In this document: positions 1 through 64,000 of the stretch, piece after piece
Layout: each line of letters begins with the position of its first letter
Numbering within the stretch: the stretch's first letter is position 1
NCBI GenBank assembly: GCA_949358305.1
Contig: OX442319.1
Coordinates: 6,822,001 to 6,886,000, forward strand
DNA length: 64,000 bases
From: Strigamia acuminata
Lineage: Eukaryota > Arthropoda > Chilopoda > Geophilomorpha > Linotaeniidae
Reading direction: 5' to 3'
Position numbers and translations under genes: made by a program
Notes under the pieces: model-generated
What the model saw: the letters and a program-made list of their open reading frames with translations, nothing else
Databases searched by the model: none
What the model was told of the DNA's origin: nothing

Positions 1-260
1 AATGGTTGCTTTTTATTTCTCTCCAAGTCTCATTTCTCTATACAACCAGAAAGCAATGTGCAGTGAGTAGAAAAATCCTCCTTCCTCCTCCTTGAACTCA
101 CCAGTGGCAGATCATCATGTGAAGCAGCAAGTTCAAGTCCAGTGTTTGCATTTCTTCAAGTCTTTGGCCAACTTCTGTGTATCAATTTTAGCCAAGCAGC
201 AGTCAAGTATTGCCGCCCCTCCTTCTGGCCTGGTTGTCGCCTGCGACCTTGCCAGAAACA
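1..260 (+). repeat. 5' LTR of element E, 3' portion only
   Basis: Identical by eye to 5233-5492, the end of the 3' LTR, and ends in CA at 260. Comparison with the 1358-bp 3' LTR implies about 1.1 kb of this LTR lies left of the window. Confidence 0.95.
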
Positions 261-263
261 ATT

Positions 264-284
264 TGGTACCGTGAACCAAGGATT
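264..284 (+). promoter_or_regulatory. Primer binding site candidate of element E
   Basis: A TGGTACCGTGA stretch begins three bases after the LTR end. Closely similar stretches follow the 5' LTRs of BEL-A, BEL-B and BEL-D in this window. The reverse complement ends in ACCA, as expected for the 3' end of a tRNA. I do not assign the tRNA species. Confidence 0.6.
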
Positions 285-1081
285 TCTTCCAGTTATCTCA
301 GTGGACCTTCATGTGTGCTGCAAAATTCATCAGTGGGTTTTGTTCTCAAGCTGTGCAAAGCTTTTATGTGTAAAGTGCCATTGAAGCTGTGCCACTACAG
401 TGAAGTGTATGCTCTCGTCAGCCTTTCACAGGCAAAAAAGTGGGTTTTTCAAGTTGGATTCTCAAATTGTCAAGATGGTCAAGATGTTTTTCAACTTGGA
501 TCAAGCAAGGCTTCGAGAGTACGAGCGATCCTGCACGACAATCAATTCCAAACACAACGCAATGTACATCCTACAAGAAGATTTGAAGAAATAATTATTA
601 AGAATTATTATTTAAATAGAATAATATCCGAATTTGCTGCTGTAATTATTTCAAAAAGAGTTTTTGATTAGAAACTGGTGTAGTTGGGGGGAGAAGAAGT
701 TTAAGTCTTAACCATTTGATAAAATTCTCGATTCCAGTTTGTGGAATTTAGAGAATATCCAGTGAATTAGTGAATAATACCAAGCTTTAGTGTTGGTATC
801 CCAATTTAAAACGAGTATCTAGTCAGAAACTCAATTGTGAAAATAAGAGAATTGTCAATTACCTTTAATTATTGAATTTTGGGGGTTAAATTGCCAATCC
901 TGTTAACATCTCGTGTGTTTCAATCCTGTTAACAGCTTGTGGATATCCATCCTGTTTTTGTGTGTTCAGTAAATCCTAGAGTGTAAAAGAATTAGACAAT
1001 TTCTTGTTAACCAATTTAGTCAGTTAAGTTGAGTTTGAATCCTGAACTGATCCTTGAATTCTTCATTTCTCGGTGAGGATT
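285..1081 (+). other. Untranslated leader of element E
   Basis: About 800 bases between the primer site and the start codon. Short ORFs exist (for example one at 210-671 that runs out of the LTR), but none resembles a known protein and I treat them as chance. A short CACAACGCAATGT stretch near 552 recurs in the BEL-A and BEL-B leaders. No other feature is seen. Confidence 0.6.
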
Positions 1082-4000
1082 ATGGCTACATTATCCGCTG
1101 CTGATCTCGAGGAAAAGGAGGTCATTTGGAAAGCAAAGGCTCAAGGAGCCGAGGATCTGCTGGGATCTTCAGTCAACATTCTAGACGGAGGAGAGCTGGA
1201 AGCCATGCAAATAACGGTTGACCAGCAATTGAGTGATCTCGCCGACGAATTGAAAGCTCTTAAAGACGAGTCAAAAAGAGAGGACTATTTAGCGGGGCTT
1301 CAACGAATTGAAGACATTAGAACCAGAGTAAATTTATTGAAGCAAAGAGCAAAAGTGTCTGGAAAAATGGCAGGGCAATTTGGTTCCCATCCGGGACAGA
1401 ATTCCAGTTTAAACCAGACGTCCGCTTCATCTAGGAGAAACACGAGATTGCCGAAAACCGACATTGCCAAATTTAGTGGCGATGCAACTGAATATAGAGG
1501 TTTTGCGAATTTATTCGAATCAGCAGTTGATCAGAACACGGAGCTTTCGAACGTGGAAAAGCTTATATATCTGAGGTCATGCTGCACTGGGGCTGCAGAA
1601 TCCGCAATCAAGTCGTACCCAATAACTGATGACGCCTACCCATTAGCGAAAAATACATTGGAGAGTCTATTCGGTTCTGAAAACACGCAGAGAAATGCGA
1701 TTTCAAAGATGATTAGGGAGTCGAAACCCGTTTTCGATCTCTACCCAATCGAGCCACTTAAAGCTCTATTCACGTCATTGGCATCTGCTGTCCGGACCAT
1801 GGCGCAACTGTCTGTGTCAGTTGACACTACTGGAACGTACCTTATTCCAGAGCTACTTAGAAAATTTCCACCGGAGATCTCCCAACGTTTTTACCGAAAG
1901 CATCAAGGAAAAGTTGATGATGTTAACGTTTTTCTGGACTTCGTAGCAACCGAGATACAACTGGCTGAATTGTCGGAAGAAAGCGTTCTCCTTAAGCGCG
2001 CTCATCTGAAGAAGTCAGAAAAATTTGAGAAAACTTCAAAGGAAACAAGAGAAAGACCAACTGGAACCATGTCCTCATTCGTGACTTCCGAGAATGGAAA
2101 ATTGAGTATGAATTCCAAGTCAAATCCAAACCGCAAACCCGCCTGCGCTTATTGTGATGGTGATCACGCACACGCAAATTGTGATGCGGATCTCGATGTA
2201 CCAGCGAGGATCGAAATAGTGAAGAAGAAACGACTTTGTTTCAACTGCTTGAGATATAACCACACAGCCAAAGAATGTACCGTGAAGTTTTGTTGTCGCT
2301 TGTGTGGTGGAAGACATCACACATCGATCTGCAACAAAAACAACAAAGAAAAAGCGATTACACCAAAAGAAGAAAACGTGTCTACTAATGTATCGCTTAC
2401 CGAGTCGGTGGAGATTCAACTGATGGTCTTCACTGCTCTTTTTGTGAAGAAAAATGGAGACATGTACCCCGTCCGCGGATTATTAGATCCAGGAAGCCAT
2501 CGCTCCTACGTCACGAAGAGACTAGTAAATAAATTCCGGATGCAAAAGATCGAGACACTACACACGATGACACAGTGTCTGCTCAACAAAAAGCCAGTTC
2601 CGACGACACATGATGTCTTTAGATTCGAACTACAATCAAGACACGGAACAAAAAAGACATCAATCCTTGCATTAGAAACCGACACACTCCCGAAAGTCAA
2701 AGGGATAATTGGAGCAGAAGCCATAAAGCAAGTCCAATCACTCGGACTTGAGATGGCTGAGATACATCCGTCAGAATCGGAAGACATTGACGTCTTATTA
2801 GGAAGCAACGCATGGTGGAAGATTTGTCAAGGTGGAAGCCGAAAAATCAACGACGAGTTGGGATTAATGGAGACAATTTTTGGGTGGATTCTAAACGGTC
2901 GACTGAAACCAAACAACCCGCTTGAAGAAAACATGGCAGCGTGCAACATTTCTTGCATGGCGGTCGAGTCCAAAGAAGAAGTGATCTCAAATCAACCTGA
3001 AAATGACGAAAACAAAATAGTCCAATTAATTCCGAAATCACTGCCCAACATGAATGGCGAACCCGGTGTGAATAAACAGACAGACGTCACACCTTCTTGT
3101 TTTGCCGCGAGCCTCTCCAGTGGTCTGGAGAAAGAGGAACTGGACACCACCCTCCAAAAAACGAAAAAGTCGTTCAAGGATGGAGGATTGGTCAACAGAA
3201 CTCCAAGCTCGGACATGAAGCCGGAATTACGAGGGCGAAATCAGTTAGAGTCAGGGAGAAAGAACGTCGAATTACTTACAAACCAAGTGCCCAGTTTACC
3301 CAAATTGTGTGCAATCGTGAGATGGAGTGGAAACGTGATTCTGAATTTCTGGAAAAAGAAAATTGATTTGTCAACCAATCAAAAGGGAATTCATCTCATC
3401 ATTGGTCCAATGTATGCGGGGAAAACGACCAAGTTATTGAAGCTTTTAGAAAAGGAAGAGAAGACGTCGTCCCTGCTAATTAAACACTCCAATGACGATC
3501 GTTACAGTAAAACCGAAGTCGTGACCCACGACGGTCATCGACGAGAAGCAATCGCGACCAGTAGCCTAACCAATGCTGTGGAAAAAACGAAATTAGTGAA
3601 GACAATCGGAATTGACGAAGGACAGTTTTTTCCCGACATTTTTACTTTTTCAAATGAAATGGCTGAGCAAAAGAAAAAGGTAATAGTCGCCGCATTAGAC
3701 GTCGACTTCAAGAGGAAGCCATTTGATCAGATATCCGAGTTAGTTCCACTAGCCGAGTCTGTTGTGAAACTACAAGCAAAATGTTATTTTTGCGGAGATA
3801 AAGCTGAATTTTCAAGACGAATTTCGCACGAAACCCGAGTCAAGATGATAGGAGGGATCGACAAATACAAACCAACCTGTCGAGTATGTTTCTCAAAGCC
3901 CATGAAGTCCCTAGAGACGAAAAGGAAAATCATCAACGGAATTATTCGACTTAGTTGTATGATTGTCAACCGAAGAATACCTCCGTGGATACCAAATTTG

Positions 4001-4099
4001 ATCCGTCAAAGAATCATGCCACCCAGAGTGGAATACAAAAAGGTGAAAGAGGTCTCCCAAATATTATCATCAAAGACCAGAAGTAATCAAACTAAATGA
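1082..4099 (+). CDS. BEL/Pao Gag-protease polyprotein fused to TK1-type thymidine kinase
   Basis: 1005 aa from the ATG at 1082. A GTG nine bases upstream is in frame but unlikely to be used. Residues about 120-270 are the BEL Gag region (DUF1759-like). CCHC/CCHH-type knuckles start at Cys355, Cys386 and about Cys404. The protease-like region (DUF1758-like) has LDPGS with Asp469. BEL similarity ends near residue 630. After a linker, residues about 770-945 form a thymidine kinase of the TK1 family: P-loop GPMYAGKTT at 775-783, DEGQFF at 845-850 with the catalytic Glu846, LVPLAESVV, and zinc cysteines 901, 904, 933 and 936. TK1 enzymes phosphorylate thymidine to dTMP with ATP. A basic tail of about 60 residues follows. 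There is no RT, RNase H or integrase. Inference: the kinase is packaged with Gag or freed by the protease and raises dTTP for reverse transcription. Domain identity is strong; the role is not shown. Confidence 0.93.
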   Translation: MATLSAADLEEKEVIWKAKAQGAEDLLGSSVNILDGGELEAMQITVDQQLSDLADELKALKDESKREDYLAGLQRIEDIRTRVNLLKQRAKVSGKMAGQFGSHPGQNSSLNQTSASSRRNTRLPKTDIAKFSGDATEYRGFANLFESAVDQNTELSNVEKLIYLRSCCTGAAESAIKSYPITDDAYPLAKNTLESLFGSENTQRNAISKMIRESKPVFDLYPIEPLKALFTSLASAVRTMAQLSVSVDTTGTYLIPELLRKFPPEISQRFYRKHQGKVDDVNVFLDFVATEIQLAELSEESVLLKRAHLKKSEKFEKTSKETRERPTGTMSSFVTSENGKLSMNSKSNPNRKPACAYCDGDHAHANCDADLDVPARIEIVKKKRLCFNCLRYNHTAKECTVKFCCRLCGGRHHTSICNKNNKEKAITPKEENVSTNVSLTESVEIQLMVFTALFVKKNGDMYPVRGLLDPGSHRSYVTKRLVNKFRMQKIETLHTMTQCLLNKKPVPTTHDVFRFELQSRHGTKKTSILALETDTLPKVKGIIGAEAIKQVQSLGLEMAEIHPSESEDIDVLLGSNAWWKICQGGSRKINDELGLMETIFGWILNGRLKPNNPLEENMAACNISCMAVESKEEVISNQPENDENKIVQLIPKSLPNMNGEPGVNKQTDVTPSCFAASLSSGLEKEELDTTLQKTKKSFKDGGLVNRTPSSDMKPELRGRNQLESGRKNVELLTNQVPSLPKLCAIVRWSGNVILNFWKKKIDLSTNQKGIHLIIGPMYAGKTTKLLKLLEKEEKTSSLLIKHSNDDRYSKTEVVTHDGHRREAIATSSLTNAVEKTKLVKTIGIDEGQFFPDIFTFSNEMAEQKKKVIVAALDVDFKRKPFDQISELVPLAESVVKLQAKCYFCGDKAEFSRRISHETRVKMIGGIDKYKPTCRVCFSKPMKSLETKRKIINGIIRLSCMIVNRRIPPWIPNLIRQRIMPPRVEYKKVKEVSQILSSKTRSNQTK

Positions 4100-4134
4100 T
4101 GGGTTGTTCGCACTTTCTTTTCGCCGGCAATCTA

Positions 4135-5492
4135 TGTTGCTAGCAACATAAAGGAAAGCTGCTAAACGTCTTAAAAATTAGTCATCTGGAATTATTAAAA
4201 AGGGTTTTTAATATTTATCTTAGATTGGGAATTTAATTAGACACTTATTTGAATATAAGTCTTCTTTGAGTTAGTTTGAGTGAATTTCTCAGTACTGGTT
4301 GATCTGACCGGATAAATCTGGGAAGAAAAGAGTTTTTACATTAGTTATTTATCCACTTAGAATTTATTTTCTATCTTGTTTACCTGTGTTATGCATGTTT
4401 TGATGTTTCCAAGTGTTTTCCTGTTTCCAGTCCACTACTGTCAATGTAGTGACAAGGTGTAATGATGCTCTCAGACAGCAAAAGGGTACTAGAATGAGAA
4501 ATGTATGTTATTATCAGTTTTAAGCTGTTTCAATCAATTTCTGTTTGTTTTCTGTATATTACTAACCAATTAAGCGTTTTGTTAACTTAGATTGTGTGTA
4601 GCCTGTCTAGTGAGCTAATTTCAAGCCTTTCTATCTTCCTGCAAGTGATCTCTGTTTACATTGTCGGCCATTACTGTGGGAGTGGTCTACTTGTATCTGT
4701 AAAGAGAGGAGAAAATGTTTAATCCCAAAGAGTTTTTGTGGGTTCTGATTAATAATTAATCACTTAATTATTATGCAATGTAAAAGTGTTAAGTTTAAGA
4801 TTTATCTGTGTTGATTTATAACTTAACTTCTGCACTTACTGTAAAGTTGCCAGCTCATTGGTCTAAAATGTCTTTACTTATTCTTTTCTCTATTTTATGA
4901 GTTGTTCAGTGTGTTTTAGAGTGAATAATTTAGTTCTCAACGAGCATTGTGGTTAGAGACTGTTGTTAATGTATACTTTTGCATTTAATGTCAAATACTT
5001 GCTGTTAGGCTTATGTGTTTTCAACTATTAACTTCTACGGTAGTTTTGTTGTGCCAGCAGTACTTATTTCTCTTTACAAGCACTTAGAGACCTCTGTAAC
5101 TTTAAGTGCAAGTGTCCTTATACAATGTGGAGATAGTTACACTTGTTGTTTCTTATTATTGTTAAAGTGTGACTTCTTTGTAATATCCTCGTGATTCAAT
5201 TGTAGTAGTCTTGTTAAGAATTTAGAGAATAAAATGGTTGCTTTTTATTTCTCTCCAAGTCTCATTTCTCTATACAACCAGAAAGCAATGTGCAGTGAGT
5301 AGAAAAATCCTCCTTCCTCCTCCTTGAACTCACCAGTGGCAGATCATCATGTGAAGCAGCAAGTTCAAGTCCAGTGTTTGCATTTCTTCAAGTCTTTGGC
5401 CAACTTCTGTGTATCAATTTTAGCCAAGCAGCAGTCAAGTATTGCCGCCCCTCCTTCTGGCCTGGTTGTCGCCTGCGACCTTGCCAGAAACA
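4135..5492 (+). repeat. 3' LTR of element E
   Basis: 1358 bp, starting TGTTGCTAGCAACA and ending CCAGAAACA. The start resembles the TGTTGCGAGCAA start of the BEL-A LTR, and the preceding bases (4111-4134, TTTTCGCCGGCAAT) resemble the sequence before the BEL-D 3' LTR. An AATAAA at 5229-5234 is a candidate polyadenylation signal. Confidence 0.9.
5229..5234 (+). terminator. Candidate polyadenylation signal in E 3' LTR
   Basis: AATAAA about 260 bases before the LTR end. The cleavage site is not determined, and other positions are possible. Confidence 0.35.
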
Positions 5493-5669
5493 CCTTTATC
5501 ATTTTCAACTGAATGCAGTTAGGCCTGATTTCTCATGATGCAGTTAGGCCTAGAGTTTGGGCTGAGAGGTCAACTTGTTTCATCAACCACTATACAGTCT
5601 CGGGCGGTCTCCAGAGTTTACAGACCAATTCGCCAGTATTCCTTGTGAGAGCCAAGGTTGTTTGCTACA
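5493..5669 (+). repeat. BEL-A copy 1 5' LTR, last 177 bp
   Basis: Matches 35907-36083 and 43467-43643, the ends of other BEL-A LTRs, and finishes GCTACA. It is separated from the rest of its LTR by the insertion of element E. Confidence 0.93.
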
Positions 5670-5683
5670 GGGAGCTGAGTTTT

Positions 5684-5704
5684 TGGTACCGTGATTCCAG
5701 GATT
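5684..5704 (+). promoter_or_regulatory. Primer binding site candidate, BEL-A copy 1
   Basis: TGGTACCGTGATTCCAGG begins 14 bases after the LTR end, an unusually long spacing. It is conserved at 36098 and 54716. Confidence 0.55.
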
Positions 5705-6349
5705 TCGTGCACGTTTGCGCAGCGTGTGCGTTTCAGTGGTCATTTGGGCGTTCAGCAAGTGGCTCAAGTGGTTTGGTGCGCGCCAGTTGGTTCGTCTTGT
5801 GCGGCTGGTTCCGCGAGCGTCCGGCATCAAGTGCGCACGCCAGAGAGTCACGTGAGAGCGGCCATGGACATCCTGAGTCTGCCAAGTAATTCACAACGCA
5901 ATGTGCAAGTTGATCAGTTGCTGCCACCTGAAAGAAGAAGATTATTTAGTTGATTAAAGTGGTTTTGGTTGGGTTTTTATTGGGATTACTTGATGTGCCC
6001 TCTCAGGGGGGAGGGGAAGTGTGTTTTTTTGCATTTAAGTAGCAATTTAAGTTTGTCTCGCTCTAGATAACTGCACAAGCAGGAGAGCACAGTTTAGAAG
6101 TAGTTAACAGGAAATAGTCTACTTTAGAGTTCAGGGAATTTTTGGGTGTTGCATCACTCAATTTCCTCAGCATAGAAAAGTTTAGCACCAGTTAAGAGAA
6201 TTTTTGAGTGTTGTGTCACTCAGTTCTTTAGTTTAGCAGTTAGTGTATTTGGTCACTGTTTGGCCAACTGGTACTTGTGTTTTGTCTGGTGTGTGTCTTT
6301 GGTTTTTGGCTGATTGATTGTCTTCACTTTCTGCCATTCCAGGTCTGAC
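5705..6349 (+). other. BEL-A copy 1 leader with repeated GTGTTGCATCACTCA-type motif
   Basis: Untranslated leader. Two imperfect copies of a 62-bp unit begin at 6136 and 6198, each holding a GTGTTG..TCACTCA core. The end of the leader (TCACTTTCTGCCATTCCAG, up to 6341) looks like a 3' splice site just before the start codon. A 146-codon ORF at 5513-5953 spans LTR and leader but is broken in BEL-B, so I do not call it a gene. Confidence 0.55.
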
Positions 6350-7985
6350 ATGGCTACAGGAGGTGGATCAAGGTCAGGATCAGGGAGAACGACGCCAACA
6401 ACGGTTGAGCAACAACCGCCAGAAGAAATGGACGTGTTGGCTGGTAGATTCACGACGATTGGAATCTCCTTGGATGCGGTTTTGAGAAGGTCTTTGACCT
6501 TAAAAGACACAGGAGAGTTGGAAGCCATAGAAATGGTCGCCGATGAAAAGATCATGAAAATGATTAACGACCTGAACACTATGCAGCCAAAGCTGACAAG
6601 GGAGCAGTATTTAGGATATCTAAGGGAAATCGAAGAGTTAGAGACACCGATTTCAGTTCTTAAAAGCAGAACACAGATGTCCAAGAAGCACGTGACTCAT
6701 TGGTCAGCTAACCCGGCAAATGCTTCAGCGTCAATGACCAATACGTCCCAGGGTTCGATTTTGAACCAGACCTTGTCACAGTCGACAAGAAGGCATAATA
6801 ATGCAAAGCTTCCTAAGTTGGAAATGCAGAAATTTAATGGAGATGTGACGACATTCCGTCCCTTCCTAAGCAGCTTTGACTCGGCGGTCCACAGCAACCC
6901 TGATTTATCAGAAATTGAGAAGTTGCAATACTTGCAGTCGCTGTGTACAGGAGAAGCCGCCATGCTGATCTCTGCATTCCCTTTAGTGGATGGTAATTAC
7001 AATTTAGCAAGAGAAGAGTTGGTCCGTTCCTATGGGGACGATGAAGCCCAGAGAGTGGCTCTGGTCAAGTCCATAAGGGACATGAGACAGGTTGCTGAGT
7101 TGCATCCGGTCAAAGCTGTCAGGACACAATTGACCAAGGTGTCCACTGCTATCCGCTTGCTGGAACAGTTGAGCGTTCCAGTACAGACTGCTGGTCTGCT
7201 TCTGGCACCAGACGTGCTGAGAAAATTTCCACCTGCCATGGTAATGAGGTTTTACCAGCAGCAAGGAGCTAAGACCTCAAATTTAGTGACAATTTTGAAT
7301 TTCTTTGCGGCTGAAGTTCAGCTCTTAGAGCAAATGGAAGACGTCATGGGAACAGGAGGTCTCGCAACAAAGAAAGACAAGTCTGGAAGTTCCGACAAGG
7401 ATAAAGATCAACGCAAGGGCACAATGTCTACATGCGCTACATCCAAAAGAGCCAAAGAGTCTTCTAGCCCAAAGCTGACCGTGGAAAGCGCAATTTGCAT
7501 TTTTTGCAAAGAAGGCCATGCCAACACCTTCTGTAAAAAAGAAATGAGCGTGGCAGAGAAGTCCACCATAGCCCAACAAAACAGACTTTGCTTCAATTGC
7601 CTGCAAGAAGGACACAGAGCAATGCGATGTCAGGTTAAAACCAGCTGCAGGACTTGCGGCGGACGACATCACTCGTCCATCTGCAGGAAATTGAATGCCC
7701 AGAGTAGAGGTGGTGTAGAGAAGCCCAAGGACGTGAGTGCAAACGTCTCCTTGGCGATCTCATCAACGCTTCAGTTGATGATATTCACAGCGGAGTTAAA
7801 AACAAAGTCTGGAGGTTCGCACACGATACGTGGCATGTTAGATCCGGGCAGCCATCGGTCCTACATTTTAAAGAGTGTAGCCGACCGGATACGGTTGAAG
7901 AGTTGTGGGTCGATCGAAGCCACCGCACAACGCCTCAATGAGGAGAAAGCTGGATCGGCGTCTTATGACGTTTATAGGATACTCC
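6350..7985 (+). pseudogene. BEL-A copy 1 Gag-Pol, N-terminal half (cut by BEL-D)
   Basis: From the ATG at 6350 the protein matches residues 1-545 of the intact BEL-A copy 2 product. It holds the DUF1759-like Gag region, three zinc-knuckle clusters and the LDPGS protease motif. At 7986 the LTR of BEL-D begins. The frame stays open until 8209, but those last residues are LTR sequence, not native protein. The protein resumes at 17408. The copy cannot make RT or integrase unless the insert is removed. Confidence 0.95.
7981..7985 (+). repeat. Target site duplication ACTCC flanking BEL-D
   Basis: The same five bases follow BEL-D at 17408-17412, and the intact copy (near 38395) has ACTCC only once. 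This proves that D inserted into BEL-A. Confidence 0.97.
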
Positions 7986-9548
7986 TGTTGCAGGTCAACA
8001 AGACAGAAGGAAAGGAATGGCGATGCGTATCCAAATTCAAGACACTTGAGCTCGCCCAAGGTCGTATGGCGTGGCTAGTACGAAAATCGCACTGGAGAGC
8101 AATAAATCCGCAACAAATGGCATTGTTGAACCGCTGGAACAATGTGGAGAACACCTGCACCAAGTATCCAATAGGTGGCGGAAACATAAGTTGGCCTGAG
8201 AAATTTTAAACTACTCACTACACATTGAATGTGTTTGAAAATAAGCCTAAAACAAGAGCTAATAAAACACAACACATTTATTCAAAGGTTGGTTAATAAC
8301 TGAAGAAATTACAGCAATTAGATTGGTTCTTAGAGAACCGCACATGCGCAGTACCGAATATGGCACGCGCCAGGCCGATAGCGGCGAAATACAGATACAC
8401 GAAAGAATTCGTTACCATGGTAACGGAGGAAACAAGATTACGGCAAAGTTGGCATTTGCTTAAAAATGCACTAAAAATACATTGAATTACATTGAAATGA
8501 CCACAAGAATGCGGTGAACAAAAAAGCTAATCACAACAATGTCCAAAAACACGTTAAACAATGAGATATTTGCAATAAACCGATCTCGGAAAGAAAGGAT
8601 TGACGATAGCCAATCACAGGCCAGGAAAATTACATAACGATCACATTTGAAATTCGATCGGTACAAAAGCACAAAATTATCAAAGAATACATACTGAATA
8701 ATAATGCAATGTAATAGTAAATGCAAATTATGTGATATAAAATACAAAAATAACGGTTACATTGTGTAATCGTCGCTTGGGACAAACATGGCGACCGACG
8801 AACATAACAAAGGTGTTGGATCAAACATGGCGTCCGGCGAACATAACATCGGCGGCAAAACTACACGTAAAATGAATGTAAAAACACTAAAATGTAAATA
8901 ATCAATAAAGTATCGATTAAATTATAAGAATAATTATCAATTCTCTTCACAAAACATCGGAATAAAATACACAGATTGAATAAATACGAATTTATCGGCC
9001 AAACGAACATTCCCGGCTGCGCTTTTATGGCAGACGGAAACGAACGTTCAAACCAATCAAACGGAACTTCCAAAGCAGTTTTGATGCATCTAGATAGAAA
9101 GAGCATGTTTTAATTAGTAGAAACGAATGTTTAATAAAATTCCAAATGATTAGAAAAGTACCAAACAAAAGGTTAGAAGGCGGAACCGTAACTTTACGGG
9201 AAACAGAAAATATGACTTCACTAGCATCGCAAATGTATGCTAGGAAACGAAATTTGCACCAAAACAGTTCGAAATCAATACAAACTCTCAAAAAACAAGT
9301 GAATAAGTCAATAAATGCACGGAATAAGATATTTGAAATCAATACAAAGCATAAACACTACTAAATATTGAAAAGTATGAATAAAAATCAAGTCAAAACA
9401 CTTTAATAAGCAATAAAAATCTGAAAAGTGAAAAAATACCAATTAGGCAAAGGAAATTAAAACACTTAAAGATTTTAATCAACTCAAAGTAAATGGTAAA
9501 AATATTGACAATAAAATAGCACAACAATCTCTACGCTGTCTTGCAACA
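7986..9548 (-). repeat. BEL-D 3' LTR (left on the plus strand)
   Basis: 1563 bp, matching 15845-17407. On the plus strand it runs TGTTGCAGG to CTTGCAACA. It contains a perfect 16-bp palindrome with GTTACC..GGTAAC at 8410-8425, a CATGCGCAGT site near 8344, and two CAAACATGGCG motifs at 8783 and 8822. Confidence 0.97.
8410..8425. promoter_or_regulatory. Palindromic X-box-like (RFX-type) site in BEL-D LTR
   Basis: CGTTACCATGGTAACG is a perfect palindrome and fits the animal RFX X-box pattern GTNRCC-N(0-3)-RGYAAC. It is present again in the other LTR at 16269-16284. Binding is inferred from the motif only. Confidence 0.45.
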
Positions 9549-9607
9549 GCGAATTGCCGGCGAGAGGACAGAGATGGAGAACCACGCAAAAAATCACAAA
9601 AAAAAAA

Positions 9608-12600
9608 TCACTCAAGTTCTAGGGCTCTCACATGCTTGACTGACCTTTTTAACTCACGTCCATCGGGTAGCACAACTTTTATCACACGGATTTGACCATC
9701 CTCACCGGGAAAAATTTCTTTTATCCTGGCAAGTGGCCAAAAATATGGGTTAGTACCCATTTTTTCTAGAAGCACTATTTGGTCTACTTTAGGGTTTTTG
9801 AAGAACTTATCACCTTTTGATTCATAAAAATTCCTCAATTGCATGAGGTAACTCTTTTTCCAAATTTTCCAGAACTCCCAAATAAATTGACGTCGTTTAA
9901 TGTCCAGTTTTCTCAAATCGGATTTTTTAATTGCACTCAATTGTTTGTTTATTAGGTATTTAGGCATACCTCCTGTTAAGAAGTTTTCAGGTGCCAAAAT
10001 TCTACCACCATCAACACTGTCGGGGACATAAGATAAAGGTCGTGAATTTAGCACTGAACTAATTTCCAGAGCCAAAGTTTGGAGAGTTTCTAAGTCTACG
10101 GTGCTGCGCAACAATGTCTTTCGAAGTTTATCTTTTACTGAGCGGACTAGACGTTCCCACGCTCCGCCCATCCATGGAGACAGCGGTGGGATGAATGTCC
10201 ATAGCACCCTTTTTTCAGATAGGAATGTTTTCACATCTTTATGACCGATGAGTTTTCCCCACGATTGTAATTCGAGGCTTCCGCGCTCAAACGTCTTACT
10301 GTTGTCAGAGAAAATCTTCCCGGGGTATCCATAGCGTGCCCCAAATCTTCTCATTGCAAGCAAAAACTTTGGCACAGAAAGGTCCTCTGATACTTCTAAA
10401 TGTATGGAACGGGTCACCATACACGTAAAAAGCAAGATATATACTTTTTTCTTTTCTTTCTTGTTGCTGCCGACATAAATGGGACCCAAGTGGTCAACTC
10501 CGGTGTTTTGAAATGGCGCCGCTGGTGTCACACGTTCAGCAGGAAGGTCACCCGTTGAAGGGTTGTTGCGTGCAAGTTTTCCTCGTCGGCAAATCTCACA
10601 TTCTCGAATAACTGTTTGTATAGTTCTTCGTCCTCTTATAATCCAAAATTGTTCGCGTAGGTGATACAAAGTTTCGCTTATGTCACCGTGAAGCAACTCC
10701 AAATGCACTTTTTTAATTAACAGTCTTGTTATCCAACTATCATAATGCAAAATAATTGGATACACTTCATCAAATGTCAATAAAGATTTTTTCAAGCGGC
10801 TACGAAGTCGAAGTAATCCGTCCTCGTCAATGAAGAGCTCGAAATTGCGTAGGGTGGAGTGTTTAGACAGTTTTCTTTTGTTTTTCACATCATCAATCTC
10901 CTCAGAAAAATGTAATTTCTGAGAAAACTGCAGGATCTTCAATTGGTTGTCCTCTAACTCGAGTGGCGAGAGAGGCTCACCGCGCAAAAGTTTGTTTTTC
11001 CATCGCAAAATGTATGAGAAAACTCTCAAAAGTCGGTTGTAATTTCGGAATCGTTTGAAGAATCGACCAATAAAGCTTTCTGTCACTTGAATTGTCATCA
11101 CAACGATTTTTCGTTCCTCTTCTGGAAGAATCTCTTGTATAATTTCTGTTTTTTCTAGTTTTGAGACATCAACTCCAAACCACCAAAGTTTATTTTGCAT
11201 CAATGTTTTTGAGTTATGTGGTCGAGTTAATAAATCTGCTGGGTTAAATTCCGTTGGTACATGAGACCATTGTTTGGGTTTGGTTGAAGAAGTAATTTCT
11301 TGCACACGGTTTGAAACGTATGGCTTCCACACGTTTTTGTCACTGTTTATCCAGGCTAAAGTTATGGTGGAGTCAGAGTAGTAACGAATTTCAGTAACGG
11401 GGTAACCTGGAAGAAAGTTTTCTAACAGGTACTTTGTCATTCTCACTCCTACCACTGCTGCAGTTAATTCAAGTCGAGGAAGAGTCACTTTTTTCGTCGG
11501 CGCAATACGACATTTACTCAACAATAAAGTTCTTTTGCCCTCCAGATTGACGACAAAAATTGAACAGCCAAATGCCTTAGTGCTTGCGTCACAGAATACT
11601 TCTAAAGTGATATCTTGACCGGAATAAGTCTGTAGCCAACGTTGAACTTTCAATTCTTTCAATTTTTGTATGTCTTGACTCCACTCTTCGACTTCTTTTT
11701 TCTCTGAGTCAAGAATCTTTTCATCCCAGTTTTTTGTCCTAATCCAGATTGCTTGAACTAGCAGTTTCATTTGAAGCACAACAGGAGCAATGAGTCCCAT
11801 TGGATCGAATATGGAAGCCATTAATGAAACAACTTCTCGCTTTGTATTCGGAATTTTTTCAATTGTCGGAATGTTAAACATCATGACATCTTCTGCCGTG
11901 TTCCACAATATTCCAAGCATTTTTATAATTCCTAAGTCCGAAAACTCCTCTCCTCGCATATGAAAACCTTCTTTTTTCAAATTGTTGAAGACGTCCTTGC
12001 TTGAGGTCGCCCACTTCACGAGGGGAAGCTTTCCGTCGTCTAATATCATTTTCAGTTTCTCGCAATGTGATGTTGTGTCCGCTGTAAAATCTCCTCCTGA
12101 CGTCAAATCATCCATGAAGATTCCATCATCGAGTGCGTCGACTTCTTTTGCATGAGTTTCTTCAAATTGTTTCGCTTGTTTCCTAATCGTCGCACACAAG
12201 AGGAATGGAGAAGAAATGACGCCAAATGGCACGACAATCATTCTCAGAACCATTAGATTATTCCACAAATTTTGCCATGAGTATGGCTCTTTGAAATAGT
12301 CACGAGCGACCCACAAAAAACGTAAAAAGTTTGTTTGAGTTGGGTTGATCATAACCTGGAGAAACGCTTGCTTAATGTCTGCTATTATTGGAATACAATA
12401 GAGACGGAATCTCACAATAACGAGAATTAAGTCTGGGTTGAGGGAAGGTCCCGGAAATAGACAGTCATTGAGGGAACGCTTTCCTTTTTTCGCTGAAGAG
12501 GCGTTAAACACCACTCTAAATTTTGTCGTGTCGCGATCCTCCTTGATTACAGGGTGGTGAGGTATATTGTAGGTTCCTTTCTTCAGAAAACGCTCCTCTT

Positions 12601-14848
12601 TTGGGACTTCCTCCGCGTGATTTTCGTGAATATACTGCCACATGGACTCGTCGTAACGTTTTTTGTAATCCTCGTTGGCATCTATTCTTTTGAGCGTGTT
12701 GGCCAGTTGGTTCATGGCCAACTCCCAATTAGATTCCAAGTCGACTTCCTGTCCATTAAATGGCAGCATGACTTCATAACGTCCATCGTCTAGACGTTTC
12801 GTAGTTGATTCGAATCGATCGCGAATAAAGTCGGATTCTTTTTCTCCCGCATTTATTCCGATTGCTTCCAAGTTCCACAGTTTGTCCAATTTTTCTTGGA
12901 TGTTTAAGTCGCATGTGTTGCAACATGTTGTCAATTCTTCTTCATCTTCGAATAAATTGGTGTTCCCCGCCGCTCCGGACAAGACCCAACCAAAAATTGT
13001 ATTTATTAATCCAAGATCTGCGTTTACTTTTTTCTTGCCGTCCTTAACGACCTTCCACCACACGTCGACTCCTAAAAGCACATCGATTTGAGAAGTCTTA
13101 GCTGGTAGGTCTTCAGCAAGTTCAAGGTTTAACTTCTTCACCTTGTCTATTATTGATGAGTTAAGAATGCCCTGCACTCGTGGCAAATTTTCCACAGAAA
13201 GCATTGAAAGTTTCAAATCTTGAGTGTCATTTTTACTCTGCAGTGTGACATTAAACACATCATAGTCCGTGGCTGCTGGAGACGAGTCGTTGAATCTCTG
13301 TGTGGTGGCAGAGACACTGCCGCATTTTTTCAGTTTCAGTCTTTCAACAAATTCTTTTGTGATGAACGATCGATGGCTTCCCGGATCAATCATCCCTCGA
13401 ATGCTGTGGGTTCCTCCTGATTTGGTTTTAAGATCCGCGGTGAAGATCATTAGTTGAAGAGTCGTCGAGATTGCGCATGAAACATGTGTTGTTACTTGTG
13501 GCTCCTTCGGCTTCTCCGCAGCGCTTGTTGAATTCTTCACCTCGGATTTTTTGCATATTGTGGAATGGTGTCGCCCACCACAATGTTTACAAGAAAATTT
13601 GACCTTGCAGTCTCCCACTCTATGTCCAGTTCTGAAACAGTTAAAACACAGTCTGTTTTTCTTTACTATTTCGATTTTCGCGTTGATTTCGAAATCCTTT
13701 TTACAAGAGCCGTTTAAATGTTCATCATCACAAAAAATGCACTTGTTTGTCTTGAAAAGCGCATTCTTGCTTTCAGATTTCGGTTCACTCTTCGTTTTTG
13801 CACTAGTAGACTGCTTGGCGTCTTGAGTAGTTGCGCACGTGGTCATTGAACCTTTCACTTTCGGTTTCTCCACCTCAGATTTTTCATTCTTGTCTTTTTT
13901 CGATTTTTCCGAAACGTTTTCAGTTCGTTCGGCCATCGCAACTTCATTCACAAAGAAATTGAGCAACGTAACAATGTTCTTATTTTGAATTCCGTGAACT
14001 TGGTAAAATCTTAATGCCATTGAAGTTGGAAACTTGCTAATTATGTCGGGCAATAAGAAAGCTCCGGAAGTTTGAATTGGAATCTTAAGTTGCTCGAGAA
14101 GTCTAATAGTCGCAGAAATCTTAGTCAAATTCGTTTTTATCGCTTTCGTTGGATATACACTCGTAACAGATTTTAATTCTCGAATTGATTTTATTAACGC
14201 AGTTTGTTGGGCATCCTCATCACCAAAATGTCTTTCTAGTTCTTCCCTGGCCAGGTCATATGATTCCTCGATCAAGGGAAAAGTTGAGATGAGAATTGCC
14301 GCTTCTCCAGTACACATAGTTTGTAAATACTGGAGTTTTTCAATGTTACTCAGGTCTGGATCCTTGTGTACGGAGGTCTCGAAGTTGCTTTTAAATGTTC
14401 TGTACTTCAAAATATCTCCGTCGAATTTTACGGAATCCAATTTGGGCAGCTTCGAATTTTTTCTAAACGTTGCTGTCGCGTTCAAGGTTGTGTTCTGATT
14501 TGAGCTTGTCGACGTATTTAATCTTCCTCCCAAAGTTGGAAGTGATCGCTTTGAGATTTCGTATCTCGTGCGAAGAAGATCCACTCTTGCTTGCATAGTC
14601 TCAAGCTTGTCAATGCATTCTAGATAATAGCCGTGGTCCGAATATTCCTGTAGATCATTCAGCGCACCGACTATTCTCGTTTCTTTTGGGTTCGCAGTTT
14701 GCACCAGCGCTTCCAGTTCTCCTGGATCTGCTGTCTTCTCCGATATAGACAACAGATGATTCATTGCAGTGACTTGCGACTCCCAACGTTGTTGTAGCAC
14801 TTCGATTTGATCCTCAGTTAGAAGATCTCTCATTGTAGGTTCCGCCAT
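9608..14848 (-). CDS. BEL-D Gag-Pol polyprotein (Gag, protease, RT, RNase H, integrase)
   Basis: 1746 aa without interruption; the ATG is at 14848 reading leftward. In order: a Gag region of DUF1759 type, zinc knuckles (CIFC, CFNC, CKHCGGRHH), a protease-like region with IDPGS, a reverse transcriptase with FMDD at residues 911-914 (the usual YMDD with Phe first), RNase H with FCDAS, an integrase zinc domain (HLELLHG ... CEIC) and an integrase core with Asp1452, Asp1515 and Glu1565. The D-x62-D-x49-E spacing agrees with BEL-A. The protein should assemble particles, reverse transcribe the element RNA and integrate the cDNA. The stop codon lies 59 bases from the 3' LTR. Confidence 0.97.
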   Translation of the reverse strand: MAEPTMRDLLTEDQIEVLQQRWESQVTAMNHLLSISEKTADPGELEALVQTANPKETRIVGALNDLQEYSDHGYYLECIDKLETMQARVDLLRTRYEISKRSLPTLGGRLNTSTSSNQNTTLNATATFRKNSKLPKLDSVKFDGDILKYRTFKSNFETSVHKDPDLSNIEKLQYLQTMCTGEAAILISTFPLIEESYDLAREELERHFGDEDAQQTALIKSIRELKSVTSVYPTKAIKTNLTKISATIRLLEQLKIPIQTSGAFLLPDIISKFPTSMALRFYQVHGIQNKNIVTLLNFFVNEVAMAERTENVSEKSKKDKNEKSEVEKPKVKGSMTTCATTQDAKQSTSAKTKSEPKSESKNALFKTNKCIFCDDEHLNGSCKKDFEINAKIEIVKKNRLCFNCFRTGHRVGDCKVKFSCKHCGGRHHSTICKKSEVKNSTSAAEKPKEPQVTTHVSCAISTTLQLMIFTADLKTKSGGTHSIRGMIDPGSHRSFITKEFVERLKLKKCGSVSATTQRFNDSSPAATDYDVFNVTLQSKNDTQDLKLSMLSVENLPRVQGILNSSIIDKVKKLNLELAEDLPAKTSQIDVLLGVDVWWKVVKDGKKKVNADLGLINTIFGWVLSGAAGNTNLFEDEEELTTCCNTCDLNIQEKLDKLWNLEAIGINAGEKESDFIRDRFESTTKRLDDGRYEVMLPFNGQEVDLESNWELAMNQLANTLKRIDANEDYKKRYDESMWQYIHENHAEEVPKEERFLKKGTYNIPHHPVIKEDRDTTKFRVVFNASSAKKGKRSLNDCLFPGPSLNPDLILVIVRFRLYCIPIIADIKQAFLQVMINPTQTNFLRFLWVARDYFKEPYSWQNLWNNLMVLRMIVVPFGVISSPFLLCATIRKQAKQFEETHAKEVDALDDGIFMDDLTSGGDFTADTTSHCEKLKMILDDGKLPLVKWATSSKDVFNNLKKEGFHMRGEEFSDLGIIKMLGILWNTAEDVMMFNIPTIEKIPNTKREVVSLMASIFDPMGLIAPVVLQMKLLVQAIWIRTKNWDEKILDSEKKEVEEWSQDIQKLKELKVQRWLQTYSGQDITLEVFCDASTKAFGCSIFVVNLEGKRTLLLSKCRIAPTKKVTLPRLELTAAVVGVRMTKYLLENFLPGYPVTEIRYYSDSTITLAWINSDKNVWKPYVSNRVQEITSSTKPKQWSHVPTEFNPADLLTRPHNSKTLMQNKLWWFGVDVSKLEKTEIIQEILPEEERKIVVMTIQVTESFIGRFFKRFRNYNRLLRVFSYILRWKNKLLRGEPLSPLELEDNQLKILQFSQKLHFSEEIDDVKNKRKLSKHSTLRNFELFIDEDGLLRLRSRLKKSLLTFDEVYPIILHYDSWITRLLIKKVHLELLHGDISETLYHLREQFWIIRGRRTIQTVIRECEICRRGKLARNNPSTGDLPAERVTPAAPFQNTGVDHLGPIYVGSNKKEKKKVYILLFTCMVTRSIHLEVSEDLSVPKFLLAMRRFGARYGYPGKIFSDNSKTFERGSLELQSWGKLIGHKDVKTFLSEKRVLWTFIPPLSPWMGGAWERLVRSVKDKLRKTLLRSTVDLETLQTLALEISSVLNSRPLSYVPDSVDGGRILAPENFLTGGMPKYLINKQLSAIKKSDLRKLDIKRRQFIWEFWKIWKKSYLMQLRNFYESKGDKFFKNPKVDQIVLLEKMGTNPYFWPLARIKEIFPGEDGQIRVIKVVLPDGRELKRSVKHVRALELE

Positions 14849-15807
14849 TTTCTCTGTCCTCTCTCACAAAAAATTCGGCTGTGAAATTTGGAAAGAACAG
14901 ATAAAAACGGGCATGACAATTCAACTTTGTTTTAATTTTTAAGAGAATAAACCTTTTTATTTTATCCCCCAAAAATATCTCAACATTCACGGTTTTTGTT
15001 TTAACTTTAAAGAGAATAAACTTTTTAATTTTATCCCCCAAAAAGCACTCAATTTTCACGGTCCTTGGTGACACGTGAGAATTTTAGAATATCAAATGTT
15101 TGGCCAATCGAGGATGACCAAAAATTTGAGCGGTTTTGTGTACGTAAATAAAACGTGACACAATTACCCTGCACAGTTTGAAAATAATTGACGGTTTGTT
15201 TTGCAACAAAACACGCCAAAAAACTATTTTGAAAATAATTGACGGTTCGTTTTACAACAAAGCACGTCAATAACCCCTAACATTAAATTTTGACTCTCCT
15301 GACAGCTCATTCAACTTGAAACTAGTCAGTTCTACTCGAAATAAATCTAATCTCCCCCGCTTATGGCGGTTATAGTGGAGAACTAAGCATGCAATGAAAA
15401 GACACTTCAAAAGTTGTAAAATAGACACTTTATCGAAATTTTCCCGAAAACCAACAAATGTAACTACCAAAATCCCATAAAGACACTTGATACTGTTCCC
15501 CTTAATAACCAAAATCTCCAAAATTTCAATTTTATAAGGCAAAACACTGTAAAATGCAATTATTCCAGGGGCGAATCCGCTTCCCAACACGACGCGTTGT
15601 GTTATCCTGTATTGTGACCTTGAACTCCAACTGCAGGCACACTTTTGTTCGTTTTCGCCGCCAAAGCAGTCCCCGTCGTAACTTCTGTCACGTTGAACGT
15701 TGACTCTTGACATGGGTGACGAAACACGAACGTATTGTTCCTCCGTCGCACCAAACACTTTTTCAAACGTATTGATGATGCACTGGAAAAACTCACGAAT
15801 TGCAGAC
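14849..15807 (-). other. BEL-D leader with two sets of tandem repeats
   Basis: This is the untranslated leader between the primer site and the ATG. Two imperfect direct repeats lie in it: a 69-bp period around 14942-15080 (AGAGAATAAAC core) and a 51-bp period around 15178-15280 (TTGAAAATAATTGACGG core). A 259-codon ORF (15267-16046, minus) begins in the LTR and ends here. It resembles nothing I know and is probably chance. Confidence 0.6.
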
Positions 15808-15829
15808 GGAATCCTGGTCACGGCTACCA
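15808..15829 (-). promoter_or_regulatory. Primer binding site candidate, BEL-D
   Basis: On the minus strand it reads TGGTAGCCGTGACCAGGATT, 15 bases inside the 5' LTR end. It parallels the TGGTACCGTGA sites of BEL-A, BEL-B and E. Confidence 0.55.
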
Positions 15830-15844
15830 AAAGCTTCGCATCTG

Positions 15845-17407
15845 TGTTGCAGGTCAACAAGACAGAAGGAAAGGAATGGCGATGCGTATCCAAATTCAAG
15901 ACACTTGAGCTCGCCCAAGGTCGTATGGCGTGGCTAGTACGAAAATCGCACTGGAGAGCAATAAATCCGCAACAAATGGCATTGTTGAACCGCTGGAACA
16001 ATGTGGAGAACACCTGCACCAAGTATCCAATAGGTGGCGGAAACATAAGTTGGCCTGAGAAATTTTAAACTACTCACTACACATTGAATGTGTTTGAAAA
16101 TAAGCCTAAAACAAGAGCTAATAAAACACAACACATTTATTCAAAGGTTGGTTAATAACTGAAGAAATTACAGCAATTAGATTGGTTCTTAGAGAACCGC
16201 ACATGCGCAGTACCGAATATGGCACGCGCCAGGCCGATAGCGGCGAAATACAGATACACGAAAGAATTCGTTACCATGGTAACGGAGGAAACAAGATTAC
16301 GGCAAAGTTGGCATTTGCTTAAAAATGCACTAAAAATACATTGAATTACATTGAAATGACCACAAGAATGCGGTGAACAAAAAAGCTAATCACAACAATG
16401 TCCAAAAACACGTTAAACAATGAGATATTTGCAATAAACCGATCTCGGAAAGAAAGGATTGACGATAGCCAATCACAGGCCAGGAAAATTACATAACGAT
16501 CACATTTGAAATTCGATCGGTACAAAAGCACAAAATTATCAAAGAATACATACTGAATAATAATGCAATGTAATAGTAAATGCAAATTATGTGATATAAA
16601 ATACAAAAATAACGGTTACATTGTGTAATCGTCGCTTGGGACAAACATGGCGACCGACGAACATAACAAAGGTGTTGGATCAAACATGGCGTCCGGCGAA
16701 CATAACATCGGCGGCAAAACTACACGTAAAATGAATGTAAAAACACTAAAATGTAAATAATCAATAAAGTATCGATTAAATTATAAGAATAATTATCAAT
16801 TCTCTTCACAAAACATCGGAATAAAATACACAGATTGAATAAATACGAATTTATCGGCCAAACGAACATTCCCGGCTGCGCTTTTATGGCAGACGGAAAC
16901 GAACGTTCAAACCAATCAAACGGAACTTCCAAAGCAGTTTTGATGCATCTAGATAGAAAGAGCATGTTTTAATTAGTAGAAACGAATGTTTAATAAAATT
17001 CCAAATGATTAGAAAAGTACCAAACAAAAGGTTAGAAGGCGGAACCGTAACTTTACGGGAAACAGAAAATATGACTTCACTAGCATCGCAAATGTATGCT
17101 AGGAAACGAAATTTGCACCAAAACAGTTCGAAATCAATACAAACTCTCAAAAAACAAGTGAATAAGTCAATAAATGCACGGAATAAGATATTTGAAATCA
17201 ATACAAAGCATAAACACTACTAAATATTGAAAAGTATGAATAAAAATCAAGTCAAAACACTTTAATAAGCAATAAAAATCTGAAAAGTGAAAAAATACCA
17301 ATTAGGCAAAGGAAATTAAAACACTTAAAGATTTTAATCAACTCAAAGTAAATGGTAAAAATATTGACAATAAAATAGCACAACAATCTCTACGCTGTCT
17401 TGCAACA
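15845..17407 (-). repeat. BEL-D 5' LTR (right on the plus strand)
   Basis: 1563 bp, the same length as the left LTR and identical where compared. Transcription of D would start in this LTR and run leftward. The X-box palindrome is at 16269-16284 and the CAAACATGGCG pair lies near 16642 and 16681. Confidence 0.97.
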
Positions 17408-20400
17408 ACTCCTTCAGTCTAGACACGGAGCCAGAGAGCTCAAGGTGACGGCTTTAAGTGCAAGAAGCCTACCGCATGTGTATGGGATAGCCAGCCCTGA
17501 TACCATTCAGAAGGTTAAAGATTTGGGGTTCGAATTGGCTGAAGACTTACCTTCGACTGCAGGCAATGTTGATATCTTGCTTGGGGTTGATGTTTGGTGG
17601 GAAATCTGCCTTGACGGACGGAAGCGATTGGATAACCGCTTGGGTTTGGTCAATACCATTTTTGGGTGGGTGTTGTCAGGAGCCGCTGGGTCGACAGATG
17701 TCTTCTCCGAGAGCTCGCGTGACGTTTCTTGCTGCAACACCTGTGAGATTAAGACTGACCGTGACTTGGAAAAGCTTTGGAGTCTGGAGGCTGTTGGAAT
17801 TACAGCAGGCGAACGCGATTCAGATTTTGTTCGAGATCGCTTTGAGAAGTCGCACAAGCGAATGGAGGATGGTCGCTACCAGGTTTGCTTGCCCTTCAAC
17901 GATAAGATTGGGGCTTTGGAGTCGAACTGGGAGTTGGCTCTGAATCAACTATCACATACGCTTAGGCGAATTGATAGTAACAGCGACCACAAGGAACGTT
18001 ATAACAAAGCCATGTGGGACTACGTCAAAGAAGAGCACGCGGAAGTAGTACCTCTGGCAGAGAGATACAAGAAGACTAGCGTTTATGTTATTCCGCACCA
18101 TCCAGTGATCAAGGAGGACCGGGAAACGACCAAGTTCCGTGTCGTTTTCAACGCGTCGTCGGCGAAGAAGGGGCTACCTTCGCTGAACGACTGCCTGTAT
18201 CCTGGCCCCTCTTTAAATCCGGATATTGTCCCAGTTATGATCCGTTTTCGCCTTTTCTGTGTAGTGGCGATAGCAGACATTAAGCAGGCTTTCCTGCAAG
18301 TGCTGATTAATCCGGACCATTGCGATTTTTTGCGATTCCTTTGGGTTTCAGAAGAATACTTCCAAGAAGGATATTCTTGGCAGAATTTGTGGGATCATCT
18401 GGTCGTTTTAAGAATGATAGTCGTACCATTCGGGGTGAATTCGTCGCCATTCTTGTTGTGCGCTGTGATCCGCGCGCAAGGGCGATTGTATTTGGTGCTT
18501 TTCCCCAAAGAGGCAGATGCCCTAGACAAGGGCATCTACATGGACGACTTGACGTCCGGTGCCGATGGAACCAAAGAGACAGTAAAACACTGTGTCAATC
18601 TACGCAGAATCCTTGACGAGGGAAAGCTGCCTCTCGTCAAGTGGGCAACATCAAAGGCAGAGGTCTTTGACGCACTCAAAGACAAAGATTTCCACATGCG
18701 TGCAGACAAGTTTGAAGATTTAGGCATTGTCAAAATGCTGGGCATCCTTTGGAGTGTCCAAGACGACACGCTTATGTTCAGGATCCCCACCGGTGTTGAG
18801 ATCCCCCGGTCCAGGAGGGGCATTCTGTCATTATTGGCATCAGTCTTCGACCCCTTGGGGTTGATAGCTCCAGTCATTTTGAGGATGAAGATACTCTTGC
18901 AGAGTATGTGGGGTCACGACATCAGATGGGACGACATTATCTCAGAAGAGAACCGAGAGATAGTGGCCAAATGGTACGCCGATCTTCAGCGCCTCACCGA
19001 AGCCCGGGTGAAGCGTTGGATGGGGACGTACTCGGGCCAAGAGATGGACATTGACGTTTTTTGCGACGCAAGTCCACAGGCGTACGGGTGCGCAATCTAC
19101 GTTCGAGCTGCGTCAGGCGCAACCCAACTGCTCTTGAGCAAAAGCAGAATTGCCCCCACCACTAAGTTGACTTTACCTCGCCTTGAGTTGACAGCAACGG
19201 TTGTTGGAGTCCGGATGGTGGAGTACATCTTAGAAGATTTCTTACCGGGTTATCCGATTGGGAAGATAAGGTATTACTCGGACTCAATGGTCGCGCTCGG
19301 GTGGTTGAAGTCTAATAAGAACAGGTGGAAGCCATATGTCTCCAACAGAGTGGCAGAAGTTCTTGAGAAGTCAAGTCCGAGTCAGTGGGCATACGTCCCG
19401 ACGGATCGAAATCCGGCGGACGTATTGACACGCCCATGCGAGGCAAAGAGCCTTTTGGCCAACCGTCTCTGGTGGGACGGGCCTGGTCAGTTGGAAGACC
19501 TCGTGGACGAACCCGAAGACGTTGACCTCCCAATGGAAGAGGCAAAGAAGGAAAAGGTAGCTTTAGTTGCGTCAGATGGAGAAGCGCATATATGCGAGGT
19601 TTTCAAGCGGTTTAGCAGTTTTAATCGCCTCGTACGAGTTTTCGCATTCATGCGGCGCTGGCTTCCTTTTTCCGCCCGCGGGAGGGACCTCGAGGTTCTC
19701 GAGATAGAAGTTGCCGAGGAAAGAGTCATCCGCTTGGCTCAGGTCTTGAGTTTTCCAGACGAAAGACAAGCCGCGATGGTGAAGGAGAAGGTGGCAAAGG
19801 GCTCCATCCTGAAAAATTTCGACATATTTCTGGATGAGAGAGATTTACTACGACTAAGGAGCCGTCTAGGGAAGTCGGAGCTTCCCTTCGACGAGACGTT
19901 TCCCATCTTGTTACACCCGGATAGTTGGGTAACAAGGCTAATCATCAAGAAGGTTCACTTGCAGCTCCTGCATGGTGAGCTGAGTGAGACGTTTTATCGG
20001 TTGAGAGACAAGTATTGGATTGTAAGAGGACGCCGAACGGTCAAGGCTGTGATCCGGAGTTGCTTGGTCTGCAAACGAGAACGGTTGGACCGCAATAACC
20101 CATCCACTGGTGACCCGCCGATGGAGCGCGTCACGCCGGCAGCCCCGTTCCAGCATACAGGAATTGACCACCTCGGTCCTCTCACAGTCAGGCATAAGGA
20201 GAAAGGAAGGAAAGTCTATATTCTATTATTTACTTGCCTAGTAACGCGAGCGATACATTTGGAAGTTTCCGAGAATCTTTCAGTGGAAAAGTTTCTTCTG
20301 GCCTTCCGTCGTTTCGGCGCAAGATTTGGGTATCCGGCGAAAGTGTTCTCCGATAACTCCAAAACTTTCGAGCGAGGAAGCCAGGAGATACAGTCGTGGG

Positions 20401-21050
20401 GTAAATTGCTGACCAAGGATGGGATCCGGACGTTCCTTTCGGAGAAGCGAGTGGTTTGGTCGTTCATTCCACCATTGTCACCATGGGCCGGAGGAGCCTG
20501 GGAGAGGCTTGTGCGGTCGGTGAAAGATAAATTGCGTAAGATGCTGCTGCGCAGGACCGTAGATTTGGAGACGCTACAGACGCTAGCCGCCGAGATAGGT
20601 TCCGTGCTTAACTCAAGGCCACTGTCCTACGTGCATGAGGAGGTTGACGGCGGGAGAATTCTCAGCCCTGAGAATTTCCTCACTGGAGGAATGCCCAAGT
20701 GGGTAATCAACCGTCCGCTGCACGCGATACAGAAAAAAGACCTACGGCGATTGGATAGAAAGAGACGACTTTTCATTTGGGAGTTCTGGCGGATTTGGCG
20801 CGAGAGTTACCTGAAACAACTAAGAAATTTTCATGAAGTTAAGGGCGACTCACGTTTCAAGAATCCGGAGGTCAACCAGATAGTATTGCTGGAAAAGGTC
20901 GGCTGCAATCCGTACTTCTGGCCGCTGGCACGGGTCATCGAGGTCCTACCCGGCGAAGATGGGTTTGTGCGCGTCGTGAGAGTAGTTACAGCCAATGGAA
21001 AGGAATACCGCCGCTCGGTCAAACACGTGAGGGCCTTGGAGCTGGATTAG
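17408..21050 (+). pseudogene. BEL-A copy 1 Gag-Pol, C-terminal part
   Basis: Continues the protein broken at 7985 and is equivalent to residues about 545-1757 of BEL-A copy 2. It contains the RT (YMDD at nucleotides 18537-18548), RNase H (FCDAS), the zinc HHCC domain and the complete DDE integrase core. No stop or frameshift is seen within it. It has lost its start codon and Gag only because BEL-D is inserted, so the damage is recent. Confidence 0.95.
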
Positions 21051-21386
21051 CGTGGTCGATTTGTTTGAGCCGGCTGTCTGCTTCTTTTTCGGCTGGCAGC
21101 GATGTTGCGAGCAAGAACGCAACAAAAAGATCTGGAGATTTCACGTTGTTTATCTTCTGAAAGGAAGAAAAGGCTTTTTTAATTTTGTTGTCAAGTTTGA
21201 ATAGATTTTTAACACATATCTGACATGTCCAGTTGGTTTGCTGCTTTGTTGACACGATCCTGGAAGTTCAAGGGGGTTGCCACTTCGCCTGCCACACCTG
21301 GAATGTTTGAAAGTTGTGTTTTTAGTCTTTTGTAATTGTTTTATGTGTCTTTTTCACTTTTAGGTGTTGTTTCTAGTATTTGTAAG

Positions 21387-21478
21387 TTCTCTCCCGTTTC
21401 CAGTTCACTTGCGAGGGAGATAGTCGTGCACCGGCAAGATGGCCGCCATAGCGCAAGTGAACTGGGAGACGGGAAGAA
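21387..21478 (+). promoter_or_regulatory. Long hairpin with ATGGCCGCCAT loop in BEL-A LTR
   Basis: The arm at 21387-21413 pairs with 21452-21478. The loop holds ATGGCCGCCAT (21439-21449), two overlapping YY1-like cores facing each other. The same structure occurs at 42374-42465 and, with compensating base changes, at 53415-53504. Confidence 0.6.
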
Positions 21479-22127
21479 CCTGAAATAAGCACAATTGCAG
21501 TTTTAGTGCTTGTTTTGCTTGTGATTTAATTTATACTAACTTGTATTGGTGTTTAAGGAACTCCCCAGGTGTCCTGGGTCGCTGGATGAACGTTGGACAT
21601 CGTTTGTGAGCGTTCGGGAGCGTCGGGCGTGAGCGCACGCCTTGCGACGCCTCTCGTGGTCGTGTGGGTCCTGCAAATGAGTTGAATTGGTCGGGTTTCA
21701 ATGTCCAAGCACTGGGAAAGTTGTACTGACCGTTCTAGGACGCAGATCCATCGTTGAGAAGGCCTGTGAGTCGCTTGCGACCTTGTTTGGCTCCATTCAC
21801 GTCATTTTAGCAGTTGCATGGTCGCCATCTTGGATTTGGTGCTGCACTGGTGCCCTGTTATTATTTAGTTTGGGGTTTTAATGAAACCTGGACATAGGGA
21901 ATATATACTAGTTATTGTTTGTATAAATTACCAATATTAAGAGTTATTAATCTAAGCCTTTACCTTTGTTATTGCATGGTTGTAAAGGGGTTAAAACTGT
22001 GACACGTTGCGCCCTCTGTTGGTGGTGATTGGGTTTGGGCTAAGCATTGTGTTTTGAGTGTAATTAATGTTAGTTTTAGCCTTTGAATTATCTGTTAAGT
22101 TTAAGTGAAGTGCTGTTTGCACAGGTC

Positions 22128-22132
22128 ATAAT
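22128..22132 (+). repeat. Target site duplication ATAAT flanking copia-X
   Basis: Repeated at 35038-35042. The uninterrupted LTR of copy 2 near 43115 has the site once. Confidence 0.95.
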
Positions 22133-22404
22133 TGTAGAGTTTGGATCAGCCATATGGTGTTTGGTATCTATGCTGCGCCTTTCTGGATTGGCGTAGCAAC
22201 GGCGCAATGCAGCGATTGTTGCTTATTGTCTAAAAGTCGAGAGTTGTTTGTTATTGTTGTGATTTCAGCTTAGCTATCAGCTCTTGTTTTGCGATGATCG
22301 TTCAACTTGTCGTCTGCTTGTGTTTATTTATCATTTGGTTTGCCCCGGCATTTTATCCAGTGTTAATGCTGGCTTTATTTGGTTTGTTTGCTTTTTACTG
22401 TGTA

Positions 22405-22525
22405 AAGGACAAATCAATGATGGTTATTCATTGATTTGTTCTCTAAGGACAAATCAATGATGGTTATTCATTGATTTGTTCTCTTTTGTTATGTATTTGA
22501 CTTGAGAAGAACAAATCTCAAGTCA
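22405..22525 (+). promoter_or_regulatory. Array of three hairpins in copia-X LTR
   Basis: Two tandem 40-bp units each form a perfect 12-bp stem (ACAAATCAATGA with its complement, 7-base loop). A third stem, TGACTTGAGA / TCTCAAGTCA, follows. A related single stem (AAATCATTG / CAATGATTT) sits after the same GTAAAGGAC lead in copia-Y at 27307-27333. This is probably an RNA structure acting near the 3' end of the transcript. Confidence 0.55.
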
Positions 22526-22551
22526 TGACACTTGCTTTCTGTTTTCTGACA

Positions 22552-22557
22552 AATAAA
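22552..22557 (+). terminator. Candidate polyadenylation signal in copia-X LTR
   Basis: AATAAA 27 bases after the third hairpin, repeated in the 3' LTR near 34941. Confidence 0.45.
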
Positions 22558-22649
22558 GATGTCAGCCACCACTGGATTAGAATGGTGGTTTTAGCAATTC
22601 TGACTTTTTGGCTTCTCACATGCACTCACCACGGTTTGGACACTCATAA

Positions 22650-22669
22650 TGGTAGCAGAGGATGGTTTT
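22650..22669 (+). promoter_or_regulatory. Primer binding site of copia-X, initiator-Met tRNA
   Basis: TGGTAGCAGAGGATGGTTTT, one base after the LTR, is complementary to the 3' end of animal initiator methionine tRNA (ACCATCCTCTGCTACCA). This is the standard primer of many copia elements. Confidence 0.9.
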
Positions 22670-24592
22670 GGTGAGTGCTACGTTAATTTAACGCTCGGAA
22701 TCGAATTCGCGACGTAATTCTGGCCGGGAACGTCTTGTGCGCATCGACGGGAATTGCCGTAGCGGCGGGCAGCACGAGAGCGACGATTTTTCCGACCGGA
22801 CGAGCGAGTTTCGCGTGCTTCGTAAAGCAGCGAAGTCGGCGAATTGCGACCCGAAGCAGTGAGAAGCAATTGTCAACGAATTTGGCAACGAAACAGCTTG
22901 GAATCATCGTGGAATTAGTTGCCTGGACTGCAGGAACATTAGAAAGTATTTGTCGAATACATTTGGTGAAAATAACACCGTTTTTTCGTGTTTCAAATCC
23001 ACGATGACGCGAAATTCCAAGATGGCGGCCCCCAGTGTGTTTTTGAGAAGTGGCCGTGTTTAGACTGTTTCCAGGTCGCCCAGCGGTTTACAACGCTGGA
23101 TTTGGCATCGTTTTAGTGCAAAAAGGCACGACGGATCGTTTGGAAGCGGTTTCCAGTTGATTCGAGGACAATTTTTGGTCGAAACGAGGATTTTTGACCG
23201 GCGACGTGCGCGAACATATTTTGCCAACACATTACGAGTGTTTTCGCCAGTTTTAACGTCTCTCAGCACTGGAAATTACAACGTGGGACCACATAAGGAT
23301 CCCAGGAAGCGATAGGAAGCGGTTTGGGAATAAATCGAATTGTTTTTGGCCGGAATCGAGCATTTTTCGGCGGCAACAAGTGCGGCGATTTGGGATCGTT
23401 TTGAAGCACGACGCACGTTTTAAATACGTGCCCATCGAGTTGGAAGACGTTTAGGAAACGTATTTCGGTGGAAGGAGAGGATTTTCGTGTCCGGGACACG
23501 ACAAACGAGCGGTTTGGACCGGTTTTCAAGCGACGAGACCCGCAACAAACGAGCGGCGTCGCATTCGACGATAGTGCGTCGAAATTCGCGGAAAATCACC
23601 GAGATTCGACTGTGGAATCGTGTAGGAACACGATTGGATTGCCTCTATACAGTAGGAACATTTATTTGGTCAATTTATTATTAATTTTCCTTGTATTTTT
23701 GCCGAGATGTGCGGAGCAGCCGAATCCAAGATGGCGGCGCCCATCTCAATCCACGATAGCAGCCGTGTTTAGCCTGTTTTGAAGTCGTGGAGTGGTCACC
23801 AGCGCTGGAATTACGACGTGGGACCACATAAGAAGTCTAAGAATCGATTGGGACCGGTTTGGAGTCGAAACGGACCATTTTTCGTCGAAAACGAAGCATT
23901 TTCCGGCGGCGACGAGTGAAATTGGATTTCACAACGTTCAGAAGTTGTCACTCATTCTAATTGAGCATTTCTGCGTTGGATTACGTCGGGTAGACGTTCA
24001 ACGAAGCAGCGACAGACGTCTGGACGACGTCACAGAATTTTTGACGAACAATTCGAGTTTTCTTGGACGCGTTTGGTGCGACGGGCACAAACGCATCGCG
24101 GATTTGCACGTAGAGTGTATCTGCGCAACGAAGGGACTGGTTAAGTCTTGTGCCAGGTGCACAAGTGAATTACAACGATTCAAGCGACGTTACAACGACG
24201 TCAACGTGGGATTTTGCGACGTGAAAATCCCGCAAACAAGAAGACAACGTGCCAACTGAGTGTATTATTATTTTGGGTTGTCGTGAAACTTTGTATAGTT
24301 ATTTAAGGTTTTGTTTTGGGGTCCCTTTGTTTGTTTTCCGCCCTTTACTCATTCGAGTAGCGGAATCCTATTTCCACACAGGCTATTTCTGGCCACCAAG
24401 TGTCCCGCGGGCCCAGGCGCACCGGTCGGAACTTGGGAAATACTGTGTGGAGTTTTGCGTCTCACTTATTGAGATAAGTCCAGGGTGGATTGTGATTTTT
24501 CTCCTTCATTTTGGTTGGGGAAAATTGTGTTTTTGTGTATTTGCAAAGTGGAAAAGTGCATTTTAGTGAAAGTGCTGCAAATAATTGAAGCA
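22670..24592 (+). other. Copia-X leader with an internal duplicated segment
   Basis: About 1.9 kb without a convincing gene. A segment is present twice, near 23016-23300 and 23727-23840. Each copy holds CCAAGATGGCGGC, GCCGTGTTTAG and then ACGTGGGACCACATAAG. Small ORFs (22735-23007, 23468-23782, 23792-24259) show no recognisable domain. The last part resembles the copia-Y leader (TCGTGAAACT.TGT and CCTTCATTTT stretches). Confidence 0.55.
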
Positions 24593-25303
24593 ATGTGTTT
24601 TGTGCCGTCACTAAATTTATTAGTGAGTGTGGTGTGGTTGTGTGGCTCGAATTTTGTGCGCACAGCGTTTTGTGCAAGGAGAAGGTCTTTAACAGACAAT
24701 GTGAGTGCCTGCAACAAGCAGACAATGGATGACACACACAAGGCACAATTGAAGATGGAAACACATGGACAGAATGTCTTTAACGGACAAACAGTGCATA
24801 ACGCACCGGATGAACAATTGAAAAAGAAAATTGATTCTTCTGAAAAAGAATATTTGAAATTGAATCCTGATTTAGATCTGGATAAGATTGTAGTGTTACT
24901 AACCCATTTAGCACATAAGAGCGAACTAACAGGCAACATAGATACTGTGGCAAAGATCATTGCGGATCTTATCTTAGCGATTTGTAAAATGCGTGTGCGT
25001 GAAGAGGAAATGAATGGGGCTAGTAATGGTAAAGTGCGAGGCACTAACAATGTAAATCAGGGAAATGAAATGGTTGATTCGAATGGGATTTCGGATAACT
25101 TGAGTGATTTGAACCTAATCTCAAATGATGATGTAGGAAACATCAAAACCCAACATAGACACGGGAATTTAAAATTTTTGAATAAGGTTCAAATGAAAGC
25201 TAGCAATGGGAATAAGAAATTGAATTTCACCACAGTTAAGGTTGGTAACCCTCTTAGTTATGTCAAAACAAAGAAAAGAATTGGATTGTGCAATCACAAT
25301 TAA
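24593..25303 (+). CDS. Copia-X ORF1, unrecognised protein
   Basis: 236 aa from the ATG at 24593, or 192 aa from the ATG at 24725. The second start gives a more typical hydrophilic protein. It is rich in Lys, Asn and Asp and contains a helical-looking segment (LLTHLAHKSEL). It has no zinc knuckle, no protease motif and no match that I recognise. Its position suggests the Gag slot of the element. After the stop at 25303, a second FLNRVQ-type motif appears near 25370 in another frame, echoing FLNKVQ inside the ORF. This suggests an internal duplication and frame decay between ORF1 and ORF2. Whether it is expressed is unknown. Confidence 0.45.
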   Translation: MCFVPSLNLLVSVVWLCGSNFVRTAFCARRRSLTDNVSACNKQTMDDTHKAQLKMETHGQNVFNGQTVHNAPDEQLKKKIDSSEKEYLKLNPDLDLDKIVVLLTHLAHKSELTGNIDTVAKIIADLILAICKMRVREEEMNGASNGKVRGTNNVNQGNEMVDSNGISDNLSDLNLISNDDVGNIKTQHRHGNLKFLNKVQMKASNGNKKLNFTTVKVGNPLSYVKTKKRIGLCNHN

Positions 25304-25479
25304 AGGTGGTGACCCCCTTAATGGCAATAGTCGAAACAATGGAAATAAGAATAGATCCGCAAAAATGGAATTTTTGAACCGGGTTCAAATTAGCAAGAGA
25401 GGGGGACCCAAATAGAAGTGATCTTTTGAAAGAGATTTCAGGGAAATCTAAAAGGGGTTTGAGTAACCAAAAGTCAAGT

Positions 25480-27010
25480 ATGACAACAGGGATTAAACAG
25501 AATGGTATTAGAAACCAGAAAAAGAATTCTAGAAATGGAAATGTTAGAAAACAGGAAAACTGTAAGGATTTTAGCATAAAGGACAAGGTCCTCCCATTTA
25601 AATTATGGCATACCCGTCTGGGGTATTTGAATAAGGAAAGCATTTATGCTATGAATGGATCAACAGACGTTTTTGGTGTTCAATTGGAGAATACAGGGAC
25701 CTCTCCTATAACAGGAAATTTGACAAAGAAGAATATTCCCTCAACACAGAAGAATGATGACAGGAAAGCTTTAGAAGCTGTACATTTGAGTGTTTGGAGG
25801 GCCCCACATGCAACTGGGGAAAAATATGTCATTATAATAGATGATTGTACTGAATATGTATGGTTTAAACCATTAAAGGGAAATAGCTTTTTACTAGAAT
25901 TTCAAAAGTGGTTAGCTGAAATTCAATGCTTGAGAGGAACTGTGAATGAAGTTCATTTGGGCCCTGGAATGGAATTTTCCATAGAAGAATTAGCAGCATG
26001 GGTTGAAGCAATGGAGAATTTCGGAATTACAATTGATGGTGTAGATTCTAGGAACCTAATGGCTGACTCCATCTCCGAGAGGGCCAATGCAGACATCATA
26101 AGCGGGGTGGAAAGTTTGATTGTAGAAAATAGATTTCCAAGTTATTTGTGGTTGGAGCTAGCCAACACAGTAACATACTTAAGAAATAGAGCCCCCAGGA
26201 TTGATTTAGATTGGAAAACCCCACGCAATATATTGTATGACAGATGTATTTCTGTGCGACACCTTAGGTGTATTGGGTCAAGGGTAGAGGTTTTTCATGT
26301 TAAAAATGGACAGAAGTGTTCATGGATGGGTGCTCTAGTTGGATATTCGAATACACAGAGAAAATATCGAGTCTGGGACCCAAGGAAAAACAGGATTTTT
26401 CAAACGAATAATGTACAAGTAGATGAGTGGAGTTATTGGCACGAGGGGGAAGTTAAACCCTCTCTGGGAATTTCTAATGTGGGCCAAACTTCAGGTAGTG
26501 AAGGAATTGAAATTCCATCGACGGTTGTTGGAGTGCCAACATCTCCTCTGTTTGAAATGCTTTCCCCATGGCGAGTAGGATCTGAGAATCCCCCATTGTC
26601 ATTAAGCAAGGAAAGGGAACACTTAGGAAGTATTGAAAGTATTAAAAACGAGGGGGAACACTTAGGGACATTTGCCACAAGTGATGAAGAGGTTCATGAG
26701 GGACTGGCTTCTGACCAGCAATCTTCCCCTTTAGTGAACACAGTGGAAGATGAAATCTCCACATCCTTAAGCGAGGGGAAACTGACTGAGACAGAGGGGG
26801 AGGTTAATAAGAAACCGAAAGAATTGGAACAAGAAAGGAGATTTAGTGATGAGGAAATTAAATTGCTTGTAGAAAATCCTCCAGAGTCAACACACGGGGT
26901 TGACACGAATAATTCCGAGGTTATTGCAAACGGAAGTGAAGGATTAGAGCAGTTTACATTGGATTTTGAGCCCAAATATGATGAAGGGCAAGTCAATTCC
27001 ATGAATGTTT
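25480..27010 (+). pseudogene. Copia-X ORF2: integrase-like protein with lost catalytic aspartates, first part
   Basis: Open from 25426, with the first ATG at 25480. It aligns with the copia-Y Pol from the GAG-pre-integrase region (LWHTRLGYLN) through the integrase core to the integrase C-terminal region (YRVWDPRKN). The first catalytic Asp is Ser (HLSVW at 25783-25797) and the second is Gly (LGPGMEF, Gly codon at 25960). The Glu is kept (SERAN, 26077). The pre-integrase CxxC is also gone. An acidic tail follows instead of RT. Copia-Y interrupts it at 27011. The frame continues correctly at 34001-34332, so before the insertion it was open for about 638 codons counted from 25426. DNA-strand transfer activity is not expected; RNA, DNA or capsid binding is possible. 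Confidence 0.8.
27006..27010 (+). repeat. Target site duplication TGTTT flanking copia-Y
   Basis: Repeated at 33996-34000, directly after the copia-Y 3' LTR. Confidence 0.96.
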
Positions 27011-27487
27011 TGTTGGGTTGCAAACCCATTTTGAAGTGCTTAAATATTTGTTCCTGTGTTACGTGATTTATTGGTTACACAATTTCCGAGTATGTGTAAC
27101 AAGTGTGTTGTAAATTAATGTCCCGATCCAGTGTTCAACCGATAATGATTTTTATCAATGCTTGTTATGTACCGCGGTTGAATATTCTCTCCTTTACAGC
27201 ACACGTCCCTGATGTCGTCTGCTTGAAAAAGCGATTTGTGTTTTATCCTTTTTCCTTGGTTTATCGATTATTAATGTCGGTGTTTTTACTTGCGATTGTA
27301 AAGGACAAATCATTGGAAACTTGACAATGATTTATCCTATGTTGTTTGAGAGTGCAAATAGCCTCTAACCGTGTATCACCTGATATTCTCACGAATTAAA
27401 GATGGCGCACGCATGTCGGTTTCGCGCACCGTTTCAACTGATGTTTCTTTTGATTTCGTTTGCAGAATTGCCGGGAATAACCCCACA
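27011..27487 (+). repeat. Copia-Y 5' LTR
   Basis: 477 bp, TGTTGGGTTGC to CCCCACA. It holds the hairpin at 27307-27333 and an AAAGATGGCGC motif near 27399. Confidence 0.96.
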
Positions 27488-27489
27488 AG

Positions 27490-27501
27490 TGGTAGCAGAG
27501 G
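27490..27501 (+). promoter_or_regulatory. Primer binding site of copia-Y, initiator-Met tRNA (short)
   Basis: TGGTAGCAGAGG begins two bases after the LTR and matches the initiator-Met acceptor end for 12 bases. The match is shorter than the near-20-base match in copia-X. Confidence 0.8.
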
Positions 27502-28673
27502 CTGTGCGACGATAAGGCCAGCAGTTTTTGGGAGTTTTCCGGAACATTTCGAGACGAAACGAGTGCAGGACGTCGGCCGAGATCGTTGCAGACACGAATC
27601 GCCGGCGACGTGCGAAATAACTTCGCCAACTTTTTCAAATCGTCGGGATTGTGTGTGCGGACAGTACAACGGACTATTACGACAGTAAGCAGTGTCGAAA
27701 TATTTATTTTCAGTGCGAAATAAGCACTTTTCCACGCCGTTACGAAGCAAATTTTCTTCGGCGGCCATTTTGGATTCGGCAGTGCGGCCGACGTAGCAAC
27801 GACGTGTTTTCGGGCCGATACACGCCTAGACGCCAGTTTTTTGCCGAGACGACGATTATTCTCGCCGAAACAACGAGAATCAACGTCGATACGACGCATT
27901 TTCGCCCCGAATCAGGCGAAAATTACCGAAAACGATCGGAAATCAGCAGTGGATCGCCGGTGGAGAACAAATCCTCACCAGCGGCCATTTTTGTTTGGAT
28001 TTTCATCGCCGTCGACGGTGGAAACCAATTTCGAGTGTCTCTGTACGCATAAGTCTGCGTACACGACAATATTTGACCGGAAAAGCCGTGTTTTGCACCC
28101 CGGAGTGCTACACGAAGGCGCGGACGGGCGCGACGACGATTTTGGATCGTTTTTCCCCGCTTTGCACGGACGTGTGCGAGCGGTAGCGCGTCAGCCCCAT
28201 TTCCGCGCACCGATAACGTCTAAACAACGTTCTACGCTGGACGGAAGCGATTGCGACGATCGGATCCCGCAATCCGCCCATCTTAACAACGCAAAAGTGT
28301 ATTTATCATTTTGTCGTGAAACTCTGTTACATTTAAGTTTTTGTTCGGGTTTCCCTCTTAGTATCGGTGCCACCCTACGTCCAGTCGGGCACGTGGCACT
28401 GTATTCTTGTCTGGGCTTGTTCACGGCCACCCAACCGATCCCGCGACCCTAGGAGGTCGGACGGAAGAGTTGGGGAACGACCAGTCAAGGTTTGATCGCC
28501 GCTCTTATAGCGGTTTGCCCACGGGTGGAATTGTTTTTTCGCCTTCATTTTTGGTGGGTGACAAGTGTGCACTGTGTGATTTGATTCTAGTGAAGTGTTT
28601 TGTGCGGAATAATTTCCGAATTTAGTGATTTTTTCGTGCATCCTTCATTATTATTGTGCATTGTGTCGTCGTG
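27502..28673 (+). other. Copia-Y untranslated leader
   Basis: About 1.2 kb, GC- and CpG-richer than the LTR. No coding region is recognised, and the overlapping short ORFs on both strands look like chance. The stretch GTCGTGAAACTCTGTTACAT near 28313 resembles the copia-X leader near 24281. Confidence 0.55.
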
Positions 28674-31600
28674 ATGTCAAAACACGACGACTATAAGGAT
28701 ATTAAGAAACTCGACGGTACGAACTATGCTACGTGGTCGGTGCAGGTCCAGCTGCTCCTCAAATACAACGGTGTTTGGGGCCACGTGGATGGTACGGAGA
28801 AAGAACCGCCTGACACCGCCACAGCAAAGGAGAAAAGGGACTTCAAAGTCCGAGAGGACAAAGCCATGTCAACCCTTTGCATGAGTTGCGCGGAACCTCA
28901 GCAAGTCATTGCCGTCTCTTGTCCCACTGCTGCAAAAGTCTGGGAAGCGTTAAAAGACGCTTATCAACCGACGACGAGGGCACGCCGCGCTCGACTGCGC
29001 CGTGACTTTTTGAACATGAAAATGTTAGAAGGCGAGGAAATGCTCGTTTTCACGGGGCGAGTCGATCGGAAGGTCACGGAATTAAAAGACGTGAAAATCG
29101 ACGTCTCCGACGAGTTCCACGCTTTCCAGTATTTGGACCACTTACCCCCACAATATGAGAACATTAAACAGACAGCGTATCATTGGGAAGATGCTGACTT
29201 CACGGCTAAAAACGTGAAAGAGAGGTTGCTTGGCGAATACAATCGCCTTTACGAATCAAGCAACGAATTCGGTGTCCTAACTCAACAAATGGACAATACT
29301 GCATTATTTGCCAAGCAAAAATGGAAACCACGTGGGAAACCTTCAACAGCTGCTGGGCCCTCACGGGGCACTTGTTTTAATTGTGGAGGGACGGGTCACT
29401 TCGCTAGAGAGTGCCCGTCGCCTCCAAAACAGCAAGGAACTTTTGGGACTTTTCCTGCCGCTGCTGGTTCGCCGGCCCAATTAAATCGAGGAAGTGGACG
29501 CGGCAGGGGCCGTGGAAAAGGGCAACAGAGAGCAAATCTCACACAGCTGGACCCGTATGCGGATGAGCCCCACACTTTATACTCGGCAGTATTGGAGGAA
29601 AAACCTGCGCAGCCATTATCCCTTGTGTCGCACGGCAATTGTGATTCTCAATGGTACGTGGACACAGGGGCGACCGACCATTTCTCTTTCAACCGGAGTT
29701 GGTTCTCGGACTTTAGACCGCTGTCTAACTTCAGCGTACAACAAGGTGAAGGCAAATCGAAAATCGAAGGAGTCGGAAATGTTGTCATCACCACGCTTTA
29801 TGGAACCCGACATAGGGACATTACTTTGAAGAATGTTTTCTTCGCACCCAATTTTCGGAAGAATCTCATCTCACTTGGACGCACCGATGAGGCTGGGATG
29901 TGCACATTTGTCAAAAATGGGGAAATGTTTATTTATAAAGATAAGATCGAGGAACCATCGATTACGGCAGTTCGAACTTCGAATAGATTGTATAAAGTTA
30001 ACTGTCGTATCGAGGTTGGGAATGTAAACACAGCTGCATTAACTGCGCAACAGAATGCGGCTGCTGTCCTCGACTTGATCAAATCATCTGTAAAGGATGA
30101 AAGATTTGTGCAACCGTTACTAACCATTTTAGACTATAAGAACGCATTACTAAAAAGTTTGAGTAAGTCGGATAAAGGGACGTCCGCAGCTAATTTGAGT
30201 GCGCAAGTGAGCGAGAAAACGTCAGCGCCTGCGGCGATTAATTTGCCGAAAGCGGGGAATGAGGTTCAGACACCTCCTGTGAATATTCCCCAAGCTAATG
30301 CGACAGCGAAAGCTAACGGCGGAAACGCCGATGATGTGAAAGTTAGAAACCAGGAGCGGCCCCAAACCATGGACACATGGCATTCGAGGATGGGCCATCT
30401 CAATGCTAAAGGCATTTCAAAATTAGAAAAGTCTGATGACGTATTTGGAATTAACCTGTCCACTAAGGAATTGTCTACCTGTGACGCATGTGCAACCGCC
30501 AAAAGCACGAGAGCAAGCTTTCCCCCTATAGTTGCGATTTCAACCAAAGGGATTTTAGACATTGTACACATGGATGTCTGGGGGAAATCACAGGGTCCTT
30601 CCTTAGGTGGGGCTAATTACTATTTTATTCTCGTGGACGACTATTCACGGTATATGTGGATAATTATGATGAAAACCAAAGGGGAGGTTTTGGGTCATTT
30701 CAAACGATGGCTAACTGAAGTGGAAAGAACGACTTCTAAGAAAGTCAAATGTATTAAGACTGATAATGGCGGGGAATTTATTTCTCGGGATTGGGACACT
30801 TACGCTTCCAAGATAGGATTAAAATGCATTCGAACAAATGCATATTCTCCGGAAATGAATTCCGTGGCTGAAAGGGCCAACCGTACAATTATTAGCGGGG
30901 TGAGGGCTTTGATGCTCGAGAACAGTTTCCCCTATCCCCTTTGGGCTGAATTGGCGACTTCCATCGTCTACTTAAAGAATAGGTTTCCTCACCAGGGGAT
31001 TGAAGGCAAAACACCTTACTCGATATTTTTCAATAAGAAACTATCTTTACGACACATTAAATGCATTGGGTCGAAGACTTTTGTTCATGTTCCATCCCAG
31101 ACTCGCAAAAGCAAATTGGAGGGTAGGGCATGGGCAGGAGCATTGGTTGGCTATGCCATCTCCACTAGGGGCTATAGGATCTGGGACCCTAAAACAAATC
31201 AAGTTTTTGCGTCAAAACACGTGCGGATCTTCGAGGACTCGTATTGGTACGAGATTGGGAAGAGATTACAGACTCCAGTTCGACAACCTCAAGGGGGATC
31301 CGAAGAATTTAAGAGTTTTGGCTACTCTTCCTCCGACACCGAGGAAGATGACGATGATTCCGTTGTCCCTGTTGGACAGCCACCACCCTTTATGCCACCT
31401 CCTATCCCACCGCCCATTCCGCCCCCTATTCCACCTAGAACCCCAGGACCTGCTTTGAGACCAAATGTGCAGCGGACAATTGAGTTGCCTGCAATTGGAG
31501 TTGATCCTATTGGGGATGATGAGGAAATTGGTGGGGCGCAGGGTATTGATGGAGATAATCCAGTTGAAGAAATTGGTGGGGCGAAGGGGGATGATGAAAA

Positions 31601-33500
31601 TTTCTTAAACGTTTATCCTGACGACGATGAGGATCCAGATCTGGCACCCCCTCCTGGGGTACAAACTCGTCGTGGTTCGGGTAAAAAGGGAAAGGTGAAA
31701 GAGAAAGAAACCCCAGACCCAATGTTATTGCCGCTGGATATGACGAAATGGAGGAGAATCCAGTCTGTCCGGAAAGCCGGGGCAACGGCTGGAAAAGTTG
31801 ACGTTGTTTATTTCTCGCCCAATGATGACAAACTTAGAAGTCGAACTGATGTTGCACGGTGGTGCGATGGAGAAGGTTACGCATACGATCCGAACCTTTT
31901 CGACTTCAAAACGTTAGAAGGGGAGGAACCCTTACCTTTTGCGGGGTTTTGTGCAGTTGAGCCCGACACCTACGAGGAGGCGATCGAGGGCATTAACAAA
32001 CCCTACTGGGAAGGGGCCATGAAGGACGAGATAGACATTTTTGATGAACGAGAAGTCTATCGTGAAATTGACAAGCCTAAAGACGTACAGCTTTTGGGGA
32101 CAAAATGGATATATAAGATGAAACGCGATCACACCGGAGCAATTCAACGCTACCGGGCCCGATTGGTGGCCCAAGGGTTTAAACAGAGGCCCGGAATTGA
32201 CTTTACGGAGGTATTTTCCCCCGTTGTCAATTTCGTCCTCGTTATCGTGTTCTTCTGCACTCTGGTAGTGCTTAAGGGCTGGCGTGACGTGCACATCGAT
32301 ATTAAGGCCGCCTACCTCTATGGCGACCTCGATACAGTGCAATATTGTGAAGTCCCCAAGGGTTACAGGACAGCGAAAAACCGACATAAGTGTTGGATGC
32401 TGCTGAAGGCCTTATATGGCCTTCATCAGAGCGGACGAATGTGGTACCAAGCGCTCCACGATTGTCTGCTCCAATTGGGATTTGAGCCAATGCTAGGACT
32501 GAACTGTGTCTATTCTCTGGACAACGAAGCAGTAATCATTTTCTACGTCGACGATATCGTACTCTTTTCAAGAGACGATTACGTCGAAAAATGCGTCCTG
32601 AAATGGATTCGCGGTTTCTTCGACATTGTTGATTTGGGTCCGGTGACCCTATTGTTGGGCATCGAATTCGACAGATCCGGGGGGCGAATCCGTATTCACC
32701 AGAGAAAGTACATAGAAAAGCTATGTAAGATGTATGGAGTGGATCCGTGTCACCGTGTGCGAGTGCCAGTGACCCCTGGCACAATGATCCAGCAAGTTAA
32801 AGAGGGTGAACGGGTGAACACGGTATTTCCGTACAGGAACTTGGTCGGGAGTCTCCTTTTTATTGCGAGCAGGACTAGGCCTGATATCCTCTTTTCGGTT
32901 ATAGTCCTCTCGCAATACAATGAAAAACATTCGGCGCGTCATGTTGGAATGCTGATGCAGGTATTGCGATATTTAGGGAACACACCAAACTATGCCATCG
33001 ATTTATCGAATTGTAGGAATGATTCCCTTACTGTCTACACTGACGCGTCTTTCGCCCTAGACCAAGACAAGAGAAGAAGCTTTGGGGGCCATATAGTGTA
33101 CCTAGGGGGGGTTCCAATCTCATGGAACTGCCATAAGCAGACAATGACCTCCCTGTCGATCATGGAGAGTGAATTTCTGGCCGTGGTCGATGGGGTGAAG
33201 GATATTATATGGCTTCACCGACTGTACGACGCAGACATTATGTTTTGTGTCGAACGCGCAACCCCGTGCGTATATGCCGACAGTATGCCGGCGATTCAGT
33301 ATACGAAAAATAGAATAGAAAACCGCGCTAATAAACATATAGATGTCAAACTGCATTTCGTCCGTGACTGGTTTGAAAAAGGAACGTTTTCTATTAGACA
33401 CATCGCCGGGGTTCTGAACGTGGCAGATATTTTAACCAAATGGTTAGCGAAACCAAGGTTAAACACTCTTTGCGAACACATTTTTGTTATGGACAAATAG
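28674..33500 (+). CDS. Copia-Y Gag-Pol polyprotein
   Basis: 1608 aa from the ATG at 28674; an in-frame upstream start at 28656 is less likely. Residue numbers here count from 28656. It has a Gag of the copia type, a CCHC knuckle (CFNCGGTGHFAREC) at 240-253, protease DTGA at 336-339, the GAG-pre-integrase motif, and an integrase core Asp640, Asp703, Glu739 (D-x62-D-x35-E). A proline-rich linker lies near 909-935. The RT has Asp1215 and YVDD at 1297-1300, and the RNase H has Asp1463 (YTDAS). The order integrase before RT is diagnostic of Ty1/copia. No stop or frameshift is visible, so the product could be active. The ORF ends 18 bases before the 3' LTR. Confidence 0.97.
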   Translation: MSKHDDYKDIKKLDGTNYATWSVQVQLLLKYNGVWGHVDGTEKEPPDTATAKEKRDFKVREDKAMSTLCMSCAEPQQVIAVSCPTAAKVWEALKDAYQPTTRARRARLRRDFLNMKMLEGEEMLVFTGRVDRKVTELKDVKIDVSDEFHAFQYLDHLPPQYENIKQTAYHWEDADFTAKNVKERLLGEYNRLYESSNEFGVLTQQMDNTALFAKQKWKPRGKPSTAAGPSRGTCFNCGGTGHFARECPSPPKQQGTFGTFPAAAGSPAQLNRGSGRGRGRGKGQQRANLTQLDPYADEPHTLYSAVLEEKPAQPLSLVSHGNCDSQWYVDTGATDHFSFNRSWFSDFRPLSNFSVQQGEGKSKIEGVGNVVITTLYGTRHRDITLKNVFFAPNFRKNLISLGRTDEAGMCTFVKNGEMFIYKDKIEEPSITAVRTSNRLYKVNCRIEVGNVNTAALTAQQNAAAVLDLIKSSVKDERFVQPLLTILDYKNALLKSLSKSDKGTSAANLSAQVSEKTSAPAAINLPKAGNEVQTPPVNIPQANATAKANGGNADDVKVRNQERPQTMDTWHSRMGHLNAKGISKLEKSDDVFGINLSTKELSTCDACATAKSTRASFPPIVAISTKGILDIVHMDVWGKSQGPSLGGANYYFILVDDYSRYMWIIMMKTKGEVLGHFKRWLTEVERTTSKKVKCIKTDNGGEFISRDWDTYASKIGLKCIRTNAYSPEMNSVAERANRTIISGVRALMLENSFPYPLWAELATSIVYLKNRFPHQGIEGKTPYSIFFNKKLSLRHIKCIGSKTFVHVPSQTRKSKLEGRAWAGALVGYAISTRGYRIWDPKTNQVFASKHVRIFEDSYWYEIGKRLQTPVRQPQGGSEEFKSFGYSSSDTEEDDDDSVVPVGQPPPFMPPPIPPPIPPPIPPRTPGPALRPNVQRTIELPAIGVDPIGDDEEIGGAQGIDGDNPVEEIGGAKGDDENFLNVYPDDDEDPDLAPPPGVQTRRGSGKKGKVKEKETPDPMLLPLDMTKWRRIQSVRKAGATAGKVDVVYFSPNDDKLRSRTDVARWCDGEGYAYDPNLFDFKTLEGEEPLPFAGFCAVEPDTYEEAIEGINKPYWEGAMKDEIDIFDEREVYREIDKPKDVQLLGTKWIYKMKRDHTGAIQRYRARLVAQGFKQRPGIDFTEVFSPVVNFVLVIVFFCTLVVLKGWRDVHIDIKAAYLYGDLDTVQYCEVPKGYRTAKNRHKCWMLLKALYGLHQSGRMWYQALHDCLLQLGFEPMLGLNCVYSLDNEAVIIFYVDDIVLFSRDDYVEKCVLKWIRGFFDIVDLGPVTLLLGIEFDRSGGRIRIHQRKYIEKLCKMYGVDPCHRVRVPVTPGTMIQQVKEGERVNTVFPYRNLVGSLLFIASRTRPDILFSVIVLSQYNEKHSARHVGMLMQVLRYLGNTPNYAIDLSNCRNDSLTVYTDASFALDQDKRRSFGGHIVYLGGVPISWNCHKQTMTSLSIMESEFLAVVDGVKDIIWLHRLYDADIMFCVERATPCVYADSMPAIQYTKNRIENRANKHIDVKLHFVRDWFEKGTFSIRHIAGVLNVADILTKWLAKPRLNTLCEHIFVMDK

Positions 33501-33505
33501 TTTAA

Positions 33506-33518
33506 GCAAAGGGGGATT
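33506..33518 (+). promoter_or_regulatory. Polypurine tract of copia-Y
   Basis: GCAAAGGGGGATT lies directly before the 3' LTR. This is the expected position for plus-strand priming. Confidence 0.85.
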
Positions 33519-33995
33519 TGTTGGGTTGCAAACCCATTTTGAAGTGCTTAAATATTTGTTCCTGTGTTACGTGATTTATTGGTTACACAATTTCCGAGTA
33601 TGTGTAACAAGTGTGTTGTAAATTAATGTCCCGATCCAGTGTTCAACCGATAATGATTTTTATCAATGCTTGTTATGTACCGCGGTTGAATATTCTCTCC
33701 TTTACAGCACACGTCCCTGATGTCGTCTGCTTGAAAAAGCGATTTGTGTTTTATCCTTTTTCCTTGGTTTATCGATTATTAATGTCGGTGTTTTTACTTG
33801 CGATTGTAAAGGACAAATCATTGGAAACTTGACAATGATTTATCCTATGTTGTTTGAGAGTGCAAATAGCCTCTAACCGTGTATCACCTGATATTCTCAC
33901 GAATTAAAGATGGCGCACGCATGTCGGTTTCGCGCACCGTTTCAACTGATGTTTCTTTTGATTTCGTTTGCAGAATTGCCGGGAATAACCCCACA
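33519..33995 (+). repeat. Copia-Y 3' LTR
   Basis: 477 bp, matching 27011-27487 throughout by eye. Confidence 0.96.
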
Positions 33996-34000
33996 TGTTT

Positions 34001-34332
34001 GCGAGTTTTCTCCGACGTCACAGGAAGGCGACATTTCCCCAACACCGATAGAGACACTGACAGGTGTAAATGAATATAAATTCATCAAGACAGAGGGGGA
34101 ATGTAGAAAAACAAAGAGACGAAAGAAAAAGCGTAGGAAAACTGAAAATACTGCTTTAATGGAAAGGAATGACGTTGAGTGTGAATTGATGGCTGGTGAG
34201 CCGGATTGTATTAGTTATGTCCTGACCGAAGGGGATGTGAAATTTGAAGATCTAAGCGAACGGGATAAACAAACTATAATTGATGAGTTAGGATTCTCGT
34301 GGGACGAAAACTTCATTTACCCCAAATATTAG
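34001..34332 (+). pseudogene. Copia-X ORF2, C-terminal part
   Basis: In the same frame as the first part once copia-Y and one TGTTT copy are ignored. It encodes about 110 residues with a very basic cluster of Lys and Arg (KTKRRKKKRRKT), which looks like a nuclear localisation signal or a nucleic-acid binding patch. An acidic end (LSERDKQTIIDELGFSWDEN) follows. The stop at 34330-34332 is native. No RT or RNase H sequence lies between here and the LTR. Confidence 0.75.
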
Positions 34333-34510
34333 AGGGGGAATGATAGACATTGCACGTTAATCGAATTGGAGTCTTTAATATCAAGTACGCTACGGTTGGG
34401 AGATAATAACCTGTAACCCCAGGTAAATGTATTTTCGGGGCGCAATTGGAATAATGCGCAGTGATGGGGTTATAGCATATTATTTTGTCCAGTTTGGACC
34501 ATATGCTGAT

Positions 34511-34521
34511 CAGAGGGGGTA
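34511..34521 (+). promoter_or_regulatory. Polypurine tract of copia-X
   Basis: CAGAGGGGGTA lies immediately before the 3' LTR. A second purine run (AGAGGGGGAAT) lies at 34332-34342, just after the ORF. Confidence 0.75.
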
Positions 34522-35037
34522 TGTAGAGTTTGGATCAGCCATATGGTGTTTGGTATTTATGCTGCGCCTTTCTGGATTGGCGTAGCAACGGCGCAATGCA
34601 GCGATTGTTGCTTATTGTCTAAAAGTCGAGAGTTGTTTGTTATTGTTGTGATTTCAGCTTAGCTATCAGCTCTTGTTTTGCGATGATCGTTCAACTTGTC
34701 GTCTGCTTGTGTTTATTTATCATTTGGTTTGCCCCGGCATTTTATCCAGTGTTAATGCTGGCTTTATTTGGTTTGTTTGCTTTTTACTGTGTAAAGGACA
34801 AATCAATGATGGTTATTCATTGATTTGTTCTCTAAGGACAAATCAATGATGGTTATTCATTGATTTGTTCTCTTTTGTTATGTATTTGACTTGAGAAGAA
34901 CAAATCTCAAGTCATGACACTTGCTTTCTGTTTTCTGACAAATAAAGATGTCAGCCACCACTGGATTAGAATGGTGGTTTTAGCAATTCTGACTTTTTGG
35001 CTTCTCACATGCACTCACCACGGTTTGGACACTCATA
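34522..35037 (+). repeat. Copia-X 3' LTR
   Basis: 516 bp, matching 22133-22648 with one noticed substitution. It is followed by ATAAT and the remainder of the BEL-A LTR. Confidence 0.95.
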
Positions 35038-35566
35038 ATAATGTTATCAAGGTGTTAGGTTAAGTTTTGCCTTTACTTATGTTAAGTTTGACATCTGTTG
35101 TAGGAATACGGAAACCTTGTTGGCACTATTGTTATTATGCAAATCTGTATTGTTTGGTCACTGATATTTATTGTAAGCAGGTGACCAGTTGTTGTGTGGT
35201 TGCTAAAGAAGCAATCAGTTGTTACTTGTTGTTAAGATTAAAAAGTTGATGTGTTTTCACTCCTGCTTTGAACATTCTTTTCTGATCTTATTTCCTACTC
35301 AGGGAAATATGCAAATGAGTGAGTAGAAAGCTTTTCATGCTCTCCTCCTCACTGGAGGCACAAGGTTTTCCCCAGTATCCAGAGAGCTTCCTTTATCATT
35401 TTCAACTGAATGCAGTTAGGCCTGATTTCTCATGATGCAGTTAGGCCTAGAGTTTGGGCTGAGAGGTCAACTTGTTTCATCAACCACTATACAGTCTCGG
35501 GCGGTCTCCAGAGTTTACAGACCAATTCGCCAGTATTCCTTGTGAGAGCCAAGGTTGTTTGCTACA
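35038..35566 (+). repeat. BEL-A copy 1 3' LTR, right part
   Basis: Continues the LTR broken at 22132 and ends GCTACA. The last 517 bp (35050-35566) are repeated at once as 35567-36083. Confidence 0.93.
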
Positions 35567-36083
35567 AGGTGTTAGGTTAAGTTTTGCCTTTACTTATGTT
35601 AAGTTTGACATCTGTTGTAGGAATACGGAAACCTTGTTGGCACTATTGTTATTATGCAAATCTGTATTGTTTGGTCACTGATATTTATTGTAAGCAGGTG
35701 ACCAGTTGTTGTGTGGTTGCTAAAGAAGCAATCAGTTGTTACTTGTTGTTAAGATTAAAAAGTTGATGTGTTTTCACTCCTGCTTTGAACATTCTTTTCT
35801 GATCTTATTTCCTACTCAGGGAAATATGCAAATGAGTGAGTAGAAAGCTTTGCATGCTCTCCTCCTCACTGGAGGCACAAGGTTTTCCCCAGTATCCAGA
35901 GAGCTTCCTTTATCATTTTCAACTGAATGCAGTTAGGCCTGATTTCTCATGATGCAGTTAGGCCTAGAGTTTGGGCTGAGAGGTCAACTTGTTTCATCAA
36001 CCACTATACAGTCTCGGGCGGTCTCCAGAGTTTACAGACCAATTCGCCAGTATTCCTTGTGAGAGCCAAGGTTGTTTGCTACA
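35567..36083 (+). repeat. Partial BEL-A LTR acting as 5' LTR of copy 2
   Basis: 517 bp equal to the final third of a BEL-A LTR, starting AGGTGTTAGG with no LTR start. It differs from 35050-35566 at one noticed base (CTTTGCATG versus CTTTTCATG). Copy 2 therefore lacks a complete 5' LTR of its own, but the preceding full LTR of copy 1 (with copia-X inside) lies directly upstream. Confidence 0.93.
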
Positions 36084-36097
36084 GGGAGCTGAGTTTT

Positions 36098-36118
36098 TGG
36101 TACCGTGATTCCAGGATT
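36098..36118 (+). promoter_or_regulatory. Primer binding site candidate, BEL-A copy 2
   Basis: The same TGGTACCGTGATTCCAGG site as at 5684, again 14 bases after the LTR end. Confidence 0.55.
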
Positions 36119-36763
36119 TCGTGCACGTTTGCGCAGCGTGTGCGTTTCAGTGGTCATTTGGGCGTTCAGCAAGTGGCTCAAGTGGTTTGGTGCGCGCCAG
36201 TTGGTTCGTCTTGTGCGGCTGGTTCCGCGAGCGTCCGGCATCAAGTGCGCACGCCAGAGAGTCACGTGAGAGCGGCCATGGACATCCTGAGTCTGCCAAG
36301 TAATTCACAACGCAATGTGCAAGTTGATCAGTTGCTGCCACCTGAAAGAAGAAGATTATTTAGTTGATTAAAGTGGTTTTGGTTGGGTTTTTATTGGGAT
36401 TACTTGATGTGCCCTCTCAGGGGGGAGGGGAAGTGTGTTTTTTTGCATTTAAGTAGCAATTTAAGTTTGTCTCGCTCTAGATAACTGCACAAGCAGGAGA
36501 GCACAGTTTAGAAGTAGTTAACAGGAAATAGTCTACTTTAGAGTTCAGGGAATTTTTGGGTGTTGCATCACTCAATTTCCTCAGCATAGAAAAGTTTAGC
36601 ACCAGTTAAGAGAATTTTTGAGTGTTGTGTCACTCAGTTCTTTAGTTTAGCAGTTAGTGTATTTGGTCACTGTTTGGCCAACTGGTACTTGTGTTTTGTC
36701 TGGTGTGTGTCTTTGGTTTTTGGCTGATTGATTGTCTTCACTTTCTGCCATTCCAGGTCTGAC
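36119..36763 (+). other. BEL-A copy 2 leader
   Basis: Identical in content to 5705-6349: a 62-bp imperfect repeat with the GTGTTG..TCACTCA core, and a 3' splice-site-like TTCACTTTCTGCCATTCCAG ending nine bases before the ATG. Confidence 0.55.
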
Positions 36764-39700
36764 ATGGCTACAGGAGGTGGATCAAGGTCAGGATCAGGGA
36801 GAACGACGCCAACAACGGTTGAGCAACAACCGCCAGAAGAAATGGACGTGTTGGCTGGTAGATTCACGACGATTGGAATCTCCTTGGATGCGGTTTTGAG
36901 AAGGTCTTTGACCTTAAAAGACACAGGAGAGTTGGAAGCCATAGAAATGGTCGCCGATGAAAAGATCATGAAAATGATTAACGACCTGAACACTATGCAG
37001 CCAAAGCTGACAAGGGAGCAGTATTTAGGATATCTAAGGGAAATCGAAGAGTTAGAGACACCGATTTCAGTTCTTAAAAGCAGAACACAGATGTCCAAGA
37101 AGCACGTGACTCATTGGTCAGCTAACCCGGCAAATGCTTCAGCGTCAATGACCAATACGTCCCAGGGTTCGATTTTGAACCAGACCTTGTCACAGTCGAC
37201 AAGAAGGCATAATAATGCAAAGCTTCCTAAGTTGGAAATGCAGAAATTTAATGGAGATGTGACGACATTCCGTCCCTTCCTAAGCAGCTTTGACTCGGCG
37301 GTCCACAGCAACCCTGATTTATCAGAAATTGAGAAGTTGCAATACTTGCAGTCGCTGTGTACAGGAGAAGCCGCCATGCTGATCTCTGCATTCCCTTTAG
37401 TGGATGGTAATTACAATTTAGCAAGAGAAGAGTTGGTCCGTTCCTATGGGGACGATGAAGCCCAGAGAGTGGCTCTGGTCAAGTCCATAAGGGACATGAG
37501 ACAGGTTGCTGAGTTGCATCCGGTCAAAGCTGTCAGGACACAATTGACCAAGGTGTCCACTGCTATCCGCTTGCTGGAACAGTTGAGCGTTCCAGTACAG
37601 ACTGCTGGTCTGCTTCTGGCACCAGACGTGCTGAGAAAATTTCCACCTGCCATGGTAATGAGGTTTTACCAGCAGCAAGGAGCTAAGACCTCAAATTTAG
37701 TGACAATTTTGAATTTCTTTGCGGCTGAAGTTCAGCTCTTAGAGCAAATGGAAGACGTCATGGGAACAGGAGGTCTCGCAACAAAGAAAGACAAGTCTGG
37801 AAGTTCCGACAAGGATAAAGATCAACGCAAGGGCACAATGTCTACATGCGCTACATCCAAAAGAGCCAAAGAGTCTTCTAGCCCAAAGCTGACCGTGGAA
37901 AGCGCAATTTGCATTTTTTGCAAAGAAGGCCATGCCAACACCTTCTGTAAAAAAGAAATGAGCGTGGCAGAGAAGTCCACCATAGCCCAACAAAACAGAC
38001 TTTGCTTCAATTGCCTGCAAGAAGGACACAGAGCAATGCGATGTCAGGTTAAAACCAGCTGCAGGACTTGCGGCGGACGACATCACTCGTCCATCTGCAG
38101 GAAATTGAATGCCCAGAGTAGAGGTGGTGTAGAGAAGCCCAAGGACGTGAGTGCAAACGTCTCCTTGGCGATCTCATCAACGCTTCAGTTGATGATATTC
38201 ACAGCGGAGTTAAAAACAAAGTCTGGAGGTTCGCACACGATACGTGGCATGTTAGATCCGGGCAGCCATCGGTCCTACATTTTAAAGAGTGTAGCCGACC
38301 GGATACGGTTGAAGAGTTGTGGGTCGATCGAAGCCACCGCACAACGCCTCAATGAGGAGAAAGCTGGATCGGCGTCTTATGACGTTTATAGGATACTCCT
38401 TCAGTCTAGACACGGAGCCAGAGAGCTCAAGGTGACGGCTTTAAGTGCAAGAAGCCTACCGCATGTGTATGGGATAGCCAGCCCTGATACCATTCAGAAG
38501 GTTAAAGATTTGGGGTTCGAATTGGCTGAAGACTTACCTTCGACTGCAGGCAATGTTGATATCTTGCTTGGGGTTGATGTTTGGTGGGAAATCTGCCTTG
38601 ACGGACGGAAGCGATTGGATAACCGCTTGGGTTTGGTCAATACCATTTTTGGGTGGGTGTTGTCAGGAGCCGCTGGGTCGACAGATGTCTTCTCCGAGAG
38701 CTCGCGTGACGTTTCTTGCTGCAACACCTGTGAGATTAAGACTGACCGTGACTTGGAAAAGCTTTGGAGTCTGGAGGCTGTTGGAATTACAGCAGGCGAA
38801 CGCGATTCAGATTTTGTTCGAGATCGCTTTGAGAAGTCGCACAAGCGAATGGAGGATGGTCGCTACCAGGTTTGCTTGCCCTTCAACGATAAGATTGGGG
38901 CTTTGGAGTCGAACTGGGAGTTGGCTCTGAATCAACTATCACATACGCTTAGGCGAATTGATAGTAACAGCGACCACAAGGAACGTTATAACAAAGCCAT
39001 GTGGGACTACGTCAAAGAAGAGCACGCGGAAGTAGTACCTCTGGCAGAGAGATACAAGAAGACTAGCGTTTATGTTATTCCGCACCATCCAGTGATCAAG
39101 GAGGACCGGGAAACGACCAAGTTCCGTGTCGTTTTCAACGCGTCGTCGGCGAAGAAGGGGCTACCTTCGCTGAACGACTGCCTGTATCCTGGCCCCTCTT
39201 TAAATCCGGATATTGTCCCAGTTATGATCCGTTTTCGCCTTTTCTGTGTAGTGGCGATAGCAGACATTAAGCAGGCTTTCCTGCAAGTGCTGATTAATCC
39301 GGACCATTGCGATTTTTTGCGATTCCTTTGGGTTTCAGAAGAATACTTCCAAGAAGGATATTCTTGGCAGAATTTGTGGGATCATCTGGTCGTTTTAAGA
39401 ATGATAGTCGTACCATTCGGGGTGAATTCGTCGCCATTCTTGTTGTGCGCTGTGATCCGCGCGCAAGGGCGATTGTATTTGGTGCTTTTCCCCAAAGAGG
39501 CAGATGCCCTAGACAAGGGCATCTACATGGACGACTTGACGTCCGGTGCCGATGGAACCAAAGAGACAGTAAAACACTGTGTCAATCTACGCAGAATCCT
39601 TGACGAGGGAAAGCTGCCTCTCGTCAAGTGGGCAACATCAAAGGCAGAGGTCTTTGACGCACTCAAAGACAAAGATTTCCACATGCGTGCAGACAAGTTT

Positions 39701-42037
39701 GAAGATTTAGGCATTGTCAAAATGCTGGGCATCCTTTGGAGTGTCCAAGACGACACGCTTATGTTCAGGATCCCCACCGGTGTTGAGATCCCCCGGTCCA
39801 GGAGGGGCATTCTGTCATTATTGGCATCAGTCTTCGACCCCTTGGGGTTGATAGCTCCAGTCATTTTGAGGATGAAGATACTCTTGCAGAGTATGTGGGG
39901 TCACGACATCAGATGGGACGACATTATCTCAGAAGAGAACCGAGAGATAGTGGCCAAATGGTACGCCGATCTTCAGCGCCTCACCGAAGCCCGGGTGAAG
40001 CGTTGGATGGGGACGTACTCGGGCCAAGAGATGGACATTGACGTTTTTTGCGACGCAAGTCCACAGGCGTACGGGTGCGCAATCTACGTTCGAGCTGCGT
40101 CAGGCGCAACCCAACTGCTCTTGAGCAAAAGCAGAATTGCCCCCACCACTAAGTTGACTTTACCTCGCCTTGAGTTGACAGCAACGGTTGTTGGAGTCCG
40201 GATGGTGGAGTACATCTTAGAAGATTTCTTACCGGGTTATCCGATTGGGAAGATAAGGTATTACTCGGACTCAATGGTCGCGCTCGGGTGGTTGAAGTCT
40301 AATAAGAACAGGTGGAAGCCATATGTCTCCAACAGAGTGGCAGAAGTTCTTGAGAAGTCAAGTCCGAGTCAGTGGGCATACGTCCCGACGGATCGAAATC
40401 CGGCGGACGTATTGACACGCCCATGCGAGGCAAAGAGCCTTTTGGCCAACCGTCTCTGGTGGGACGGGCCTGGTCAGTTGGAAGACCTCGTGGACGAACC
40501 CGAAGACGTTGACCTCCCAATGGAAGAGGCAAAGAAGGAAAAGGTAGCTTTAGTTGCGTCAGATGGAGAAGCGCATATATGCGAGGTTTTCAAGCGGTTT
40601 AGCAGTTTTAATCGCCTCGTACGAGTTTTCGCATTCATGCGGCGCTGGCTTCCTTTTTCCGCCCGCGGGAGGGACCTCGAGGTTCTCGAGATAGAAGTTG
40701 CCGAGGAAAGAGTCATCCGCTTGGCTCAGGTCTTGAGTTTTCCAGACGAAAGACAAGCCGCGATGGTGAAGGAGAAGGTGGCAAAGGGCTCCATCCTGAA
40801 AAATTTCGACATATTTCTGGATGAGAGAGATTTACTACGACTAAGGAGCCGTCTAGGGAAGTCAGAGCTTCCCTTCGACGAGACGTTTCCCATCTTGTTA
40901 CACCCGGATAGTTGGGTAACAAGGCTAATCATCAAGAAGGTTCACTTGCAGCTCCTGCATGGTGAGCTGAGTGAGACGTTTTATCGGTTGAGAGACAAGT
41001 ATTGGATTGTAAGAGGACGCCGAACGGTCAAGGCTGTGATCCGGAGTTGCTTGGTCTGCAAACGAGAACGGTTGGACCGCAATAACCCATCCACTGGTGA
41101 CCCGCCGATGGAGCGCGTCACGCCGGCAGCCCCGTTCCAGCATACAGGAATTGACCACCTCGGTCCTCTCACAGTCAGGCATAAGGAGAAAGGAAGGAAA
41201 GTCTATATTCTATTATTTACTTGCCTAGTAACGCGAGCGATACATTTGGAAGTTTCCGAGAATCTTTCAGTGGAAAAGTTTCTTCTGGCCTTCCGTCGTT
41301 TCGGCGCAAGATTTGGGTATCCGGCGAAAGTGTTCTCCGATAACTCCAAAACTTTCGAGCGAGGAAGCCAGGAGATACAGTCGTGGGGTAAATTGCTGAC
41401 CAAGGATGGGATCCGGACGTTCCTTTCGGAGAAGCGAGTGGTTTGGTCGTTCATTCCACCATTGTCACCATGGGCCGGAGGAGCCTGGGAGAGGCTTGTG
41501 CGGTCGGTGAAAGATAAATTGCGTAAGATGCTGCTGCGCAGGACCGTAGATTTGGAGACGCTACAGACGCTAGCCGCCGAGATAGGTTCCGTGCTTAACT
41601 CAAGGCCACTGTCCTACGTGCATGAGGAGGTTGACGGCGGGAGAATTCTCAGCCCTGAGAATTTCCTCACTGGAGGAATGCCCAAGTGGGTAATCAACCG
41701 TCCGCTGCACGCGATACAGAAAAAAGACCTACGGCGATTGGATAGAAAGAGACGACTTTTCATTTGGGAGTTCTGGCGGATTTGGCGCGAGAGTTACCTG
41801 AAACAACTAAGAAATTTTCATGAAGTTAAGGGCGACTCACGTTTCAAGAATCCGGAGGTCAACCAGATAGTATTGCTGGAAAAGGTCGGCTGCAATCCGT
41901 ACTTCTGGCCGCTGGCACGGGTCATCGAGGTCCTACCCGGCGAAGATGGGTTTGTGCGCGTCGTGAGAGTAGTTACAGCCAATGGAAAGGAATACCGCCG
42001 CTCGGTCAAACACGTGAGGGCCTTGGAGCTGGATTAG
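36764..42037 (+). CDS. BEL-A Gag-Pol polyprotein, intact
   Basis: 1757 aa from the ATG at 36764; the in-frame codons upstream lie in the leader. It has a Gag of DUF1759 type, zinc clusters starting at Cys383 (CIFC), Cys414 (CFNC) and Cys433/436 (CGGRHH), and a protease-like domain with LDPGS at Asp498. The RT has Asp834 and YMDD at 921-924, and the RNase H has Asp1097 (FCDAS). The integrase zinc domain has His1394 and Cys1429/1432, and the catalytic triad is Asp1464, Asp1526, Glu1576 (D-x61-D-x49-E). The order PR-RT-RH-IN, the single ORF and the CGGRHH knuckle are typical of BEL/Pao. No lesion is visible, so this copy could provide enzymes for itself and for defective relatives. Confidence 0.97.
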   Translation: MATGGGSRSGSGRTTPTTVEQQPPEEMDVLAGRFTTIGISLDAVLRRSLTLKDTGELEAIEMVADEKIMKMINDLNTMQPKLTREQYLGYLREIEELETPISVLKSRTQMSKKHVTHWSANPANASASMTNTSQGSILNQTLSQSTRRHNNAKLPKLEMQKFNGDVTTFRPFLSSFDSAVHSNPDLSEIEKLQYLQSLCTGEAAMLISAFPLVDGNYNLAREELVRSYGDDEAQRVALVKSIRDMRQVAELHPVKAVRTQLTKVSTAIRLLEQLSVPVQTAGLLLAPDVLRKFPPAMVMRFYQQQGAKTSNLVTILNFFAAEVQLLEQMEDVMGTGGLATKKDKSGSSDKDKDQRKGTMSTCATSKRAKESSSPKLTVESAICIFCKEGHANTFCKKEMSVAEKSTIAQQNRLCFNCLQEGHRAMRCQVKTSCRTCGGRHHSSICRKLNAQSRGGVEKPKDVSANVSLAISSTLQLMIFTAELKTKSGGSHTIRGMLDPGSHRSYILKSVADRIRLKSCGSIEATAQRLNEEKAGSASYDVYRILLQSRHGARELKVTALSARSLPHVYGIASPDTIQKVKDLGFELAEDLPSTAGNVDILLGVDVWWEICLDGRKRLDNRLGLVNTIFGWVLSGAAGSTDVFSESSRDVSCCNTCEIKTDRDLEKLWSLEAVGITAGERDSDFVRDRFEKSHKRMEDGRYQVCLPFNDKIGALESNWELALNQLSHTLRRIDSNSDHKERYNKAMWDYVKEEHAEVVPLAERYKKTSVYVIPHHPVIKEDRETTKFRVVFNASSAKKGLPSLNDCLYPGPSLNPDIVPVMIRFRLFCVVAIADIKQAFLQVLINPDHCDFLRFLWVSEEYFQEGYSWQNLWDHLVVLRMIVVPFGVNSSPFLLCAVIRAQGRLYLVLFPKEADALDKGIYMDDLTSGADGTKETVKHCVNLRRILDEGKLPLVKWATSKAEVFDALKDKDFHMRADKFEDLGIVKMLGILWSVQDDTLMFRIPTGVEIPRSRRGILSLLASVFDPLGLIAPVILRMKILLQSMWGHDIRWDDIISEENREIVAKWYADLQRLTEARVKRWMGTYSGQEMDIDVFCDASPQAYGCAIYVRAASGATQLLLSKSRIAPTTKLTLPRLELTATVVGVRMVEYILEDFLPGYPIGKIRYYSDSMVALGWLKSNKNRWKPYVSNRVAEVLEKSSPSQWAYVPTDRNPADVLTRPCEAKSLLANRLWWDGPGQLEDLVDEPEDVDLPMEEAKKEKVALVASDGEAHICEVFKRFSSFNRLVRVFAFMRRWLPFSARGRDLEVLEIEVAEERVIRLAQVLSFPDERQAAMVKEKVAKGSILKNFDIFLDERDLLRLRSRLGKSELPFDETFPILLHPDSWVTRLIIKKVHLQLLHGELSETFYRLRDKYWIVRGRRTVKAVIRSCLVCKRERLDRNNPSTGDPPMERVTPAAPFQHTGIDHLGPLTVRHKEKGRKVYILLFTCLVTRAIHLEVSENLSVEKFLLAFRRFGARFGYPAKVFSDNSKTFERGSQEIQSWGKLLTKDGIRTFLSEKRVVWSFIPPLSPWAGGAWERLVRSVKDKLRKMLLRRTVDLETLQTLAAEIGSVLNSRPLSYVHEEVDGGRILSPENFLTGGMPKWVINRPLHAIQKKDLRRLDRKRRLFIWEFWRIWRESYLKQLRNFHEVKGDSRFKNPEVNQIVLLEKVGCNPYFWPLARVIEVLPGEDGFVRVVRVVTANGKEYRRSVKHVRALELD

Positions 42038-42089
42038 CGTGGTCGATTTGTTTGAGCCGGCTGTCTGCTTCTTTTTCGGCTGGCAGCGA

Positions 42090-43643
42090 TGTTGCGAGCA
42101 AGAACGCAACAAAAAGATCTGGAGATTTCACGTTGTTTATCTTCTGAAAGGAAGAAAAGGCTTTTTTAATTTTGTTGTCAAGTTTGAATAGATTTTTAAC
42201 ACATATCTGACATGTCCAGTTGGTTTGCTGCTTTGTTGACACGATCCTGGAAGTTCAAGGGGGTTGCCACTTCGCCTGCCACACCTGGAATGTTTGAAAG
42301 TTGTGTTTTTAGTCTTTTGTAATTGTTTTATGTGTCTTTTTCACTTTTAGGTGTTGTTTCTAGTATTTGTAAGTTCTCTCCCGTTTCCAGTTCACTTGCG
42401 AGGGAGATAGTCGTGCACCGGCAAGATGGCCGCCATAGCGCAAGTGAACTGGGAGACGGGAAGAACCTGAAATAAGCACAATTGCAGTTTTAGTGCTTGT
42501 TTTGCTTGTGATTTAATTTATACTAACTTGTATTGGTGTTTAAGGAACTCCCCAGGTGTCCTGGGTCGCTGGATGAACGTTGGACATCGTTTGTGAGCGT
42601 TCGGGAGCGTCGGGCGTGAGCGCACGCCTTGCGACGCCTCTCGTGGTCGTGTGGGTCCTGCAAATGAGTTGAATTGGTCGGGTTTCAATGTCCAAGCACT
42701 GGGAAAGTTGTACTGACCGTTCTAGGACGCAGATCCATCGTTGAGAAGGCCTGTGAGTCGCTTGCGACCTTGTTTGGCTCCATTCACGTCATTTTAGCAG
42801 TTGCATGGTCGCCATCTTGGATTTGGTGCTGCACTGGTGCCCTGTTATTATTTAGTTTGGGGTTTTAATGAAACCTGGACATAGGGAATATATACTAGTT
42901 ATTGTTTGTATAAATTACCAATATTAAGAGTTATTAATCTAAGCCTTTACCTTTGTTATTGCATGGTTGTAAAGGGGTTAAAACTGTGACACGTTGCGCC
43001 CTCTGTTGGTGGTGATTGGGTTTGGGCTAAGCATTGTGTTTTGAGTGTAATTAATGTTAGTTTTAGCCTTTGAATTATCTGTTAAGTTTAAGTGAAGTGC
43101 TGTTTGCACAGGTCATAATGTTATCAAGGTGTTAGGTTAAGTTTTGCCTTTACTTATGTTAAGTTTGACATCTGTTGTAGGAATACGGAAACCTTGTTGG
43201 CACTATTGTTATTATGCAAATCTGTATTGTTTGGTCACTGATATTTATTGTAAGCAGGTGACCAGTTGTTGTGTGGTTGCTAAAGAAGCAATCAGTTGTT
43301 ACTTGTTGTTAAGATTAAAAAGTTGATGTGTTTTCACTCCTGCTTTGAACATTCTTTTCTGATCTTATTTCCTACTCAGGGAAATATGCAAATGAGTGAG
43401 TAGAAAGCTTTGCATGCTCTCCTCCTCACTGGAGGCACAAGGTTTTCCCCAGTATCCAGAGAGCTTCCTTTATCATTTTCAACTGAATGCAGTTAGGCCT
43501 GATTTCTCATGATGCAGTTAGGCCTAGAGTTTGGGCTGAGAGGTCAACTTGTTTCATCAACCACTATACAGTCTCGGGCGGTCTCCAGAGTTTACAGACC
43601 AATTCGCCAGTATTCCTTGTGAGAGCCAAGGTTGTTTGCTACA
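42090..43643 (+). repeat. BEL-A copy 2 3' LTR, full length
   Basis: 1554 bp, TGTTGCGAGC to GCTACA. It is the only uninterrupted BEL-A LTR in the window and serves as reference for the broken ones. The hairpin is at 42374-42465. Confidence 0.96.
42374..42465 (+). promoter_or_regulatory. Long hairpin with ATGGCCGCCAT loop, BEL-A copy 2 LTR
   Basis: Same arms and loop as at 21387-21478. The YY1-like double core is at 42426-42436. Confidence 0.6.
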
Positions 43644-46600
43644 ACATCGCAGTTGACTTAGCACAAACACCACAAGTCCAATGTCTCTGAATGTTCAGAA
43701 ATAGTGTTTAAACCTTAGTAGAAGGCTCCAATGTAAGTTTTAGAAACATCCAACCGATGATTTGGGAGAATAGACTTTTGATCTCATCACAGTTGACTTA
43801 GCACAAACACCACAAGACCAATGTCTCTGAATGTTCAGAAATAGTGTTTAAACCTTAGTAGAAGGCTCCAATGTAAGTTTTAGAAACATCCAACGAATGA
43901 TTTGGGAGAATAAACTTTTGATCTCATCACAGTTGACTTAGCACAAACACCACAAGTCTAATGTCTCTGAATGTTCAGAAATAGTGTTTAAACCTTAGTA
44001 GAAGCCTTCAATATAAGTTTTAGCAACACCCAAGCATTAAATTTTAAAAAAAAAATTTTGAGCTCATTTCACATCGCAGTTGACTTAGCACAAACACCAC
44101 AAGACCAATGTCTCTGAATGTTCAGAAATAGTGTTTAAACCTTAGTAGAAGCCTTCAATATAAGTTTTAGCAACACCTAAGCAATAAATTTTGAAAAAAA
44201 AATTTTGAGCTCATTTCACATCGCAGTTGACTTAGCACAAACACCACAAGTCCAATGTCTCTGAATGTTCAGAAATAGTGTTTAAACCTTAGTAGAAGGC
44301 TCCAATGTAAGTTTTAGAAACATCCAACCGATGATTTGGGAGAATAGACTTTTGATCTCATCACAGTTGACTTAGCACAAACACCACAAGACCAATGTCT
44401 CTGAATGTTCAGAAATAGTGTTTAAACCTTAGTAGAAGGCTCCAATGTAAGTTTTAGAAACATCCAACCGATGATTTGGGAGAATAGACTTTTGATCTCA
44501 TCATAGTTGACTTAGCACAAACACCATAAGACCAATGTCTCTGAATGTTCAGAAATAGTGTTTAAACCTTAGTAGAAGGCTCCAATGTAAGTTTTAGAAA
44601 CATCCAACCGATGATTTGGGAGAATAGACTTTTGATCTCATCACAGTTGACTTAGCACAAACACCACAAGACCAATGTCTCTGAATGTTCAGAAATAGTG
44701 TTTAAACCTTAGTAGAAGCCTTCAATGTAAGTTTTAGCAACATCCAAGCAATGATTTGGGAGAATAGACTTTTGATCTCATCACAGTTACTTAGCACAAA
44801 CACCACAAGTCCAATGTCTCTGTATGTTCAGAAATAGTGTTTAAACCTTAGTAGAAGCCTTCAATCTAAGTTTTAGCAACACCCAAGCATTAAATTTTGA
44901 AGAAAAAAATTTTGAGCTCATTTCACATCGCAGTTGACTTAGCACAAACACCACAAGACCAATGTCTCTGAATGTTCAGAAATAGTGTTTAAACCTTAGT
45001 AGAAGCCTTCAATCTAAGTTTTAGCAACACCCAAGCAATAAATTTTGAAAAAAAAATTTTGAGCTCATTTCACATCGCAGTTGACTTAGCACAAACACCA
45101 CAAGTCCAATGTCTCTGAATGTTCAGAAATAGTGTTTAAACCTTAGTAGAAGGCTCCAATGTAAGTTTTAGAAACATCCAACCGATGATTTGGGAGAATA
45201 GACTTTTGATCTCATCACAGTTGACTTAGCACAAACACCACAAGACCAATGTCTCTGAATGTTCAGAAATAGTGTTTAAACCTTAGTAGAAGGCTCCAAT
45301 GTAAGTTTTAGAAACATTTAACCGATGATTTGGGAGAATAGACTTTTGATCTCATCACAGTTGACTTAGCACAAACACCACAAGACCAATGTCTCTGAAT
45401 GTTCAGAAATAGTGTTTAAACCTTAGTAGAAGGCTCCAATGTAAGTTTTAGAAACATCCAACCAATGATTTGGGAGAATAGACTTTTGATCTCATCACAG
45501 TTGACTTAGCACAAACACCACAAGACCAATGTCTCTGAATGTTCAGAAATAGTGTTTAAACCTTAGTAGAAGCCTTCAATGTAAGTTTTAGCAACATCCA
45601 AGCAATGATTTGGGAGAATAGACTTTTGATCTCATCACAGTTGACTTAGCACAAACACCACAAGACCAATGTCTCTGAATGTTCAGAAATAGTGTTTAAA
45701 CCTTAGTAGAAGGCTCCAATGTAAGTTTTAGAAACATTTAACCGATGATTTGGGAGAATAGACTTTTGATCTCATCACAGTTGACTTAGCACAAACACCA
45801 CAAGACCAATGTCTCTGAATGTTCAGAAATAGTGTTTAAACCTTAGTAGAAGGCTCCAATGTAAGTTTTAGAAACATCCAACCAATGATTTGGGAGAATA
45901 GACTTTTGATCTCATCACAGTTGACTTAGCACAAACACCACAAGACCAATGTCTCTGAATGTTCAGAAATAGTGTTTAAACCTTAGTAGAAGGCTCCAAT
46001 GTAAGTTTTAGAAACATCCAACCGATGATTTGGGAGAATAGACTTTTGATCTCATCACAGTTGACTTAGCACAAACACCACAAGACCAATGTCTCTGAAT
46101 GTTCAGAAATAGTGTTTAAACCTTAGTAGAAGGCTCCAATGTAAGTTTTAGAAACATTTAACCGATGATTTGGGAGAATAGACTTTTGATCTCATCACAG
46201 TTGACTTAGCACAAACACCACAAGACCAATGTCTCTGAATGTTCAGAAATAGTGTTTAAACCTTAGTAGAAGGCTCCAATGTAAGTTTTAGAAACATCCA
46301 ACGAATGATTTGGGAGAATAAACTTTTGATCTCATCACAGTTGACTTAGCACAAACACCACAAGACCAATGTCTCTGAATGTTCAGAAATAGTGTTTAAA
46401 CCTTAGTAGAAGGCTCCAATGTAAGTTTTAGAAACATCCAACCAATGATTTGGGAGAATAGACTTTTGATCTCATCACAGTTGACTTAGCACAAACACCA
46501 CAAGACCAATGTCTCTGAATGTTCAGAAATAGTGTTTAAACCTTAGTAGAAGGCTCCAATGTAAGTTTTAGAAACATCCAATTGATGATTTGGGAGAATA

Positions 46601-49600
46601 GACTTTTGATCTCATCACAGTTGACTTAGCACAAACACCACAAGACCAATGTCTCTGAATGTTCAGAAATAGTGTTTAAACCTTAGTAGAAGGCTCCAAT
46701 GTAAGTTTTATAACATTTAACCGATGATTTGGGAGAATAGACTTTTGATCTCATCACAGTTGACTTAGCACAAACACCACAAGACCAATGTCTCTGAATG
46801 TTCAGAAATAGTGTTTAAACCTTAGTAGAAGGCTCCAATGTAAGTTTTAGAAACATCCAACCAATGATTTGGGAGAATAGACTTTTGATCTCATCACAGT
46901 TGACTTAGCACAAACACCACAAGACCAATGTCTCTGAATGTTCAGAAATAGTGTTTAAACCTTAGTAGAAGGCTCCAATGTAAGTTTTAGAAACATCCAA
47001 CCGATGATTTGGGAGAATAGACTTTTGATCTCATCACAGTTGACTTAGCACAAACACCACAAGACCAATGTCTCTGAATGTTCAGAAATAGTGTTTAAAC
47101 CTTAGTAGAAGGCTCCAATGTAAGTTTTAGAAACATTTAACCGATGATTTGGGAGAATAGACTTTTGATCTCATCACAGTTGACTTAGCACAAACACCAC
47201 AAGACCAATGTCTCTGAATGTTCAGAAATAGTGTTTAAACCTTAGTAGAAGGCTCCAATGTAAGTTTTAGAAACATCCAACGAATGATTTGGGAGAATAA
47301 ACTTTTGATCTCATCACAGTTGACTTAGCACAAACACCACAAGACCAATGTCTCTGAATGTTCAGAAATAGTGTTTAAACCTTAGTAGAAGGCTCCAATG
47401 TAAGTTTTAGAAACATCCAACCAATGATTTGGGAGAATAGACTTTTGATCTCATCACAGTTGACTTAGCACAAACACCACAAGACCAATGTCTCTGAATG
47501 TTCAGAAATAGTGTTTAAACCTTAGTAGAAGGCTCCAATGTAAGTTTTAGAAACATCCAATTGATGATTTGGGAGAATAGACTTTTGATCTCATCACAGT
47601 TGACTTAGCACAAACACCACAAGACCAATGTCTCTGAATGTTCAGAAATAGTGTTTAAACCTTAGTAGAAGGCTCCAATGTAAGTTTTATAACATTTAAC
47701 CGATGATTTGGGAGAATAGACTTTTGATCTCATCACAGTTGACTTAGCACAAACACCACAAGACTTATGTCTCTGAATGTTCAGAAATAGTGTTTAAACC
47801 TTAGTAGAAGGCTCCAATGTAAGTTTTAGAAACATTCAACCGATGATTTGGGAGAATAGACTTTTGATCTCATCACAGTTGACTTAGCACAAACACCACA
47901 AGACCAATGTCTCTGAATGTTCAGAAATAGTGTTTAAACCTTAGTAGAAGGCTCCAATGTAAGTTTTAGAAACATCCAACCAATGATTTGGGAGAATAGA
48001 CTTTGATCTCATCACAGTTGACTTAGCACAAACACCACAAGACCAATGTCTCTGAATGTTCAGAAATAGTGTTTAAACCTTAGTAGAAGCCTTCAATGTA
48101 AGTTTTAGCAACATCCAAGCAATGATTTGGGAGAATAGACTTTTGATCTCATCACAGTTACTTAGCACAAACACCACAAGTCCAATGTCTCTGAATGTTC
48201 AGAAATAGTGTTTAAACCTTAGTAGAAGGCTCCAATGTAAGTTTTAGAAACATTTAACCGATGATTTGGGAGAATAGACTTTTGATCTCATCACAGTTGA
48301 CTTAGCACAAACACCACAAGACCAATGTCTCTGAATGTTCAGAAATAGTGTTTAAACCTTAGTAGAAGGCTCCAATGTAAGTTTTATAACATTTAACCGA
48401 TGATTTGGGAGAATAGACTTTTGATCTCATCACAGTTGACTTAGCACAAACACCACAAGACCAATGTCTCTGAATGTTCAGAAATAGTGTTTAAACCTTA
48501 GTAGAAGGCTCCAATGTAAGTTTTAGAAACATCCAACGAATGATTTGGGAGAATAAACTTTTGATCTCATCACAGTTGACTTAGCACAAACACCACAAGT
48601 CTAATGTCTCTGAATGTTCAGAAATAGTGTTTAAACCTTAGTAGAAGCCTTCAATATAAGTTTTAGCAACACCCAAGCATTAAATTTTGAAAAAAAAATT
48701 TTGAGCTCATTTCATATCGCAGTTGACTTAGCACAAACACCACAAGACCAATGTCTCTGAATGTTCAGAAATAGTGTTTAAACCTTAGTAGAAGCCTTCA
48801 ATATAAGTTTTAGCAACACCTAAGCAATAAATTTTGAAAAAAAAATTTTGAGCTCATTTCACATCGCAGTTGACTTAGCACAAACACCACAAGTCCAATG
48901 TCTCTGAATGTTCAGAAATAGTGTTTAAACCTTAGTAGAAGGCTCCAATGTAAGTTTTAGAAACATCCAACCGATGATTTGGAAGAATAGACTTTTGATC
49001 TCATCACAGTTGACTTAGCACAAACACCACAAGACCAATGTCTCTGAATGTTCAGAAATAGTGTTTAAACCTTAGTAGAAGGCTCCAATGTAAGTTTTAG
49101 AAACATTCAACCGATGATTTGGGAGAATAGACTTTTGATCTCATCATAGTTGACTTAGCACAAACACCATAAGACCAATGTCTCTGAATGTTCAGAAATA
49201 GTGTTTAAACCTTAGTAGAAGGCTCCAATGTAAGTTTTAGAAACATCCAACTGATGATTTGGGAGAATAGACTTTTGATCTCATCACAGTTGACTTAGCA
49301 CAAACACCACAAGACTAATGTCTCTGAATGTTCAGAAATAGTGTTTAAACCTTAGTAGAAGCCTTCAATGTAAGTTTTAGCAACATCCAAGCAATGATTT
49401 GGGAGAATAGACTTTTGATCTCATCACAGTTACTTAGCACAAACACCACAAGTCCAATGTCTCTGTATGTTCAGAAATAGTGTTTAAACCTTAGTAGAAG
49501 CCTTCAATATAAGTTTTAGCAACACCCAAGCATTAAATTTTGAAGAAAAAAATTTTGAGCTCATTTCACATCGCAGTTGACTTAGCACAAACACCACAAG

Positions 49601-52600
49601 ACCAATGTCTCTGAATGTTCAGAAATAGTGTTTAAACCTTAGTAGAAGCCTTCAATCTAAGTTTTAGCAACACCCAAGCAATAAATTTTGAAAAAAAAAT
49701 TTTGAGCTCATTTCACATCGCAGTTGACTTAGCACAAACACCACAAGTCCAATGTCTCTGAATGTTCAGAAATAGTGTTTAAACCTTAGTAGAAGGCTCC
49801 AATGTAAGTTTTAGAAACATCCAACCGATGATTTGGGAGAATAGACTTTTGATCTCATCACAGTTGACTTAGCACAAACACCACAAGACCAATGTCTCTG
49901 AATGTTCAGAAATAGTGTTTAAACCTTAGTAGAAGGCTCCAATGTAAGTTTTAGAAACATTTAACCGATGATTTGGGAGAATAGACTTTTGATCTCATCA
50001 CAGTTGACTTAGCACAAACACCACAAGACCAATGTCTCTGAATGTTCAGAAATAGTGTTTAAACCTTAGTAGAAGGCTCCAATGTAAGTTTTAGAAACAT
50101 CCAACCAATGATTTGGGAGAATAGACTTTTGATCTCATCACAGTTGACTTAGCACAAACACCACAAGACCAATGTCTCTGAATGTTCAGAAATAGTGTTT
50201 AAACCTTAGTAGAAGGCTCCAATGTAAGTTTTAGAAACATCCAACCAATGATTTGGGAGAATAGACTTTTGATCTCATCACAGTTGACTTAGCACAAACA
50301 CCACAAGACCAATGTCTCTGAATGTTCAGAAATAGTGTTTAAACCTTAGTAGAAGGCTCCAATGTAAGTTTTAGAAACATTTAACCGATGATTTGGGAGA
50401 ATAGACTTTTGATCTCATCACAGTTGACTTAGCACAAACACCACAAGACCAATGTCTCTGAATGTTCAGAAATAGTGTTTAAACCTTAGTAGAAGGCTCC
50501 AATGTAAGTTTTAGAAACATCCAACCAATGATTTGGGAGAATAGACTTTTGATCTCATCACAGTTGACTTAGCACAAACACCACAAGACCAATGTCTCTG
50601 AATGTTCAGAAATAGTGTTTAAACCTTAGTAGAAGGCTCCAATGTAAGTTTTAGAAACATCCAATTGATGATTTAGGAGAATAGACTTTTGATCTCATCA
50701 CAGTTGACTTAGCACAAACACCACAAGACCAATGTCTCTGAATGTTCAGAAATAGTGTTTAAACCTTAGTAGAAGGCTCCAATGTAAGTTTTATAACATT
50801 TAACCGATGATTTGGGAGAATAGACTTTTGATCTCATCACAGTTGACTTAGCACAAACACCACAAGACCAATGTCTCTGAATGTTCAGAAATAGTGTTTA
50901 AACCTTAGTAGAAGGCTCCAATGTAAGTTTTAGAAACATTCAACCGATGATTTGGGAGAATAGACTTTTGATCTCATCACAGTTGACTTAGCACAAACAC
51001 CACAAGACCAATGTCTCTGAATGTTCAGAAATAGTGTTTAAACCTTAGTAGAAGGCTCCAATGTAAGTTTTAGAAACATCCAACCAATGATTTGGGAGAA
51101 TAGACTTTTGATCTCATCACAGTTGACTTAGCACAAACACCACAAGACCAATGTCTCTGAATGTTCAGAAATAGTGTTTAAACCTTAGTAGAAGGCTCCA
51201 ATGTAAGTTTTAGAAACATTTAACCGATGATTTGGGAGAATAGACTTTTGATCTCATCACAGTTGACTTAGCACAAACACCACAAGGCCAATGTCTCTGA
51301 ATGTTCAGAAATAGTGTTTAAACCTTAGTAGAAGGCTCCAATGTAAGTTTTAGAAACATTCAACCGATGATTTGGGAGAATAGACTTTTGATCTCATCAT
51401 AGTTGACTTAGCACAAACACCATAAGACCAATGTCTCTGAATGTTCAGAAATAGTGTTTAAACCTTAGTAGAAGGCTCCAATGTAAGTTTTAGAAACATC
51501 CAACCGATGATTTGGGAGAATAGACTTTTGATCTCATCACAGTTGACTTAGCACAAACACCACAAGACTAATGTCTCTGAATGTTCAGAAATAGTGTTTA
51601 AACCTTAGTAGAAGCCTTCAATGTAAGTTTTAGAAACATCCAACTGATGATTTGGGAGAATAGACTTTTGATCTCATCACAGTTGACTTAGCACAAACAC
51701 CACAAGACTAATGTCTCTGAATGTTCAGAAATAGTGTTTAAACCTTAGTAGAAGCCTTCAATGTAAGTTTTAGCAACATCCAAGCAATGATTTGGGAGAA
51801 TAGACTTTTGATCTCATCACAGTTACTTAGCACAAACACCACAAGTCCAATGTCTCTGTATGTTCAGAAATAGTGTTTAAACCTTAGTAGAAGCCTTCAA
51901 TATAAGTTTTAGCAACACCCAAGCATTAAATTTTGAAGAAAAAAATTTTGAGCTCATTTCACATCGCAGTTGACTTAGCACAAACACCACAAGACCAATG
52001 TCTCTGAATGTTCAGAAATAGTGTTTAAACCTTAGTAGAAGCCTTCAATCTAAGTTTTAGCAACACCCAAGCAATAAATTTTGAAAAAAAAATTTTGAGC
52101 TCATTTCACATCGCAGTTGACTTAGCACAAACACCACAAGTCCAATGTCTCTGAATGTTCAGAAATAGTGTTTAAACCTTAGTAGAAGGCTCCAATGTAA
52201 GTTTTAGAAACATCCAACCGATGATTTGGGAGAATAGACTTTTGATCTCATCACAGTTGACTTAGCACAAACACCACAAGACCAATGTCTCTGAATGTTC
52301 AGAAATAGTGTTTAAACCTTAGTAGAAGGCTCCAATGTAAGTTTTAGAAACATTTAACCGATGATTTGGGAGAATAGACTTTTGATCTCATCACAGTTGA
52401 CTTAGCACAAACACCACAAGACCAATGTCTCTGAATGTTCAGAAATAGTGTTTAAACCTTAGTAGAAGGCTCCAATGTAAGTTTTAGAAACATCCAACTG
52501 ATGATTTGGGAGAATAGACTTTTGATCTCATCACAGTTGACTTAGCACAAACACCACAAGACTAATGTCTCTGAATGTTCAGAAATAGTGTTTAAACCTT

Positions 52601-53130
52601 AGTAGAAGCCTTCAATGTAAGTTTTAGCAACATCCAAGCAATGATTTGGGAGAATAGACTTTTGATCTCATCACAGTTACTTAGCACAAACACCACAAGT
52701 CCAATGTCTCTGTATGTTCAGAAATAGTGTTTAAACCTTAGTAGAAGCCTTCAATATAAGTTTTAGCAACACCCAAGCATTAAATTTTGAAGAAAAAAAT
52801 TTTGAGCTCATTTCACATCGCAGTTGACTTAGCACAAACACCACAAGACCAATGTCTCTGAATGTTCAGAAATAGTGTTTAAATCTTAGTAGAAGCCTTC
52901 AATCTAAGTTTTAGCAACACCCAAGCAATAAATTTTGAAAAAAAAATTTTGAGCTCATTTCACATCGCAGTTGACTTAGCACAAACACCACAAGTCCAAT
53001 GTCTCTGAATGTTCAGAAATAGTGTTTAAACCTTAGTAGAAGGCTCCAATGTAAGTTTTAGAAACATCCAACCGATGATTTGGGAGAATAGACTTTTGAT
53101 CTCATCACAGTTGACTTAGCACAAACACCA
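43644..53130. repeat. Satellite array, about 68 monomers of 140 and 147 bp with higher-order units
   Basis: 9487 bp of head-to-tail monomers. Type A is 140 bp (often ending GGGAGAATAGACTTTTGATCTCATCACA), with variants CCGATG, CCAATG, CGAATG, TTGATG and TTTAACCG. Type B is about 147 bp with GCCTTCAAT, an A-run and TTTTGAGCTCATTTCACATCG, and occurs in pairs near 43944, 44790, 48600, 49420, 51820 and 52670. A seven-monomer unit repeats with a period of 979 bp (for example 46151 to 47130), the odd base coming from a 139-bp monomer with TTATAACATTT. There are no spacers and no coding capacity. The array is bounded on both sides by BEL LTRs. Confidence 0.97.
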
Positions 53131-54702
53131 TGTTGCGAGCAAGAACGCAACAAAAAGATCTGGAGATTTCACGTTGTTTATTTTCTGAAAGAGAGAAAAG
53201 GCTTTTTAATTTTGTTGTCAAGTTTGAATAGATTTGCAACTCTTATCTGACATGTCCAGTTGGTTTGCTGCCTTGTTGTCACGATCCTGGAAGTTCAAGG
53301 GGGTTGTCACTTCGCTTGCCACACCTGGAATGTTTGGAAGTTGTGTTTTTAGTCTTTTGGCATTGTTTTATGTGTCTTTTTCACTTGTTTGTGTTATTTC
53401 TAGTATTTATAAGTTTTCTCCTGTTTCCAGTTCACTTGTGAGAGAGATAGGCGTGCATCGGCAAGATGGCCGCCATAGCATAAGTGAGCTGGGAAACAGG
53501 AGAACTTGAAATAAGCACAATTGCAGTTTTAGTGCTTGTTTCACTGGTAATTTAATTTATACTAACTTGTATTGGTGTTTAAGGTAGTCCACAGGTGTCT
53601 TGGGTCGCTGGATGGACGTTGGACATCGTTTGTGAGCGTTTGCGAGCGTCGGGCGTGAGCGCACGCCTTGCGACGCCTCTCGTGGTCGTATGGGTCCTGC
53701 AAATGAGTTGAATCGGTCGGGTTTCAATGTCCAAGCACTGGGAAAGTTGTACTGACCGTTCTAGGACGCAGATCCATCGTTGAGAAGGCCTGTGAGTCGC
53801 TCGCGACCTTGTCTGGCTCCATTCACGTCATTTTAGCAGTTGCATGGTCGCCATCTTAGATTTGGTGCTGCACTGGTGCCCTGTCATTGTTTCTTTTGGG
53901 GTTTTAATGGAACCTGGACATAGGGAATATTTACTAGTTATTGTTTGTATATTTACCAATATTAGTTGATGTTAATCTAAGCTTTTACTTTTGTTATTGC
54001 ATGGTTGTTAAGGGGTTAAAACTGTGACACGTTGCGCCCTCTTTTGGTGGTGATTGGGTTTGGGCTCAGCATTGTGTTTTGAGTGTAACTAATGTTAGTT
54101 TTAGCCTTTGAATTATTTGTTAAGTTTAAGTGAAGTGCTGTTTGCACAGGTCATACTGTTATCAAGGTGTTAGGTTAAGTTTTGTCTTTATTTATGTTAA
54201 GTTTGACATCTGTTGTAGATATACGGAAACCTTGTCGGCACTATTGTTATTATTCAAATCTGTATTGTTTGGTCACTGACATTTATTGTAATCAGGTGAC
54301 CAGTTGTTAAGAGTAGGTTGCTAAAGAAGCAACAGTTGTTATCAGTTGTTAAGTATTAAAACCAGTTGTTATTTTTCCTCCTTCTTTGGATAATTTATTC
54401 CTGGGTTTCTTTTACTTCAACATTCATGATGACTTGTGAGTAGAGAGCTTTGCCTGCTCTCCTCCTCCCTGGGAGCACGGAATTTTTACCCAGTAGCTAA
54501 AGAGGTTTTGCCAATCACTTCATCTAAATGCAGTCAGGCCTAGTTTCATGCAGTCAGGCCTAACCCTTCTTCAAGTTAGGCTTATGCTCAGAGAGAGGAT
54601 TTCAACTTGTCTCTTCAACCACTATACAGTCTCGGGCAGTTTCCAGAGTTTGGTGACCAATTCGCCAGTTTTTTCCTGTGAGATCCAAGGTTGTTTGCTA
54701 CA
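53131..54702 (+). repeat. BEL-B 5' LTR
   Basis: 1572 bp, TGTTGCGAGCAAG to TTGCTACA, aligned along its whole length with the BEL-A LTR but with many substitutions and small indels. Confidence 0.93.
53415..53504 (+). promoter_or_regulatory. LTR hairpin of BEL-B with compensatory changes
   Basis: The same arms and ATGGCCGCCAT loop (53466-53476) as in BEL-A. At two positions a C-G pair in BEL-A is a T-A pair here, so pairing is kept. Confidence 0.6.
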
Positions 54703-54715
54703 GGGAGCTGTTTTT

Positions 54716-54736
54716 TGGTACCGTGATTCCAGGATT
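54716..54736 (+). promoter_or_regulatory. Primer binding site candidate, BEL-B
   Basis: TGGTACCGTGATTCCAGG lies 13 bases after the LTR end, unchanged from BEL-A although the flanks differ. Confidence 0.55.
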
Positions 54737-55446
54737 TCATGCGCGTGTGTACAGCGTGCATGAAAAAGAGGTCATTCGGACGTTCAGCAAGTGATTCAAG
54801 TGGTTTGGTGCGTGCCAGTTGGTTTGTTTGTACGGCTGGTTCCGTGAGCGACCGGCATCAAGTGCGCACGCCAGAGAGTCACGTGAGAGCGGACATTGAC
54901 GTCCTGAGTCTGCCAAGTCAAACACAACGCAATGTGCAAGTTGAACCGCTACAGCCTGAAAGAAGAAGAACAGTTTTAGTTTATAAAGTGTATTTTGGTG
55001 GGCTGTTTTTTGGGTTTTTTGATGTGTCCCTTCTGGGGGGAGGGGAAGTGTGCATTTTCGTGTTTAAGTTAAAGTTTAAGTTTTTCTCCACTATAACTGC
55101 TTAGGCAGGGGAGAATTTAGATAGCCTAGTAGTTAAAAGAGTCTGCTTGACAGCTTAGAGTTTTTGGGTGTTGCATCACTCAAATCCTTAGGAGTTTAGA
55201 GAGTTTAGCAGTTAACAGGAATTAGTCTACTATAGGAATTAGAGACTGGGTGTTGCGCCACTCAGATCTTTAGTAGCATAGAGTTTACAGTGAGTCTGTC
55301 TGTATATCATTCAGATCACTAGCGGTTTAGTTGAGCAGTTAGTGTATTTGGTCATTGTTTGTCCAAATATCACCTGTGTTTAGAGTTGTGTGTCTTTGGT
55401 TTTTGACTGACTGATTGTCTTCACTTTCTGCCATTCCAGGTTTGAC
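54737..55446 (+). other. BEL-B leader
   Basis: Untranslated. It has two or three degenerate copies of the GTGTTG..CACTCA leader repeat (near 55158, 55250 and perhaps 55305) and the same CACTTTCTGCCATTCCAG acceptor-like end before the ATG. Confidence 0.5.
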
Positions 55447-58423
55447 ATGGCTACAGGAGGTGGATCAAGGTCAGGTTCAGGGAGAACAACGCCAACAACG
55501 GTTGAGCAACAACCGCCGGAAGAAATGGACGTGTTGTCTGGGAGGTTCACGACTTTGGGGATCTCTTTGGACGCGCTTTTGAGAAGGTCCTTGACACTAA
55601 AAGATACCGGCGAGCTGGAAGCTGTAGAAATGGCTGCAGATGAACAGATGATGAGAATGATAAACGACCTGAACACGATGCAGCCCAACCTGACAAGAGA
55701 TCAGTACTTGGCAAATCTAAGGGAAATCGAAGAGTTAGAGACACCAATTTCGGTTCTTAAGCACAGAACCCGAATGTCAAAGAAGTTCGTGACGCATTGG
55801 TCAGCAAATCCAGCAAATGCTTCAGCGTTGACGACCAGTACGTCTCAGAGTTCGATTTTGAACCAGACCTTGTCGCAATCGACAAGAAGGCATAATAATG
55901 CAAAGCTTCCTAAGTTGGAAATGCGGAAATTCAATGGAGATGTGACGACATTTCGTCCCTTCCTAAGCAGCTTTGATTCTGCTGTTCACAGCAACCCTGA
56001 TTTATCAGAAATTGAGAAGTTGCAATACTTGCAGTCGCTGTGCACGGGAGAAGCTGCCATGCTGATCTCTGCATTCCCTTTAGTGGACGGTAATTACAAT
56101 TTGGCAAGAGAAGAGTTGGAACGTTCCTACGGGGACGATGAAGCCCAGAGAGTGGCATTGGTCAAGTCCATAAGGGATATGAGACAGGTTACGGAATTGC
56201 ATCCGGTCAAAGCTGTCCGTACACAGTTGACCAAGGTGTCCACTGCTATCCGCTTGCTGGAGCAGTTGAGCGTTCCAGTACAGACTGCTGGTCTGCTTCT
56301 GGCACCCGACGTGCTGAGGAAATTTCCACCTGCCATGGTGATGAGGTTTTACCAGCAGCAAGGGGCTAAGACCTCAAATTTAGTGACAATCTTGAATTTT
56401 TTTGCGGCTGAAGTTCAGCTCTTGGAGCAGATGGAAGATGTCATGGGGGCAGGAGGTCTTGCAACTAAAAAAGACAAGTCTGGAAGTTCCGACAAGGATA
56501 AGGATCAACGCAAGGGCACGATGTCCACCTGCGCCACGTCCAAAAAAGCCAAAGAGTCTTTTAGCCCAAAGCTGATCGTGGGAAGCGCAATTTGCATTTT
56601 TTGCAAAGAAGGTCATGCTAACACTTTCTGTAGGAAGGAAATGAGCGTGGCAGAGAAGACCACGATCATTCAACAGAACCGACTTTGCTTCAATTGCCTG
56701 CAAGAAGGACACAGGGCAATGCGGTGCCAGGTTAAAACCAGCTGCAGGACTTGCGGCGGACGACATCATTCGTCCATCTGCAGGAAATTGAACACAGGAA
56801 GTGGAGGTGGGATAGAGAAGCCCAAGGACGTGAGCGCGAACGTTTCCTTGGCGATCTCCTCAACACTTCAGTTGATGATATTCACAGCGGAGTTAAAAAC
56901 AAAGTCTGGAGGTTCGCACACGATACGTGGCATGTTAGATCCGGGCAGCCATCGGTCCTACATTTTAAAGAGTGTAGCCGACCGGATACGGTTGAAGAGT
57001 TGCGGGTCAATCGAAGCCACAGCCCAACGCCTCAATGAAGAGGATAATGCTGGATCGACGTCTTACGACGTTTACAAGCTACTCCTTCAGTCTAGACACG
57101 GAGCCAGAGAGCTCAAGGTGACGGCTTTAAGTGCAAGAAGCCTACCGCATGTGTATGGGATAGCCAGCCCTGATACCATTCAGAAGGTTAAAGATTTGGG
57201 GTTCGAATTGGCTGAAGACTTACCTTCGACTGCAGGCAATGTTGATATCTTGCTTGGAGTTGATGTTTGGTGGGAAATCTGCCTTGACGGACGGAAACGT
57301 CTTGATAACCGCTTGGGTTTGGTCAATACCATTTTTGGTTGGGTGTTGTCAGGAGCCGCTGGGTCGACAGATGTCTTCTCCGAGAGCTCGCGTGACGTTT
57401 CTTGCTGCAACACCTGTGAGATTAAGACTGACCGTGACTTGGAAAAGCTTTGGAGTTTGGAGGCTGTTGGAATTACCGCTGGCGAACGCGATTCAGATTT
57501 TGTTCGAGATCGCTTTGAGAAGTCGCACAAGCGAATGGATGATGGTCGCTACCAAGTTTGCTTGCCCTTTAACGATAAGATCGGGGCTTTGGAGTCGAAC
57601 TGGGAGTTGGCTCTGAATCAACTATCACATACGCTTAGGCGAATTGATAGTAACAGCGACCACAAGGAACGTTATAACAAAGCCATGTGGGACTACGTCA
57701 AGGAAGAGCACGCGGAAGTAGTACCTCTTGCAGAGAGATACAAGAAAACTGGAGTTTATGTTATTCCGCACCATCCAGTGATCAAGGAGGACCGGGAAAC
57801 GACCAAGTTCCGTGTCGTTTTCAACGCGTCGTCGGCGAAGAAGGGGCTACCTTCGCTGAACGACTGTCTGTATCCTGGCCCTTCTTTAAATCCGGATATT
57901 GTCCCAGTTATGATCCGTTTTCGCCTTTTTTGTGTAGTGGCGATAGCAGACATCAAGCAGGCTTTCCTGCAAGTGCTGATTAATCCTGACCACTGCGATT
58001 TTTTGCGGTTCCTTTGGGTCTCAGAAGAATATTTCCAAGAAGGATATTCTTGGCAGAATTTGTGGGATCACCTGGTCGTTTTAAGAATGATAGTCGTCCC
58101 TTTCGGGGTGAATTCTTCGCCATTCTTGTTGTGCGCTGTCATCCGCGCGCAAGGGCGATTGTATTTGGTGCTTTTCCCCAAAGAGGCAGACGCCCTCGAT
58201 AAGGGCATCTACATGGACGACTTGACGTCCGGGGCCGATGGAACCCAAGAGACAGTTACGCACTGTGTCAATCTACGCAGGATCCTTGACGAGGGAAAGA
58301 TGCCTCTCGTCAAGTGGGCATCATCAAAGGCAGATGTCTTTGACGCACTCAAAGACAAGGATTTCCACATGCGTGCAGACAAGTTTGAAGATCTAGGAGT
58401 TGTCAAGATGCTGGGCATCCTTT
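55447..58423 (+). pseudogene. BEL-B Gag-Pol, truncated in the RT region
   Basis: From the ATG at 55447 it encodes Gag, zinc knuckles, the LDPGS protease-like region and most of RT including YMDD (nucleotides 58209-58220). The BEL-C LTR starts at 58424, after LGIL. The frame reads on to 58545 inside the LTR, but those residues are not native. Stretches nearly identical to BEL-A (for example about 56880-57000 and 57084-57260) alternate with more diverged ones. RNase H and integrase are missing from the window. Confidence 0.94.
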
Positions 58424-60172
58424 TGTTGCCAGCAAGCAGTGATTGCTGCAAGAACCGGCAACTCACGCACCTCGTAATAAACATTCGAGCGATCAAATCT
58501 TCGCACAGCACTTTTAACTACTCGACTCGATTGAAACCATTCTGACATCTGATAACGCATCTCATGTTTTCTGACTTGGCCCTCATTGTCCTCTCCATGT
58601 CGACCGAAACTCGAGAACCTGGCTTTTGCTCTAAACATGACGGTTGGCGGATATTCGGGCTCGAATATCAATATCGTCTTTCGCAAATCAAAGATGGCGT
58701 AGATTCGAATCTCGCGCTCGTGTGAAAACGAAAAGAAACACTCGTTCTTATTTGCGAACAAAAATAAAACGATGTTTAATCGTTCAAATCAAAACTATAA
58801 CTACTTGTACAATCGCTTAGCTCGTGTCACAGCCTTTTATTACAATAGAAAAAGACACGAGCGCATTATTGACACAATAAAGGGATAATATCTCAACCAA
58901 CACTGTCTCCTACAGGCTTCCGTACTTCAAGATCACAACAGCCGTTGAGACCTAAGACTTAAACTTAAAACCTAATCTAACATTGAAGATACACTGCCAA
59001 TAAACACATCTGAACTCAAAGAATATTTAAAGACAGTAACATAAATTAGAGTGAGGTGTAAACCTCAAAAAAAACCCGCAATTAACATTCTCAACGAACA
59101 CAGAGGAGAATCTATAAAACCCGAAAATGCGCAACTTTGCCGCGAGGCGGCATTGTATGCAATCGCCGTAAAATTAAGCCTCAAGAAAACCTCGGCCACA
59201 CACACACGATTACGCTTTTAATTACGAATAAAAACTCAATAACAATTCTAATTGTTCGATGTGTTCCTGCAATTATTCATTTGGGTGCCACGGAACTATA
59301 TTCTCATCACCCGAACTAAATTTGAAGATATCCGAGTGTTTCCCAAAACCCGAACCTGAACGAAATGACAAAAACTCTGTGAAATCACGTGACCTCTATT
59401 TTATCCCGTGAATCTAAATCGGAACCAAAATCAACGAATAAATAAGCAACCAAATAATTCTAAATCTCAATAAACTCTCATAACAAGAACCGAACACGAA
59501 AGAATCTTTTTACTAAATCAACATGAATCTCGGTCGATAACGAGGCTCGTTGCACCAACTGTCTCCTAATGGCGGATCCAACCGACCAACGCTCCTTGGT
59601 GACCAACGGAACTTCTCCTCTGCCCCACGCCGACTCATCGGATCTAATTCTGCGGTAAACCACATCCAAAGCTATTTATTTAATCGACTAAAAAGTTTCT
59701 GACCTAATATATTTAAATCTACAGCTTCAAAACAACATCTTTCCGAGTGCGCTCCGACCAGACCAAACCGCTCGATAATCAACAACGACTTCGCTTTTCG
59801 CTTTGAAACCCATCCTCGCCGTTATCGCCTTCAATCAGCGACCCAATGCCTGCCTGTACCGTGTCAGATAAGTTCTCGAAAACTATTCAAACTAACCGGA
59901 ACCGAAATTAAAAACCTTGACTTTTCCTTTGTAGATAAACCCGATGCCCGAACTTAACACAAGATGGCGCGACACGCTCACCTCTCAATTCTAACGTTGC
60001 GAACTCTTCGAGAAATTGAGACTTTTAAAGAAACGAAATGACCGAAACGATTCAGCTAACCCCGACAACTCACAAGGTAAACATTCCACGAATGGTAACT
60101 CGAATCATGCAAATGAACCAAAGTTTCTCTCCCTTTTCTGAATATTATTTTGTTGCGTATCTGCTCGCAACA
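58424..60172 (-). repeat. BEL-C 3' LTR
   Basis: 1749 bp. On the minus strand it starts TGTTGCGAGCAGATACGCAACA, very close to the BEL-A LTR start, and ends GCTTGCTGGCAACA. The body does not obviously match the other LTRs. It contains a short CA run near 59197 and an AAAGATGGCG motif near 58689. No genes. Confidence 0.78.
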
Positions 60173-61244
60173 TCGCTCCCACCAAAAAAGAAAGACGATA
60201 GCGGGGGGAAATTTATACCTAATAAATTCACATCTTCTCTTTACTCGGACAGCCCATCTAACCTCGCTAATTACCACAAGTGACGTTGTGGAGACGCTTA
60301 GTATGAACAACCGTCTCTCTTATCTGTACCCCGCAACCCATCCCCTCTCTCAGGCTCCCATCTCGGACTTATCTCTTCCTTCCAAGAGACCGAGTGTAAG
60401 GACCTAAGAGGGAGGGGAATAGGAAATACAGACACTCTCTATTATTTATGCAAACAAAACTATTTTCGATTCACAGCTTTTAATCGAAGGACGCCAATGA
60501 GATTCGGGAATTCTCTATCTTCTTCCAGAGAAGGAACCTTTTCAAAAAATGATGCTCTCGTGGAGAAGGAGAAACCACCTAACTTCCATAATCTCGATTG
60601 TCTACGCCTTTTGCTAATCTCAACCGGTAGCTTCATAATGTCCCGTATCGAGCGAAGTAACATTGCATCAATTTAAATAGACCTCGCTCCTCTTGAGCAA
60701 ATCTGTTCACCCTTTTAAATTCCAGACTCTAACTCAATTCAACGGACGTCGTAACCTTACGACTCATGACTCTCGACACGGCTCAAAATTCACTTTACGT
60801 GCCGATGTTCTTTGACTATTTTATTTTCTTTTTCGGAGACAACGACTTCCGGACCACTTAAAATTCCTTTTACAAACCGGAATCGTCTTCTGTTAACTCT
60901 CGAATGTCTTACTAAATTCTCTTAAATTCTTAAAAGAGGAAGTCAAGATTGCCGAACCCGTAGACTCAGAAACGGCGGACTTCTCTTTTTTGCTAATCCA
61001 CTTCACTTGTCTTAGGCAACAACCTTTACTATCAGCTCTGTAAATCTCTAATATTTTCCTATCTTAATTCTGCCTTGGAAAACTCCATCAACTTTGTTTG
61101 AAAAAGAAAAACCTTATCAAGACCGGATTTTAATAACAGAATGAGTGAAGAGTAAAAACCACATGCTACTATTTTCTAATGAATGGGTTAGTTTCTTGTT
61201 GTTGGGCTTAGATTAAGCACCCTGTATATTATTTCCCGTGTTAA
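60173..61244 (-). other. BEL-C interior, no recognisable gene
   Basis: Only short ORFs on either strand, without known domains. Many stops lie in all frames where integrase would be expected. Confidence 0.5.
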
Positions 61245-61803
61245 TTGTTTGAGGTAAGAGTGAGGGAGGCTATGAGGACTCTTCTATCTGTTATTTTTCC
61301 ACAATATAAAATCTTAGGATTAGGAAAACAGGAAATTGATCAAAAAGGTTTAGTGACCGTTCCTCTTCGGCGACCGACGGCGTGCACTCCGCCGGTGGCC
61401 GGCAGGACTTTTCCGGACACATTTTGTCGTTTCCAATCCCAATTTTATTTTATATATTCATATAATTCCCTCCCGACTCAAAAAAAAAACAAGAAAGGAA
61501 GCTCTATTGCTATTCGGGTCCCTACTCCTGCTAACTCCGGCTGGAGGTCTCTAAGGGATGCAGTTGGTTTGGAGCTTGTTTGTGAAGTAGTTCATAAAAA
61601 AATACGTATTCCTGAAGTTGAATCCGATGAGATGGCGGATACTCGTTTCCGTACTTTGCCGCTGAAATCGACTAGTGTGAGCGCTTCTCTATGGAAATGT
61701 TAATGAATTAAAACATGCAATCAGTTGTAAACATCAGCAGTACTGTATAGTTTACATTGCGATTAAATATCAATAAAGTTTGCACATCTAAAAAAAAAAA
61801 AAA
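61245..61803 (+). pseudogene. Probable retrocopy of an unrecognised polyadenylated mRNA
   Basis: An AATAAA at 61772-61777 stands 13 bases before a run of 14 A (61790-61803), the signature of a reverse-transcribed mRNA. Upstream, an ORF open from 61245 (first ATG 61272) ends at 61703. Its last 70 codons (from about KKGSSIAIRVPTP to SASLWKC) look protein-like, and a GC-rich patch lies at 61368-61420. I do not recognise the parent gene. The 5' boundary and target duplication were not found. It lies antisense to BEL-C. An alternative is a chance A-run next to a chance ORF. Confidence 0.4.
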
Positions 61804-64000
61804 CGATGTTGCATGTCGAAGAATCGAACATTCAAACGAAAAACCATTAGAACCATAAAGAGAGAAGGGGTGTAGAGGGACTTTATATCTGATTGTGTGC
61901 ATGAAAGCACTGTCCTTGTAACATTAGCTAAGCTGACATGAACAGGTCCCGATATATCCCGCATTCGTTTTAACTCTAAACAACTACATCAAATAGGAGA
62001 GCTTTCCATTTTCGTCTAATCCCGAGGGGAAAAGCGATTTATTCATCTAAATGGCTTGAAACTCCCATTATCTAGTTCAACTGTTATGAAGGTCTAAGAG
62101 GTCAAGGTTTTCTATTCTATTTACTTCTTTATGTATTTTCTAACCCTAAAAGGACAACGTAACCCATAAGTGAACGCCGCAATGCGAAGGACTTATTTGC
62201 TAACTTCCAAACAGAAAGTCTTACAAAGCCATTACTTCACAAATTGAATCGTTTTTTCTGAAAATGTCCAGAACTCTCAAGATTCCCAGTGTTCAAAGGC
62301 GATTTCCGTTGGCTGCCTCTGAAGTAGAGCTTTCCGGAGGAAAAAGGAAAAAGGAAGTACTTATAACAGGAAAACTAATCTATCTCTTCTAGAGGAGAAC
62401 TTATTGAAAAACTTTCTCGTTCTGTTATTCTTATGTTAGATGCAAAGGATTTTTCTATTCAGTCAGGATTTAAGTATGGTATGGATTGATATTTAGGAAG
62501 CGACAGCATGTATTTTGGCACGCTCGGCGCCAAGGAGTAGATCCACTTTTCAGGAAATCTCCCGAAATAAAGTGGCGAACTTTTCTAATACTGAAACTGT
62601 CAGGAAAAAACACAACTAAAGGTTAGATAAGGAGGAAGGCTTTATTTTCTAAGATGCACCCAGCAGCAATGAATGTCTCAACAGATCGGCTCCTGTGGTT
62701 TTGACTAATGCCATAAATACTAACACCGACTGCGATATTTGACCAACACCTGAATTCGAATGTAATAGAAATTATAAATTCTTACGTCCAAACCTAATCT
62801 GCCCCCGATTTATTAAACTTGTTCTAACTGTAATATCCTGGAGAATAAGTATTTCTACTGTGAAGATCTTCTATGCTTTCAAAGAAATCGATCAGGAAAC
62901 TTCCGAAACTTGAAATCACTAAATTCTCGAGAGGAATTGTCTGTATTTTCTTTAATAAAGAGCTGTATATAAGGACTGGAAGAATAAACTAAACCATTTT
63001 CTATTTTCCTAAGTGACGAGAAAATCGGGTTCTTTTCTGTTGGTTCTGGGGTCTTTAATTCTCAATAAACTGGGATTCGCTCCTTTTCTCTACTGAACCT
63101 TTTTACTGTCACCTTGTTTCTTCGGCTGACTTTACACGGCTCTTCCCAAATTAACAACCTCTTCGGACCAACTTGCACCGGACTAATTCTCTAATTGATT
63201 GCTCTAAAAAATCCTTTCAGTTTAACTTTATGATCCCTTTTTATTCTATTAGCTGAGAGCTGATGATTGTTGCCTTTTCCTATTCTACAAGGAGGAAGAT
63301 GGATCTCTATCTTTAGGTTTGATGGACCGCTGTTAACCAACTAAAACCTTTTCTAAATTCTGTCTTCTGTATAGGGGGGAATTTTCTTCTTTAAAACTTT
63401 ATTATGCAACCTCGAGACTTTCCCGAGTTTCTCCCCTTTTTTTCTATCTCTCATTTTTTGAGGAGTGAATTCAGCGCGAAAGTTTCACGCGTCAATTATC
63501 CTCGCATTCTGCTAGTGAAACTCGACGGACCAACTGTTAACCGACTGAACCTCTTCTCACTTTTTCCGGTGAAGCTCGACGGACCAACTGTTAACCGACT
63601 GGACTTCTAAATTGCAAGCTTTCTAAATTAGACTGACCGTGCTGTTAACAGCTCAAAAGAGAAAGTTTCTTGCTACTAAAAGAACTTCCAAAAACCAATG
63701 TAATATTTTCTTCTTGTAGCTTGTTGCTTCGAAAATAAAGACAAAGGATCACGGAAAATTCCTGACGAACAACTTCTATTCCAAAATGGCCCTTTGCCAG
63801 AAAGGAAAACAATGTAAAGTTTTTACGTTCGTCTTTCTTATTCTGTACAATAAGATTTATCTCTCTTTGGTTTGATTTATTGCGAATCAACACCAACGGA
63901 ACTTATTGCGCTCTTTTTCTGCCTGAGGAAGTATCAATTTCGATCCAAGTGACCAATTGGGACCTCCCGCTAAGGCGATGCTGCATTTACAGACAATGAC
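61804..64000 (-). other. BEL-C interior, no recognisable gene, small tandem repeat
   Basis: No coding region is recognised. A 54-bp unit occurs twice at about 63515-63603 (CTCGACGGACCAACTGTTAA core), and weaker relatives (GGACC..CTGTTAACC) lie near 63325 and 63640. The rest is A/T-rich with no visible structure. Confidence 0.45.

What the first reader, a model, noticed from the sequence alone, without database searches (positions are those of the whole stretch)
1082..4099. A retrotransposon Gag-protease fused in frame to a complete thymidine kinase
Seen: one open frame runs from BEL-type Gag knuckles and the LDPGS protease motif into a TK1-like domain (P-loop GPMYAGKTT at 775, DEGQFF at 845, LVPLAESVV, two CxxC pairs). 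Known: TK1 makes dTMP from thymidine. Some retroviruses carry dUTPase to correct nucleotide pools, and large DNA viruses carry thymidine kinases. I know of no LTR retrotransposon described with a thymidine kinase. Inference: the element captured a host TK and uses it to raise dTTP in cells or particles where nucleotides limit reverse transcription, such as non-dividing cells.
Basis: partly seen in the sequence, partly recalled or inferred. Interest (0 to 1): 0.97.

Follow-up and report, generated by a model that had tools for sequence, protein, structure and literature searches.

The report
Jumping gene carrying a thymidine kinase
A virus-like jumping gene in an unnamed animal, probably an arthropod, has a thymidine kinase (an enzyme that makes a DNA building block) in place of its copying enzymes; it is present in dozens of intact copies and natural selection has preserved the kinase.

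Summary
Window 1082-4099 is one open frame: BEL/Pao Gag (DUF1759), protease region, a fast-evolving linker and a complete TK1-type thymidine kinase (Pfam TK 2.6e-54; model matches human TK1, TM 0.95 by target length). It lies in a complete 6.6-kb LTR element (LTRs 99.9% identical, CCTT target duplication). It is a non-autonomous Gag-PR-TK element. Among 150 scored TK matches in the genome, 55 belong to this family (47 with a full frame) and 45 to a second family of the same layout (37 with a full frame), 52% identical. TK is under purifying selection (dN/dS 0.15-0.20; linker mostly 0.43-0.70). A protein from another dataset (P0106) carries TK between PR and the start of RT. Most likely TK is a replication module that raises dTTP for reverse transcription, with RT/IN supplied in trans. 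Architecture and conservation are shown; catalysis, helper and host origin are inferred. My paper searches listed no report of a TK-bearing LTR retrotransposon.

The parts
1..260 (+). End of the 5' LTR (the LTR starts before the window, at contig C8:6820903)
   Evidence: 100% identical to 5233-5492; whole LTR pair 99.93% over 1361 aligned bases
264..282 (+). Putative primer binding site TGGTACCGTGAACCAAGGA, like those of family B and of autonomous BEL elements in the window
   Evidence: a few bases after the LTR; family B TTTTGGTACCGTGACCCAAGGATTTTG; the gp9608m version matches tRNA-His genes over GAATCCTGGTCACGGC
1082..4099 (+). Gag-PR-TK open reading frame, 1005 aa
1472..1897 (+). Gag domain DUF1759 (residues 131-272)
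   Evidence: 2e-17; gag dN/dS 0.03 over 30 loci, 0.04-0.05 to L038/L037, 0.19 to L040
2417..2956 (+). Protease region with LDPGSHRSYV (residues 446-625); ends where the RT part begins in related gag-pol
   Evidence: 36% identity through residue 625 to gag-pol 9608-14848, no significant match beyond
2957..3373 (+). Fast-evolving linker (residues 626-764), internal control for selection
   Evidence: dN/dS 0.43, 0.65-0.70 to L037, L038, L040; not different from neutral to L037 and L040
3374..3901 (+). TK1-type thymidine kinase domain (residues 765-940)
3902..4096 (+). C-terminal extension (residues 941-1005), predicted mostly helical with falling confidence, shared by families A and B
4121..4131 (+). 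Motif TCGCCGGCAAT just upstream of the 3' LTR, shared with related BEL elements (candidate plus-strand priming signal; role inferred)
   Evidence: 280 sites genome-wide next to TGTTGC, 0 for the reversed pattern; 30 of 30 fetched family-A loci
4135..5492 (+). 3' LTR, 1358 bp, TGTTGC...ACA
5493..5496 (+). Target site duplication CCTT, also just before the 5' LTR at C8:6820899-6820902
9608..14848 (-). Autonomous-looking BEL/Pao gag-pol (1746 aa) in the window, of the kind that could supply RT and integrase in trans; not part of the TK element
   Evidence: Pfam Peptidase_A17, Integrase_H2C2, DUF1759, DUF5641; same 3' motif, similar PBS and LTR ends

Best explanation
This is a young, multi-copy, non-autonomous BEL/Pao LTR retrotransposon that encodes Gag and protease but has a TK1-type thymidine kinase where reverse transcriptase, RNase H and integrase should be. 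Shown: layout, copy number, recent integration, conservation of catalytic residues, purifying selection. Inferred: (1) the Gag-PR-TK product assembles into particles, so every Gag unit brings a kinase, freed or kept by protease action in the loose linker; (2) RT and integrase come in trans from related autonomous BEL elements that share PBS-like sequence, LTR ends and the 3' motif; (3) the kinase makes dTMP, hence dTTP, where nucleotides limit reverse transcription. It would do the job that dUTPase is proposed to do in some retroviruses and Gypsy elements.
For: TK domain and fold. 55 family-A rows, 47 with full stop-free frame; 45 family-B rows, 37 with full frame (150 of 235 candidates scored). 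LTR pair 99.93% identical, CCTT duplication, no pol in 6.59 kb. Family B has the same layout: TK stop 93 bp before a TGTTTC LTR, similar PBS. Of 61 scored gag matches (1312 candidates), 51 are A and 10 B; 60 of 61 have a TK row directly behind, one is interrupted. Selection: TK dN/dS 0.15 over 30 copies, 0.20 to L037/L038 and L040 (equal rates rejected, p 3e-4 for L037 and 2e-6 for L040), linker 0.43-0.70. A-B: TK dN 0.37, gag 0.365, linker 0.72. P-loop Gly/Lys, D805, R807, E846, Q848, F849, F850, F881, Y929 and four zinc cysteines kept in A and B. TK between PR and RT in a second dataset (P0106). Shared cis signals.
Against: No kinase activity, expression or particle data. Helper not identified: the BEL gag-pol frames in the window are only 36-38% identical in gag over the long matches. 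Of 55 columns invariant in 13 TK rows taken as cellular, A changed 10 (one in the P-loop, F778Y) and B 14, so specificity may differ. The TK of P0106 changed 19 of 55, among them G and Q of DEGQFF, R878 and F881, so that one may not be a normal TK. Within family B TK changes are few and dN/dS scatters from 0.05 to 0.85. In the short linker piece of L039 the value is 0.23, not neutral-like, and the A-B linker also departs from equal rates (p 0.01).
Confidence: 0.58

Rival explanations
1. The TK domain is kept for a structural or regulatory role, not for making dTMP: TK1 enzymes form tetramers, so it could help Gag assemble or sense dTTP.
For: Fold kept; it sits at the end of Gag-PR; C-terminal extension shared by A and B. 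That TK1 is a tetramer is recalled.
Against: P-loop Gly/Lys, catalytic Glu, Asp-Arg and zinc cysteines are kept in both families although TK is only 55-57% identical between them; A-B differences avoid columns invariant among cellular-type TKs (13 of 55 against 63 of 119, p 3e-4).
Confidence: 0.2
2. Passive transduction: a TK copy was picked up by accident, spread with the element and does nothing.
For: The window copy is young (LTR pair 99.93%) and the 40 scored LTRs are 99-100% identical to its LTR, so recent copies would be intact anyway.
Against: dN/dS 0.15-0.20 in TK with a looser linker in the same frames; TK kept through the A-B split, where synonymous sites are saturated.
Confidence: 0.07
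3. The host benefits: it has no TK1 of its own and lives off element-borne kinases, so loss of TK copies is selected against (addiction).
For: No intron-split host TK1 among the 150 scored matches of each of two searches; families C, D, E are further intronless TKs.
Against: Only 150 of 235 and 150 of 205 candidates were scored, so a split host gene could be missed; 84 full Gag-PR-TK frames in 100 rows are far more than a host need; the pattern is that of a replicating element.
Confidence: 0.08
4. The kinase did not come directly from a host gene but was exchanged between mobile elements (origin question, compatible with the best explanation).
For: TKs of A, B, C, D, E form one clade (98/96; A+B and C+D+E each 100/97); the compared D and E copies lie in repeats of more than 1.9-5 kb, 96-100% identical between loci.
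Against: C, D, E could equally be copies of an old host gene; no D or E mobility machinery was identified.
Confidence: 0.4
5. Assembly chimera.
For: None.
Against: 47 and 37 full frames at separate places on many contigs, and target duplication.
Confidence: 0.005

Closest known systems
dUTPase-bearing LTR retrotransposons (bdelloid rotifer Juno, Vesta, TelKA; fungal PosPlaTy3; passages read in PMC5408684 and PMC2864245)
   Same: Nucleotide-metabolism enzyme inside the element; in the rotifer families and PosPlaTy3-5 it lies between PR and RT, the same boundary as the TK here and in P0106; a use in non-dividing cells is cited as an assumption for viruses
   Different: Gypsy or retrovirus-like, not BEL/Pao; dUTPase, not TK; those described have PR and RT around the domain
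gag-onc transducing retroviruses (recalled)
   Same: A cellular-type kinase gene fused to gag in place of pol, helper needed
   Different: Those carry signalling kinases and arise sporadically; here TK has been kept through the split of two families
Maize Bs1 (passage read in PMC13317346)
   Same: LTR element that transduced host gene sequence
   Different: The passage says none of the Bs1 segments is full length; here the whole enzyme is kept under selection
Cellular TK1 / vaccinia-type TK (type II thymidine kinase)
   Same: Sequence, fold and most catalytic residues
   Different: Here fused behind Gag-PR and with a helical C-terminal extension; Ser at the place of human Thr163 in family A (also in some other TK rows)
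BEL/Pao LTR retrotransposons
   Same: Gag, protease region, LTR ends, PBS-like site, 3' motif
   Different: No RT, RNase H or integrase

Membership tests
BEL/Pao LTR retrotransposon | Gag of DUF1759 type | tested here: met
   2e-17
BEL/Pao LTR retrotransposon | Aspartic protease of DUF1758/Pao type | tested here: inconclusive
   Not called by Pfam in P0001; homologous by alignment to window gag-pol; calls under the cut-off in family B
BEL/Pao LTR retrotransposon | RT, RNase H and integrase | tested here: not met
   35 bp between TK stop and 3' LTR and no such domain in the frame. So: a non-autonomous derivative of BEL/Pao, not a full member
BEL/Pao LTR retrotransposon | Paired LTRs with TG...CA ends and target duplication | tested here: met
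   TGTTGC...ACA, CCTT
BEL/Pao LTR retrotransposon | tRNA primer binding site after the 5' LTR | tested here: inconclusive
   Same place and similar letters as the window's gag-pol element, whose site fits tRNA-His (ARAGORN: 2 of 3 loci tested); the TK element's version differs by small indels
Type II thymidine kinase (TK1) | P-loop, DEGQFF, zinc CxxC pairs, fold | tested here: met
Type II thymidine kinase (TK1) | Thymidine phosphorylation | not testable with these tools
   needs enzyme assay
gag-onc type transducing element | Foreign kinase gene fused to gag, replacing pol | tested here: met
gag-onc type transducing element | Captured gene comes from the host's own gene | tested here: inconclusive
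   No host TK1 among scored matches; the tree leaves the clade A-E unresolved beside eukaryote TK1 rows
gag-onc type transducing element | Depends on helper pol | not testable with these tools
   inferred from absence of pol
dUTPase-bearing LTR elements | dUTPase domain | tested here: not met
   no such Pfam match in P0001 or family B; may work like one, is not one

The most novel reading that the evidence does not exclude
Thymidine kinase is an established replication module of a BEL/Pao lineage: an ancestral gag-PR-TK-RT-RH-IN element (P0106 still shows gag-PR-TK-RT) gave rise to satellite families A and B that kept Gag, PR and TK, dropped pol, and load particles with a kinase that feeds reverse transcription, possibly also that of the helper whose pol they borrow.
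Probability: 0.35. Interest if true: 0.92.

Novelty: new variant of a known kind. Interest (0 to 1): 0.85.

Why it matters
In the searches I ran no LTR element is reported to carry a thymidine kinase. If it works, it is another way, besides dUTPase and (recalled) accessory proteins that act on host dNTP control, by which reverse-transcribing elements deal with scarce nucleotides. It also gives a natural, high-copy case where a kinase replaces pol and is then kept by selection, which makes the question 'do dNTP pools limit retrotransposition in the germ line?' directly testable by enzyme, transcript and population data.

Tried and rejected
Chimera or single copy: rejected. Large-virus origin: not supported but not excluded. 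The closest named protein is Timema TK (52%); Kaumoebavirus TK is 38%; in the tree the A-E clade excludes the virus row but its own place is unresolved. Viral contigs encoding P0001 or P0106: none by tblastn. Other Gag-TK fusions by TK words in proteins of 553-1759 aa: none among 3038 candidates, yet P0106 exists and was found only through Gag, so that negative is weak. One of the 53 Gag hits carries the TK domain. Single or independent capture: the TK of P0106 falls outside A-B on a very long branch; the AU test does not reject joining it to A+B (p 0.37) or A-E (p 0.24), so undecided. Host TK1: not found, not excluded. Family D as a copia element: a copia gag-pol frame lies upstream of one D copy but the shared repeat begins after it; rejected. 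Family E as host gene: three compared copies sit in 96-99% identical repeats; undecided. A first dN/dS run had 17 of 30 loci in the wrong orientation and was discarded; one search replaces it. L039 was fetched on the wrong side and covers the TK end only. Rows dropped from trees: 3 of 62 TK hits under 160 aa, then 14 long or distant rows.
Full report
Observation. The frame 1082-4099 is real and encodes 1005 aa. Pfam finds DUF1759, the Gag-like domain of BEL/Pao elements, and a full-length thymidine kinase domain PF00265 (residues 770-937, 2.6e-54). Among solved structures, human TK1 is the best match, vaccinia TK follows. An AlphaFold2 model of residues 762-1005 (mean pLDDT 86, 22 sequences) superposes on human TK1 (1xbt) with TM 0.95 by target length (0.63 by query length, because of the extension) and rmsd 1.4.

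The element. The window starts inside the 5' LTR. The 3' LTR is 4135-5492 and the 5' LTR is at C8:6820903-6822260; the two match at 99.93% over 1361 aligned bases. The element starts TGTTGC, ends ACA and has CCTT on both sides. The internal part is 821 bp of leader, the 3018-bp frame, and 35 bp to the 3' LTR. There is no reverse transcriptase, RNase H or integrase, and no room for one. By the repeats it sits in the LTR of another BEL element (5493-5669 recurs at 35390-35566 and 43467-43643).

Copy number. A TK search of the window's own genome (237.5 Mb, 157 contigs) scored 150 of 235 candidates. I sorted the 150 rows by hand by identity and frame: family A 55 rows (84-100%), family B 45 (54-56%), C 13 (52-55%), D 32 (44-51%), E 5 (51%). 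Of the 55 A rows, 47 have a frame of 1009-1013 aa with no stop; the others are cut, partial or carry a stop, and two are pieces of one C127 copy. Of the 45 B rows, 37 have a 995- or 1002-aa frame; the TAA that flags in most of them lies where the longer query runs past B's own stop, and one search shows none inside the domain. The LTR search scored 40 of 122 candidates; 39 of 40 lie within about 4.5 kb of an A-type TK row, and the last (C8:7127809) is, by coordinates, the 5' LTR of a copy whose leader is interrupted by a nested A copy. With the Gag-PR part as query, 61 of 1312 candidates were scored: 51 A and 10 B. 60 of 61 have a TK row directly behind; one (C8:6961683, frame 799) is interrupted, with a partial TK row 18 kb on. 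Gag relatives without TK lie below the scored rows; the BEL frames in the window are 36-38% identical over the long matches.

Family B. L032 encodes 995 aa, 52% identical to P0001 over the whole length including TK and the start of the C-terminal extension, with TK at 2.6e-54. Its TK stop lies 93 bp before TGTTTCGAGCAACAG, with TCGGCGGCAAT just upstream. The LTR upstream (956 bp, L061:406-1361) ends in ACA followed by TTTTTGGTACCGTGACCCAAGGATTTTG. No frame over 127 aa follows TK within the 4.4 kb read downstream. So B too is LTR-Gag-PR-TK-LTR.

Selection. In 30 A loci (the 30 best-scoring, so biased to intact ones) none has a stop over residues 266-1005, and pooled dN/dS is 0.03 for gag, 0.12 for PR, 0.43 for the linker, 0.15 for TK and 0.74 for the C-terminal extension. 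Against L037, L038 and L040 the TK value is 0.20 and the linker 0.65-0.70. Equal rates are rejected for TK (p 3e-4 to L037, 2e-6 to L040), not for the linker (p 0.33 and 0.35). Results less neat: the short linker piece of L039 gives 0.23; within B, TK values scatter from 0.05 to 0.85 on few changes, with p 0.01 and 0.005 for the two B pairs tested; the A-B linker departs from equal rates (p 0.01); the C-terminal extension looks constrained to L040 and between A and B (0.20-0.25). Between A and B synonymous sites are saturated in gag, PR and TK; nonsynonymous distance is 0.37 in TK, 0.365 in gag and 0.72 in the linker. Values are Nei-Gojobori estimates from my own scripts; pairs share copies and are not independent.

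Catalytic residues. In an alignment of 13 TK rows of the protein search, taken as cellular by closeness and, where given, name (several are unnamed metagenome proteins), 55 columns are invariant. A keeps 45, B 41, C 48, D 44, E 45 and P0106 36. P-loop Gly and Lys, Asp805, Arg807, Glu846, Gln848, Phe849, Phe850, Phe881, Tyr929 and the four cysteines are kept in A and B; A has F778Y in the P-loop and B has D873N. P0106 lost Gly847, Gln848, Arg878 and Phe881 among others. Family A has Ser, B Thr, at the place of human Thr163 (my placing); the mutant T163S of human TK1 is PDB 2wvj, whose title says that it shifts specificity towards a nucleoside analogue.

A second dataset. With Gag residues 1-740 as query, 53 proteins were found (only the 7999 candidates sharing most words were scored); one, P0106 (1266 aa, source 'lgn', contig 9.9 kb, organism unknown), holds DUF1759, DUF1758 and TK (Pfam TK 5.8e-44). 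Its residues 1063-1252 align with BEL polyproteins behind their protease, where RT starts (best 36%, 8e-27); Pfam called no RT in this short piece. So TK sits between PR and RT. In A the similarity to gag-pol stops at residue 625, the same boundary.

Where the TK came from. In a 66-row tree, the TKs of A, B, C, D and E are one clade (98/96). It stands unresolved beside a 16-row clade of animal and protist TK1s, several metagenome rows, Kaumoebavirus TK and P0106. P0106 is a very long branch; the AU test does not reject its union with A+B (p 0.37) or with A-E (p 0.24). I found no intron-split host TK1 among scored rows, which does not exclude one.

Helpers and cis signals. The window's gag-pol 9608-14848 shares with the TK element the motif TCGCCGGCAAT before the 3' LTR, TGTTGC/ACA LTR ends and a similar PBS. 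The motif next to TGTTGC occurs 280 times in the genome, the reversed pattern 0 times; of the 100 places listed, 5 have the CTA spacer of family A. The PBS of gp9608m matches tRNA-His genes (anticodon gtg; predicted in 2 of 3 loci tested) over GAATCCTGGTCACGGC; the TK element's version differs by small indels. Mobilisation in trans is therefore plausible, not shown.

Mechanism. I think the kinase is carried as part of Gag-PR-TK into particles or cytoplasm and raises dTTP during reverse transcription by a borrowed RT. Steps shown: architecture, recent insertion, copy number, conserved active site, selection. Steps inferred: expression, packaging, activity, helper, benefit. This parallels the dUTPase domain that lies between PR and RT in bdelloid elements (passages, PMC5408684) and in a fungal one (passages, PMC2864245, which cites the assumption that viral dUTPase helps replication in non-dividing cells). 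A 2009 survey of LTR elements (passages, PMC2774666) mentions dUTPase and has no occurrence of thymidine or kinase.

Literature. Searches for thymidine kinase with LTR retrotransposon, Bel-Pao or Bel Pao, gag, gene capture, nucleotide pool, dUTPase, arthropod mobile element gave 0 papers or listings of 17, 2 and 10 papers, none with a title or abstract start that describes a TK-bearing LTR retrotransposon. Only listings were seen for these. One listed paper (PMC5601938, Teratorn) concerns a DNA transposon fused with a herpesvirus; not read. Most subscription papers and bioRxiv preprints are not held.

Noticed in passing
L034, L050-L056 (C1:3.67 Mb, C5:9.50 Mb): Family D: intronless 185-aa TK inside a repeat that is 100% identical over 5 kb between C1 and C5 and shared, piece by piece at 99.9-100%, over at least 10 kb; 32 scored rows dispersed over many contigs; mobility machinery not identified.
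   Followed up: partly
L035, L048, L049: Family E: 220-aa intronless TK in 96-98% identical repeats; near one copy a 307-aa frame resembles Ulp1/C48 protease (0.0018, under the Pfam cut-off).
   Followed up: partly
L033, L036: Family C: 181-aa TK; similarity between two copies covers little more than the frame and about 100 bp upstream; 9 of 13 rows lie on contigs C17 or higher.
   Followed up: partly
whole genome: All 15 scored family-A rows on contig C8 lie in 6.80-7.53 Mb of 14.7 Mb and all 13 on C13 in 7.9-10.3 of 10.34 Mb; B rows on C5 lie in 12.2-15.5 Mb and on C1 in 64.2-66.2 Mb. Looks like insertion into or survival in certain blocks.
   Followed up: no
window 43645-53130: Satellite of 140-bp unit, 67 copies, next to nested BEL elements; possible centromeric region.
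   Followed up: no
window 3902-4096: C-terminal extension with a 25-residue predicted helix and RRIPPW (A) / RRLPPW (B), shared by both families; constraint unclear (0.74 among near copies, 0.20-0.25 between A and B); role unknown.
   Followed up: partly
window 5493-22132: Nested elements: the TK element lies in the LTR of a BEL element, which is itself interrupted by another BEL element with 1563-bp identical LTRs (7986-9548, 15845-17407).
   Followed up: partly
C13:9876670-9882518; C5:14364466-14370311; C21:205778-211371: Family-B copies spaced about 5.0-5.2 kb apart; between the C13 pair the stretch read (L061) holds one LTR, suggesting tandem copies that share an LTR.
   Followed up: partly
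window 28656-33500: Long copia-like gag-pol frame of 1614 aa (family by recall, not scanned).
   Followed up: no
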